Source of the DNA: Bolinopsis microptera
Taxonomy: Eukaryota; Ctenophora; Tentaculata; Lobata; Bolinopsidae
Reading direction: 5' to 3'
Length of the DNA stretch: 64,000 bases
NCBI RefSeq assembly: GCF_026151205.1
Contig: NC_087082.1
Coordinates: 20,761,283 to 20,825,282 of the forward strand
The translations under genes and the position numbers were made by a program. Of the stretch, positions 1 to 64,000 are shown piece after piece. The notes beneath the pieces are model-generated. The model saw only the letters and a list, made by a program, of their open reading frames with translations. It ran no database searches and was not told the DNA's origin. How positions within the stretch are numbered: the stretch's first letter is position 1; each line of letters begins with the position of its first letter.

Positions 1-600
1 CGCATGACTTACGCCATTGAATATTACAGCTTATTTCATTTTTAATTAAATTTTGTTAATAGTTATACTTAAATGGTTTTTACAATTTTCTACGGACTGT
101 ATGAGACTTTTTATCGATTTATACTATTGTTGTCCTGATAATTATTACTTCAGTTTCCTTTTTACTTAGCAAAGTGAACTTTTTACGGGGGCCACCAAAT
201 TTCAGACATGATTGCGACTTTTTCGACATAATGTTAATTTGCTGGCCAGATATTACTATCGAATATAATTTACTAGAAACCCGCTACAGTACTAGTCGAA
301 AGCTTTGTTTAAAAAAAGTTATGTTTTAATTTCTCTTCATCATCTAGCACTGTTGTACTGTAGAAATTAAGGATTTTATTTGACAATAACGACTATTTTG
401 TAAGTATTTGGATTCTCTAAACGACAAGTTTTCAAAATAGCAATCACAATATCAATCACAACCAAAGTTATGAATAATCATAGTATACTTATAGCGTGAG
501 CGTAAATGTTAGATAGTCATGTAGTTTTGGTAACATTGTAGTGTTTTTATGACTATGTCCCCGCGTTGCCAAGGAGATTTCGTCAAGTTTAAAGTATAAT
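1..600. repeat. Left arm of a long inverted repeat (partner 58281-58873)
   Basis: The sequence from base 1 is the reverse complement of 58873 downward, at roughly 95% identity by eye, for nearly 600 bp. The left copy carries about 55 bp (roughly 502-556) that the right copy lacks. That insert is bounded by short inverted repeats (ATAGTCAT / ATGACTAT). Both arms share a short open stretch that reads YFKLDEISLATRG on the minus strand here. The arm starts at the window edge, so its real length is unknown. It could be two copies of a dispersed transposon or one inverted duplication. Confidence 0.85.
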
Positions 601-900
601 GGCACATGAATTGTACTGCCACTGGCGAGGGTATGAATCAACGGAGGGTTACAATGGCCTTCAGACATTTTACCAGGAACATGAAATGCTACGTTCATGT
701 CACTGATGATTATAACAGGTTCAGAGAGAGAAATTAAATCTATACAGTGTTCTGCAGTAATTGGATGATTTTAGCTTATAATTAATTACGGTCAAATTAA
801 TTAGAGAGTTTGTTGATTTTGGGTAGGTTAACTTAAACTAGTTAAACACTTACAAGCTTAGGTAATATCTTTCATTAAAACTATTTTAAACAAATGATAA

Positions 901-1128
901 TTCTTCAGCAATTCTAAGCCGGAAATAATGATGAAATGCTCTGTGACATGTACACGAGAACGAACAAACAACGTAAATATATACGATGGCGAAACTAATC
1001 AGCTGTTTGCTTGTATGAGCGGTAATAAGCACGGCTTGATCCGCCTCTCAATTGAGCCTGACATTGACGTGGCCTTCATTACAGCACTTGCTTTGATGTG
1101 GGATGTTGCCCTTAGGAATTGGGGTTAA
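901..1128 (+). CDS. Probable terminal exon, tubby/LURP-like C-terminus
   Basis: An open stretch follows a possible splice acceptor (ttcttcag, ending near 908) and stops at 1126-1128. The first in-frame Met is at 928. It reads as a beta strand with YDGETNQLFAC, then a basic strand, then DIDVAFITALALMWD. The DVAFxxALAL helix near the end resembles the C-terminal hydrophobic helix of tubby-like/LURP-one/phospholipid-scramblase folds. I could not find upstream exons, so this is at best the last about 70 residues of a gene. It could also be a chance ORF or a fragment. The function is not known. Confidence 0.35.
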   Translation, partial: FFSNSKPEIMMKCSVTCTRERTNNVNIYDGETNQLFACMSGNKHGLIRLSIEPDIDVAFITALALMWDVALRNWG

Positions 1129-2604
1129 ACGGACCCTGATCTTCGTCATTAAATAATGGTGATGACTAAAAATACCTCAACGATGTGGAATCGGGGGACT
1201 ATAAATAATTAGTACAAAATGGACTTGATCTGATAATGTGATATCTTTACCAAAATATATTGTACTGTACTATGTATTTTGGTAAAAATATCAGTATTAA
1301 AATATTAAGTTTATTTGAGCTTTAATTGTAAGTCGACTTCGCTTGTCGACTTCCCTAGTGCTTACACCATTGTACTTGAACGATAAACAGTTTTTTTTTC
1401 AGGTCTGTTCATATATAATTATATATTATATATCATGTTACAATTATTTAAATTTAATACAAATAGTCATCTGTGAGTAAAACTAAAAGAATTTTGTTGG
1501 ATTCAGAGTCACAATTTAAGCTTTTCAATGACAAATTAGCTAACACTAGCAGCGTACCCGTCCTCCGGACGACAATAATTCTTTACTTTCACTGACACCA
1601 CGTTTTCGCTTTCTAAATTTATTGGGTGACCCAAATGAGTCAAATTTAAAGACAGGATTTTCAAATATTAGAATTAGCATTAGAATCAAATTTACACGGC
1701 AATACGATAAAAATAGTAAATAATTTAAAGATTCTTCGATCTGCTGATTCAGCATCTGCCAGTTCTAAATCGTATTTTTGTTTCGATTGGCCCCCATGTG
1801 CAAAAAACAGCACACTACTTTGGAGTCGAAACAATATTGTACTGCAGTAAGTGCATAGTTTTACATGCATTGAAAATCTTATCAGCTATGTATAAAAAGA
1901 TAAAATTCAATAATTAGCGACGGCACATTTCCAAGTATAGTAGTATCTGTAGTTTGTAAATAGATATTGGTTTTTATATGTTATACTCATTTGTATCTGC
2001 TAATTTAAGAGTTAGAGAAACTACTGTAAATACTGAAATAATTATTACCTATTTAAATCGCGTTTTTGACACCACTTGGAGATCCAAATTTTGGGCACTA
2101 AAATTCTTGTTCCGTGGCAAATTTTTTATTTTTTCATGCTGATTTGAAAAGCATAAAAGCATTTAACCCGGTCAAAAAAGTTTAAGTTGTATCTCTTTTA
2201 CGGTTTTTGCGGAAAGTCGCGTTAAAGTTGATGCCGTGGTGTCAGTAAAATGGCACGGATAAACACATATATATCGTCTCGCTTTATTTATTGTAAGATG
2301 AACAAATTAATGAAGAAAATCTAAAAATTACGCTACTGATAGTGATACATTATTGGCGAACAATTTTATCGAATGAACGAGAGGTCTCAAAATTTGTTCA
2401 TGATCAATGATCTCCGGAGACCATACCCTACAGCAATTATAAATGATTAATAACGTTCTCAAACCGTTCTTATGTTATCAACAGTGATCACTTGTTCGCC
2501 ATTTTTGGGACACCCAGTATCAAATAAAACCAGTCTTTCGTTACACTTACAAAATTCATTCACACAGTCAAATTTCTGCATTATCGTCTGAATTAGCTGG
2601 AAAC
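1129..2604. other. AT-rich intergenic stretch
   Basis: I see no credible coding sequence. At about 1239-1293 there is a hairpin whose arms read GATATCTTTACCAAAATA and its near complement around a 20-bp loop. A small palindrome built on GTCGAC is at about 1333-1353. The 3' end of the adhesion GPCR transcript (minus strand) probably lies at the right of this stretch. Confidence 0.5.
2282..2291 (-). terminator. Candidate poly(A) signal for the adhesion GPCR
   Basis: On the minus strand this reads AATAAATAAA, about 315 bp downstream of the receptor stop codon at 2605. It is the nearest canonical hexamer I noticed. AT-rich DNA makes chance matches likely. Confidence 0.35.
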
Positions 2605-5600
2605 TCATTTTAGCTTACATGTTACACTTTCAGACGTTCGATCATCGTTGGAGGCGGCGGCGTTTTCATAAATGTTGTCAGCTTGGTTTGGGACGGCACT
2701 GGCGCTGATCGTCATTGCCTGAGTTAACGGGGCTACTGATCTACCGGCGGCAGCGGCGGCGAAAGATATTGTAGCGGTCCTCCTCTCCTCTTGGAGCCCA
2801 ACCTTAACCAGCCAGTGAGACGTGACCTGGTCGTTGAGCACTATGTAGAACAGGAATACAAATATGCCCTGAAAGTTTACATGGATAATTATCTCCGTTT
2901 GTAGTGCAATTAACCATTTTTCGTCTTTAATTTTCATAATGATGATATACTTGTGTGGTGGGTATCGATATTATCAATTATGATACTTTAAAGATAACAT
3001 CTAATTCGGAAGAAGGATAAAGAAGGCTGTAGAAAACACGCGCATACCTGAGAACTATTAAGAAGAATGAACAGATACTGCATCCCCGCTTGGAACTGAG
3101 GGGCTGGGAGGGACATGAATATTCCAAAGAACCAGCCTGTTCCAAGCAAGACCATCACACCGACTGCTGATTTAACCCATATAATACCAACAACTCTAAA
3201 CGTTCGAATTTTTTGATGAAATTTTGTTTCCTAAGCACTGAGGTACCAACTCTGACGGTGCAATAATTATTTTGAAAAAATTTATATTTTTTATAGCTTT
3301 TTCGACCCGTACTTTTAAAAGTTCATTGTTGGAGCTTGCGTTTTTGGAACATTGCATCGTACTTTTAAAAGTACATCATATTTGAATGATGTACTTTTAA
3401 AAGCACGGGTTTAATAAATAATGTACTTTTAAAAGTACGGGTTTAATGAATAGTGTACTTCTGGAGGTATGTTACTTAATTAAACAGAAACTCAGGGTCA
3501 GATAATAAAACTAAAAGCCCTTGTCAGAATGGCTGAATAAAATTTAAACAATACCATACAAAATTTAAGTGGTACACTAAACAAATCATGATGGTGGGAA
3601 CAGCTATACTTATAAACTACTATCATAATTCCATTTACCAATTTACTAGAATTTTACGAAAATTGTCAGGTTTTGTGCTTTTTACTCTAACTGATGATAA
3701 GGCTTAAAACAAAGCACACAAAGCGCAACGTCACACACTTCGCACTTAGCCAGACGCTTTTCACAACTTAAAGAATACCTAAAATGGTGAGAATGAGAAG
3801 AGAGTAGCAGAAGCTGAGAAAGTTCTAGAGGAACTCAAACAGAAGAGAGTAGCAGAAGCTGAGGGAGTTCTAGAGGAGCAGAAGAGAGTAGCAGAAGCTG
3901 AGGGAGTTCTAGAGGAACAGAAGAGAGTAGCAGAAGCTGAGAGAGTTCTAGAGGAGCAGAAGAGAGTAGCAGAAGCTGAGAGAGTCTAGAGGAACAGAAG
4001 AGAGTAGCAGAAGCTGAGAGAGTTCTAGAGGAACAGAAGAGAGTAGCAGAAGCTGAGAGAGTTCTAGAGGAGCAGAAGAGAGTAGGAGAAGCTGAGAGAG
4101 TTCTAGAGGAGCAGAAGATAGTAGCAGAAGCTGAGAGAATTCTAGAGGAGCAGAAGAAGGTAGCAGAAGCTGAGAGAGTTCTAGAGGAACAGAAGAGAGT
4201 AGCAGAAGCTGAGGGAGTTCTAGAGGAGCAGAAGAGAGTAGCAGAAGCTGAGAGAGTTCTAGAGGAGCAGAAGAAGGTAGCAGAAGCTGAGCGTATTCTA
4301 GAGGAACAGAAGAGAGTAGCAGAAGCTGAGAGAATTCTAGAGGAACAGAAGAGAGTAGCAGAAGCTGAGGGAGTTCTAGAGGAGCAGAAGAGAGTAGCAG
4401 AAGCTGAGAGAGTTCTAGAGGAGCAGAAGAGAGTAGCAGAAGCTGAGAGAGTCTAGAGGAACAGAAGAGAGTAGCAGAAGCTGAGAGAGTTCTAGAGGAG
4501 CAGAAGAAGGTAGCAGAAGCTGAGCGTATTCTAGAGGAACAGAAGAGAGTAGCAGAAGCTGAGAGAGTTCTAGAGGAGCAGAAGAAGGTAGCAGAAGCTG
4601 AGCGTATTCTAGAGGAACAGAAGAGAGTAGCAGAGGTGGAGAGAGTTCTAGAGGAACAAAGAGAGTAGCAGAGGTTGAGAGAGTTCTAGAGGAAAAGAAA
4701 ATAGTAGCAGAAACTGAGAGAGTTCTAGAGGAACAGAAGAGAGTAGCAGAAGCTGAGAGAGTTCTAGAGGAACAAAAGAGAGTAGCAGAAGCTGAGAGAA
4801 TTTAGAGGAACAGAAGAGAGTAGCAGAAGCTGAGAGAGTTCTAGAGGAACAGAAGAGAGTAGCAGAAGCTGAGCGTATTCTAGAGGAACAGAAGAGAGTA
4901 GCAGAAGCTGAGAGAGTTCTAGAGGAACAGAAGAGAGTAGCAGAAGCTGAGGGAGTTCTAGAGGAGCAGAAGAGAGTAGCAGAAGCTGAGAGAGTTCTAG
5001 AGGAGCAGAAGAGAGTAGCAGAAGCTGAGAGAGTCTAGAGGAACAGAAGAGAGTAGCAGAAGCTGAGAGAGTTCTAGAGGAGCAGAAGAAGGTAGCAGAA
5101 GCTGAGCGTATTCTAGAGGAACAGAAGAGAGTAGCAGAAGCTGAGAGAGTTCTAGAGGAGCAGAAGAAGGTAGCAGAAGCTGAGCGTATTCTAGAGGAAC
5201 AGAAGAGAGTAGCAGAGGTGGAGAGAGTTCTAGAGGAACAAAGAGAGTAGCAGAGGTTGAGAGAGTTCTAGAGGAAAAGAAAATAGTAGCAGAAACTGAG
5301 AGAGTTCTAGAGGAACAGAAGAGAGTAGCAGAAGCTGAGAGAGTTCTAGAGGAACAAAAGAGAGTAGCAGAAGCTGAGAGAATTTAGAGGAACAGAAGAG
5401 AGTAGCAGAAGCTGAGAGAGTTCTAGAGGAACAGAAGAGAGTAGCAGAAGCTGAGAAAGTTCTAGAGGAGCAGGAGAGAGTAGCAGAAGCTGAGAGAGTC
5501 TAGAGGAACAGAAGAGAGTAGCAGAAGCTGAGAGAGTTCTAGAGGAACAGAAGAGAGTAGCAGAAGCTGAGAGAGTTCTAGAGGAACAGAAGAGAGAAGC

Positions 5601-8600
5601 AGAAGCTGAGAGAGTTCTAGAGGAGCAGAAGAGAGTAGGAGAAGCTGAGAGAGTTCTAGAGGAGCAGAAGATAGTAGCAGAAGCTGAGAGAATTCTAGAG
5701 GAGCAGAAGAAGGTAGCAGAAGCTGAGAGAGTTCTAGAGGAGCAGAAGAGAGTAGCAGAAGCTGAGAGAATTCTAGAGGAGCAGAAGAAGGTAGCAGAAG
5801 CTGAGAGAGTTCTAGAGGAGCAAAAGAGAGTAGCAGAAGCTGAGAGAGTTCTAGAGGAGCAGAAGAAGGTAGCAGAAGCTGAGCGTATTCTAGAGGAACA
5901 GAAGAGAGTAGCAGAGGTGGAGAGAGTTCTAGAGGAGCAGAAGATAGTAGCAGAAACTGAGAGAGTTCTAGAGGAACAGAAGAGAGTAGCAGAAGCTGAG
6001 AGAGTTCTAGAGGAACAAAAGAGAGTAGCAGAAGCTGAGAGAGTTTAGAGGAACAGAAGAGAGTAGCAGAAGCTGAGAGAGTTCTAGAGGAACAGAAGAG
6101 AGTAGCAGAAGCTGAGAAAGTTCTAGAGGAGCAGGAGAGAGTAGCAGAAGCTGAGAGAGTCTAGAGGAACAGAAGAGAGTAGCAGAAGCTGAGAGAGTTC
6201 TAGAGGAACAGAAGAGAGTAGCAGAAGCTAAGAGAGTTCTAGAGGAGCAGAAGAGAGTAGCAGAAGCTGAGAAAGTTCTAGAGGAGCAGAAGAGAGTAGC
6301 AGAAGCTGAGCGTATTCTAGAGGAACAGAAGAGAGTAGCAGAAGCTTTGAGAGTTCTAGAGGAACAGAAGAGAGTAGCAGAAGCTGAGACAATTCTAGAG
6401 GAACAGAAGAGAGTAGCAGAGGCTGAGACAATTCTAGAGGAGCAGAACAACTCAGCTGAGGAAATGCATAGACTACAAGGAAAGGAATCTTATGTTGGAC
6501 CAGCAGATTGCTGATGGCACACAATCATGTCAGTATTTGATAGTAATTATACATCGGGATTAGGAAACCAGTTACAAGATCTAGGATTGTAAACATTAAG
6601 CGGGGGAGGGGGGATCAGGTACCAAGTGCCGTACGTGACGTCGACTAAGTGCAACTTTGGAATTTACAAAAAAGACCCACCCACCCCCTTCGCGGTACTA
6701 ACTGTTTTTTTTTCGGATAATATTTAGGACACCCACCCCTTTTGCGGTACTAACTGTTGAGAAATCACGGTACTGACTGTGTCTTGGTATATAAAATAAG
6801 ATACCCACCCATAAATTGCTTTAAACAGTTCATTAAACATTGGGAAATGGGCAAATTATACCCACTATTTAGTAGGGGTTTTGTTTTCAATGCAGTCGAA
6901 TTAAATAAAAAGTTACAAAAAAAGGAAACAAAATAAAAAAACCCAAAAAAAAGGAAAAAAACCTCAAAACCAAAAACAAACCATTCCCAATATTGAAATT
7001 TGAGGTAAAATGGATATTTTGGGGTTGGACACCCCCTTAGTACCTTGTACTAACTGATTTTCTGGGAAATGAGCAGCAGACCCACCACTTAGTACAAATG
7101 TACTAACTGTGTTTTGGAAGAAAATATGACCCACCCCCCCCCCCCTAACGTCACGTACGATTCTGACCTTATGTTCCCCCCACCCCCGCATTAACTCATT
7201 AAGAAAGAGTATATTGAAGGCCGCTCTGGAAGACGTGGAATAACCGAGTGAAAACGTGGATCCTTCAAGATCGACTAAATCCCAGAAGTAACAACAACAA
7301 GTTTTTGTTGTGACTTCCGTTCTGATTCAGAACAATTTACCTACCATTACAGTCTTACCGACATTAATCATACCAGCACACATTGTGTAGTCTATATAAA
7401 CCTGTACTTTTAAAAGTACATTTTTCTTGAAACCTGTCCTTTTAAAAGTACATCATTCGAAGATAATGTACTTTTAAAAGTACGTACTTTTGAAAGTACA
7501 TCATTGTCCAGAATGATGTACTTTTAAAAGTACACCCAATTTACATCTCAATTAGAGACAATTTATGATTTTTATCTCGCCCCACATTATTGCCTATTTA
7601 TTGCACAATCGTTTAGGCAATATTAAAAAACCAAATTTGGGATCCATCAAAGTTGGAGAATTGGCTGGTGGTACCGAGAATTTACCTTTTTTCAAAGTAA
7701 CATTTTTGACCACCTTTGCCAACATCCTATAAATTTCTTGCTTTTTTTAACCATCTGGTCAGGGTGTTAAAATCATCAGCAGACTTTTTCTAACCTAATG
7801 CAAAAAACTGTATCAAAAAATATTTGTCATGAGACAAGTTAGGTCACTGTTTATGAACCGTACTTTTAAAAGTACCGTGGAAGAATATGGGTTAAGCTGC
7901 CGCTGAAGTTAGTTTAAGAATTTTTGCGATATTAAAATGAAGCATATGAAAAGTAAAACAAACCAGACAACAGGCCAGATGATAAACAATTCTTCGATCA
8001 TATTGAAAGACGCTAAATATTATCAACCTTAGAACTCACTAAAATTTGTCCCCGATCAGAGATGTTGCCGGATGAGTTTGAGTTCTTATTAATCACTTTG
8101 GCAACCAGTGCGAAGAATACAAGGTTCACCAAGATAACCAAGACAATGGGGGCTAGGAAGAGAGTGTAGAAGGATGTACTTTCAGGTCGGATAAAGCACA
8201 TAGTGTCCGCTAGGTACCCGTGTTCTGTGAAAGTGAAGCTACCTACGGTGTGCCGCTTCGTGAAGACGAAATATCCGATGAATGGTATCGGTAGAGGGAT
8301 ACCTAGAATATGGTCAGGTAATTTGTATGATAAGAGTATATAATTATACTCTTCTTATTTGAAAAACAATCGAATAACCAAGATTATGCAAGTGCTCAGA
8401 TAGAGAAAATATAAGATTGAATAATAATATTATAATAACATACCCCATGCCGCGAGGTTAAACTTCAGCATACACTTTGAGATATGAGATCCGAACACTT
8501 GTACGAGAGAAAGGTACATAAGGAACCCTTCGACGACCATCCAGGCGAAGACCACAAGCCATAAGTAATGCTGGATCATCGCGTACACGGCACATCCCGT

Positions 8601-11600
8601 CGACTTCTGAAACGGGTGGTGGTTGATGAATCGGGCAGTATTCGAAAAGGTCTGACAACTGGATTAGCAGCTGGACTCCTATAATATTATCTGTCAGCAC
8701 AACTTATAGTTATCATCTAACCTCTAAATATAACTCAAGCTTACCAGTTTTATGACTCCGGTATCATCAGCAGAAATGAAAGCGTCTTGGATGAGGAACA
8801 TCAATGACGCCAACAAAAGTGCGGTGGTGAAACAGATGTTGATCTTAGCGGATCGAGTTGATCGAAGAGCTTTAGCAGGAAGTAGGAACACCAGAGTTAA
8901 GATGAGACTGACGATTGAAATTCCGAGTAGTACATACGTTAAGTAACTCTGTACTTCGGCAAACCCACGATCAATCTCGTAAGCTGACTGAAAACATTTG
9001 GTGAAGGAGTGTTTCAAGCTGGGAGATATTACTATAAGTAAGACGAGTTTGAGGCCAGTATTACATAAAATAAAACGAGTTATGTATCATGATGGTTATA
9101 AATTTCCTTCCACAGAATCTCACCATAAGGACAGCAAAGCTGGTGTTGTGAGAGCACAAACAGAGCACCCCATCTGATGGCTTGGCAGAGTTGTAGATGG
9201 TCTCGCAACCCTCCTTCCACTTTGCTTTAACAGGGTCGTATTTTGCGCAGATGTACGAAACTTGCATTCTTTTACCGTTAGGTTCCATGGTGAGGCTTGA
9301 GCTGGTGTTGCCCTGAAGGTTGTAGAGGATTAGAAAATATACGTACAAAGGAATTATTTACTGATAGGATGTATACTTATATTTTTTGAGTAAAGAGGTG
9401 TTAACTGTAAACTGTAAATATCTCTGTTATGCTTGCCAGCACTGTGGTACTAGATGCGCACGCAACATCCGCATAAAGTTTGCACGTGCGAAACGTAAGA
9501 AATTGTCTCATTCATGATTTCGATTACTTTTTGCTTTCCGACGAAAATTGTCTGATATCGTCCAGAATCTTATTTGCCACAGTGTAAAATTAAAATGTAA
9601 GTATAATTATCGTATTTAAATAACTCACTATATTAATGGTGGGCTTCATGAAGACATTTAGCTTGAAGTCATCAGGTACTGCGTTTTGAACTTTGACCTC
9701 AGTGATGAAAGAGTTAACAAAGCTCTTTTTGGTGTCCTCGCCATCTTTCTTGGTTGCGTCCTCCAAATCATTCTTCAGGTCATCAATGATTTTAGTGACG
9801 GCTTCCTTGTCGTCTTCGTCTTCCTCTTTTGTCACGATTGAAGTCGTCCTGTCGGGCATAAGTGTCGAGTCTGTGATGAGGACCACGGCCATGTCCACAT
9901 CTACATTCTTTTCTCCCACCTTTGTCTCAATCTGAATAAATTTCATAGTAACATATTTTAATGATATTAATACGATGTTAAATTCATAACATTTACGCAT
10001 TGCAATACTAATAACTACTGTATGAATTCTATAGGTACTGTTAAGCGAGTACTAATAGAATAAATTCTGACCAATAGAATCGTGTTTTCCTCTTCGTCAT
10101 CGCCGGATCCAGAGTCTACTTCGCAACCTTGAAGGTCCTTGCCACCTCGACTTGCCTTAGAAAGGGTGAGGGCGACAACTCCATTACTGCTGGGTTCACC
10201 AGCATCTGCATCTTTCTTAACATCGATCACGGCTATGCGAGGAGACTTGATAATCTTGTTCTTGACAACAGTTTGCTTAACAACGTTAACAGTCTGAGTC
10301 ACCAAACTGATCGGTTAGATCTATTTATAGGTTATGATTTGTGAGGTGGCTTGTGTCTTTTAATGTACAAATGATGAAATAAATTCCAGAAATGATTTAA
10401 GTAATGTATGAATGTCGAAAAATTTTGAAGTATGGTACAATTCTCACAAAAACAAATCAAAACAATGTACCCGTCACAGATCTTGCTGACGAACTGGGTT
10501 TCAGTGTCGTTATCAGCTGTTTTAAAGTCGGACTTCACAAGGTTAGACACGGTGTTTAGGACGCTCTGGGCCACTGCCTCGGAGATTTCCCCGCTTTTGA
10601 CGATGGATTTTAGAACATTAGACACCGCCTCTACGTCACCGATACCGTTCATACCCTCATTATTTGTCATCTTCTCCATCTGTGCCGTCTTATCTTCATT
10701 CGAGGCAGTCTGAGGAGAATGTAGTTATATGACCGGCCATCAACATAAACAATTGGAAAATTAACTATGGTTTAAGCTAGTTGTATAAGATACCATATTT
10801 AACTTTTTGTTTACTTTTTTAACTGATATGAGTCATACTAAACCTTATCGTTGGCTAGTTGTTCTATAGCTATCGTATTTTTAGTGTTCTTGCAATAGTA
10901 AGTCCCCTCCACATATAACTCCTTGTTCCTCTTCATCTTGCAAGTGAAAACCGCCGTGAAGTCATCAAACTGACATTTCTTGTACTGTGAGCTTTTACCG
11001 AGCCCCAGCCAGCCGTGGCTGAATGTTCCGTACTGCGTTCGATAGGTTTCAGAAACACAGCCTTGTCCCAGACCACCTGAAACTTAGATCATTTTTATTT
11101 TTAAAATTAAAAAAAATTCATATTTGCACTCTAAAAGTAGAAGTAAAAAAAGGGGGCATTTGCGATGGTCCCGGGTCCACTCTTGACTCTACCCAATTTT
11201 TGGTTTGCTTCAAAATTCAAAATGTAAAATACGAGTTTAAGTTCTTGCATCGTATTAACCTCAAGCATAGGTATCATACTAAAACTTGTAACCTGGTTTT
11301 GGACAACTAACCTGGTTTTGGACAACTAACCTGGTTTTGGAAAACTAACCTGGTTTTGGACAACTAGGCTCCGCTAGATAAGTAAAAGCGTCTCCAGACG
11401 TGCATGTTACTTCACTGCTCCCTTTGTTGAGAGCTCCAGAGTACGAGCATCTAACTTCCACTATGGTTCCGGACAGTACTGAGAACTGTCTTGTCGTTTC
11501 GATCGTACCCGTCCACTCAGCCTTTAGTCCACTGCAACTATCTGCATAGTGATGTAAGGTCAAATGATTTTTTATTCGCATTATTGATGAAACTTATGGA

Positions 11601-13464
11601 TTTACCGTCCAACTAAAATTAGGAAATAACAAGGAAACTGCAATTATTAATGGATTGTGATCATAAACCACTTTTAATTAATTAGTAACGATACTTAAAA
11701 CCAATTGTGAGCGACATTATTATGCAGCACGATTGAAATGATCAAAAGTAGTTATTTAGACACAGTGTCAGAACTCAGAGGGGAACATACTTTGGTTCTG
11801 ATTAAATATGACACCTAATCTGCCAAACTCACCAAAACGTACCAAAAAACGTACGTAATACTTGAAACCCTCGAAATCCCATTATCAGTGTTCAGTATGC
11901 TAGCAATAGTGAAAATACATATATATACTGATATTGGCCTGGTTAAAAATACAAGCTGTTAATTTACTTGGTCCATAGTAATCTGACGCAGTGTCGGAGG
12001 AGAAACTTATTTTTGTCACATTTTTACCCCAGATGTTTCTCCATCTACGCCAATCACACGTTGTGTCTGAGAGCAGAGTGTTGAGCACCTCCACCTCGTT
12101 ACAGTGTATCACAAGCCTGATATCTGCACTTTTGGTGAGGGTGATACGCCATATCTTGTCTGCATCACTGGGAGGTGTTATGGAGAAGTTAGACCAGGAA
12201 GGCTTGCACCAGTCGAGTTTGTATTTTAGAGTTTCGCCGAAGTTGATCCATACTTTTCCTGCATTGTACTTCCAAGCAGAGTAGAAGGACACTGTCAGGT
12301 TATCTAGACTCTGCAACTCGCTGTTGGTTTTAACTTGTAAAGGTACTGAGGCCAGGTCCCATTCTATGTACGCATCGTCATCAGGTTGCACTGGTAACCA
12401 ACCTGTGTGGTATTAATAAGTGACGTCACGTCTGGTATTAAGTGACGTCACGTCTGGTATTAAGTGACGTCACGTCTGGTATTAAGTGACGTCACGTCTG
12501 GTATTAAGTGACGTCACGTCTGGTATTAAGTGACGTCACGTCTGGTATTAAGTGACGTCACGTGAACTGAGAGAAATGAATCTCATCAGTGTGAATTTTG
12601 TGATAGCACTCCTCCGTCAATCAATGTAATACAAGGTGGTCCAATATTTTGATTTACGGTATAAAAACACGACAGTGAAGCTGAAGACTCCCTTGACAAT
12701 AATTCAATTATGCCCATTATATTTATACAATCAATTTGTGCTGTTAGAGTCAGTATATAAACTGAGTCTAACAGCATACAAACAGATTAATCAGCTTCAG
12801 ACTTAAGATTCGTAATATAAAGATGCTAATAACTGGTTGTTACTTTCACCCAGCTCGGGTTCAGTCTAGTGCATTCTGGTGGAGTGTTATAGCTTAATTC
12901 AAACAATCTCAATCAGATATCGTTTTATATCAAATTTAACCCAAGCACGTACCAACTCAATAACAGATCAATTTGGGAATCTTACCTTTGGTCCCAAAAC
13001 ATGACTTATAAGCTGTAAACCAGCCCGACCGGGAACCAATGTCCGTGTACTTTAATCTATAACACAGCCTCCTGGTCCAATGAGCTGGGCTTATAAGTAC
13101 TGCTAGACAAAGTTCCTCTTCATTACACCAACTTATACAATCGTCTTTGTTGATCAGGTTTTTCTGTCCAATTCTGTTAGAGTCTCCTAGTCCTATGTTA
13201 CCGGTGTTATTATGCCAGCAACCTGACATTACTAAGGTAAGTAACATTTTTCACAACGATAAACCCCCCTTTTGAGTCTTGGTATTTCGTTAAATTTAAT
13301 AAGCGACCATCATTCATTACGAAAAATTGAAATATGTATTCTTGATTCAAAGTCATTCAATTTCAAAACTAGAAATTAGGGTTAAAAATGAAATGTAAGA
13401 TCTTACTCATACTTTGTGTTGCAGAGTGCAGTAAGTACGCTATGAAAACGATAACAAGCTTCAT
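2605..13464 (-). CDS. Adhesion G-protein-coupled receptor, complete 14-exon gene
   Basis: Exons in order of translation: 13413-13464, 12986-13222 (or to 13231), 11968-12402, 11350-11541, 10844-11076, 10471-10709, 10072-10306, 9629-9931, 9124-9312, 8745-8987, 8444-8606, 8040-8302, 3048-3230, 2605-2868. All splice phases agree and the total (3,231 nt, about 1,076 aa) is divisible by three. Domains: signal peptide (MKLVIVFIAYLLHSATQ); six-Cys PAN/apple-like domain; an unclassified domain ending in a DTASDYYG motif; sushi/CCP; Cys-rich stalk; GAIN with an acidic loop; GPS (WKEGC then CLCSHNTSFAVLM); seven TM helices. TM3 has WMVVEG and TM6 has GVMVLLGTGWFFG. The tail is about 80 residues and Ala-rich. 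Plasma-membrane adhesion/signalling is known for the family; the ligand is unknown. The GPS has HN-T where cleaved members usually have HL-T. The intron before the TM6 exon is 4.8 kb and full of repeats. Confidence 0.93.
3797..6513 (+). repeat. 39-bp tandem array encoding a 13-residue coiled-coil repeat (broken frame)
   Basis: About 68 units of 39 bp (some 38 bp) run from 3797 to about 6450. On the plus strand one frame reads ERVLEEQKRVAEA over and over, with E/K/Q/R/A-rich coiled-coil character. 39 bp is exactly 13 codons, and substitutions such as V/I and R/K are conservative. After the last unit the frame continues as NNSAEEMHRLQGKESYVG and stops at 6511-6513. About ten units lack one base (near 3985, 4451, 4660, 4800, 5032, 5255, 5383, 5496, 6045, 6160), so no long ORF survives. 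A higher-order block of about 585 bp is duplicated (4390-4830 versus 4975-5420). It lies antisense in a receptor intron. It is best read as a pseudogenised or never-coding satellite derived from coding sequence. Confidence 0.85.
6596..7194. mobile_element. TTAA-flanked non-autonomous transposon with G-rich inverted ends
   Basis: The element is bounded by TTAA at 6596-6599 and 7191-7194. The left end reads GCGGGGGAGGGGGG after TTAA. The right end, reverse-complemented, reads TGCGGGGGTGGGGGG. Both continue to a shared CGTACGTGACGT about 30 bp in. The interior has no ORF and holds repeats of a GTACTAACTG motif with CACCC tracts. A TTAA target is typical of piggyBac-type elements, but no transposase is present and the superfamily is an inference. 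Confidence 0.7.
9446..9560. repeat. Dispersed repeat, also at 27938-28030
   Basis: This segment lies in a receptor intron and has the core GCACGCAA...AAAGTTTGCACGTGCGAAA followed by a CTCATTC.TGATTTC block. The same order appears in the VPS13 intron at 27938-28030. Ends and type are not resolved. Confidence 0.6.
11291..11351 (-). repeat. Four tandem splice donors (19-bp repeat) after the sushi exon
   Basis: On the minus strand the end of the sushi exon, CCAAAACCAG followed by GTTAG, is repeated four times with a 19-bp period (at forward positions 11348, 11329, 11310 and 11291). Each copy keeps a usable GT donor. Only the first joins in frame to the next exon. Reading past it meets TAG at once, so use of a downstream copy would end the protein after the sushi domain. 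Confidence 0.75.
12421..12563. repeat. Seven 22-bp repeats, each with a full CRE palindrome
   Basis: The 8-bp palindrome TGACGTCA occurs at 12421, 12443, 12465, 12487, 12509, 12531 and 12553 in identical 22-bp units. TGACGTCA is the consensus CREB/ATF site. The array lies in the receptor gene's second intron and ends about 18 bp from the acceptor of the next exon. The acceptor-proximal bases look like a degraded further unit. Confidence 0.85.
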
Positions 13465-15317
13465 GGTATAACGCTGAACATTTTTACCTGGAAATATGAC
13501 AAAAACTTTTGATTGATGTTTAAAGATCTCAGAGGACTTTGAAGACTTTGAAGACGTTCAACAGAAATTAATAAATTTTGAATCCAGAGCCCAGACACTA
13601 GAAATAGAATAACGTTTGATCATTTTTCTACAACACCTGTTGAATAAAGTTGTTACTAACCATTAACGCTGTTCAAGATTTGAGAGCGAGAAAAAGAAAC
13701 TCCGCTGAATACTGCACTGATATACGATAAAACTAAAAGGACCGATTTGATCTTTGCGTGTCATTAGCGCCCATCGCCTTGCTCGATCCTGGTAAAGCAG
13801 ATCACCAATTTTGAAGCCTGTAGTCTTTTATTCAACCTGAGATGCATAGAAATATCACGGCGCCTTACGAAAATTTCATTGTTCTGAGATAACTAATGCA
13901 CGATTAGGTTCGTGTGTGAGAGAATCAGGTCTCGTCTTCTAGTGCTGCAGATTTGAATATTTATCGAGAGAATCGGGTAACGTCTTCTAGTGCTGCAGAT
14001 TTGAATATTTATTGTTACTAGAAAACCGGCCGAGAGCTTTGTAGTACACGGCATGTAATAAAGATGGCAGATCGTGAATGGCAGCTATCTTACTTATAGG
14101 CCATTGAAATTGTATGATATCATGCTCGCAATAAACTTATAAGCATTGCCCAACATACCTAAGAATCTAAGATAAAGAGCTCTGGAGTTATTTCTTACGA
14201 TGAGACGAAAAGTTTGGTTTGATTATTACTGATTAAGAAACAATGAAAACTAACTCGTTACTTTATATTTGTGTCCAAAAAAGGTTTATTGACACTCCAT
14301 AAAGATATAAATAAACGGTAACAACTCATATTTATTATCTATCTGTAGAAAACAACATAAAAACCGTTCTTTACAATAATAGACCGTGATCTAATTTAAA
14401 CTACAGTTACAGCTCTATCGTAGTATTGTAAAACTTCTATTTTAATTTGGCTCTTTTGGAAAAAATTTGTTTAGTTTTACAACTTACGAATATAATAGAC
14501 TATAGAAATCTTATCGGTATCAAATAAATAATTAGACAGACTCAATTAATACATTTCCAGAATGAGGGGAAAATTGAACCGATTTTTAGATCAATAACAA
14601 CACGATTACCAATTAATTACAAAACTACAAATCTATTACATTTATCGAGTATTATCAATTATGTAATGGGATGGAAAATTTTTAACCAGGTGTAGCTAGT
14701 CCACAGCCCTAGCTCTATAATACGAAGAAATTGTTTCAATTCTAGCTGAAAAGCTCTAATATAATAAATCACAATCTATTATAGAAATTAGGAATTCACC
14801 GACATGATGAAGAACCAAGTCTGATGTAGCCCATATCAGATGCCACCACAGGATCGGTTACTATATAAGACTCCAGACAATGTCAAAGCAAATCGGTATC
14901 ACGGGGTGAGGTGTTGTTTTCACTAATAACAGTTTTCACTCAGTATCATATTAATATTGTCAAAATTTAACTTATTATAGATTTAATTAAAATTTTATAC
15001 AAAAAGCTGGTCTTAGCGCATGCATCTCAGACAGTACTTACTTGATTTAAATTATTTACAGGATAGTCGGCAAATAATTTACCCTTCTGTAAGCAAACCA
15101 GAAAGCAGATGGATCTTCTAAATTTAATTTATATACTGTTCTAATGGATTTCACAACTTTTAATTCTTTAGAAGAAAATTGACATAACCGTGTATTGCGC
15201 TGGCAATACCAATTAATTACAAGAACACGTTTTTAAGATTGCATGTAACACACTAATAAAGTTAAACCATAGAATTTTAACCATTTAATTTATCAATTAA
15301 ACGACTACAAAACTGTG
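13465..15317. other. Intergenic, between receptor 5' end and VPS13-like 3' end
   Basis: This holds the promoter side of the receptor and the 3' flank of the VPS13-like gene, both on the minus strand. I see no coding sequence. A direct repeat of about 47 bp lies at 13919-14012. A possible AATAAA (minus strand) is near 14284, about 1 kb past the VPS13-like stop, which is far for a 3' UTR. Confidence 0.5.
13919..14012. repeat. 47-bp tandem duplication
   Basis: Two adjacent copies share CGTCTTCTAGTGCTGCAG and the following TTTGAATATTTAT, with a few differences at the start of each unit. Confidence 0.85.
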
Positions 15318-18300
15318 CTATCTTGTGTCCCTTCCACTATTACTGAAAGTTTTACCACCACTAACTAAAAAAGCAGCCTCTCTCTTCAGATCAATAGCAT
15401 ACTGAATGTCCTGACTGATCTTGAGGCTAGTTTTCTGAGAGTTACAGTTGAGTTTAGGACAAGAGTCAGGAGCCATATTAAAAACACCTGGTGGAGGCAG
15501 AGTATCGTAGATCTGTATAGCTAGGTTATCTGTAGTTCCGCCGTTATTCCGGGGAGCATACACGCACTGTCCTATCGAGTCTAACATGATCTCCTTCACA
15601 ACCTTGTTTCCAGATTCTCTCTCGATAAGTCTGACTCGCTCACTGGACACCAGGATCTTGAGGCAGGTGTTCACCACACACCAGGAAATGAACTGTTCCT
15701 CACGTGACTTGCGGTTCAGTTTCCACAGAGTAGCCATGCCTTGTGCTGTGTCTATGGAGAATGTTGCCAGGATCTCTCCACTGCAACATCGAGGCAGCCG
15801 TATTCTTTTTATCTCACCTGAGAAGAAGAAGAATATCGGGTTCTTTTGCGATAGTCAAAACGCGACAACTAGCGCTGGATAGCGACAACTAGCGCTATCC
15901 AGCGCTAGTTGTCGCCATCCAGCGCTAGTTGTCGCTATCCAGCGCTGGATAACGCTGGCCAGCGCAAAATATATATGTTCGATAATTGTCGCTATCCAGC
16001 GCTAGTTGTCGCCATCCAGCGCTAGTTGTCGCCATCCAGCGCTAGTTGTCGCTATCCAGCGCTAGTTGTCGCTGGCTATGCGACACTGTCGCACGCGATA
16101 GTTTGCGATGGCCAGCGCAACTGGCCATCGCAGAAAACAGTTCGATAACTAGCGCTGGATGGCGACAACTAGCGCTGGATAGCGACAACTAGCGCTGGCC
16201 AGCGCTGGCCAGCGCTAAGCGATAGCCAGCGCTGGCCAGCGCTGGCCATCGATATCCAGCGCAAAATTTGTGCGCTATTACTCGTCAGCTAGCGCTAACC
16301 AGCGCTGGCCAGCGCTAAACAGCGCTAGCCAGCGCTAACCAGCGCTAGCCAGCGCTAACCAGCGCTAACCAGCGCTAGCCAGCGCTAGTTGTCGCTATCC
16401 AGCGCTAGCCAGCGTTAGCCAGCGCTAGCCAGCGTTAGCCAGCGCTAGCCAGCGTTAGCCAGCGTTAGCCAGCGCTAGCCAGCGGTAACCAGCGCTAGCC
16501 AGCGCAATGTATCAAAATCATATACTTGCGATATTACTCGGATGATGATTAATCACTTTACACTTGACTGTCACGTGCCTTTTTTAATCCATTCTCTGAC
16601 TCTAGCTGGTTCTGAACGACTTTTCGAAACCCCAACCCTCTAAGTCTAATCTGATCCCAACCCTAACCCTAACCCAATCCTTAACAAAAACATATGCTGA
16701 AACCCTTACAATAACGAGAAATTAGACTAACTTCCTTATACGGTCATATCACGTGATCGATACATGTACAGTTTTTCGCCAATATCTCGTCAGGAGAGCA
16801 TTTTAACCGTATGTCATGGGCCCATGGGGGTTGATTCGGAATTAGCGTCCGAAAATACATCGATTGAAGTTGGACACAACCATCGGGGGCCCTTTTAGAA
16901 CAATCTCGAAGATCGACTGTAGAGTGTCAGTGATTTAGCACGCTCAATATTAGTATTACTCGTCAGCCAGCGCTGGCTAGCGCAATATAGTTGCGATATT
17001 ACTCGTCAGCTAGCGCTGGCCAGCGCTGGCTAGCGCTGGTTAGCGCTGGCTAGCGCTGGCTAGCGCTGGTAAGCGCTGGCTAGCGCTGGCTAGCGCTGGT
17101 TAGCGCTGGTTAGCGCTGGCTAGCACTGGTTAGCGCTGGCTAGCGCTGTTTAGCGCTGGCCAGCGCTGGTTAGCGCTAGCTGACGAGTAATAGCGCACAA
17201 ATTTTGCGCTGGATATCGATGGCCAGCGCTGGCCAGCGCTGGCTATCGCTTAGCGCTGGCCAGCGCTGGCCAGCGCTAGTTGTCGCTATCCAGCGCTAGT
17301 TGTCGCCATCCAGCGGTAGTTATCGAACTGTTTTCTGCGATGGCCAGTTGCGCTGGCCATCGCAAACTATCGCGTGCGACAGTGTCGCATAGCCAGCGAC
17401 AACTAGCGCTGGATAGCGACAACTAGCGCTGGATGGCGACAACTAGCGCTGGATGGCGACAACTAGCGCTGGATAGCGACAATTATCGAACATATATATT
17501 TTGCGCTGGCCAGCGTTATCCAGCGCTGGATAGCGACAACTAGCGCTGGATGGCGACAACTAGCGCTGGATAGCGCTAGTTGTCGCCATCCAGCGCTAGT
17601 TGTCGCGTTTTGACTATCGCAAAAGAACCGAATATCGTTATGTTTCTTCCTGTTTATTGTAATTGTAAAACAAAACGTGTTAACACCAAATTATGGTTAT
17701 ACTGTTTGGTTGCTGAGTAGAAATAAACTTACCGATACTGTGACTAGATCGAGTACTCTGCGTAATGGCCAGTGTAGTCCCTGAGGCAAAGTCGAGTAAA
17801 CCAGCAGCTGGTTTAGCAACAGTTCCAATGAGACCTTTAGCTAGTCCGGTCACTGCCCCCGTCACTCCGTCTTGGTTAATCCCTCTCACTATAGAACTGG
17901 GAATGCTGGTAAGCCCTCCGATAAGTCCACTTCTTAACCCCTGCCATCCTGCTCTCAGACTTGCACTTGAACTCTGGTATCTGTCGGGAACAAGATCTGT
18001 TATTTGGTTAATTCGGAGAAATGAGAATTTGGTTTGCTTCCACAATCGACTGCATTAATAAAATATAAATATGATACAAAAAGGGAATTGGAAAGAAAAA
18101 AAGTAGAGAAAAGAGATTGCATCAGAATAGGAAAGAGCACACGAGAAGACAAAGAGACGCACAAAAAAACAAAAATAAGAAAACAGTCTCCTACCTGGAA
18201 GCTCTAAGTCTGTCTCTGTCAACTCTGAAAGCATCATCTCCACTAACATACGTTAGGACAGTACTAGCAGTTGAACTGAGTTTACTGGCGGTATCTGACA

Positions 18301-21300
18301 TGCCGTGAGCAACACTCTTAACCATTCCTGACACGTCACCATCCAGCCCCACTGAGAGTCCACTCAGTAGATCGTTAAACAGCCCTCCCATGTTACCTGG
18401 TGTGAAGTGAGGGTGAAAGGTTGTTAAAGTTTACGTTATCATGGTAGTAACTAGTAGAAACAATGAAATTTGAGGTAAAAGTGATGAAATCAAGTAGAAG
18501 GTAAAGTGTCAAACCTGTCATTTCTGAGTTGAGGACTATTTTGAGTTTATGTCCAACTGCGCAGTCCCTGTAGTGTCGTATGATGTTGTCCCTTATAGTA
18601 CTAGTAGCTGCTATCACATTACTGGTATGGTACTTGTTCAGCTTAAAAGTAACGTCGGAGAAGTTCAGATAAGATCTCATTCCTAATCTTGTGTGGATGT
18701 CCTTGAGGTCGTCCTCTAGAACTGGAGCCACGATCAGACTGACATTAACCTGGGTCTGGTGAATTAACATACTCTCAACTAACACGGGATTGTACTCCAA
18801 CTTCCTCGTACTCAACTTGTACTCCGCTTCTGGATCGTACTTTGGGTCGTCTTTATTTACATCCCCAGCCATCTCAAAAAACTGTATGAGTTTCAGAAGT
18901 AAGACCTCGTCGAGCTGGGAGCTGAAGTTTGCGAACAGAGCCTGGACCTCAGGGTACACGACTAACCTGCCATCGCTCCTAACCTCCCTGATCATCCTGA
19001 AGTGTACTGTATGTTCTCCATCCCTCATTACCGGGTAGATAACAACAGGAACCAGTGCCTCCCTACACTGATTATCAGCCTGGAATCCTAGCAGATCAAA
19101 AACAACAGTAGTCTTGTTACCCGCCAGCTCGGCGTCTAAAGACAGCCCAGTCATGCTGAGATACAATATCTCCTCAGGGAGGTGGTTGATAATAGAGAGG
19201 CCTACACCTCCCAGTAACTTTACTTGCAGCTGAAAGGGTTTGGTAACATCCTCCTTTTTAGAGGTGGAGTCCGTGTAGACAGTTTGTTCTCCTGCCACAG
19301 CGTCCAGTAGCTTGATAACCACCGTGGGACCGTCTAGAGAGGTGGTCATCAGCACGGCTCCACAACCTGGTCGGCGCTTGTGGAAGTAGATGTGAGGAGG
19401 GTTCTTGCTGACCATGTCTAGTACAGCATCAGATCCGTCATGTAGTAGACCGTTGCGAGGTGAAACAGCTAGCCCTGGCAGCTTGCAGGTTAGATAGCCG
19501 TTATCCCGGAACCTCCAGCCCTGTGTTTGGTGCCTGTTCTCGTCAGGAGGCTTCACGATCAGGCTGGCGTATGTGCCAGGGTTGGGAGCTCTGCCTGGTA
19601 TGTCCAGGAATAACTTGGTCTTGAAGTGCATGAGCTGACCTGACTCCTTAACCTGCCACAGCTGACTAAGTGAGTGCGGGTTGCACTGCTTAACAAGCAC
19701 CTGAACCCCCTGTGGAACGTCCAGCACGAGTCTGCTGCTGGAGCTGGCTAGTTTCTCGTCCACCCTGATAGCTCTAAATCCGGAACTGGAGAGCTGGTTG
19801 AGGGGGATGTCCCTCATAGCTGGGGCACCTCCCTTCCAGGTGTCGGAGAGGGTCAGGTAAACTGCGTTCTCGTAGACTAGTGCAGAGAGGTGGGTGTAGG
19901 GGGTGGGTGTTATCATCACCTTCATAGGCTCACCTCCCGTCACTTTTAGATCTAGTTCGTGGGGTTTCAAGACGGGCTCATCCCAGTGATAAGGGCACCA
20001 GCTACCAGGTTGTAATGTGGACATGTCTGACCGACTCTCTGATTGTCTGTACTCCACGCTTACCAGACTGTGGTTTTCTATTCTGCAAAAGTATTTCCTT
20101 GCGTTTGAATTGAAATAAAGACGATCCTGTGTTTAAAATAACTGGATCTTAACTCTAATGATACGTTCTTATGCAACCGAAGCTTTCGCTTCTTCAAACT
20201 ATTTCTGATAAAATCAATTCCTTACCGGTAAGGGGTAGGGAGATCATTGAAGTCGGAGAATACGACATGATAAGAGCTCCGCTGCAACACCACAGTGCAC
20301 TGGAGGAATATCTTCCTCCCTCCGGTCCCTCTCATAGATACAACACTGCTTTGTGGGTTGTTTATACAGAATCCACCCGACCACTCACAGTCTACCACGT
20401 CAGGAATACATATTGATAGTAGCTGAGGGGGTGAGTGGTAACTAGTGGTAACTAGTGGTAACTAGTGGTAACTAGTGGTAACTAGTGGTAACTAGTGGTA
20501 ACTAGTGGTAACTAGTGGTAACTAAGATTATACCACAAAACAGGAATAGTTAATTATTTAAAAAAAAAACATTATATCAGAAATTTAAGAAAAAGAAATG
20601 TCAATACTTTTTTTCAGGAAAAGTACATTTTCCTATTGTTCTGGTACTGTTATTGACAACGTAATTACTAATTTGATAATACAATGTAATATTACAATGT
20701 CTAGGGCAACGATTGCCCATCTTTCGACTTGAGCGAAACGTAGCCTGTGTAGGGTTCTCCATTTTCATTCGGAAACTTTGCCCTGATTTGGCTGACAACA
20801 CATGCAGGCAAAATATACCTCACATTCCTATCGAAATCTCGACATGATAGCATATTGATAAAGGTTCTATATGCCATGAAGCGTAGTTCCTTTTGGTTCA
20901 ACTTCTTCTTGAGAAACCTATCTCTTTTATCAGGGTCTGTAATGTTCATTGAATACATGTACCTACTGTAAACTAGTCCATCCTCACTGACGACAAGTTC
21001 TTTAAACATCCCAACCTGGCTGATGCACCGATGCTCTCCTCGATGCGCAGTAATGAAATGCGATTCGTTGCAGCAAACGTGCTCCTTCTCTGTGTCCATC
21101 AGCTTGCATTCCCCGCATGAACACCACTCTTCAACGGGACGATGAAGCCTGTCTTGATTTATCTTAGCGTACAGAGAGTTGTCAGACTCGGGTAGCTCCA
21201 GGTCCTCGTCACTTTCATATGCTGGAGGGTCGACCCATTCGTTATCACTTGGGTGATCTGAACCCGGCTGTAATTCTGGATAAAAATGTCGATAATCCTC

Positions 21301-24300
21301 TTTTGTGGTCTTTTGAAGACGACATCCACGTTCCCTCGTGTACGAGTTTGCCTGAGCATACGTATTTTATCGTCACCGAAAGGCACACGGTATAGCTGTC
21401 CAAGACCTTAGCACTACTCCCACATTCTGGACACCATTTGAACAATTGAAGTAGTTGGTTCACGGAGACGATCGCCCACCAAAAATCAGTTAAGATTTTC
21501 CTCTTATCTTTTTTCTTCCGGGGTCCAGATGGCTTGATTCGTGGACGGTGGGAGGAAGGGGGGCAGTAGTCAGAGTCAGAGTCAGATTCAGAAGTTTCAA
21601 AGTCAGAATCGGAGTCTGATAGTGATGAGCTATTTCCATCATCAGGAAGCCAATGCATATCATCTTCACTATCAATATTATCATGTTCAGTTGGAGCATC
21701 GTTCAAATTAGGATCCTGATCCACCGTGAGGATTTCCGAAGTATCCTGGCTGGGAGCTTCGTTTTCATTTTCCGCAAAATCTTCACTACTGTTTGCCGCA
21801 GGCACTGTGTAGGGATACGCACTGGTGTCTATAGACGATCTAAACTCGTGCATTTCCTTCAGCACCCGCCGATTTATTCGTGCTCTCTTGCTCGGAATAT
21901 CGTCTTGCTCCGAAAGGACTGCACCCCCAATGAACAGCTGCAACTCGTCCCTTTCTGGGTGGGTATTGGGAACAGCGTCTTCCCGAAGTCTTAGCTTCAT
22001 ACGTTTTCTGTAGCCAGTTGTCTTCATGAAGTTAAAATCACCAAAATTATAATCTGAATCACTGAAGTGGTCCGAACACACCTTGTAAGTTTTCATTTTG
22101 GTCTTCGAAACATGTTCAGGTTGTCGATTTATCCTCAGGTCCCATCTCTTTCTCATTTTGTCGTCTGTGGGAACGCAGTGAAATATCAAAAACTGTCGTC
22201 CAGGCCGCTTACTGTTCTGACCACTTCTGTGTGTACAACCCCCTACCACACATGAAGAAGGCATCTTGGAGTCCGGATTCGTGTAGAAGTTATACTTGTA
22301 GCTGCTAACAACCTTATATTTCCATAGGAACCACTGTACTGCAAGAATATTTTTTGGATGACAGGTTATCGAATAATAATGCGTATTCTGATACGATATT
22401 ATTTATAGAAGGTACACCGCGTTCAAAAGACTGTCGATCTCACGAATTTTACCACCCGGTATATTCAAACTTCGATGCTCGGGCATGGCACAGTAGCTCG
22501 GTTGAACGATGGATGTTTTGCCATGCTGTAGGTACTTTTTACACGGTACCACATCAAAAGTACGGTAGATATTGTTAATGTTAACACGGCAAGTTGTATG
22601 TACAAAGAAAATACGGTAGATACTGTTAACCTTGAAGTTGACCCGATATTACATTGAAAAAGCACGAAAGAAAACAGTCCTGCTGTGAGAAAACTCGTAA
22701 ACTAATACAGTAGTCACTACAATTGAAAAGCAAATGCCTAGTTTCTGATTTATCCGCCAAAAAATAGAAAGAAAACATAACGATGGTTTATGCCAATTAT
22801 TACCGTTTACCGCTTATTGGTTACTGGAGAAATGAACAGAAAATCGTCTCTACAGTACACTCAGGTCAAAACCCGGAACAAAACAAACAACCACAACTGG
22901 AGATATGCGATGATTTAGTAATCTGTTTACACTGTTTATACACGTTAAGTGATTGCCCCCGGCCAGACATAACCTCTCCATGCCTCCTCATTGCGTGGCT
23001 TTGAAATCGATACGGAGCGCTCTAACTCGGTGTGTGAACTATTTTGGGACCTCTGTGCTGGTGGGAATTGAGAAGCATGTTGTAACAGGGCGTATAAGCG
23101 GTCATGAACGTAAATTAAAATAAATCGATTTTAAATGATGACGATCGCTGGCTATAAGAGGCTTGGTGACTTTTCTACTATTTCGAGGTGTTTGTTCGTG
23201 GGAAATGGGAATATATTATTAAGATGTGTAACCCCCCCCCGGCCTAATTTAGTATTGATATCATTACTTATAAGGAAAATCATAATAATTTCGATCTAAG
23301 TAAACAATTATTCAGTAAAGAAGTGAGACCTGAACATTAAAAAGGGGGAATGGGGATTATTTCTTGGGGATTTTAATGAGGAAATTGTATGCAGGGCTAA
23401 AAGCGTGGTCACACACATTGATGTTATTATCGTTATAGTTTAACGTTGATAGTAGAGGCTGTGTTTCCTGGTGCGCTCACTACTCTTTACACCATCTTGG
23501 TCCATAGCTCATGTTTAGAAACTTGTGTGAGTATCATTAGGCCTGACATCACAGCTCAACGGTACTCACAGAGGACGCAGTACGGGGTGGTGGTTTTCCG
23601 GAGCAATAGCTCACAGCTCATTGCCGCGATCTGAGAGCCAACCAGATCCTCGTACGAGGTAGGTTACCTAATATGAGGATTCTGGTTGGCTCTCAGATAA
23701 AGATAACTCGGGTAACGATCTGGGAAAGTTCACGATTGGCGGCCACTCTAAACTAATGGTGTGGCAAATGTGGCCCTTATATTATGTACTTGAAGATCTC
23801 TGTTGCAACTCCTTGTGGCCCTGGGCTTAAAGTATTTTAAACCTATCATTGTTATAGATGTGTAACCCCCTAATTTAGTATTGATACCATTACTTATTAT
23901 AAGAAAAATCATAATAATTTCGATCTAAGTAAACAATTATTCAGTAAAGAAGTGAGACCTGAACATTAAAAAGGGGGAATGGGGATTATTTATTGGGGAT
24001 TTTAATGATGAAAATTGTATGCAGGGCTAAAAGCGTGGTCACACACATTTATTTTATTATCGTTATAGTTTAAAATTGATAGTACAGGCTGTGTTTCCTG
24101 GTGCGCTCACTACTCTTTACACCATCTTGGTCCATAGCTCATGTTAAGAAACTTCAGTGAGTATCATTAGGCCTGACATCACAGCTCAACGGTACTCACA
24201 GAGGACGCAGTACAGGGTGGTGGTTTTCCGGAGCAATAGCTCACAGCTCATTGCCACGATCTGAGAGCCAACCAGATCCTCGTACGAGGTAGGTTACCTA

Positions 24301-27300
24301 ATATGAGGATTCTGGTTGGCTCTCAGATAAAGATAACTCGGGTAACGATCTGGGAAAGTTCACGATTGGCGGCCACTCTAAACTAATGGTGTGCCACATG
24401 TGGCCCTTATATTATGTACTTGAAGATCTCTGTTGCAACTCCTTGTGGCCCTGGGCTTCAAGTATTTTAAACATATCATTGTTGTTGAGAGATGACGTGG
24501 TCACTGGTCATATGTAATATGTCATTTGTCACCGGTCATATGATTCACATACTATAGTTCGACACGTACTCTCCTTCGACAACTAAAGTTCGATAGAAAT
24601 CACCCCTGTCGAACTAAAGTCCAGGTACCGTACTCTAGTTCGACATAGTCGAAGTTTAGGACTTGTTGAACTATCCGTCTTACCAATCCTTATTCCTTGC
24701 TTTTACAGAACTATAATCTTAGCCAACGATCTACTGCAAATCTTATGTTTTCTCTCAGTATCTATACCAGCATCCTGTATATTATGTGATTTAGTCCCCC
24801 TGTCTTATGCCAGAGGGAGCTGTAACAATTTAGTTCAGTGTAAGCACGAAACGGCTTTAATGTCTACATAGCTGGTACTTGTTATTCTGACTTGCCATCC
24901 ATTCTTTGGGAAAGGTCCGCCCTAATGTCATAGGATGGGTATACGACAGTACGGGGTGGTGTTAAAGGCCAATTCAGCGCAGCTTTCAGCGCAATCACAT
25001 GACACTCATATCACTAGTCATCATTTTACGGGGCCATAGCTCACGATCTGAGAGCCGACCAGGATCTTCATAGACAAGAATCGGGGAAAGCTCACGATTT
25101 GCAGCTACTCTATGCTACGCTTTCATAGACTTCTCCGCCATCCTAGACCTCTTTTAAACCTATCATTGTTGTTGTCGAAGAGACAGATGGTCATTGGTAA
25201 TGGCTAATGTCACTGGCCTTGTCAGTTGTCACTGGTCACTGGCCAAATAACTCTTTAACGAACAGACTTGACAATAACGCGAAGCAAGTGGTGAGTATCA
25301 GCTGCTCTAAGTTATCTGTCAGTATCCATACCGCGACCGGTATCTTGTTTATCCTGTGACTTATTCCTCCTGTCTGATTCCAGAAGGAGCTGTCTGTAGT
25401 TAACCTTAAGGTAGAACGACCATCTTGCGATCTTTGATTCATAATTGTCGTCGGTCATTTTGGTATTCGTGCCATCTTTCAACTTAACCAATGAAGATAT
25501 AATTCTCCCCATATCGTTTCAATCAATGAAACATTGTTATCATTAAAAAAAGAAGTTTCAAAATTGTTTAATTTAACCGTCTATGGCCATTCATTTCTTA
25601 ACTTCCTACCCAGTAAAACCAAACATCACTAATGATATGAAAGGGAGGGGGGCCGGGGGGCGGGGGGGCCAAGGGGAGGGGCCGGGGGACCGCGGGGGGA
25701 GGGGTCGAGGGGCCGATGGGGAGGGGCCGAGGGGGAGGGGGCAAGAACGGAAAAATAAACCCTCCCAAAAGTCAGTACTCACATGAGAGTGTGGTTGTTG
25801 ACTTGGTACCACTGAGCGTAAAGGAGCCGTTGTGAAGAGTGGTTCTCTAGATGGTATCTAGATACTATCCTCACTGTTGTGGTGTTAGAGAACAGACCCG
25901 CTCCCACTGAACACTCGTAACTTAGGTCGTACACCTGCAGTCATGGTTCTTATCACTTCCGTGTTTGGAAATAAGTATTTACTCAGGAATGTTGGTAGTG
26001 CCATTAGGTGTAACGAAGTAAAGGGGTTATTTTGCAAATTTATACTATCAGGAACAACAGATTTGTTCATTAGATTAAGTTTTAAGGGCTAGCAAAATCG
26101 AAGCAGCGAAGTTAATGGTGCGAAATCTTCAAGACCAAAATGACATGAATATAAGTAGATGACTTACTTTGTCAGGCCGCATTTGCCTCTGGGCACACTT
26201 GAGAGAGACCAGCCCCAGAGGCTTAGCAAGGTCGATACCAGCACTCCAGTGAGGTCTTACCTGGATAGAGTGAGTATTTGAATGATAAAAAACAAAATTA
26301 ATAGTTAAAAAACTAAACTAAAAAAACTAAATTAATAGTTATCACATACAGATTGGTATACAAATTCGGCAATTTAGTCTTCTAATTAGTTCAATACAGG
26401 CCAAGGCGAATAAATAAAAGATATAGTGATCAAATGAGATATAGACTGAAAAACAGGTCGTGATACCTTGCGATACTGCTTGCCAATGCGTATGCTCAAG
26501 CGTTGAGGCTGTGTCTCATTGCTGTAATCAAACATAAGGGGATGAAGACTTCTCGCAGCCTCGTGAGCTTCATACTGACATGCTGCACCCTCTCCTGAGC
26601 TGAGGGAGATTGGGTTATGGTACCCAATATTATGGTAAAAGAGCATCTTTTATCATCCTTTAAATCACAGTGCTGGCAAGCACGAGCGGTGTCTTTATTG
26701 GGGGTATACTATGTACCCCCTTTACTATTGTACCCCCTTTACTATTATACCCCATTTACTATTATACCCCCTTTGGTACACGTTACAAGCCTCTTTTGTG
26801 CACGCGAAGCGTGCACTCCGGCCGGAGGCGGCGGCCGAAGGCCGCCGCCTCCGGCAGGAGTTTTCCAGGCATTAAGACTCATCGGAAGTCGTTCAGCAGA
26901 TTTATTTTTAGTTCAAAACATTCTAATTTGATGTCAAAGATGACAGGAATAAAAAATAGTTATGTTGAGATTTTTAAGAAATTTGCATAAAATACTCGCC
27001 AGCACTGTTATACGAAATTCGGTAAAAAACCCAAAATCGCCATATTCAGGTGCCTTAAAAACCATGTTAAAATTGAGTTAGAGATCTGAAATTTTTCAGG
27101 GCGCCTAGACGTTGACCAAATCGACTGCAAAAAAAGTTTCAGGTTTCAGGAGCATCGGGAAATGGGTTTTCTAGAAGCCCTGTTTTACGATAGATTGTCG
27201 TGATATATACATACATATTCAGGGATAGACGCTTTGCCAGTCAATTGTAACCTGTATTTAAGTGTCCATAGATTCAAAAGTATAAAAGATACAGCCATTT

Positions 27301-29096
27301 CCGACCACAGGTCTTGCGAATAATTGTTTACACTTTAGTTTACATTGTATAAAAAAATTATTTGACGTCATAAACACCCCTTGATGACGTCATCAAGTTA
27401 ACCGTTTTTAAAACTTGATTTTTGACAAAGTAATAACTTTTAAAATTAATTTTACACCATTAAGGAGTAATTTAATTCAAAATCTGAGGAAATTTTCACC
27501 TTAGATAATTGTTCAAGCATTCTGAAAATCTACCGGAAAGTTTTTCTAGCTTGCTCCTTCATAAAGATATTCGTCATTGAAGTTTGTGCTTTTTTGAAGA
27601 ATTATTTTATAAAAACGTCAATTTTGCGATTTAGTATTCTCTGGTGTTGGGCCATGCCTTGGGTTGTGGAGCTCAGTTCTGCTTCTTATAGGTATAAATT
27701 GTGCATTAGGCTAGTTTTAAAGTTGAAAATCGAAAAGTTGCACACGTGGGGACACGCCCAAATTGATAGAAAATTGCTAAAATCACTGAAAATTGCTGTT
27801 TTCGTCATTTTCTGTCAACTTTAGAGTGCCGTTGTGATTACAGTTCTTCTTGAAATACTTTGAAACTTTGCATGCTTATCAAACTATATATAAAACAATT
27901 ACATGCAAAAATTTACGGCGATTCAATATTGGATGCGCACGCAAAGTCCGCTCAAAGTTTGCACGTGCGAAAGGTGAGAATTTTGCTCATTCGTGATTTC
28001 CAACAAATTCTGCTTTGCCACGACAGTTTAATGTCATTATATATGAATTTAATGCCAACTTGGATGAGTATTAAGTGGCATATTCAGTCAGTGATCGACC
28101 GATATGCTTCCCTAAACACAAGGAAATGTTTTTAAAGGAAAAATTTCGAAATCGTTGAAACTTCCTCCTTATTAATGAAGATATCAGTTTATATTTCGAC
28201 TTTATAAAGTACCCTGACATTATAATCAAAAAGAGATGATATTTTACCAAAACCCATAATCATGGGTAGAGTGGACCGCTGTCAGTGTCTCTCTTTCCCA
28301 AACAAAAGGAAATGATATTAATTTGATTGACCGTTCTCAAATGCAAAATGATACCGAGAATGAAATCGGTCGCTCGCTTTTCCCATTCATTTACAATTGT
28401 AATAGATTAAGAAGAACTGCCCAAAGGCAGCTGTACTCGGCAATAAAGATTCAATAAACTTCAGCTTATTCAATAAGTTATAACTACCACCCTTGTCCCT
28501 TACCCCAAAATACTAGGTATCGACCCGAACGCAACCCAAAGAGATTTTTACAGCATCTGATTGATGTAATCAATCAAAACTTATTTATACAATTCGTAAG
28601 CCGTGAATGAATGGGAAAAGCGAGCGACCGATTTCATTCTCGGTATCATTTTGCATTTGAGAACGGTCAATCAAATTAATATCATTTCCTTTTGTTTGGG
28701 AAAGAGAGACACTGACAGCGGTCCACTCTACCCATGATTATGGGTTTTGGTAAAATGATATAAACCGAATAACCAAAAGGCATGGTAAAACATGAATGGC
28801 TTACTTCTGTTGAGAGAAAACGAGAGGGTAGACAGTAAGGTTGACCACCACAAACTTGACATACAGCACAATCTTCCAGCAGAACTTGCTGACTATCTCA
28901 CATCTCACGTGTATGGGCAACTTCCGATCCTTCTCATCGCGTGTCATGAAGGTTTTACGGGAAGTTGAAGTGCCGAGATAGGGGAACTGGAGCTTGTAGA
29001 ACTGGGGGAAACCGTCTAGTTGGAATGCACAGAAGATGTCTGTAGAGGGGTTTATGTCGTAGAGTGAGAGGGATTGGGAGTGCTGGATCACACCAC
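15318..29096 (-). CDS. VPS13-family lipid-transfer protein, C-terminal part
   Basis: Exons in order of translation: 28805-29096, 26467-26599, 26168-26260, 25783-25934, then 25332-25389 or 24768-24819, 20226-20422, 18515-20082, 18195-18396, 17733-17980, 15318-15817. Phases agree throughout. Family marks: NxTxxPLVFSQQ, HPLMFDYS, VSRYHLEN, CEWSGGF, PYHWDEP, GLAKGLIGTVAKPAAGLLDF, RLPRCCSGEI, then a PH-like C-terminus and stop at 15318. VPS13 proteins bridge membranes at contact sites and move lipids; the part seen here is the adaptor-binding (VAB) region, the C-terminal helices and the PH-like end. The N-terminal chorein/channel half is not in the window. Upstream DNA holds a plus-strand gene and then another minus-strand gene, so this is either a truncated paralogue or a gene with a very large intron. 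The small exon near 25 kb is present twice. Confidence 0.88.
15839..17629. mobile_element. Foldback transposon with arms of AGCGCT-rich satellite
   Basis: Direct repeats GAATATCG at 15831-15838 and 17630-17637 flank inverted ends that start GGTTCTTTTGCGATAGTC. The two arms (about 15839-16510 and 16965-17629) are near-perfect reverse complements made of short units such as AGCGCTGG and CGACAACTAGCGCT. An 8-bp target duplication fits hAT- or Mutator-type transposons, but no transposase is present. Its left end is only about 12 bp upstream of the acceptor of the last VPS13-like exon, so the branch point of that intron must now lie within the element. The spacer contains a second repeat (16546-16948). 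Confidence 0.8.
16546..16948. repeat. Dispersed element copy nested in the foldback spacer
   Basis: It begins with TTAATCACTTTACACTTGAC and ends with a segment whose complement begins TAAATCACTGACACTC, so the ends are imperfectly inverted. The right part (TTCGGAATTAGCGTCCGAAA and following) recurs at 31030-31155, and the left end recurs at 30198. It also carries a short CCCTAACCCTAACCC stretch, which is telomere-like but only two to three units long. Confidence 0.65.
20427..20524. repeat. Decamer tandem repeat GTGGTAACTA
   Basis: About ten copies of a 10-bp unit lie immediately upstream of the acceptor of the VPS13-like exon at 20226-20422 (transcript on the minus strand). Confidence 0.9.
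20701..22264 (-). pseudogene. THAP-domain / P2X7-like Cys-rich protein, frameshifted
   Basis: Translation starts at 22264 with MPSSCVVGGCTHRSGQ, a C2CH THAP zinc finger (later VCSDHF and the AVP motif). An acidic Ser/Asp/Glu linker follows, then a zinc-ribbon stretch (WCPECG ... YVCSGKLVHEGTW). That frame stops near 21245. A second frame takes over near 21330 (RLQKTTKEDYRHFYPELQ) and runs to 20701 through WCSCGECKLM, CCNES, FMAYRTFINML and ILPACVVSQIRAKFP. The latter is the Cys-rich domain found at the C-terminus of P2X7-like proteins. THAP domains bind DNA and are common in domesticated or live transposases. The frame change, and probably a missing middle, suggest a dead copy. It is intronless and lies in a VPS13-like intron on the same strand. 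Confidence 0.75.
24768..24819 (-). other. Duplicate small VPS13-like exon (copy b, 52 nt)
   Basis: It has a good acceptor (ttgttacag) and donor (gtatag), and a start and end phase identical to copy a, so either can join 25783-25934 to 20226-20422. It encodes SLWHKTGGLNHIIYRML against SFWNQTGGISHRINKIP in copy a. Alternative (mutually exclusive) use is an inference. Copy b may be dead. Confidence 0.55.
25332..25389 (-). other. Small VPS13-like exon (copy a, 58 nt)
   Basis: Acceptor ctacagacag and donor gtatgg. It joins in phase to CTC AT| upstream and |CTA CTA downstream. It fills the spot where VPS13 proteins have a short W-containing segment before the CEWSGGF strand. A second donor six bases earlier aligns with that of copy b. 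Confidence 0.6.
25641..25747 (+). repeat. G-rich low-complexity tract
   Basis: About 105 bp of G runs of four to seven with short breaks, able to form G-quadruplexes on the plus strand. It lies about 35 bp downstream of a VPS13-like exon donor, so in the pre-mRNA it is C-rich. Confidence 0.8.
26698..26858. repeat. GC-rich perfect hairpins and TACCCCC repeats, organelle-like
   Basis: TACCCCCTTTACTATT-like units (26698-26780) are followed by two perfect hairpins, both with a GAA loop. The first is GTGCACGCGAAGCGTGCAC at 26798-26816. The second is at 26821-26855, with arms of GCCGGAGGCGGCGGCC. The GC content is far above the rest of the window. Such GC palindromes with GCGAAGC loops are familiar from algal organelle genomes. 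Organelle origin is a guess. Confidence 0.75.
27938..28030. repeat. Second copy of the dispersed repeat at 9446-9560
   Basis: Same core (GCACGCAA, AAAGTTTGCACGTGCGAAA, CTCATTC.TGATTTCC). The surrounding 27000-28200 is AT-rich, with no coding signal that I trust. Confidence 0.6.
28243..28754. mobile_element. Foldback MITE with near-perfect 150-bp arms
   Basis: Arms 28243-28393 and 28604-28754 are essentially exact reverse complements that begin TTTACCAAAACCCATAATC. ATGATAT directly repeats on both sides (28236-28242 and 28755-28761). The central 210 bp has no ORF. The near-identity of the arms points to a recent insertion into the VPS13-like intron. Confidence 0.85.
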
Positions 29097-29320
29097 CTGC
29101 AAGGCAGTGTGTTAAGTTTTTTGGTTTTTGAGGGGGTGCAATGAATTTCAGTTTTAATCTTTCGTTGGAAATATCTAACGGTCTAGATAATCGGCTGGGA
29201 AGTAAAATGGCCAAAAAATATCGAGTTTGGAAAAAGTTTTTGTGTTTTGATCCAATCAGTTGTTTGAATTTCAATTCTTATCTGCTGTAGATAAGCGATG
29301 TAAACAAGTTCGACTATGTG

Positions 29321-30185
29321 ATGTTATCTATACTTCTACTGGTACTGACTCTCTGCTTACTGACTACCAATGCCAATAAAGGTTAGTACCCATTATTATT
29401 ATAGTTGTTAACAGTTCTTACTTTACAATAGTGATATCCAATACAAGGAGGTGTCACAACAAAAACATTTACCCTCAAATTAGCTGCACGTTTAGATTAA
29501 TTACTTGATTACAACTAATATTATTAGTTATTAATTATCATAACACTTAATAGGGAAAGTGACTCTGATAGCTACTTGTGACGATGTCCTGGAAGTGTAT
29601 CTTGATGGAGTTCAACATGAAAAACAAGACGGTACCCTTAGAATTTGGTATCGATCGACAGCGTTCCAGACATCAGAAGCATTGAGGGTGATAGCATTGA
29701 AAGGTAGTGACAAAGGTATTAATTATGGAATATTAGCATCACTACAGAACGAGGAAGGAGAGACAATCTTCGTGACAGACACTAACTGGAAATGCTCATC
29801 GGTCGAGGAAGAAGGATGGGAGCTGCCAGGATTTCAAGATAGTTCAGATAACTGGCAGATTGCTTTTAAGATAGCTGACCACGGTGCCAATCACTTTGGT
29901 CAAATAGCTGCAATATCACGTGATGCAGACTGGATCTGGGCAGTCGGAGGTACAGCAGGTTCCACAGTTTACTGTCGCGGAGTAGTAAGACCAGGTGAGA
30001 AAATACATTTTAGTGGGAGCTGGGATCGTTCTGTTGACTTTTGTTCTGTTGACTGTAGTGAAATTTATCAAGTTGTACACATTGACAATCGGTGCGGTGG
30101 GAAATATTGTTTAAATGTACTTTATTTATTGGCAAAATTCATGAAAAACTTCAGTCTAGTACAGAATTATATTGACATAAACTAG
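29321..30185 (+). CDS. Small secreted protein with a lectin-like/PA14-like domain
   Basis: Exon 1 (29321-29381) encodes a signal peptide, MLSILLLVLTLCLLTTNA. Exon 2 (29554-30185) follows acceptor ttaatag in phase and runs to a stop, giving about 230 aa. The domain starts KVTLIATCDDVLEVYLDG, continues through RVIALKG, TNWKCSS, GWELPGFQDSSDNW and WIWAV, and ends VYCRGVV. This matches the family of secreted beta-sandwich domains seen in cnidarian and other invertebrate proteins (a jelly-roll with WKCS...GW..P and WIWA...VYCR). A possible donor at 29994 (phase 1) could link to further exons that I did not find. It lies in opposite orientation between the VPS13-like exons and the Ig gene. Ligand unknown. 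Confidence 0.72.
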
Positions 30186-30197
30186 CGTATAAACTAG

Positions 30198-31160
30198 GAT
30201 GATAATTAATCACTCTACACTCGACTGTCACGTGACGAAAACGCCGTGATTTCATTGGTTAACCTGATAACGCGCCGCAGATCTCTATAAACACAAATTA
30301 TTCATCGCGCGTGCAGTAAACTCAAATTAAGTCCTTATTTGTTACCGAAATTCAGACTTTCGACAAAACTGTACCATAATATGGATTGGTCGAAAATCGA
30401 GAGTTTTAGTGAATAACTTATAATATATTTTCAATTTTCTCAAGATCTGACCGATAGATTTTCTTTAAACTTTTGAAATAGTTACATGGTTATATGGCAG
30501 ATAATGTGTGAGAGTTTTGGAGAAATTCTATGTGCCAAACTTGAGATATGACTTCAAACACAAGAAAATATCTCCAAATTGGCGGTTTCTAACGGAAATC
30601 AGGCATATATTTCAAGATCTGACTGATAGATTTTCTTTAAACTTTCCAGATAATTACATGGCTATATGACAGATAATGTGTACGAGTTTGGGAGAATTTC
30701 TATGTGCCAAACTTGAGATATGACTTCAAACACAAGAAAATATCTCCAAATTGGCGGTTTCTAACAGAACACAGGCATATATTTCGAGATCTGATTTTCA
30801 TTAAACTTTCCAGATAGTTGGTGAACATGGCCAGTCTCATATCGATAGGGGAGGATGGCGGAGACTTGGAGCCTGTACAGATACTGGTTACTAACTAATA
30901 GATTTAATAATAATATAGGTTAATTAAAAAGTTAAGTTAGTTAATTTGTTAGTTAAATATAGAAATAAATTTCATTATTTCAATCATCGACAGCTTAATT
31001 TGGTTAAAAATGTTAACCCAATTAGTAATGGTATTATGTCATGGGGGTGATTTTCGGAATCAGCGTCCGAAAATACATCGATTCAAATAGGTTTCAACTG
31101 TCGGGGGCTCTTTTAGAAAAATCTCGAAGATCGATCAGTGTAGACTGATTTAGCACAATC
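30198..31160. repeat. Dispersed element with internal 173-bp repeats
   Basis: The left end (30198, TTAATCACTCTACACTCGAC) and right end (31030-31155, GCGTCCGAAAATACATCGAT) match the element nested at 16546-16948. Between them at about 30430-30810 is a direct repeat of about 173 bp in 2.3 copies, each with AGATCTGAC and CAAACTTGAGATATGACTTC. There is no ORF. Confidence 0.65.
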
Positions 31161-31610
31161 AGTTTAATTTATTCAGCAGAGAAATAACAACTTTTTGTTG
31201 GAAAAAGTTATAATTTTAATCAAATAATACAGTAAAACTTAAAATTGTAATTTACAAAACTTTCAGTTGAACTTGAATTAAATAACTAAACAACTAAACA
31301 ACGCACAAAACAAAAATAAAGCAGAAAACATGGTTCTAGTAGTAGTAGTTTACTTGTTTTACAAAATTGTAGGTTTATAACCAACCATTACCAAGACGCG
31401 CGCCGAGTTGGACTTGTCGACGGTCTGTGAAAAAATATTCTACGAGTATCACCCGTTAAATAAAAAAGTACAGTTCTGTCTGTTAAACCAATCACAAATA
31501 TAAAATAATTTGCCATCATAACACATAGCAGGATTGATTAAGTTTCAAAATATTGTACCAGGGTGTTTGATGTTAGATTGTGGATTGCAATTGTTTTGAT
31601 TACCTTTACT

Positions 31611-31793
31611 GGGCCGCGCTCAGCCTGTCATTCCGCCAAATCTTTATTATAATGTTCATTATGTTAATGAACATAATAGCCTGGGGTCCTCAGGTAATGA
31701 TTACCTGAGAAGTGGAAACCTCAGGCTTTTGTGTTCATGAGCACATGAGGACCAATTGAAGATAAGGCTAATGGCAGGCTGGGCGCCGCCCAA
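31611..31793. mobile_element. Short MITE with about 34-bp inverted ends
   Basis: The left end GGGCCGCGCTCAGCCTGTCA matches the complement of the right end, GGGCGGCGCCCAGCCTGCCA, and the match continues for about 34 bp. The interior folds into further small hairpins (CCTCAGGTAATGATTACCTGAG region). GGGC ends resemble PIF/Harbinger-type MITEs. The target duplication is not clear. Confidence 0.65.
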
Positions 31794-31923
31794 CATTGTT
31801 TTGAGAGTTTTATGATAAAAACTACCTCAAGAATAAAATTGGCTCCAACATCAAAACAAGAATAAAAATATGATCTATGATTTGAACCTTTCAATCCCAG
31901 TTTATGTTTCACAGAGTCAATGC

Positions 31924-34900
31924 TCAAGGGTAAATTTGTTCAATGACTCTTAGACAAGGACTAAGATCAATCTTAGTGTGATATGAGCCAGTAGATGTGT
32001 TGCAGATCACTTCCTTCGCGTTCTCGTTCATTAAGACAAGGTCTTCGTTGATACACGTGACGACATATTTGTAGTCGTCGGATTCAGCAATTTCAACCTG
32101 AAAATGACATCCTTGACTCACTGAGTGTGGATAGAAAATGGACTAATCAACTCGGGAAGAAGAAAAGATTTATATTCAAGTTTTAAACTGAGCTTTGTAC
32201 CTAATATTAGTATTACATCTGTATAAAACTGACCTTTTTCAAAAGTGTATTCGGAGGCGTACGAGGTGGTTTACAGCGTAGTTTGATCTTTAGGTTCGTC
32301 TCGTCAGTACTGAATTCGAATCCAGTCTCCAACTTGATCCTGATAGTGATATGATGGGTCATTCAATTTGAATACATTTGTAATACTAATTAATGTAGCC
32401 ACTACTACTAGCCAACAACAGACGACGTTAATTTGGACCATGCCTGGAACTGGAAGTGGAAGTTGAATAAATTCAGAAAGTTGCTTTACGGCAAAAGAAT
32501 TCATGATCAAATGTATAATCGAGATTTAATGTACAAAACGCCGTTGAATGGATCATTCAAGAAATTTCTAAGCTAGCACAGTTCGAATGACTTAAAACCT
32601 GAAACTGTAATGACCACCGTCACAAAAGTAAACGTCCTCTAAACGATGTGAGATTGTGTAGGGACCCGATACTGCAGAGAAGTCTGGAAGGGATATTGGA
32701 ATATCCTTGTTTCCTTCTGAGAAAGATACTATTATAGTCTAGTTACAAATACAAAACAAACCTAACCTGTATTTTGTTTTTTTAATCTGTACATGAACCG
32801 ACTGTCTCTAAATTTGTTTAATGCATTATTTTACCTGTACTATATTATTATTATCAATTTATTTAGTGTTGCCGCCAGCCGCAGCTATACTATATACTAC
32901 TAGGCCTTCTGACTTCTGTTAATATTTTGGTAGAAGTTCAAACAGTGAACCACACAAATTAAAAAATTTTTAAAAATGTCAATGAAAGTGAATTGTAACT
33001 GAAAAAGTACAACAAAGTACAAACCTTTATAGTGAAGGAATACACTCAATGGCTTTATGTCTCCAAGGACTGACATTGTAAAGAATGCAGTCGACCTTTC
33101 AAAAACGGCCTTTACTTTTGAAATTGTTGCTTGAGCTGACTTGACGCATATCATGTCACATGTTTGCTGTTGACCCGAAAGGAAAATGACTGCTCTGTAG
33201 TCTGAAAAATAAAATAAAAATTGACAACTTCAGATATAAAAATGCATTTTTTAATTTAATTTTGCATTCTGGGTTAAAACTTTATTAAACACTTGAGCCT
33301 TTCTAGCCAGATTGATTTCCCTCTGACTTCTATATTAGAGAGTATCAGCTTAGAAGCTTATAGTATTAGGGGGACGCCCCATCACGGGATTTCTAGGACT
33401 TGTTTAAGCGTATAAAATACATTTACTATATGGGCTATAGCAGCGTTATTTCAGCAATTTCTTGTTTAATGATTCATACATCTACTAGTAATAAGATGTG
33501 TGATTGCGTGTGTTTTTATCATTTTGTTTTTTGTCATTGTACAATAACTACTACGTCATTCTTTGCAATATTGGGAGAAACGGTACTAGACTCAATACTA
33601 GCTTTACTCGTCACGAACTTAGTGAAAATAACTTTAGAGCGGCGGCTAATTTCAGAATTTACAATGTCAGAAAATGACAGTGTAGGAGCCAGTCTTAGGG
33701 TAGGTTCTTTCAATTGCAATGGCCTCGGAAACCCCGAGAAACGTAGATCGGTTCTTGGTTGGCTACTAGCTAAACCAGAAGATATTATTATGGTACAAGA
33801 ATCTCACTCTGTAGTTGAAACGGAAGACTTCTGGAGGACAATCTGGGGGGGAGATATTTATTTCAATCATGGTACCTCTAAGTCCACTGGGGTTACATTC
33901 CTGGTCAAACCCAATTCTAATATTAAAATTTGCAGTCACAGGATCATCACACAGGGACGTGTATCACTGTTAGAAATTGAGAAGGATTCCATCAAGTATT
34001 GCTTGGTAAACGTCTATTGTCCTAATAGCAATGATACTTATGTTGTAGAGAACTTGTTCCTGGAAACTCTAGGACGTACAAGGGATGATTATCGTATCTT
34101 GGCTGGGGACTGGAATACTATCTTAAATAATAATCTTGATAAATATGGTGGTAATAGTTCCCACAGTAATACTAAGCGTCAGCAATATTTGAACCAGGTG
34201 ACCGCTGATCATGGCATCAGTGATATCTTCCGTCTTAGTAGGGGTAATGAGCGTGTTTATACTCACGTAAATAAACAGCACAAAACCCAAACACGCCTAG
34301 ATTTCTTCCTTATAGATGATAGTCTGGTTAATTATCCGGTCTGTAACGCAGATATTAGTCATGGCTTTCGATCTGATCACAGCTACATTTCATTATCTCT
34401 ACAGGGTTCCCCCATTAAACGTGGAATAGGATATTGGAAACTTAATAATAGCCATCTAAATAATGAGTCGTTTTTGAGTAATGTACGGGAGATTATCAAT
34501 GAAACTGCTGACAGTAATTTTGATTCGTACTCGGGACTCTGGGACGTGATTAAAATGAAAATTAAAGATTTTGCGATCAGATTCGGAAAAAAAGAAAAGA
34601 AAGAAAAAGTTGCAAAAAAGAAAAAAATATCCTCTGATATTGAAGAGGTTAAAAAGATAACTGATTTTATGCAGAAAGATGATCTGCGCAAAAAATTGTA
34701 TGACTTGGAATCCCAGCTTGATGGTATCATCAAAGCTGAAGTTAACGGGGCCATGACCAGGTCTAGGATTCAGTGGACAGAGGAGGGTGAAAGGTCCACC
34801 AAATATTTCTTCGGGCTGGAGAAAAGTAGAGCTAAAAAAAAGTCTATTACCAAACTTATTAACAGCGATCAGAGTGTACTACGCACACAGCAGGATATTT

Positions 34901-37900
34901 CTGAGCACGTAGTTAATTTTTATCACGACATCTTTAGCTCTACGAATCCAAACGAGCATGAAATAACCGATTATATTAATTCCAGTAACCTAGATACTAT
35001 TGATCAGGAGAACGCTGACAGGTTAGATAGGCCAATTTCCCTCCTGGAGATGGATAGTATTATCAGTAAATTTAAGAAAAATAAATCTCCAGGGTGGGAC
35101 GGCCTCACTGCTGAATTCTACAAAGTATTCTGGGAGGACATTAAGAATATCCTATTTAACTCCTTTTTAGAGTCGGTTGATAATGGGGTTATGTCACCTT
35201 CACAACGTCTAGGAATTATAACACTTATCCCGAAACCTAAAACCCCCATTGAGTTAAACTATATAAAGAACTGGCGACCAATCACCCTTTTGAATGTAGA
35301 CTATAAGATATTCACTCATATTATAAAAAATAGGATCTTAAGTTCACTTCCAACACTTATTAGTACTAGGTTTCAAAAAGGGAAGAGTACCTGCGATAAT
35401 CTGATCTTAATGTATCTAACCTTAGAACATTACCATGATAACCAAGAGGATACTGGTATGATTATGCAGGTCGACCTCCAACGGGCTTTCGACTCGGTCG
35501 AACATAAGTTTCTTTTCAGTGTCTTGGAAGGTATGGGGTTTGGAAATTATTTAATCAACTTGGTGAGAGTGGCATTTCACGCTGGTATGAGTTACGCTAA
35601 CGTTAACGGACACCTTAGCAGCCCTGTTCACATACTTCGTGGCGTCCATCAGGGGAGCCCCCTTTCCCCAATTCTTTTCCTCCTAGTGTCCCAGGTACTT
35701 AGTAATAAGCTACAGTATAACCCTTATATTAAAGGCCTCAGCATTAATGGTATCGACATACTCATGAGTCTGTTTGCTGATGACACGGATCTGTACCTGG
35801 ATCCCTCCCAGGCTTGCGTAGATGCAGTTATCCTAGAGCTCAACCTGTTCGGTCAGCACTCAGGCTGTAAGCCCAACATCAGTAAAACTAAGTGCATACC
35901 TTTAGGAGCTACCAGAGACAACACTAGTCTTCGAAATTACCTTACCAGTACATACGGGGAAGACATGGTAGCTAACGAGTTTACAGCATTAGGAGTCAAG
36001 TTCGACAACACGTCTAGTGGAGCTGATCTCTGCAAAATGAACTACCACAGTAAACTTAATAACGCCAGCTCCGCTATCAACACCTGGAGTAAGAGAGACT
36101 TAACTCTGATAGGAAAGTGTACAATTATTAAATCTCTTATTCTTTCCCAGTTCACTTACCTTATCATACCACTAGAAACTCCTGATACTAACACCATCAG
36201 TAAAATAGACACTATGATTTTTCACTTCTTGTGGGGTTGTAAGAGGGATAAGTTGAAACGTGATATTGTTACTTCTCCTCGTGAATGTGGGGGTCTAGGT
36301 CTCTTCTATACTAACGATTTTATTATAGGTTTAAAAGTGTCACTTATAGGAAAAGTTATCGATCCTAATTTCCAACATGCCTGGAAAAATATTATCATCA
36401 ATCAGCTTTTACACCCAAATATACCAACTGTGTGTATAGAAAACTGTCTCACATTAAAGAATACTGGTTTTACCTTTAACCTACTTCGCCATTATAAGCT
36501 TTGGAAGTCTATTTCTTCACAGTCAAGTAAGAGTACAGTCAACCACTGTGTGTGGGGAAGCGACGTAATAACGGACATTGGCTCCAAGCTCTGGAACGAT
36601 ATTCTTATTGATAGAAATATCATCTATCTTTCTGATTTCGTTTCAGAGGAAGGTAACCTCTTAAGTTTTCAGCAATTTCTGAGAAAGTGGGGCCAAACAA
36701 GTAGTATAATCTCTTCGACTCAATATGCGAGTATAAAATTGGGAATACGTCGATTTAATAATACCGATACGTTTACAAGTAACATTACATTTATCGATAC
36801 CCAACTTTCACTTCGCTTTTGGGGAGGTAGGAATACCCCCAACTCTAGAGATACTCCTCTCACTATCAAAGGTAGAAACATTAGAGATACCATGTCTAAG
36901 CGTTTAGATCCCAGCACCCTTCCTCCAATGAGGAACTGGAGTGCTAACCTCTCCTTAACGGATATTGATTGGATTAGTATTTTTACGGATATTTTTACTT
37001 CTTTCTCAAATAACTTCAAACTTATTCAGTACCAATATAAGCTCCTTCACCGGATTAGTACTTGTCGGTACATGAGATATAAAATGAAGATTGAAAAAGA
37101 TAGTCCAAATTGCTCGTTATGTAATCACAACCTCGAAACTATCTCTCACATATTTATTGACTGTCCAGCCACAAGCTCTTTCCTACAGGGAGTAAATCTG
37201 TTTATTAGATCGAATATTGACGCAAATTATGACGACCCATATCGCCACTATTTGATTTGCTTAAATCACAGAGATAAAAGTGTTAACTTCATAAATTCGG
37301 TTTGCTGTTGGTTTATTGGAAGGAGTTTCCAGAACAAGGAACCCCTATTCTGGGAGCGATATCTTAAACATCTTAAGCTTTTCTTATTAGGTGAAAAACC
37401 GGATATTATACGGTGCCTTAAAGACGTTATACCTTGATGACCATTTTATACCCGAAGTTCTGGATCGACTATACACTCTTGTTTATTTATTTTCTCGAAA
37501 TTACAGCCGTGCCTTACCTTTACCCTTTATTTCACAAGTTGTAGCCAGTGGAGTTATCTCCACTACTAGTATTGATATAGAGTCACATTTAAAACCAGTA
37601 GTATCTCCCCTTTTTCTCTCCATCTTATGTGCAATTTATTACTCTATATCCACTGACTTTATTCGACGTATTATCTAAAAGAATAAAAAAAATTTTGTGC
37701 GTGTGTTTTTATATTTATTTTGCTACGGCGCATGTGAAACCCCAGGGCATCCAGCACCGGAGAAGCTGAAATGACACTCTCTGAACCCTTGGTGCCGCTC
37801 AGATTTTGCCTCTTGGCTGGTAAGCCGAGTCATGATCGATTAACTCAGCTTCTTCGGTACAACACAGACCGGAGGGTACTATTAGCCGCTTTGCCGGTGG

Positions 37901-40900
37901 TATCCTCCTGGTGTCCTGGGGTTTGGCAGGTTCCTCATTTAAAAAAAATAAAAAAAAAAAAAAAAAAAAAAAAAAAACTTTATTAACTTCTAAAGATAGT
38001 TTATTCAAAGATCGATGTAATAATATAGGTTACTAGTGCCTGTGTAGATACAAGTTACAACGAACATAGTAAACAATAAAATGATAACTATAACATCCTA
38101 AGATTAAATTATTGGAGAACCTATCGCATTTCTATACCTGTAACATCGTTAGAAGTCAATCTCTGAATGAAGAGTTTGGTAGACATCACACCTTTATCAT
38201 CGATTGGAGAGATAAGTGTACGGTACTGCCACTGGTGATCCGATGGAAGACTTTCCCAATTTATTGACCCTCCATCTAGTAGTAATTATTAAACTTTTTC
38301 AGTTTTGATCATTCAAAAAGTATTATCATTCAAAAATTACTAACATATAACTACGAACACAATTACTAACGTTAACTTAAATAAAGCTTACTTACTTCTT
38401 TTCTGCCATGTGATCCTGACGTCGGATAAGTCTCTGGCAGTGAAATAAGTTGTCAAAATAGCTGGTCGTCCCACCGTTGCCAAAACTGGTGTTATGACAA
38501 CTGCTTCACCTAAACGACGAGAAAGTTTACAAATGATATCCCAGAAAAAAGACATCTATAAATATCAGTATTACTCGAATTCCTTTATATTGTATCAATT
38601 ATGATAGTATTCATAATATTATTAATCATGCAAATCAATATATTATTTATTTCGTTATTCGAATCTTACTTTGATTATGGAACACAATATTGCAGGGAAA
38701 TAATCGGAGACCGATCGTGAAAGTGTAGAAAATTAAATTATTGATGGAATTATCGAGTGGGAATCATTTTGAGGGCGTTGTGTCATTTTCCAAAGCATTA
38801 GGTAGAAAAGTTCAAAATAGTGTAGTGCTGTAGGAACACAGAAATACTTGCCGAGCAACGAGAATTTCACTGTAACTGTAAGAGATTCTTGGACTGAATT
38901 CTGAATCCGGACGGAGTAGTCACAAGTACCATGTTGTGAAACTAAATCATCTTTTGAGCCTGCTTCTATCATAGAATCAGAACTGAAAATAATTGAATCA
39001 ATGATTTAATCACCCCTCCTACCCTCCTCCCCCTTTCCTGTGAGATAATTAGGGAGGAATAATGCATCACAACCCCTATTTCATCAGCCTTAAATCAACT
39101 TACGTTAATTGTGTCTGTAAAAACGAAAGTAGGATGGAAGCTATTTTTTTGATTGATAAATAATTTTAATCTTAACTTGTACTTTCTAAAGATGTTCTCA
39201 CCTGCGAATGTGATAAACTTCGGTGAAGATTAACCCATCGGTTGAGATTTTTGAATCTGTCGATTTACTAATAGGGTTGACCTGAGATATCGATAGTTAG
39301 AATTCAGTGTTATTTCTAGAACCTACGATCTTCACGAATGGTAGAACAAATGAAGCATGCCAGAAAATTTGTTTGAAATAATTAATTCTCACTCACAAGA
39401 TCAAGAGAGCAATCCAAATTCCTTGACAGCGGTGCTGAAGGTGCATGAGTTATAAAAGTCACCACAGCTCCTGTATCTGGAGTCAGGACTATTAAATCGA
39501 GGTCGCTGTCTATCCTTATTTCGTTCAGATGACTCATTGGTGTATCAACGATTTGTCCTGGGTTCGAGAGTTTTTTATTCAACAAAACTTTGAGGTTCTG
39601 CGTAAAGGTCATAAACCTTTAACTGGCATGTTTCCACTTGAAAATTCTTTTATATTTAATGAACTAAATTTAAGGGAAGCCTGATTGAGAATTTCTTTCT
39701 TTACCTGTGCTGTACTGGGCCCGGCAATAAAGATTTCCAACAGCTGCTGTGGAGTGAGCAACTATGATTTTCCACTGGACCGTTGTAGTGCCATAAACTT
39801 TCTCCATCATTTTGAAGATGATAACATCATGGTGCTTATTATAGGTAAAACCTTTATTGTTTACAAACTTGCCATCCAACTTCCACCTTCGTGTTTTGAC
39901 ATTTTTAGTAAACATCGTATTATGATTTACCAAGACATTTAATTTGGATAGAAGTGAAATATATAGATATATCATGAAATTCTGGTTACTAGCATGAAAA
40001 CTGGCCACAATTTTTGGTCCATAATTTGTAAATGAGATTATTGTGACTCACAAAATATTTTCCAATCAACTCTTTAGTCTTTAGGCTGTCTAAGCTCGTA
40101 GCATAAACTTACCGCAAATTATTCAAAATAGAATCAGTCATGTTAAATGGTACGGAACAGGTGACTTCTGATTCAGTCCCTGTAATGCCCCACACAGAAT
40201 TGGGATATTGAGTCCCACTGACATTCACTCCAATCAAAATCACTTGGTTGCTCTGTAGAATTCGCTCTGCGATATGTGAGTGATATTCACGGTCCACGGA
40301 TATATAATCGAATGAAAATCTCTATTTTCAGTGAAATAATGTTTATACCATATTGCTGCACTCTGCAAAAACAGAATAGTATATAATTGACAAAATTAAG
40401 CTTACTGCTCGTTGTTTCTGTGTAAAAGGATCTCCAGGCCCCAACTGTAGAGTTGCTTACAATGATGCTGATTACGGAGGTCTTTGGAGAGTTGATAATA
40501 TCCCTACGAGGAAAATATTTGAACAATGTTTGTAGTTAAATTCAAATCGGTTTATTTGTTATTTGATAGATATGGGTTAACAACTACTTCAGTACAGCAA
40601 AACCCGCGGTAAAACAAAAATACCTGCAAGTTTTAGTCAAACACAGAGAGTCATTGTGCTTCCACCAAAAGTGTCCTTCAGCAAACGAGGAGAAGAAATA
40701 AAAAGATTTCAGGTTGACTGTTGCTCCGTTGAAAGCTCTTATCTCATGTTCTGGTGTCAGCAACAAACCTGTTGGTGGATGCTATTACATATATTGAAAC
40801 TTTTGAGATGTTCACACAATCTGCACTACCTAGTCGGTTTTAAAATTTACGGTCACAATAAAAAGTAAACACGCTCACGAACAAAGAGTGCATAAATTTG

Positions 40901-43900
40901 ATCATGCAAATTCATAGCTCACAATTTAAACCGTTCAGATAATTTTCAATAAAATATTCTTTATACTCTTACTTGTCAAATAAATCATTTTTGAAATCGA
41001 TAGTGAATTCAACTGACTCATTTAAATCATTCTACGCCTCGACTGAGTAAAAGTCTAATAACAAAAAAAGGATGCAAAGTCTCTCTGATTTTTAAGATTG
41101 TTTCGAAATTAGAATGAAATATTATAATCTGTTGATTTAGATTACCATCGGTTTCTATTTCAACTTCCGAGTAAAAGTTATACTCTTGACCATGGGCGAA
41201 GACTATGCAAGTGTAAGAAGCAACTTCGTTGGGAGGGTCTAATCGTAAAATTGTTGTTGTTGTACTATTTTGTAAGGTTTCTTTTCTTGTCTCTGCAAAA
41301 AAAAGTTAAAATGTTACATATGATATAATATTGATATCAATACCAAATGCGATATGAACAACTCGGTTTGATTGTTGAGGAAAAGAAGAGGTCTGGTAAT
41401 ACAGGTAGGCCGGTTTAGATTAGCACAATTGACGTTACAGAGAGGTTTTATTTATTACAAATGTGATTATCTTAACCCCACTGATTCATCATTGAAATCA
41501 ATAAAATGACAGTACAGCAGGCTATCGTTTCGATCTTGACTGTGCCATTGGTGCAGTTTCTGTGAAAATCGATAAGGCTGTACGTATTGTAATTAGTTAT
41601 AAAACTCTTATATCGCGATCGTATGGTTAAACTTAACGTTTTTCAGTTTCAGACCTTTCCTACTTAGAGTTAGTAATTCCTGATTATTACTAAAATCTGC
41701 CGAGATTTACTGAACTCCAACTACAAATATTGGTGATTTAAGTATACTTGAAACGAAAAATTGACTTAGTTATTTTGAAAATCATTTTTCTCCGCGTTTC
41801 ATGCAATTTGATCACTTTTGGCGGAAAAAAATATTTTGAATTTTCGAAATTTTTCGAAGTCTCGAAAAAAAAATGTAAGTGAAAAATTTTCAAATTTTTT
41901 CTAAAAACTACTTTTCTCCGTGTTTTAAGCTATTCCGATCATTTTTAGCCAATAAAAAATTTTTAAGAATTTTGCTAATTGGTCAATTGATAATTATCCA
42001 ATTAACTTATTATCTGACGTAAAAATTGTTAGAACAAAAGTTTTTTTTCCTGATAATATGAACACACTCGATTGATTCGCAACCTTTTACGATGTTCACA
42101 ACTAAAAATATTCGACAAACAAGAAAGGTGGTAAAAAGTGGTAAAGTGGCAAAAAGTGGCCTTAAGCCACGTGGAAAAGTTTGGAAAAGTTGGTCAGCCA
42201 TAAAGGGCACCTAATGGGACTCAAAAACGTCAAAAATCCTCTGAAAGCTTCGTGTGTCAGCAGATCGATTTTTTCAGACGGATTTCCCTGTACTATAAGG
42301 CCAAGGGGGCACCAAGCTCAAAGTAGTGTTCCATAGAGTTACACAAAAACTTGGAATTTAACCTTCAAATATAGTATTTTGGTGTGACCAAGCAACTGTC
42401 AATGTGTCGGTAGGAAAGATCACAGTGCACTTCAATACTGCTGGGTCTCCTGTTCTAACATAATCATTGGTTGTACTGAAATAAGAAGTTGAATTCAATG
42501 GAAATTTAGGGAAATTGGAGTAGGTCAAAATTTAATACAACAATATGATATTGATTATGATTGGTCAAATGGAGATTTCAGTTTAAGAACGTATTATTTA
42601 ATTCTACGCATTCTTTCATTTGCGCAATATTAAATAAGATTTTTGAACTACATTATTAAACGTACCGAACTGTGAAGGTTTTGAGAGCCACCAAGGTATC
42701 ATCATATTGATCTTTTTCTCCTACTGAAATCCTACATGTGAATAGTTGATCGCCTAACAAAGTCACGTCAGCTAAAAGGATCATAGTAGACTCCTTCATC
42801 CCATCCTTAAGTGCTCCATCGCTGATAAATTGAAAGAGTCGGTAATCCATGACAACATCTACATTTTGCAACAAATTATAAAACAGCAATATATCATATA
42901 TCTGTATTAGGATCTCAAATATTCTATCATTTCAGTAATCGGTATATTCCAGTAATATAAAAGATTGACATATATGGCGTGCAGCTCTATAAAGAAAAAT
43001 ATAAAATATTACCTGACAGTCAAGTCAGAAATGTCTGAATCATGAGAGAAAAGTTTTCCTTTGTTGTCCACCCACTGAATATGTATCAAATTGGCAGCTG
43101 ATCCTTTTATTGAACAAGTCAACGTTGATGCAGTACCTGCTAGCACGTCATAGCTTTTCACCATTATCTCTGAAATTAATACATCCAATATAAATAAAAA
43201 TTTGCAGTTATTTAAAATACTACAATTTATGATTCATAATCCACGATGAATGTTTAACTGCAAGTGCAAGATTCAAATTCGTCCTTAAATCAATAACTGT
43301 ATTGAAAAATGAGTAATGACACTGTTTGGCATTTAAGGGGGGGTTCACCCTGATTTTTTTGTGAAACTTGGTTTCGAGATAGCAGTTGACCAACAAACTA
43401 AGACCAGTGACCGAACTTTTGAGGGGGTCCCGGACTCCAACCGCCAAACGGTGCCCGCGGGGCAACCACGCCCATATTTGGTCCAAATTAGGCCCAATTT
43501 AGCCAAATACCCTAAACATGCCCAAAAAATTTGGCAGCCTAATTCTAAATTTAGCAGTGCAAATTTTGGAATTTGGCCGCTAAATTTTTTAAAGGCCTAA
43601 CTCAAAATTCTGTCCCAAAACTTAAGGTCATGAGACAATTCTACGTTGACTCTGAAAATTTCATGAAAAAATATTGAAACCCTATTGAGTTCTATTGTTT
43701 TGAGCGAAGTCAGTTTTGCAAATATCGCGAACTGAGATATGGGGAATTTTGTTCATTTTTTGCGATTATTTGAACACAGAATCCACAGTTAGGTAGATAC
43801 TGAGCTGATAATCATAGATAATGTGTAGTATAGGCTTACCTTCCATATAAAGTTGGTTTCATTCAAAAATATTGATATTTGACCAATTTATGGGCCAAAA

Positions 43901-46900
43901 TCGATCAAATTTGGTGCGTATGCCCAAATATGGTCATATGGTTTTTGGCTCATAACTCAGTCATTTTTTGTCTAATCTTGATGAAAATTCATATACAAGT
44001 TCATGGTACCACTAGCTACAAGTTGAGCACTTAAAATCTGGATTTTGGTCATGTTCAGGGTATTTGGCTAAATTGGGCCTAATTTGGACCAAATATGGGC
44101 GTGGCTGCCCCGCGGGCACCGTTTGGCGGTTGGGGTCCGGGACCCCCTCAAAAGTTCGGTCACTGGTCCTAAATTGTTGGTCAACTGCTATCTCGAAACC
44201 AAGTTTCACAAAAAAATGAGGGTGAACCCCCCCCCCCCCCCCCCCTTAAAGAACATACCATAAACGTTAAGATTGACGGTGGTATCCGAGTGGCTGGAAT
44301 CAGGTAAAGAACCGGAAGTTACTCTGCAAGTGTAAGCAGTATCTTCATTGACAAGAGTTCCGTTTACAGCAAGAGTTGATGTCTATGTCCCTCCGGAGAA
44401 GCTTCCTTGGACAGGGGTGAACTTTTCAGCTGGAACTGGTCCTGTACTAGTCCGCCAAGTTGCTGTTGCTGTTTCAATAATTCCGATGATAACACAGGAT
44501 ATTGTTGTTGCAGAGCCTTTCTTTACTTCTTTGTTTACCGATTCAACGTCTGAAGTAAGTTTTGGTAATGGTACATTGACAAATTTTACAATTTATAACA
44601 CTCGTGTGATAATTATATTTCGTTGTCATGAAAATGATTTAAATTGAAAGTTGATTGTAATATATAAAATCGTATAAATACAAAAAAACTGCATTGCAAA
44701 AGAACTTCAGTTGGAGTTTAAAGAACATACCATAAACGTTAAGATTGACAGTGGTATCCGAGTTGCTGGAATCAGGTAAAGATCCGGAAGTTATTCTGCA
44801 AGTGTATGCAGTATCTTCATTGACAAGAGTTCCGTCAACAGCAAGAGTTGATGTCTGTGTCCCTCCGGAGAAGCTTCCTTGGACAGGGGTGAACTTTTCA
44901 GCTGGAACTGGTCCTGTACTAGTCCGCCAAGTTACTGTTGCTGTTTCAATAATTCCGATGATAACACAGGATATTGTTGTTGCAGAGCCTTTCTTTACTT
45001 CTTTGTTTACCGATTCAATGTCTGAAGTAAGTTTTGGTAATGGTACATTGACAAATTTTACAATTTATAACACTCGTGTGATAATTATATTTCGTCGTCA
45101 TGAAAATGATTTAAATCGAAATTTGATTGTAATATATAAAACCGTATAAAAACAAAAAAACTGCATTGCAAAAGAACTTCAGTTGGAGTTTAAAGAACAT
45201 ACCATAAACGTTAAGATTGACAGTGGTATCCGAGTGGCTGGAATCAGGTAAAGATCCGGAAGTTATTCTGCAAGTGTAGGCAGTATCTTCATTGACAAGA
45301 GTTCCGTTAACAGCAAGAGTTGATGTCTGTGTCCCTCCGGAGAAGCTTCCTTGGACAGGGGTGAACTTTTCAGCTGGAACTGGTCCTGTACTAGTCCGCC
45401 AAGTTACTGTTGCTGTTTCAATAATTCCGATGATAACACAGGATATTGTTGTTGCAGAGCCTTTCTTTACTTCTTTGTTTACCGATTCAACGTCTGAAGT
45501 AAGTTTTGGTAATGGTACATTGACAAATTTTACAATTTATAACACTCGTGTGATAATTATATTTCGTCGTCATGAAAATGATTTAAATTGAAAGTTGATT
45601 GTAATATATAAAATCGTATAAAAACAAAAAACTGCATTGCAAAAGAACTTCGGTTGGAGTTTAAAGAACATACCATAAACGTTAAGATTGACAGTGGTAT
45701 CCGAGTGGCTGGAATCAGGTAAAGAACCGGAAGTTATTCTGCAAGTGTAGGCAGTATCTTCATTGACAAGAGTTCCGTCAACAGAAAGAGTTGATGTCTG
45801 TGTCCCTCCGGAGAAGCTTCCTTGGACAGGGGTGAACTTTTCAGCTGGAACTGGTCCTGTACTAGTCCGCCAAGTTACTGTTGCTGTTTCAATAATTCCG
45901 ATGATAACACAGGATATTGTTGTTGCAGAGCCTTTCTTTACTTCTTTGTTTACCGATTCAACGTCTGAAGTAAGTTTTGGTAATGGTACATTGACAAATT
46001 TTACAATTTATAACACTCGTGTGATAATTATATTTCGTCGTCATGAAAATGATTTAAATCGAAATTTGATTGTAATATATAAAACCGTATAAAAACAAAA
46101 AAACTGCATTGCAAAAGAACTTCAGTTGGAGTTTAAAGAACATACCATAAACGTTAAGATTGACAGTGGTATCCGAGTGGCTGGAATCAGGTAAATATCC
46201 GGAAGTTATTCTGCAAGTGTAGGCAGTATCTTCATTGACAAGAGTTCCGTTAACAGCAAGAGTTGATGTCTGTGTCCCTCCGGAGAAGCTTCCTTGGACA
46301 GGGGTGAACTTTTCAGCTGGAACTGGTCCTGTACTAGTCCGCCAAGTTACTGTTGCTGTTTCAATAATTCCGATGATAACACAGGATATTGTTGTTGCAG
46401 AGCCTTTCTTTACTTCTTTGTTTACCGATTCAACGTCTGAAGTAAGTTTTGGTAATGGTACATTGACAAATTTTACAATTTATAACACTCGTGTGATAAT
46501 TATATTTCGTCGTCATGAAAATGATTTAAATTGAAAGTTGATTGTAATATATAAAATCGTATAAAAACAAAAAAACTGCATTGCAAAAGAACTTCGGTTG
46601 GAGTTTAAAGAACATACCATAAACGTTAAGATTGACAGTGGTATCCGAGTGGCTGGAATCAGGTAAAGAACCGGAAGTTATTCTGCAAGAGTAGGCAGTA
46701 TCTTCATTGACAAGAGTTCCGTCAACAGAAAGAGTTGATGTCTGTGTCCCTCCGGAGAAGCTTCCTTGGACAGGGGTGAACTTTTCAGCTGGAACTGGTC
46801 CTGTACTAGTCCGCCAAGTTACTGTTGCTGTTTCAATAATTCCGATGATAACACAGGATATTGTTGTTGCAGAGCCTTTCTTTACTTCTTTGTTTACCGA

Positions 46901-49900
46901 TTCAACGTCTGAAGTAAGTTTTGGTAATGGTACATTGACAAATTTTACAATTTATAACACTCGTGTGATAATTATATTTCGTCGTCATGAAAATGATTTA
47001 AATTGAAAGTTGATTGTAATATATAAAATCGTATAAATACAAATAAACTGCATTGCAAAAGAACTTCAGTTGGAGTTTAAAGAACATACCATAAACGTTA
47101 AGATTGACAGTGGTATCCGAGTTGCTGGAATCAGGTAAAGATCCAGAAGTTATTCTGCAAGTGTAGGCAGTATCTTCATTGACAAGAGTTCCGTCAACAG
47201 AAAGAGTTGATGTCTGTGTCCCTCCGGAGAAGCTTCCTTGGACAGGGGTGAAACTTTTCAGCTGGAACTGGTCCTGTACTAGTCCGCCAAGTTACTGTTG
47301 CTGTTTCAATAATTCCGATGATAACACAGGATATTGTTGTTGCAGAGCCTTTCTTTACTTCTTTGTTTACCGATTCAACGTCTGAAGTAAGTTTTGGTAA
47401 TGGTACATTGACAAATTTTACAATTTATAACACTCGTGTGATAATTATATTTCGTCGTCATGAAAATGATTAAATTGAAAGTTGATTGTAATATATAAAA
47501 TCGTATAAAAAGAAAAAAAACTGCATTGCAAAAGAACTTCAGTTGGAGTTTAAAGAACATACCATAAACGTTAAGATTGACAGTGGTATCCGAGTGGCTG
47601 GAATCAGGTAAAGATCCGGAAGTTATTCTGCAAGTGTAGGCAGTATCTTCATTGACAAGAGTTCCGTCAACAGAAAGAGTTGATGTCTGTGTCCCTCCGG
47701 AGAAGCTTCCTTGGACAGGGGTGAACTTTTCAGCTGGAACTGGTCCTGTACTAGTCCGCCAATTTACTGTTGCTGTTTCAATAATTCCGATGATAACACA
47801 GGATTATTGTTTGTTGCAGAGCCTTTCTTTACTTCTTTGTTTACCCGATTCAACGTCTGAAGTAAGTTTTGGTAATGGTACATTGACAAATTTTACATTT
47901 ATAACACACTGTGATAATTATATTTCGTCGTCATGAAAATGATTTAAATTGAAAGTTGATTGTAATATATAAAATCGTATATAAAAACAAAAAAACTGCA
48001 TTGCAAAAAAGAACTTCAGTTGGAGTTTAAAGAACATACCATAAACGTTAAGATTGACAGTGGTATCCGAGTGGCTGGAATCAGGTAAAGATCCGGAAGT
48101 TACTCTGCAAGTGTAGGCAGTATCTTCATTGACAAGAGTTCCGTCAACAGAAAGAGTTGATGTCTGTGTCCCTCCGGAGAAGCTTCCCTTGGACAGGGGT
48201 GAACTTTTCAGCTGGAACTGGTCCTGTACTAGTCCGCCAAGTTACTGTTGCTGTTTCAATAATTCCGATGATAATACAGGATATTGTTGTTGCAGAGCCT
48301 TTCTTTTATTCTTTGTTTACCGATTTCAACGTCTGAAGTAAGTTTTGGTAATGGTACATTGACAAATTTTACAATTTATAACACTCGTGTGATAATTATA
48401 TTTCGCCGTCATGAAAATGATTTAAATTGAAAGTTGATTGTAATATATAAAATCGTATAAAAACAAAAAAAACTGCATTGCAAAAGAACTTCAGTTGGAG
48501 TTTAAAAGAACATTCCATAAACGTTAAGATTGACAGTGGTATCCGAGTGGCTGGAATCAGGTAAAGATCCGGAGTTATTCTGCAAGTGTAGCAGTATCTT
48601 CATTGACAAGAGTTCCGTCAACAGCAAGAGTTGATGTCTGTGTCCCTCCGGAGAAGCTTCCTTGGACAGGGGTGAACTTTTCAGCTGGAACTGGTCCTGT
48701 ACTAGTCCGCCAAGTTACTGTTGCTGTTCAATAATTCCGATGATAACACAGGATATTGTTGTTGCAGACCCTTTCTTTACTTCTATGTTTACCGATTCCA
48801 ATGTCTGAAGTAAGTTTTGGGTAATGGTACATTGACAAATTTTACAATTTATAACACTCGTGTGATAATTATATTTCGTCGTCATGAAAATGATTTAAAT
48901 TGAAAGTTGATTGTAATATATAAAATCGTATAAAAAGAAAAAACTGCATTGCAAAAGAACTTCAGTTGGAGTTTAAAGAACATACCATAAACGTTAAGAT
49001 TGACAGTGGTATCCGAGTGGCTGGAATCAGGTAAAGATCCGGAAGTTATTCTGCAAGTGTAGGCAGTATCTTCATTGACAAGAGTTCCGTCAACAGCAAG
49101 AGTTGATGTCTGTGTCCCTCCGGAGAAGCTTCCTTGGACAGGGTGAACTTTTTCAGCTGGAACTGGTCCTGTACTAGTCCGCCAAGTTACTGTTGCCTGT
49201 TTCAATAATTCCGATGATAATACAGGATATTGTTGTTGCAGAGCCTTTCTTTACTTCTTTGTTTACCGATTCAACGTCTGAAGTAAGTTTTGGTAATGGT
49301 ACATTGACAAATTTTTACAATTGATAACACTCGTGTGATAATTATATTTCGCCGTCATGAAAATGATTTAAATTGAAAGTTGATTGTAATATATAAAATC
49401 GTATAAAAACAAAAAAAACTGCATTGCAAAAGAACTTCAGTTTGGAGTTTAAAGAACATACCATAAACGTTAAGATTGACAGTGGTATCCGAGTGGCTGG
49501 AAATCAGGTAAAGATCCGGAAGTTATTCTGCAAGTGTAGGCAGTATCTTCATTGACAAGAGTTCCGTCAACAGCAAGAGTTGATGTCTGTGTCCCTCCGG
49601 AGAAGCTTCTTGGACAGGGGTGAACTTTTCAGCTGGAAACTGGTCCTGTACTGTCCGCCAAGTTACTGTTGCTGTTCAATAATTCCGATGATAACACAGG
49701 ATATTGTTGTTGCAGACCCTTTCTTTACTTCTATGTTTACCGATTCAATGTCTGAAGTAAGTTTTGGTAATGGTACATTGACAAATTTTACAATTTATAA
49801 CACTCGTGTGATAATTATATTTCGTCGTCCATGAAAATGATTTAAATTGAAAGTTGATTGTAATTATATAAAATCGTATAAAAACAAAAAAACTACATTG

Positions 49901-52900
49901 CAAAAGAACTTCAGTTGGAGTTTAAAGAACATACCATAAACGTTAAGAATTGACAGTGGTATCCGAGTGGCTGGAATCAGGTAAATATCCGGAAGTTATT
50001 CTGCAAGTGTAGGCAGTATCTTCATTGACAAAAGTTCCGTCAACAGCAAGAGTTGATGTCTGTGTCCCTCCGGAGAAGCTTCCTTGGACATGGGTGAACT
50101 TTTCAGCTGGAACTGGTCCTGTACTAGTCCGCCAAGTTACTGTTGCTGTTTCAATAATTCCGATGATAACACAGGATATTGTTGTTGCAGAGCCTTTCTT
50201 TACTTCTTTGTTTACCGATTCAACGTCTGAGTAAGTTTTGGTAATGGTACATTGACAAATTTTACAATTTATAACACTCGTGTGATAATTATATTTCGTC
50301 GTCATGAAAATGATTTAAATTGAAAGTTGATTGTAATATATAAAATCGTTATAAAAACAAAAAAAACTGCATTGCAAAAGAACTTCAGTTGGAGTTTAAA
50401 GAACATACCATAAACGTTAAGATTGACAGTGTATCCGAGTGGCTGAATCAGGTAAAGTCCGGATGTTATTCTGCAAGTGTAGGCAGTATCTCATTGACAA
50501 AAGTTCCGTCAACAGCAAGAGTTGATGTCTGTGTCCCTCCGGAGAAGCTTCCTTGGACATGGGGTGAACTTTCAGCTGAAACCTGTCCTGTACTAGTTCG
50601 CCAAGGTTACTGTGCTGTGGTCAATAATTCCGATATGATAACACAGGATATTGTTGTTGCAGAGCCATTCTTTACTTCTTTGTTTACCGATTCAACGTCA
50701 GAAGTAAGTTTGGGTATGTGGTACTTGACAAATTTTACAATTTATGAACACTCGTGTGCATAAGTTTATATTATTGGTCGTCGTCATGAAAATGATTTAA
50801 ATTGAAGTTTGATTGTAATATATAAATATCGTATAAAAACAAAAAAAAACTGCATTGCAAAAGAACTTCATTGGAGGTTTAAAGAACATACCATAATCGT
50901 TAAGATTGACAGTGGTATCCGAGTGGCTGGAATCAGGTAAAGATCCGGAAGTTATTCTGCAAGTGTAGGCAGTATCTTCATTGACAAAGAGTTCCGTCTA
51001 CAGCAGAGTTGATGTCTGTGTCCCTCCGGAGAAAGCTTCCTTGGACCAGGGATGAACTTTTCAGCTGGAACTGGTCCTGTACTAGTCCCGCCAAGTTACT
51101 GTTGCTGTTTCAATAATTCCGATGATAACACAGGATATTGTTGTTGCAGAGCCTTTCTTTACTTCTTTGTTTACCGATTCAACGTCTGAAGTAAGTTTTG
51201 GTAATGGTACATTGACAAATTTTACAATTTATACACTCGTGTGATAATTATATTTCGTCGTCATGAAAATGATTTAAATTGAAAGTTGATTGTAATATAT
51301 AAAATCGTAATAAAAACAAAAAAAACTGCATTGCAAAAGAACTTCAGTTGGAGTTTAAAGAACATAACCATAAACGTTAAGATTGACATTGGTATCCGAG
51401 TGGCTGGAATCAGGTAAAGATCCGGAAGTTATTCTGCAAGTGTAGGCAGTATCCTTCATTGACAAGAGTTCCGTCTACAGCAAGAGTTGATGTCTGTGTC
51501 CCTCCGGAGAAGCGTCCTTGGACAGGGGTGAACTTTTCAGCTGGAACTGGTCCTGTACTAGTCCGCCAAGTTACTGTTGCTGTTTCAATAATTCCGATGA
51601 TACACAGGATATTGTTGTTTGCAGAGCCTTTCTTCACTTCTTTGTTTACCGATTTCAACATCTGAAGTAAGTTTTGGTAATGGTACATTGGACAAATTTT
51701 ACAATTTATAACACTCGGTGTGAGAATTATAATTTCGTCTTCATCATAATGTTTTAAATTGAAAGTTGATTGTATATATATAATCGTATAAAAACAAAAA
51801 AACTGCATTGCAAAAGAACTTCATTTGGAGTTTAAAGAACATACCATAAACGTTAAGATTGACAGTGGTATCCGAGGTGGCTGGAATCAGGTAAAGATCC
51901 GGAAGTTATTCTGCAAGTGTAGGCAGTATCTTCATTGACAAGAGTTCCGTCTACAGCAAGAGTTGATGTCTGTGTCCCTCCGGAGAAGCTTCCTTGGACA
52001 GGGATGAACTTTTCAGGCTGGAACTGGTCCTGTACTAGTCCGCCAAGTTACTGTTGCTGTTTCAATAATTCCGATGATAACTCAGGATATTGTTGTTGCA
52101 GAGCCTTTCTTTACTTCTTTGTTTACGAATCAACGTCTGAAGTAAGTTTTGGTAATGGTACATTGACAAATTTTACAATATATAAACACTCGTGTGATAA
52201 TTATATTTCGTCGTCCATGAAAATGATTTAAATTGAAAGTTGATTGTAATAGATATAATCGTATAAAAAACAAAAAAAACTGCATTGCAAAAGAACTTCA
52301 GTTGGAGTTTAAAGAACATACCATAAACGTTAAGATTGACAGTGGTATCCGAGTGGCTGGAATCAGGTAAAGATCCGGAAGTTATTCTGCAAGTGTAGGC
52401 AGTATCTTCATTGACAAGAGTTCCGTCTACAGCAAGAGTTGATGTCTGTGTCCCTCCGGAGAAGCTTCCTTGGACAGGGGTGAACTTTTCAGCTGGAACT
52501 GGTCCTGTACTAGTCCGCCAAGTTACTGTTGCTGTTTCAATAATTCCATGATAAACAGGATATTGTTGTTGCAGGAGCCTTTCTTCACTTCTTTGTTACC
52601 GATTCAACAGTCTGAAGTAAGTTTTGGTAATGGTACATTGACAAATTTGACAATTTATAACACTCGTGTGATAATTATATTTCGTCTTCATCATAAGATT
52701 TAAATTGAAAGTTGATTGTAATATTTAAAATCGTATAAAAACAAAAATACTGCATTGCAAAAGAACTTCATTTGGAGTTTAAAGAACATACCATAAACGT
52801 TAAGATTGACAGTGGTATCTGAGTGGCTGGAATCAGGTAAAGATCCGAAGTTATTCTGCAAGTGTAGGCAGTATCTTCATTGACAAGAGTTCCGTCTACA

Positions 52901-55900
52901 GCAAGAGTTGATGTCTGTGTCCCTCCGGAGAAGCTTCCTTGGACATGGGTGAACTTTTCAGCTGGAACTGGTCCTGTACTAGTCCGGCCAAGTTACTGTT
53001 GCTGTTTCATATTCCGATGATAACACAGGATATTGTTGTTGCAGAGCCTTTCTTTACTTCTTTGTTTACCGATTCAACGTCTGAAGTAAGTTTTGGTAAT
53101 GGTACATTTAAAAATTGTGCAATTATAATGCTCGTGTGATAATTGTATTTTGTCTTCATGATAATGATTTAAATTGAAAGTTGATTGTAATATATACAAT
53201 CGTATAAAAACAAAAAAACTGCATTGCAAAAGAACTTCAGTTGGAGTTTAAAGAACATACCATAAACGTTAAGATTGACGGTGGTATCCGAGTGGCTGGA
53301 ATCAGGTAAAGATCCGGAAGTTATTCTGCAAGTGTAGGCAGTATCTTCATTGACCAGAGTTTCGTCTACAGCAAGAGTTGATGTCTGTGTCCCTCCGGAG
53401 AAGCTTCCTTGGACAGGGGTGAACTTTTCAGCTGGAACTGGTCCCTGTACTAGTCTGCCAAGTTTACTGTTACTGTTTCAGTTATTCCGATGATAACACA
53501 GGATATTGTTGTTGTGGCGCCTTTCTTTTCTTCTTTGTTTACCGATTCAACATCTGAAGTAAGTTTTGGTAATGGTACATTTACAAATTTTACAATTTAT
53601 GACACTCGTGTGATAATTGTATTTCGTCGTAATCATATTGATTTAAATTGAAAGTTGATTGTAATATATAAAATCGTATAAATACAAAAAAACCTACATT
53701 GCAAAAGAACTTCAATTGGAGTTTAAAAAACATACCATAAACGTTAAGATTGACGGTGGTATCCGAGTGGCTGGAATCAGGTAAAGATCCGGAAGTTATT
53801 CTGCAAGTGTAAGCAGTATCTTCATTGACAAGAGTTCCGTCTACAGCAAGAGTTGATGTCTGTGTCCCTCCGGAGAAGCTTCCTTGGACAGAGGATGAAC
53901 TTTTCAGCTGGAACTGGTCCTGTACTAGTCCGCCAAGTTACTGTTGCTGTTTCAGTAATTCCGATGATAACACAGGATATTGTTGTTGCGGAGCCTTTCT
54001 TTACTTCTTTGTTTACCGATTCAACGTCTGAAGTAAGTTTTCAGTTTTGGTAATGGTACATTTACAAATTGTTCAATTTATAACACTAACTTGATATAAA
54101 CAGGTTTTTGTTCTGACAATGAGTTAAATTGAAAGTTGATTGTAATATATAAAATCGTATAAAAACAAAAAAACTGCATTGCAAAAGAACTTCAGTTGGA
54201 GTTTAAAGAACATACCATAAACGTTAAGATTGACAGTGGTATCCGAGTGGCTAGAATCAGGTAAAGAACCGGAAGTTACTCTGCAAGTGTACGCAGTATT
54301 TTCATTGACAAGAGTTCCGTCAACAGCAAGAGTTGATGTCTGTTTCCCTCCGGAGAAGCTTCCTTGGACAGGGGTGAACTTTTCAGCTGGAACTGGTCCC
54401 GTACTAGTCTGCCAAGTTACTGTTGCTGTTTCAATAATTCCGATGATAACACAGGATATTGTTGTTGTGGAGCCTTTCTTTACTTCTTTGTTAACTGATT
54501 CAACGTCTGAAGTAAGTTTTGGTAAAGGTTCATTTACAAATTGTGCAATTTATATCGTTCGCATGATTTAAACATTGCATTTATTTATTTACGTAAATTG
54601 AAATTGCCTTTATTTCAAGTTTGTTTGAAACATTTTTTATCCTTTAGAAGTAGCTACCCACTTAAAAAATATTATAAAAACAATATCTTATTTGAAAAGT
54701 TTGTTTTGAAATTGATGAATAGGAGCAACTTAAAATGATAACAAGGGGTCGTTCACATATTACGTAATCAGTTGAGGGGGGGGGGGGGGGGGGGGGTTTC
54801 CGAATGATTACGCTAGTGTAATTTTGACAAAATAGCTATGTGTAAAACTGATTACGGAGGGGGGGGGGGGTAAAAATGTTCCAAAAAATGATTACGTAAT
54901 ATGTGAACGACCCCCAATTGACAGTGTTTTGACGCCATCAACCGAAGGCAAAGTCATCTACACCGCTAAAATCACCCTTGTAACTTTACCATAAAATGTA
55001 CATGTTATGAGTATGACGGGTGTATTTCATGAGCATTTCATATTGGAGAGAGGGTAAAAACATTCATTTATGAATTAATTTTGTTCATCAATATCTTATG
55101 AACACAATATTTACAAAATCTTTTGTGTCATAATGTTTAGAATCGAGGGTAAATAATTGATAGAAATTGGTCTATGATATAAAATTGTACCTAGACTGAT
55201 GAGCTCTATATCTCTTCCGATGATAACTATCTCATATACCCAGACATAGTTATAAGCACTCCCTGTAATAACCACTGTGTCTCCAGTCTTACAATCAGAA
55301 GGAGCGTTGTCAGGTACTGTTCCATCCTCAGAGTACACTGACACGGGCCACCAAGTGGGATAGTGAGTGTAGATGAAACCACTTATACAGGTACACACAT
55401 CTCTCGAGCATGTGTGCTTGTTATACGGGTAATAGTGATAATTAGAGTCCACGTAATGGTGCACCTCCTCTACACAGTAGGTCTTTCCTAGCTTAGCTTT
55501 AAACCAGGGGTCAGAGTCAGAATATGATGTACGAGCGCGTGTGTATAAATTCTTGTCTATGCCATTAGTTGCCACATAACTACTAGAGCTATAGTACGTT
55601 GATGACATAGAGACGGATACAGGTGTTATCTCGTTATCTACTGCAGGTAAAATGTCACCTGAAATATAACCACGATAGATTATATAGTGTTTTAGCACTT
55701 AGTAATAGTACTTTCAGTTTCTATAATTATAGCTATAATTTATTTGATTGTCACATATAGCCTATTAATTCTGGTCAATATCATATGCAAACAATCAGTA
55801 GAAATGAGTTAGAACAGTAAATAATGATTTCTTTTGTAAGGTGGTGCAATGCAACATTTACCTTGAATGGGTAAACACAAAAGAGCCGTTAAGATAATTG

Positions 55901-55913
55901 TTGTTATCTTCAT
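31924..55913 (-). CDS. Giant secreted Ig-superfamily protein: galactose-binding-like domain, 22 tandem Ig cassettes, further Ig domains
   Basis: Exon 1 (55862-55913) encodes the signal peptide MKITTIILTALLCLPIQG. Exon 2 (55191-55658) encodes a discoidin/fucolectin-like domain (ATNGID, TRARTSY, PWFKAKLGK). Twenty-two Ig exons follow (54506 down to 44259). Split and divergent Ig halves follow at 43013-43169, 42666-42858, 42363-42475, 41146-41292, 40624-40768, 40406-40503, 40113-40266 and 39705-39886. Less certain exons lie near 39396-39610, 39205-39290, 38830-38985, 38395-38505, 38140-38285, 33020-33205, 32610-32700, 32236-32335 and 31924-32105. The sum is about 3,100 aa. Most junctions are in phase; the join 43013/42858 is not, and I could not resolve the one before 39610. 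No transmembrane helix or anchor is visible before the stop at 31924, so secretion is inferred. Adhesion or recognition is likely from the domains only. A LINE and a TTAA element lie in its introns. Confidence 0.8.
33291..37976 (+). mobile_element. LINE (non-LTR retrotransposon, L1/Tx1-like), apparently intact at the 3' end
   Basis: The element ends in an A-rich tail (about 37940-37976). A direct repeat reading AACTTTATTAA flanks it at about 33277-33290 and 37976-37987, which is a target-site duplication. It has about 110 bp of leader, one long ORF and about 500 bp of 3' UTR. No separate ORF1 is seen, so it may be 5'-truncated or of a one-ORF type. It sits in an intron of the Ig gene in opposite orientation. 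Confidence 0.88.
33400..37437 (+). CDS. LINE ORF2: APE endonuclease and reverse transcriptase
   Basis: The ORF is uninterrupted for 1,345 codons. The natural start may be the Met at 33664 (MSENDSVGA), since the preceding about 88 residues look like leader. The apurinic-type endonuclease follows: FNCNGL, QESHS, NVYCPN, LAGDWNT, RLDFFLID, SDHSYISLSL, all with the expected catalytic Asn, Glu, Asp and His. A Lys-rich linker follows, then reverse transcriptase with GWDGLTAEF, NWRPITLLNVDYKI, QVDLQRAFDSV, GVHQGSPLSP and the catalytic FADDTDLYL. The C-terminus has a CCHC-type zinc knuckle (CSLCNHNLETISHIFIDC). The protein nicks target DNA and copies its own RNA in place. The overall plan fits the L1/Tx1 group. 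All catalytic motifs are intact, so it may be recently active. Confidence 0.93.
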   Translation: MFKRIKYIYYMGYSSVISAISCLMIHTSTSNKMCDCVCFYHFVFCHCTITTTSFFAILGETVLDSILALLVTNLVKITLERRLISEFTMSENDSVGASLRVGSFNCNGLGNPEKRRSVLGWLLAKPEDIIMVQESHSVVETEDFWRTIWGGDIYFNHGTSKSTGVTFLVKPNSNIKICSHRIITQGRVSLLEIEKDSIKYCLVNVYCPNSNDTYVVENLFLETLGRTRDDYRILAGDWNTILNNNLDKYGGNSSHSNTKRQQYLNQVTADHGISDIFRLSRGNERVYTHVNKQHKTQTRLDFFLIDDSLVNYPVCNADISHGFRSDHSYISLSLQGSPIKRGIGYWKLNNSHLNNESFLSNVREIINETADSNFDSYSGLWDVIKMKIKDFAIRFGKKEKKEKVAKKKKISSDIEEVKKITDFMQKDDLRKKLYDLESQLDGIIKAEVNGAMTRSRIQWTEEGERSTKYFFGLEKSRAKKKSITKLINSDQSVLRTQQDISEHVVNFYHDIFSSTNPNEHEITDYINSSNLDTIDQENADRLDRPISLLEMDSIISKFKKNKSPGWDGLTAEFYKVFWEDIKNILFNSFLESVDNGVMSPSQRLGIITLIPKPKTPIELNYIKNWRPITLLNVDYKIFTHIIKNRILSSLPTLISTRFQKGKSTCDNLILMYLTLEHYHDNQEDTGMIMQVDLQRAFDSVEHKFLFSVLEGMGFGNYLINLVRVAFHAGMSYANVNGHLSSPVHILRGVHQGSPLSPILFLLVSQVLSNKLQYNPYIKGLSINGIDILMSLFADDTDLYLDPSQACVDAVILELNLFGQHSGCKPNISKTKCIPLGATRDNTSLRNYLTSTYGEDMVANEFTALGVKFDNTSSGADLCKMNYHSKLNNASSAINTWSKRDLTLIGKCTIIKSLILSQFTYLIIPLETPDTNTISKIDTMIFHFLWGCKRDKLKRDIVTSPRECGGLGLFYTNDFIIGLKVSLIGKVIDPNFQHAWKNIIINQLLHPNIPTVCIENCLTLKNTGFTFNLLRHYKLWKSISSQSSKSTVNHCVWGSDVITDIGSKLWNDILIDRNIIYLSDFVSEEGNLLSFQQFLRKWGQTSSIISSTQYASIKLGIRRFNNTDTFTSNITFIDTQLSLRFWGGRNTPNSRDTPLTIKGRNIRDTMSKRLDPSTLPPMRNWSANLSLTDIDWISIFTDIFTSFSNNFKLIQYQYKLLHRISTCRYMRYKMKIEKDSPNCSLCNHNLETISHIFIDCPATSSFLQGVNLFIRSNIDANYDDPYRHYLICLNHRDKSVNFINSVCCWFIGRSFQNKEPLFWERYLKHLKLFLLGEKPDIIRCLKDVIP
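43333..44249. mobile_element. TTAA-flanked element with about 200-bp inverted arms, inserted beside the last Ig cassette
   Basis: TTAA at 43333-43336 and 44246-44249 bounds an element whose ends are TTAAGGGGGGGTTCACCCT and its complement. The arms (about 43337-43530 and 44048-44245) contain CGCCAAACGGTGCCCGCGGG and match closely. The middle has no ORF. The right TTAA lies 10 bp past the donor of cassette 1, where the other 21 cassettes read GGAGTTTAAAGAACATACC. Those are natural empty sites that show the insertion at TTAA. Confidence 0.83.
44259..54506 (-). repeat. Array of 22 tandem Ig-domain exon cassettes, period about 472 bp
   Basis: Exon ends (donor side) are at 44259, 44731, 45203, 45674, 46146, 46618, 47090, 47563, 48040, 48516, 48986, 49462, 49935, 50409, 50892, 51369, 51845, 52322, 52792, 53261, 53736 and 54216. 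An intact exon is 291 nt and the intron is about 180 bp. All are phase 1-1, so any number can be skipped without loss of frame. Each encodes one Ig domain of 97 residues: TTISCVIIG (first Cys), VTWRTSTG (core Trp), FSGGTQTSTLAVDG and EDTAYTCRIT (Tyr-x-Cys). Introns repeat as well as exons. Copies 1-6 and 22 keep exactly 291 nt. Copies 7-21 carry scattered single-base indels in exons and introns alike. Copy 10 has a broken donor and copy 14 a broken acceptor. Confidence 0.93.
54745..54914. mobile_element. 170-bp MITE, Harbinger-like ends
   Basis: Inverted ends GGGGTCGTTCACATATTACG match for about 26 bp, flanked by CAA on both sides (3-bp target duplication). The interior has two long G runs and further GATTACG repeats. 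A GGG start and 3-bp duplication fit PIF/Harbinger MITEs. It lies in the intron between the galactose-binding exon and the first Ig cassette. Confidence 0.75.
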
Positions 55914-58280
55914 GATAGGCTGGTCGCTACATAAACATTTTTACTGAAATATTCAGATCAGCCAATTGCTTTAAGTTGATCAACGTTCGCGTTTACAAAA
56001 TTTTTAAGAATCCAACTGAAACGTTACAAAATGCTATGAATCTTAGACAGATTTATAATTTTGAGACGGACGAGTATAACTTCCTTTGAGATTCTAAATG
56101 ATGATATCGAGTCAAAGTCAGAAAAATTTGATAAAGCGAAGGTTACTCTGCCAGTTCCTGAAATACGTTGCAACTAAAGTAGTTAAAAGACACGATCTAG
56201 GCGAGACTTTTCTGCGAAATTATAAAACAAAGCTTCTTCGTGTAGTACGATTAGTAAAATAATAATTTCGCATTTCTGAACATGTCATTAGAGAATTAAA
56301 TCTACGTCACCACCGTAAAAACGTAAAAGTTAAGTTCACTAAAATTCCATGTGGATGACAATGTTTATTTTATCTTACTGCTCATTGTTTCACGTTGACA
56401 GCTTCAACGTGAGTAGTTATTGTAAGTTATTACCAAGTATCGACGAGGATAATTTTTAACTGTGTAATATTCTCAGGAATCGTTTAAGTTTGATGACACG
56501 GTATATGTTTACATAAATGATAAACCATTTTGTTTGAAGATGACGTTTGGCCAATTTGTAACAAGCCAGTTTATATAACTAGTAAGTAACATCTACTTTA
56601 GTACTTAGGTCTAGGACGTCCGGGAGGTTTCATAATAAGGGGGCAGGGGGTCTTCAAATTAGGCGGGTCTGAAAATCCGAGATATTGGCGGACGTCCTCA
56701 GTAATGTCCTCTAAACAGATATGGATTGGAAAAATACCCATGTTACAGGTTACTATACCTCTTCACTGTTTTAATGATATAAATAAATGGCTTCAAATAT
56801 TATGCAGCACAAACTGCTCCCTGCATACAAATTATAGCGAGGTTAGATTGTATCAGTGCAATCAACCTCTTTTATCCGAACACAACTCCTCAATCCCCAT
56901 TCTCAACTGGTAGTGGTATGTATTTCGCCTTTGGAAAATTGAATTTGAAATAGAAACTACTCATTTTTAATGTAGCACTACAAATTAATTGAGCTGTTAG
57001 TACATAGTTTAAACAGTGGTTAAGGGGGCCGGGGGGTCTTCATCAAAATTCTCTCGAAATTGATTTTATAGTTGTTTCTGATAGAGGGGAGTGATATCTA
57101 TCAGCTGCTTTTGGTCTCATGGAAAAATATTGTTCCTAGCCAAAATTATCGCCAGTCAAAGGTCAGCGCTCATGTGTAATTGTATTGCGCGAGCGATTTT
57201 CAATCGCACGCCCTGAAAATCGAGTCTAAAAATCTATCTTCTCCTACATTTTTTGAGCAATCACCCTGAAACTTTCAGGATATGTTCTATGGATCATTTA
57301 GAAGATAACCGTCGAGCTGAATTTTGAGATAGGCCTTAGAAGATTTTTTATTCAATTTTGAAAATCTTGGACCTCATTTTTTGACGATTTTTCCAGGCCC
57401 TCTTAATTATACAGCGGTTGCTTATAGAGAAGAATATCGTTATTAATGAATGGGTTGCATGAGGCTAGCATCAGGTGAATGTTAAGTACTAGTAGATTCT
57501 AATCCAATACAAATGTACAGGGCACAGATTTCTCATAGATGGGTGCTTGAGCTACATAACAACACAAAACTTAGGTCGAAAAACTTCTTATTCATTCAAT
57601 ATGTAAGTATAAAATCAAGTGGCTTAAAATTTTGCTGTCTTAGAAGTTGGAACTGACGATAAGGTTTTATTATCGACGAGTTGAACTAAGATTATGAGAT
57701 CAGCCGAAGATCGACAGTTTTCTTTGTGTTATATATATATAGAGCATGGGCAATTTTACAGCCAGCGACTTTTTTTTCTGATATTAACTTGATATCTACA
57801 CGACAAATTAAAACAAGCAATTTGAGAATTCCAAGAGAACTCTAAGTACAAGAATATGAAATTGGTGGGAAAACGGTCAAACATGGATTGAACTCGATGT
57901 GAATTATATATCATTATGCAACATGCATTTGGTAAAAATCTACTGAACGAATTACAGATGTGATTTTATACTGATCAACTAGGATTGAAAAAATTTAGTT
58001 TCTATTCCGTTTTGCAGTGTGTTATCACAGACACAATGTTAAAATAACCGAGGATCAAACAAACATTTAGCTTTCCGTACTTATCATCAAAAACAAAATG
58101 AGATTGCCATGAAATTAATTGAAATCGAGCAAATGTAATACCATTCTTTAAACAACCAAATCTACAAACAAATTAATGGTACAATTTTTTTTTTTTTCGA
58201 ATCGCTCAATGGACATTGAATTCAAAACAATTAATACCAAATCTAATCAATAATATTAATAACTTAATAATTTAAAACTG
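55914..58280. other. Upstream region of the Ig gene; AT-rich, no gene seen
   Basis: This holds the promoter side of the Ig gene. Short ORFs here (for example 56704-56913) show no family marks. A G/C-rich stretch near 56600-56700 (GACGTCC palindromic pieces) and several AT tracts are the only structure I see. Nothing supports a coding or RNA gene. Confidence 0.45.
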
Positions 58281-58873
58281 GCCAGTGGCGAAATCTATAA
58301 GTATACTATACTTTAAACTTGACGAAATCTCCTTGGCAACGCGGGGACAAGCTCACGCTATAAGTATACTATAATTATTCATAACTTGGGTTGTGATTGA
58401 TATTGTGATTGTTATTTTGAAAACTTGTCGTTTAGAGAATCCAAATACTTACAAAGTAGTCGTTATTGTCAAATAAAATCCTTAATTTCTACAGTACAAC
58501 AGAGCTTACTAAATGATGAAGAGAAATTAAAACATAACTTTTTTAAACAAAGCTTTCGACTAGTACTGTAGCGGGTTTCTAGTAAATTATATTCGATAGC
58601 AATATCTGGCCAGCAAATTAACAATCGAAATTTTATCGTTTATTATGTCGAAAAAGTCGCAATCATGTCTGAAATTTGGTGGCCCCCGTAAAAACTTCAC
58701 TTTGCTAAGTAAAAAGGAAACTGAAGTAATAATTATCAGGACAACAATAGTATAAATCGATAAAAAGTCTCATACAGTCCGTAGAAAATTGTAAAAACCA
58801 TTTAAGTATAACTATTAACAAAATTTAATTAAAAATGAAATAAGCTGTAATATTCAATGGCGTAAGTCATGCG
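58281..58873. repeat. Right arm of the long inverted repeat (partner 1-600)
   Basis: Reverse complement of 1-600, about 58 kb apart. It includes the shared short coding-like stretch (YFKLDEISLATRG, plus strand here). It lacks the about 55-bp insert of the left copy. The exact outer end cannot be judged because the left copy is cut by the window edge. Confidence 0.85.
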
Positions 58874-59305
58874 CTGAGTGTCCAGAAAAATTAGCTAATA
58901 TTGAAATCAAACAGCACCGAAAAAGAAATCATGCCGTAGCTTCCTTGTTACTTGTCTACGATTTCCTAAGGCTAAGGGCCCGCATGTTTTCCAATCTTGA
59001 ACTCCTGTGTTACTTGGGTAGCACAAACGGTGTTTGAATTACGCCACTGATACGATTACGGTTCTACGGGTTTATTAACTTTTTTCCATGTATTAAATCG
59101 ATGATAACCAAGGGACGTAATCGGTTGTAACAAAGCCGTTTTAAAGGCTCAGAAAAACCAATAACAGCCAAATTATTACCGAAATACGGTACATAGATAA
59201 AATTCACATTTTAATCGGTGGTATCGAAATAACAAACCCAGTCTCGGAAGGAACGACACAGAATTAAGTCCCAATCTCATTTCACTAGAGAACAAGTTGG
59301 TTCCT
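58874..59305. other. Non-coding stretch
   Basis: 3' flank of the minus-strand gene that ends at 59306. I see no coding sequence or clear repeat. Confidence 0.4.
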
Positions 59306-62300
59306 TCACACAAACTGCTTTCTGGCCATCAGGGCTTCAACAGCTCTCTCGATCTCAGCTAGGAGTCCAGTAAAGTGCCGTTCAGTGGAAGAGAGGTGGT
59401 TCACATGTCCCGGTTCTACAAGCCACAAAAATGCGTCTGAAGACAGGGGGGGGGGGGGGGGGGTTAAATTGTGTGACTTATTATTGGTCAACTGTTTATA
59501 AATATTGGTTAAGTTCTATAATTTATTAGTCAACTGTGGTCGGTGTTACTGGAAAACAGATAATACATATTCCGAATAATGTCTGTAAATAAGAAAGCTG
59601 TCATTAAGAAGGACTATTCTAGGTAGAGATGGTAAATTACCACTAGCAGCGATGTTGGGAGCGTAGTGAAGGTGGTGGACGGAGAAGGACTGTATCGCGG
59701 ACACCAGGTCACAAACTGCCGTAAAGTTATTCTTCAGCTGGGACACCGGTACCTGGAAACATAGTTTAGCAATGTGACAATAGCAGTTCACTGTGAGGAT
59801 CTGTATATCTACTCAACCGGCTACCGGACAACTGAACCCAACATGACAATTTAGACTAACCCTAACCCTAATCGTAACCCTAACCAATTAAGCTGATTGG
59901 TTAGTGGAAACCACAACATAATTATATTTATATTTATAATACCCTCGACCATTCAATAGTCTACCCATGTTTAGCATACAGTAGTAGCTCAGTTTAATAG
60001 AATTTATCTTAACAATCCATGTTTATTTCAGGAATTAGGACGTTCAAAGAAAAACTGAAATTATTTACGATAATCCAAAAACTTTTCACTTTCATTTCAA
60101 ATTTACCATACGCAATATAGCTGGTCCATAATGTTTCTGTCGAAGTCTGTAGCTTCTTCTGTTATCGAGAAATTTAGAGCACTCAATTTTTCAATATGCT
60201 ACACTAACCGAGAATTTCGGATAGAAAACATTTTCATAATGAGTATGACTCACGAATTAGTGAGCTCAAAGAAACAGTGAAAATCTGAATATTACTTGAA
60301 AAATGTTTCACTTCTATTGGAAAGCTTAAATTTACAATACGCAATGGCTGGCATATAATGTTTCTGTCGAAGTCTGTAGCTTCTTCTCCTATTTGTGTAA
60401 TTAGAGTGCTTTATCTGTATGGCAATAAAATAAGACGGATAGAAATTAATAACTCTATCCAATTATTTATCTCAAAACTAACGATTCACGAACCTAATAA
60501 AATCAAAAATCTTAGATAAAAAAGTTATAGTGAATAGAGGGACTCACTCCTGAAACAGATAAATAATTACAGTTTCGTATTTGCTACGCATTTGAAGCGA
60601 TACCAATAATGGTTACGTAGAGTGGTTGGAAGTGTAGTGTCATTTTAACCAGAAGTTTCTGTTCGCCACCATTAAATCTTTTATGAATTCTGTATGTTGA
60701 CTGTCGAGCTCGAAATACACCCCATATAAATAGTGCTTTCTAGTCAGGTTTATCGAACAGACTCAATAATATAGGGAAGAAGGATTTTATCAAAGAACTG
60801 TATGCTGGTCAGCATATTCGACCAATGGTTGTGGTTTGATATGGAAAATGGAAGGAATCAACGAGTTATCCTGCCTTGATAAATTATTTGCACGGGTAAA
60901 TTATATTCGTATTTATTCCTAAAATCAATAAGTTGGCCATCTACTGCCTTCAATGCCAGTTGCTTGACTGCCTTCGACACTAATAAATCTAAATAAGCTA
61001 CTATTGCCTATTTGTTTTCAGTATGATAATTTACTGATTTCCAAAACTGATAAAATATTATTAATTAGAGAGCAAAATTACCTCGTCTCTAAAAAATGAA
61101 TGCCCTAATTATTCGTCGCCCAAAAAAGTCCGAATTTCTTGCCCAAATTTGTGGTATGCAAATTTATTAACCCAGAAGATTTGGCACACAAATTTTTGGG
61201 AACTAAGATATTAAGCGCATCATATTACCAATTTTTTTCATAACGTAGAGTGTTGTTCAGGCATTATTATATCTATAACAGATAATACCTTCGTACTCCT
61301 TTGTGTGTCACCTGATGATAACCTGTTTCCAGCAATAAATGTTACCAAGTAACGTTGCGACACGATCTTTCATATAGTGGCTAGCCGTTTCTGTTCTCCT
61401 TTCTTGGTTAATGTTAGTCAGGATCGACTTCAGTATATCAAGTATTACATAGAATTTTACAAATCTTTTGCAGAATGAGCGATTTGGTAAGTAAAGTGTG
61501 CGGCTCCTGTGGCAAGGGCTCCTTGGTGAGATACTGCAGCTCTGCAGCAGAAGTATTGTCAGAAAGGAGATTGGGGGAATCATTCAAAAAACTGCCCAGT
61601 TGTCAAAGTTTATCCAGATGGTGAAGAGAAGGATTTAAGAAAAATAGGGGAAAAGGATCATGTTACAGGAAAAGTGAGGAACATCCGAGATATTGGGAAC
61701 TCAGTCGCTAGTGAAATGGACATGATAGTCAAAATTCAAACCACCGTAAATCTTACATTTAGGCCAAACCTACTGGTGTACAACGAATCAAGAGATTACC
61801 ATGTCTACATAAAAGGACATGACCGGTACTACGATGCAATAAATGACAAGGTATTGTTAGAAGGACTGCCATGTGTTCGGAAGGATCCCCGACTCAGAAA
61901 ACTTTACGTCAAAGCTCATCTCAATTTGGACTCATCTCTAGATATTTACCTGGACAGCACATATAATATTAAAAAGTGGTAAACTTAACCACTGTTTTAT
62001 AAACTATATTTATGTTTGTAGTGTTATTTTGAATATTTGTTTTGTTCTAGATTGAACTAAATTAGCGTACAGATTCAGTAACTAACATAACCGATTATGT
62101 TTTTACTAAAATTATTGTAACTGTTTCTTTGTACCTATACATTAACATACTTTTTCAGATATATCTTAGTTCTCATCTACCAAACCAATTAAATTTTAAA
62201 TATATATCCCAATTTATTATTCAAAGGAACCAGAAACATTTCAAAAGGCCTGACAGCCGTTCTGCCAGCCAAACAAGGTTTCTACTCAGTGCTCTGCAAA

Positions 62301-62509
62301 TTAAATATTGAAACAATGAATCTTACCTGATGGAAAGCGCGGCAACTATCAAGGAACTTGTTGACGTCAGGTATCAGTACGGACAGGAAGTTCTGAAGTT
62401 CAGTCAGCTGAACAGTGATTCCCGGACCAGGTACGGACAGTTTCTGCTCTACAAACGTCACCACTTGCTGCTTGAACACGGTCATTGAGCCGGACATATC
62501 GTCTAGTAC
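59306..62509 (-). CDS. Last three exons of an unrecognised helical protein
   Basis: Exons in order of translation: 62327-62509 (VLDDMSGSMTVFKQQ ... LIPDVNKFLDSCRAFHQ), 59641-59752 (VPVSQLKNNFTAVCDLV ... HYAPNIAAS) and 59306-59436 (DAFLWLVEPGHVNHL ... ALMARKQFV, then stop). Splice phases agree (0 then 1) and sites are canonical. The segment is about 140 residues, mostly amphipathic helix, like the C-terminus of a large cytosolic scaffold or complex subunit, but I do not recognise the family. Upstream exons would lie beyond the window or in 62510-64000, where I could not find them. The 2.6-kb intron contains a MYND-type ORF on the other strand. Confidence 0.7.
60060..60415. repeat. Degenerate direct repeat (period about 230 bp)
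   Basis: 60060-60185 and 60290-60415 share AATGTTTCTGTCGAAGTCTG and TAGCTTCTTCT with flanking similarity. They lie in the intron of the minus-strand gene. Confidence 0.75.
61475..61982 (+). pseudogene. MYND-type zinc-finger ORF with a frame break
   Basis: From the ATG at 61475 the frame reads VCGSCGKGSLVRYCS. It then slips near 61545 to another frame, QKYCQKGDWGNHSKNC, and stays open to the stop at 61980-61982. The Cys/His pattern with QKGDW..H...C is that of MYND fingers (protein-protein interaction modules), but one pair of Cys is blurred at the break. The rest (about 110 residues, TTVNLTFRPNLLVYNE ... YIKGHDRYYDAI) is not recognised. There is no intron in the ORF and it lies antisense in another gene's intron, so a retrocopy is possible. 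A single-base assembly error would also explain the break. Confidence 0.55.
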
Positions 62510-62534
62510 CTGGTGGGGGTTTAGGGCTTACAGA

Positions 62535-62612
62535 GGGGGAAAGGAATGAGAAGGGGGAAGGGAAGGGGAGAGGGGAAGGGAAGGGGAAGGGGGTAGGGGA
62601 GGGGAAGGGGGT
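62535..62612. repeat. Purine-only G/A tract
   Basis: About 75 bp of GGGAAGGG-type units, almost free of pyrimidines on the plus strand. It can form triplex or G-quadruplex structures. Confidence 0.85.
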
Positions 62613-64000
62613 AGGGTCAGTGTTACACCCCTTAAAACTAGAGATTCAGATTGAAAAATAATTCTAAAGCTTCTTGACGGTAAACAGACTTACAGTCGAT
62701 ATCGACAGAAAGCCTACAATCTACATGTATAGAAATTAGAAAGTTTAGGTCACCATCATTATTTTCCCCAAATTATTTTTCACGTATTTTCCTTAATTAT
62801 GACTTTATCGATTTACTATCAATTTATCAATATAGTAAGTTCTAAACATGATTCATCAAACAATCAATGAACACTAGTATTTGATCATGAATTGCTTTAA
62901 AAATGATTTTGGACACGTTCCATTAAAAATAAGCAAGCTCTGTCACTACTTTTTTGGCCACGGCGGTGAAATTTCGGGATTAGTATAGTGGAAGATAACA
63001 CTGTCGGTCTTCTATATCCTCTGGAAGATTATAAGTTAAGTTGAGGCTAACTTTCAAAGGCTCAAATTTAATTTCTCAAATATTGGGTTTTATTTTTGTA
63101 AAATAAGGAGACGGAAAAAAATCCCCAACTACGATGATTTAATTTGGGGTACGAAATGTTTCGGTAAAAATTCCCATATTTTCATTCCCAAATCATTTAG
63201 GTCACCGGAATTAAGTCGAACATAAATATGTCTCATATAATAAGGTAAGGAACGCTTATCGACTGTGATGTCTAGGACATGGCACGAAAAGACAAGTTGT
63301 TTAAAGTTTTTAAAAATCTACAGGAGTTTCTTTAACATATAGAACAATTCTATTCAGTTAATATTCAGTATTTATAGTTCATACTGTATATGGATACCAG
63401 ACTTCGATGCAACTCTCAATATAGAGACATAAACAGTTTCATGCGCAGATTAACGTGATTTACAGAATAGCTAAATGTTCAAAACTTTTAAATTTGTCTT
63501 CAGAATAAGATAGAAACCTAGGCTTTCATTGCCGTGGAGAACTCACTAATTGTTCCATCCTAACAGGATAATACACAATAAATCTAATAACTAACTAACC
63601 AGTAATAACTAATAGAGACTTAAAGTACTGAGCTGGCTATGTAGGGATTCCTATTCAAGTTATACAGGGGTACCCTGACTGGGAGTTGAGGAGGTAACTG
63701 TTAGGTTTGACAAGCTGTCAGATGGCTGCTAAGTCTAAACGTGATCATTCAGTTTATATTTTTGAAACTAATTTTTTTCTGTACTATTCGTTTTTTCTCT
63801 GTTGAAAGTCTTTTTGTCTATTATACAGGTTATTGGGTTTTAAGTAGGTGAAAATTTCCCCCGAAAGGCTGACAGAGACATCATTTTAAAATGATCTCTT
63901 GATTAAAGGTTTAAAGTCCTCGATATTATTTGAACCTACACTTACTTACCAGTTACCACTCAATTCTCATTATTTTCGAACGTTAAAAATAAAAATTTTT
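62613..64000. other. AT-rich stretch with no gene that I can support
   Basis: Possible intron or upstream region of the minus-strand gene that ends at 59306. A donor-like GTAAGTAAG (minus strand) is near 63941, but all frames before it carry stops. Confidence 0.4.

Follow-up and report, generated by a model that had tools for sequence, protein, structure and literature searches.

As a coding exon-cassette VNTR, the closest known parallel to the gene described here is kringle IV type 2 (KIV-2) of human apolipoprotein(a) (LPA), in which the repeated unit comprises exons with their introns and remains in frame. We know of no diversifying head that adjoins the LPA repeat. Long runs of Ig domains also serve as spacers in titin/obscurin-like tandem arrays, and the Alr proteins of Hydractinia are Ig-type extracellular, transmembrane proteins with polymorphism in the N-terminal Ig-like domain. 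Oyster sperm bindin, as described in the available text of PMC5712786, bears positively selected F-type lectin repeats in 1 to 5 copies, with intron recombination and variation within the species.

The locus considered here comes from the ctenophore Bolinopsis microptera, within a 64,000-nucleotide window that forms one end of its contig C11. We refer to the gene in the window as T and to three further genes on C11 as A, B, and C, all from one assembly. The locus differs from LPA in its domain (Ig rather than kringle), unit length (0.47 versus 5.6 kb), and number of loci (many rather than one gene), and while allelic variation in repeat number is established for LPA, the Bolinopsis cassettes were compared between loci of a single assembly. 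The likeness to oyster bindin lies in a lectin-type domain with apparent positively selected sites and in variable repeat number, but the repeated part of bindin is the lectin, whereas Bolinopsis repeats a conserved Ig stalk and has a head without the fucose motif. Hydractinia Alr is similar in having Ig-type extracellular proteins and a gene complex in a non-bilaterian animal; however, the Ig cassettes of Bolinopsis are uniform, and an anchor was not found. A signal peptide, near-identity of copies through concerted evolution, and a lectin-like head distinguish the array from titin and obscurin. Mnemiopsis leidyi ACHWQZ_G019314 (P0003) has three cassette-like Ig domains recognized by eye (best local alignment, 69% identity), but its other neighboring domains differ, and its 935-aa model contains no long array.

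Structure of gene T and its relatives

Gene T comprises or hosts the following features, in window positions.

55862..55913, minus strand: exon 1, with the start codon and signal peptide MKITTIILTALLCLPIQ and a phase 1 donor (from the sequence; sister B encodes the same peptide)
55191..55658, minus strand: exon 2, the fast-evolving head domain of about 156 aa, F5/8-C- or F-type-lectin-like at borderline significance (from splice sites)
44259..54506, minus strand: Ig array of 22 cassettes, each a 291-nt phase 1-1 exon plus an intron of about 181 nt, period 472
46909..54027, minus strand: array units 2 to 16, frameshifted, probably an unpolished long-read patch
44259..44549, minus strand: cassette 22, which closes the array and has an in-frame TAG created by a CAG>TAG substitution
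43333..44249, plus strand: 909-bp insertion in the intron after cassette 22, with terminal inverted repeats of about 190 bp and TTAA flanks
38124..43170, minus strand: C-terminal split-Ig exons d1a, d1b, d2a, d2b, d3a, d3b, d4, d7, d5, and d6 (cores; borders partly approximate)
33288..37973, plus strand: LINE in an intron, with an ORF at 33664-37434 for endonuclease and reverse transcriptase
31927..33202, minus strand: further C-terminal coding blocks at 33202-33026, 32717-32595, 32341-32231, and 32100-31927 (located by tblastn searches using P0008 and peptides of gene B; exact splice pattern provisional)

The original prediction placed 22 tandem Ig cassettes in one gene at 44259..54506, and these coordinates are exact, on the minus strand. 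Tandem Repeats Finder reports 44246-54554 (period 472, 21.7 copies, 95% matches, score 18384), and the exons could be delimited from the first (54506-54216) to the last (44549-44259), with a consensus of 291 nt followed by a 181-nt intron. Such a tandem array cannot be due to chance. It does belong to a gene, but the signal-peptide, lectin-like head, and C-terminal split-Ig exons of that gene had gone unmentioned. The three sister genes have the same exon order as T, from signal peptide and lectin-like head through the Ig array to the split-Ig C terminus, with 5 cassettes in B, 39 in C, and 51 in A, compared to 22 in T. This shared architecture agrees with the proposal that exon and intron were duplicated as one unit. 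The four counts therefore demonstrate array-length variation between loci of the one assembly. Cassette exons are in phase 1 at entry and exit (as traced along gene B, an intact sister), and the 95 cassettes that A, B, and C hold between them are all intact, with AG/GT splice sites and an open frame free of stops, so copy number can indeed change without breaking the frame. Tandem exons with introns and symmetric phase make the array a coding exon-cassette VNTR.

In the 100-bp window 55967-55868 around exon 1, the four genes are 99-100% identical, and the split-Ig exons of T share 94-100% aa identity with those of A, B, and C. The NCBI model P0008 covers 8 of these 10 exons, without d5 and d6. 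The 909-bp insertion, which we take to be a piggyBac-type element, has an empty site in genes A and B, and no such site was found in gene C at up to 2 mismatches. The LINE is missing in gene B, and its two sides have 13 bp in common. No membrane anchor was found, the maximum 19-residue hydropathy of P0008 being 1.28. A hydrophobic ORF in B (maximum hydropathy, 2.4) was rejected as a transmembrane anchor because, as one exon, it is not conserved in A and C. Judged by eye, P0005 combines the same head with a C-terminal hydrophobic segment. An Rfam search at gathering scores returned no matches.

Parts of a wider family are represented by NCBI protein records. Related cassettes number about 280, a lower bound, on five chromosomes, and nine full-length heads (T counted) with at least 73% identity to the T head lie within 3.5 Mb of C11. 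P0005 carries a head identical in type to that of T ahead of sushi domains, while in P0007 and P0001 the cassette is preceded by a pentraxin-like or lectin-type head. A search for the head outside Bolinopsis, with P0005 residues 1-170 as the query, yielded just 2 records from 229 candidates, both of them from Bolinopsis; this result is weak, given the length limits.

A single cassette matches Pfam-type Ig profiles below the cutoff of each (I-set, E = 1.9e-4; Ig_3, 2.2e-4; C1-set, 5.7e-4), and P0007, with 12 related cassettes, exceeds all three (Ig_3, 4e-56; I-set, 1.5e-54; C1-set, 4.7e-48). Every one of the 95 cassettes from genes A, B, and C has Cys19, Trp32, and Cys75, and a D-T-A-Y-T-C stretch is read in T. 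This Cys-Trp-Cys core with D-x-A-Y-x-C and the profile match place the cassette in the immunoglobulin superfamily (I-set/C1-set-like). A structure model gave no Ig-named chain among the 50 matches listed, which does not exclude an Ig fold.

Frameshifts and homogenization in the array

As deposited, T is not an intact gene. A clean 291-nt open frame is found only in exons 1 and 17-21 (6 of 22), and copies 2-16 bear frameshifting indels, with copies 8 and 15 at a net length of 294. The exons of copies 2-16 contain 45 indel events in 4,365 bp, whereas 23,280 bp from two sister arrays contain none, and for this reason we judge the frameshifts likely to be assembly error, probably unpolished long-read sequence. 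A decaying pseudogene with real frameshifts is unlikely, although it would account for the number of exon events and the TAG in copy 22, the LINE and TTAA element in the introns, and an exon indel rate near that of the introns across copies 2-16 (10.3 versus 12.9 per kb; 45 exon and 35 intron events in the 15 units). Against decay, the indels have a sharp edge, with none in the exons of copies 1 and 17-21; 74 of the 89 alignment columns that contain gaps are unique to one copy; insertions outnumber deletions (53 versus 27 events); and the signal peptide, head, and C-terminal exon cores have open frames. More insertions than deletions are expected in raw PacBio reads, and short-read polishing of long-read assemblies frequently fails within long repeats. 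The Bolinopsis assembly, according to the available text of PMC10232365, was made with wtdbg, gap filled by TGS-Gapcloser, and polished with Illumina reads. That text also mentions Iso-Seq libraries, for all of its species taken together. No run of N occurs in the C11 stretches read; stretch F on C4 contains 100 N. Given the indel distribution, we rejected a pseudogene array as less likely than sequencing error, and the case is a caution that assembly error can produce frameshifts in repeat arrays sequenced with long reads.

The cassettes had been said to differ by only a few bases, which describes units 17-21 (97.9-99.8% identity) but not the array as a whole, where the 21 whole units average 95.6% (range, 88.1-99.8%). 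Units 17 and 19, like units 18 and 20, are 99.8% identical, reflecting a recent two-unit duplication. When ties are scored as own locus, a cassette's closest relative lies in its own locus for 47 of the 51 in A, 33 of the 39 in C, and all 25 in D; it lies in a different locus for 12 of the 22 in T and all 5 in B. The final cassettes of A, B, and C resemble one another at 98.6-99.7% identity but match their own arrays at only 94.3-95.6% on average; copies at the array edge escape homogenization. Within-array dN/dS is 0.25 in A, 0.33 in B, 0.40 in C, 0.39 in D, 0.54 in E, 0.30 in F, and 0.47 in T (6 intact copies). When identical copies are counted once, cassette omega is 0.26 in A, 0.38 (up to 0.69) in C, 0.39 (up to 0.81) in D, and 0.82 (0.55-1.26) in E. 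A site model applied to 15 of the 43 distinct A cassettes gives an omega of 0.23 and an LRT of 0, without a positive-selection class. The array is thus homogenized and under purifying selection.

Divergence of the heads and of the gene blocks

The family of the head is uncertain, and no database match attains its cutoff. Pfam F5_F8_type_C_2 is matched at an E value of 0.081 in T, 0.002 and 0.047 in C, and 0.02 in L017, all below the cutoff for an F5/8 type C (discoidin-like) domain, and five more distant heads show no match at all. A PDB profile search with 8 heads gave fucolectin-type chains (E = 0.027-0.061), none of which are among the matches listed with a wider alignment of 19 heads. Neither the F-type lectin fucose motif H-x24-R-x-D/E-x4-R/K (spacing relaxed; motif from the available text of PMC5712786) nor the cation motif occurs in any of 9 heads. 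The AlphaFold model of the head has a pLDDT of 33.

Among 8 heads, dN (0.145) exceeds dS (0.104), and model M2a is favored over M1a with an LRT of 111.4 (9 heads), or 97.7 without columns near gaps. This statistic may be inflated by gene conversion, as it also climbs on wrong trees (127-178), and the pairwise head omega does not significantly exceed 1, at 1.34 (0.97-1.85) with all columns and 1.39 (0.86-2.39) once those flanking gaps are removed. Between genes, 100-bp windows are 81-97% identical in the head exon, 94-100% in the signal-peptide exon and the intron preceding the head, and 82-98% in the intron after the head, which is no better than the head itself; farther upstream, identity falls to 73-75%. 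We rejected the claim that the head is less conserved than its noncoding flanks, which is true relative to the preceding exon and intron but false relative to the following intron. Head dS (0.06-0.11) is well above C-terminal dS (0.015), and part of the head divergence therefore reflects age or lack of conversion. The head diverges faster than the C terminus, and its pattern of amino acid change fits, with these caveats, a class of sites under positive selection.

The T-A block (C11:20.68-20.825 Mb, to the contig end) corresponds to the B-C block (17.31-17.47 Mb) in inverted orientation, and T pairs with B and A with C by gene order, upstream flank, and 3'-flank structure. It is nonetheless unlikely that the T-A block represents the alternative haplotype of B-C, scaffolded separately: upstream of the head, T and B are just 88.9% identical, and the C-terminal half of T is nearest A, not B (97.4-98.5% across all six gene pairs, highest for T-A). 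Two short probes placed further left matched nothing beyond dispersed repeats and copies in other parts of C11 and on C5. If the blocks were haplotypes, one animal would carry alleles of 5 versus 22 and 39 versus 51 cassettes, with heads about 9-11% of bases apart despite a 98%-alike C-terminal half, and the locus would be a hypervariable ctenophore recognition locus, polymorphic in both tip and stalk length.

Candidate functions

We lean modestly toward a secreted or surface recognition protein with a signal peptide, a variable lectin-like head, an extended stalk of near-identical Ig domains, and a conserved C-terminal Ig region. Stalk length would change via unequal exchange of exon-plus-intron cassettes, with the frame kept at any cassette number because the exons are phase 1 at both ends. 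Exchange and gene conversion would hold the cassettes alike, purifying selection would preserve every cassette as a working Ig domain, and diversifying selection would target the head. The head may bind a ligand, probably a glycan, with the stalk determining reach or valency, and the role would be recognition of microbes or other foreign surfaces.

It seems rather unlikely that the product is a structural or mechanical protein, namely, an extracellular elastic or adhesive fiber (mesoglea, mucus, or colloblast glue) in which the cassettes set length without any recognition. A repetitive fiber fits homogenized, identical domains and the absence of a membrane anchor from P0008, the NCBI C-terminal model, and the available text of PMC6278862 provides a weak link in PF13927 (Ig), one of the Pfam domains common to Mnemiopsis colloblast candidates and a toxin database. 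However, a fiber alone leaves unexplained both the strong positive-selection class of the head and the nine T-like heads (at least 73%, within 3.5 Mb of C11). By analogy to oyster sperm bindin, a gamete-recognition protein would likewise join a lectin-like domain showing signs of diversifying selection to a variable repeat number, but this is distinctly unlikely for a gene with a single lectin-like part and a repeated Ig stalk, since bindin repeats its lectin.

The array was originally proposed as a self/non-self device, a role that the data do not support: the cassettes are homogenized and constrained (omega of 0.23 in A), and diversity resides in a separate head exon. Any recognition would probably reside in the head, with the Ig array as a stalk of variable length. 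An allorecognition system is accordingly very unlikely, even with a diversified head and with array lengths that differ between the T-A and B-C blocks as possible haplotypes, as the cassettes are the uniform, constrained part. According to the available text of a Mnemiopsis review (PMC8228598), fragments taken from several ctenophores can be combined in a single animal by grafting, an argument against any strong allorecognition barrier in this lobate relative.

On the recognition reading, these genes may represent a previously unstudied family of recognition proteins, in an animal lineage that is among the oldest. They may also offer a natural experiment, in which one exon of a single gene is selected for diversity and its neighbors for a uniform spacer. 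A fast-evolving head on homogenized stalks of 5 to 51 domains, on one chromosome, would be a concrete candidate for a recognition repertoire in ctenophores.

The T gene and its disrupted cassettes

The original prediction of 22 immunoglobulin (Ig) exon-plus-intron cassettes with a unit of about 472 bp holds for gene T, in which we delimited 22 exons on the minus strand with a period of 472 bp. The window (C11:20761283-20825282) is the terminal 64 kb of contig C11, which totals 20,825,282 bases in a genome of 264,652,675 bases in 232 contigs. The phases of the two leading exons below were walked in gene B, one of three sister genes (A, B, and C) that share the architecture of T on C11.

Features of gene T outside the array (window coordinates)
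55862-55913, minus: signal-peptide exon, upstream of the array, phase 1 exit
55191-55658, minus: lectin-like head exon, upstream of the array, phase 1 exit
Downstream of the array, to 38124, minus: split-Ig exons
Down to 31927, minus: further C-terminal blocks
33288-37973: LINE with a 1,257-aa ORF (endonuclease and reverse transcriptase), interrupting the C-terminal part
Intron after cassette 22: 909-bp TTAA-flanked inverted-repeat element

Gene B is without the LINE, with 13 bp common to both sides there, and the empty site of the 909-bp element is present in A and B. The rest of the window also carries several repeats and ORFs.

Other features of the window
3796-6447: 39-bp tandem repeat, ~68 copies, 91% matches, reading by eye as a 13-aa Glu/Arg-rich coiled-coil-like repeat
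12417-12563: 22-bp unit TAAGTGACGTCACGTCTGGTAT, 6.7 perfect copies, with a TGACGTCA core that we take to be CRE-like
15881-17575: AGCGCTGGCC-type 10/20-bp repeats in two clusters that face each other, the outer units mutually reverse complement
18013-20565: 98% copy on C3
18396-20057, minus: 554-aa ORF, presumably VPS13-like, with a weak Ricin_B_lectin match under the cut-off (E 2.3e-5)
21248-22264, minus: ORF of 339 aa containing a THAP domain (E 2.2e-13), possibly derived from a DNA transposon
26664-28756: ~2.1-kb repeat, also present at 94-98% identity in many places on other chromosomes

Six exons of T are clean (copies 1 and 17-21), copy 22 contains a TAG, and copies 2-16 are frameshifted or disrupted. 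As a control we used 80 sister units (44 of A and 36 of C), leaving aside the final cassettes and any unit of more than 480 bp. Exon indels number 0 per 23,280 bp in these units, 0 per 1,746 bp in T units 1 and 17-21, and 45 per 4,365 bp (10.3 per kb) in T units 2-16, where introns carry 12.9 per kb. Exons and introns of units 2-16 together hold 53 insertions versus 27 deletions, and 74 of the 89 gapped alignment columns of the T units are private to one copy. The sharp borders, the mostly private indels, and the similar exon and intron rates suggest that copies 2-16 are probably a patch of long-read sequence left unpolished and not a sign of decay. Units 17-18 and 19-20 form a fresh dimer duplication. 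The assembly paper (PMC10232365) describes 13 chromosome-scale scaffolds, a k-mer genome size estimate of ~254 Mb, and assembly by wtdbg with TGS-Gapcloser for gaps and Illumina-read polishing by pilon. PacBio CLR and HiFi libraries are listed there for three species jointly, of which Bolinopsis is, in our own reading, the CLR-sequenced one.

Cassette family and duplicated blocks

Related arrays are found on C11 and on two other contigs.

Cassette arrays
Gene T, window, minus: 22 cassettes
Gene A, C11, 20.746 Mb, minus: 51 cassettes in seven blocks
Gene B, C11, head at 17.355 Mb, plus: 5 cassettes
Gene C, C11, 17.413 Mb, plus: 39 cassettes in blocks of 11, 16, and 12
Array D, C2: 25 cassettes, one GC donor
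Array E, C4: 19 cassettes within the stretch read, one odd donor
Array F, C4: 14 full and 11 partial matches

Every Ig match at E 0.05 in A, B, and C is full length, and all 95 are open with AG/GT. D, E, and F belong to the same family, with units mostly of ~400 bp. By hand tally of three whole-genome searches, at least about 280 distinct cassette places lie on C2, C4, C7, C11, and C13, a lower bound because the best 150 of 774, 768, and 789 candidates were scored.

Within arrays, dN/dS ranges from 0.25 to 0.54; with identical copies counted once, it is 0.26 (A), 0.38 (C), 0.39 (D), and 0.82 (E, 0.55-1.26). Fitted to 15 of the 43 distinct A cassettes, a site model gives an omega of 0.23, and a positive class adds no fit. 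Mean A-C and A-T cassette identities (97.0 and 96.5%) match that within A (96.9%), whereas A compared with the C2/C4 arrays reaches only 87-89%, indicating that homogenization spans the C11 genes and is not confined to single arrays. Cassettes at the array ends in A, B, and C are closer to one another than to their own arrays, as would be expected if exchange spares array edges.

The T upstream flank (57400-63900) matches C11:17310239-17353431 as one collinear, inverted series of pieces (94-99%), running to the query end 100 bp before the contig end, and also matches the B-C and A-T intergenic regions, mostly at 88-97%. To the left of A, a stretch aligns in opposite orientation with 17.466-17.469 Mb (91-95%), A and C share collinear pieces of 92-99% outside their arrays, and window positions 1-3174 match C11:17372653-17375825 after gene B at 99%, in direct orientation though the gene is inverted. 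These matches make T-A an inverted counterpart of B-C with local rearrangements, which would be either a second haplotype or the product of segmental duplication. At 97.4-98.5% identity across all six gene pairs, the C-terminal halves do not separate the two. At 59293-62510 (minus), inspection by eye shows what look like exons of another gene; this region has been duplicated together with the Ig gene unit and recurs at 17.31 Mb and in each of the two intergenic regions.

Divergence and possible function of the head

The head has at least 147 genome matches at E <= 0.01 (best 150 of 206 candidates scored); among the matches listed, nine are full-length heads at 73-100% identity, all on C11. For eight heads, dN is 0.145 and dS 0.104; C-terminal exon cores (478 codons) have a dS of 0.015 and a dN of 0.009. 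Pairwise omega is 1.34 for nine heads (bootstrap 0.97-1.85), 1.39 (0.86-2.39) without columns within two of a gap, and 1.29 (0.80-2.19) when gap-trimmed with T left out; for heads A, B, C, and T only, it is 1.38 (0.87-2.39), or 1.25 (0.63-2.92) gap-trimmed. These intervals include 1, so positive selection is not demonstrated by pairwise omega on its own. In our own implementation of M1a/M2a, with relative branch lengths fixed from M0, M2a is favored with an LRT of 111.4 (97.7 gap-trimmed), an omega2 of 6.7 for 32% of sites, and posteriors of >0.9 at 36 of 167 columns; the same test on cassettes, as a control, gives an LRT of 0. Recombination could inflate the head LRT, as larger values (127-178) are obtained with a star tree and with each of three random trees. 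Independently of any codon model, the head exon is 81-97% identical per 100 bp, below the signal-peptide exon and preceding intron (94-100%). It is not the sole divergent stretch, since the following intron is 82-98% identical and one T upstream window drops to 73-75%.

The head weakly matches F5/8-C domains and, with an eight-head query only, fucolectin-type chains; F-type motifs were looked for and are absent in all nine heads. The family mixes heads and stalks: the NCBI protein P0005 joins a signal peptide and head to sushi domains, P0007 has a pentraxin-like N-terminus with 12 cassettes, and P0001 has a lectin-like N-terminus with cassettes. A head relative at C13:3945801-3946400 (58% identity) equals the N-terminus of P0005, a protein named SVEP1-like by NCBI in which sushi repeats come next.

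In a literature search with most subscription journals outside it, none of the listed titles dealt with ctenophore arrays of such Ig cassettes, and a Mnemiopsis immune-gene paper, in its available part, mentions immunoglobulin only in passing (PMC11797021). The case for an allorecognition role is weakened by the graft compatibility recounted in a Mnemiopsis review (PMC8228598). We judge it most likely that the head would recognize foreign surfaces and that the Ig stalk would set reach and valency.
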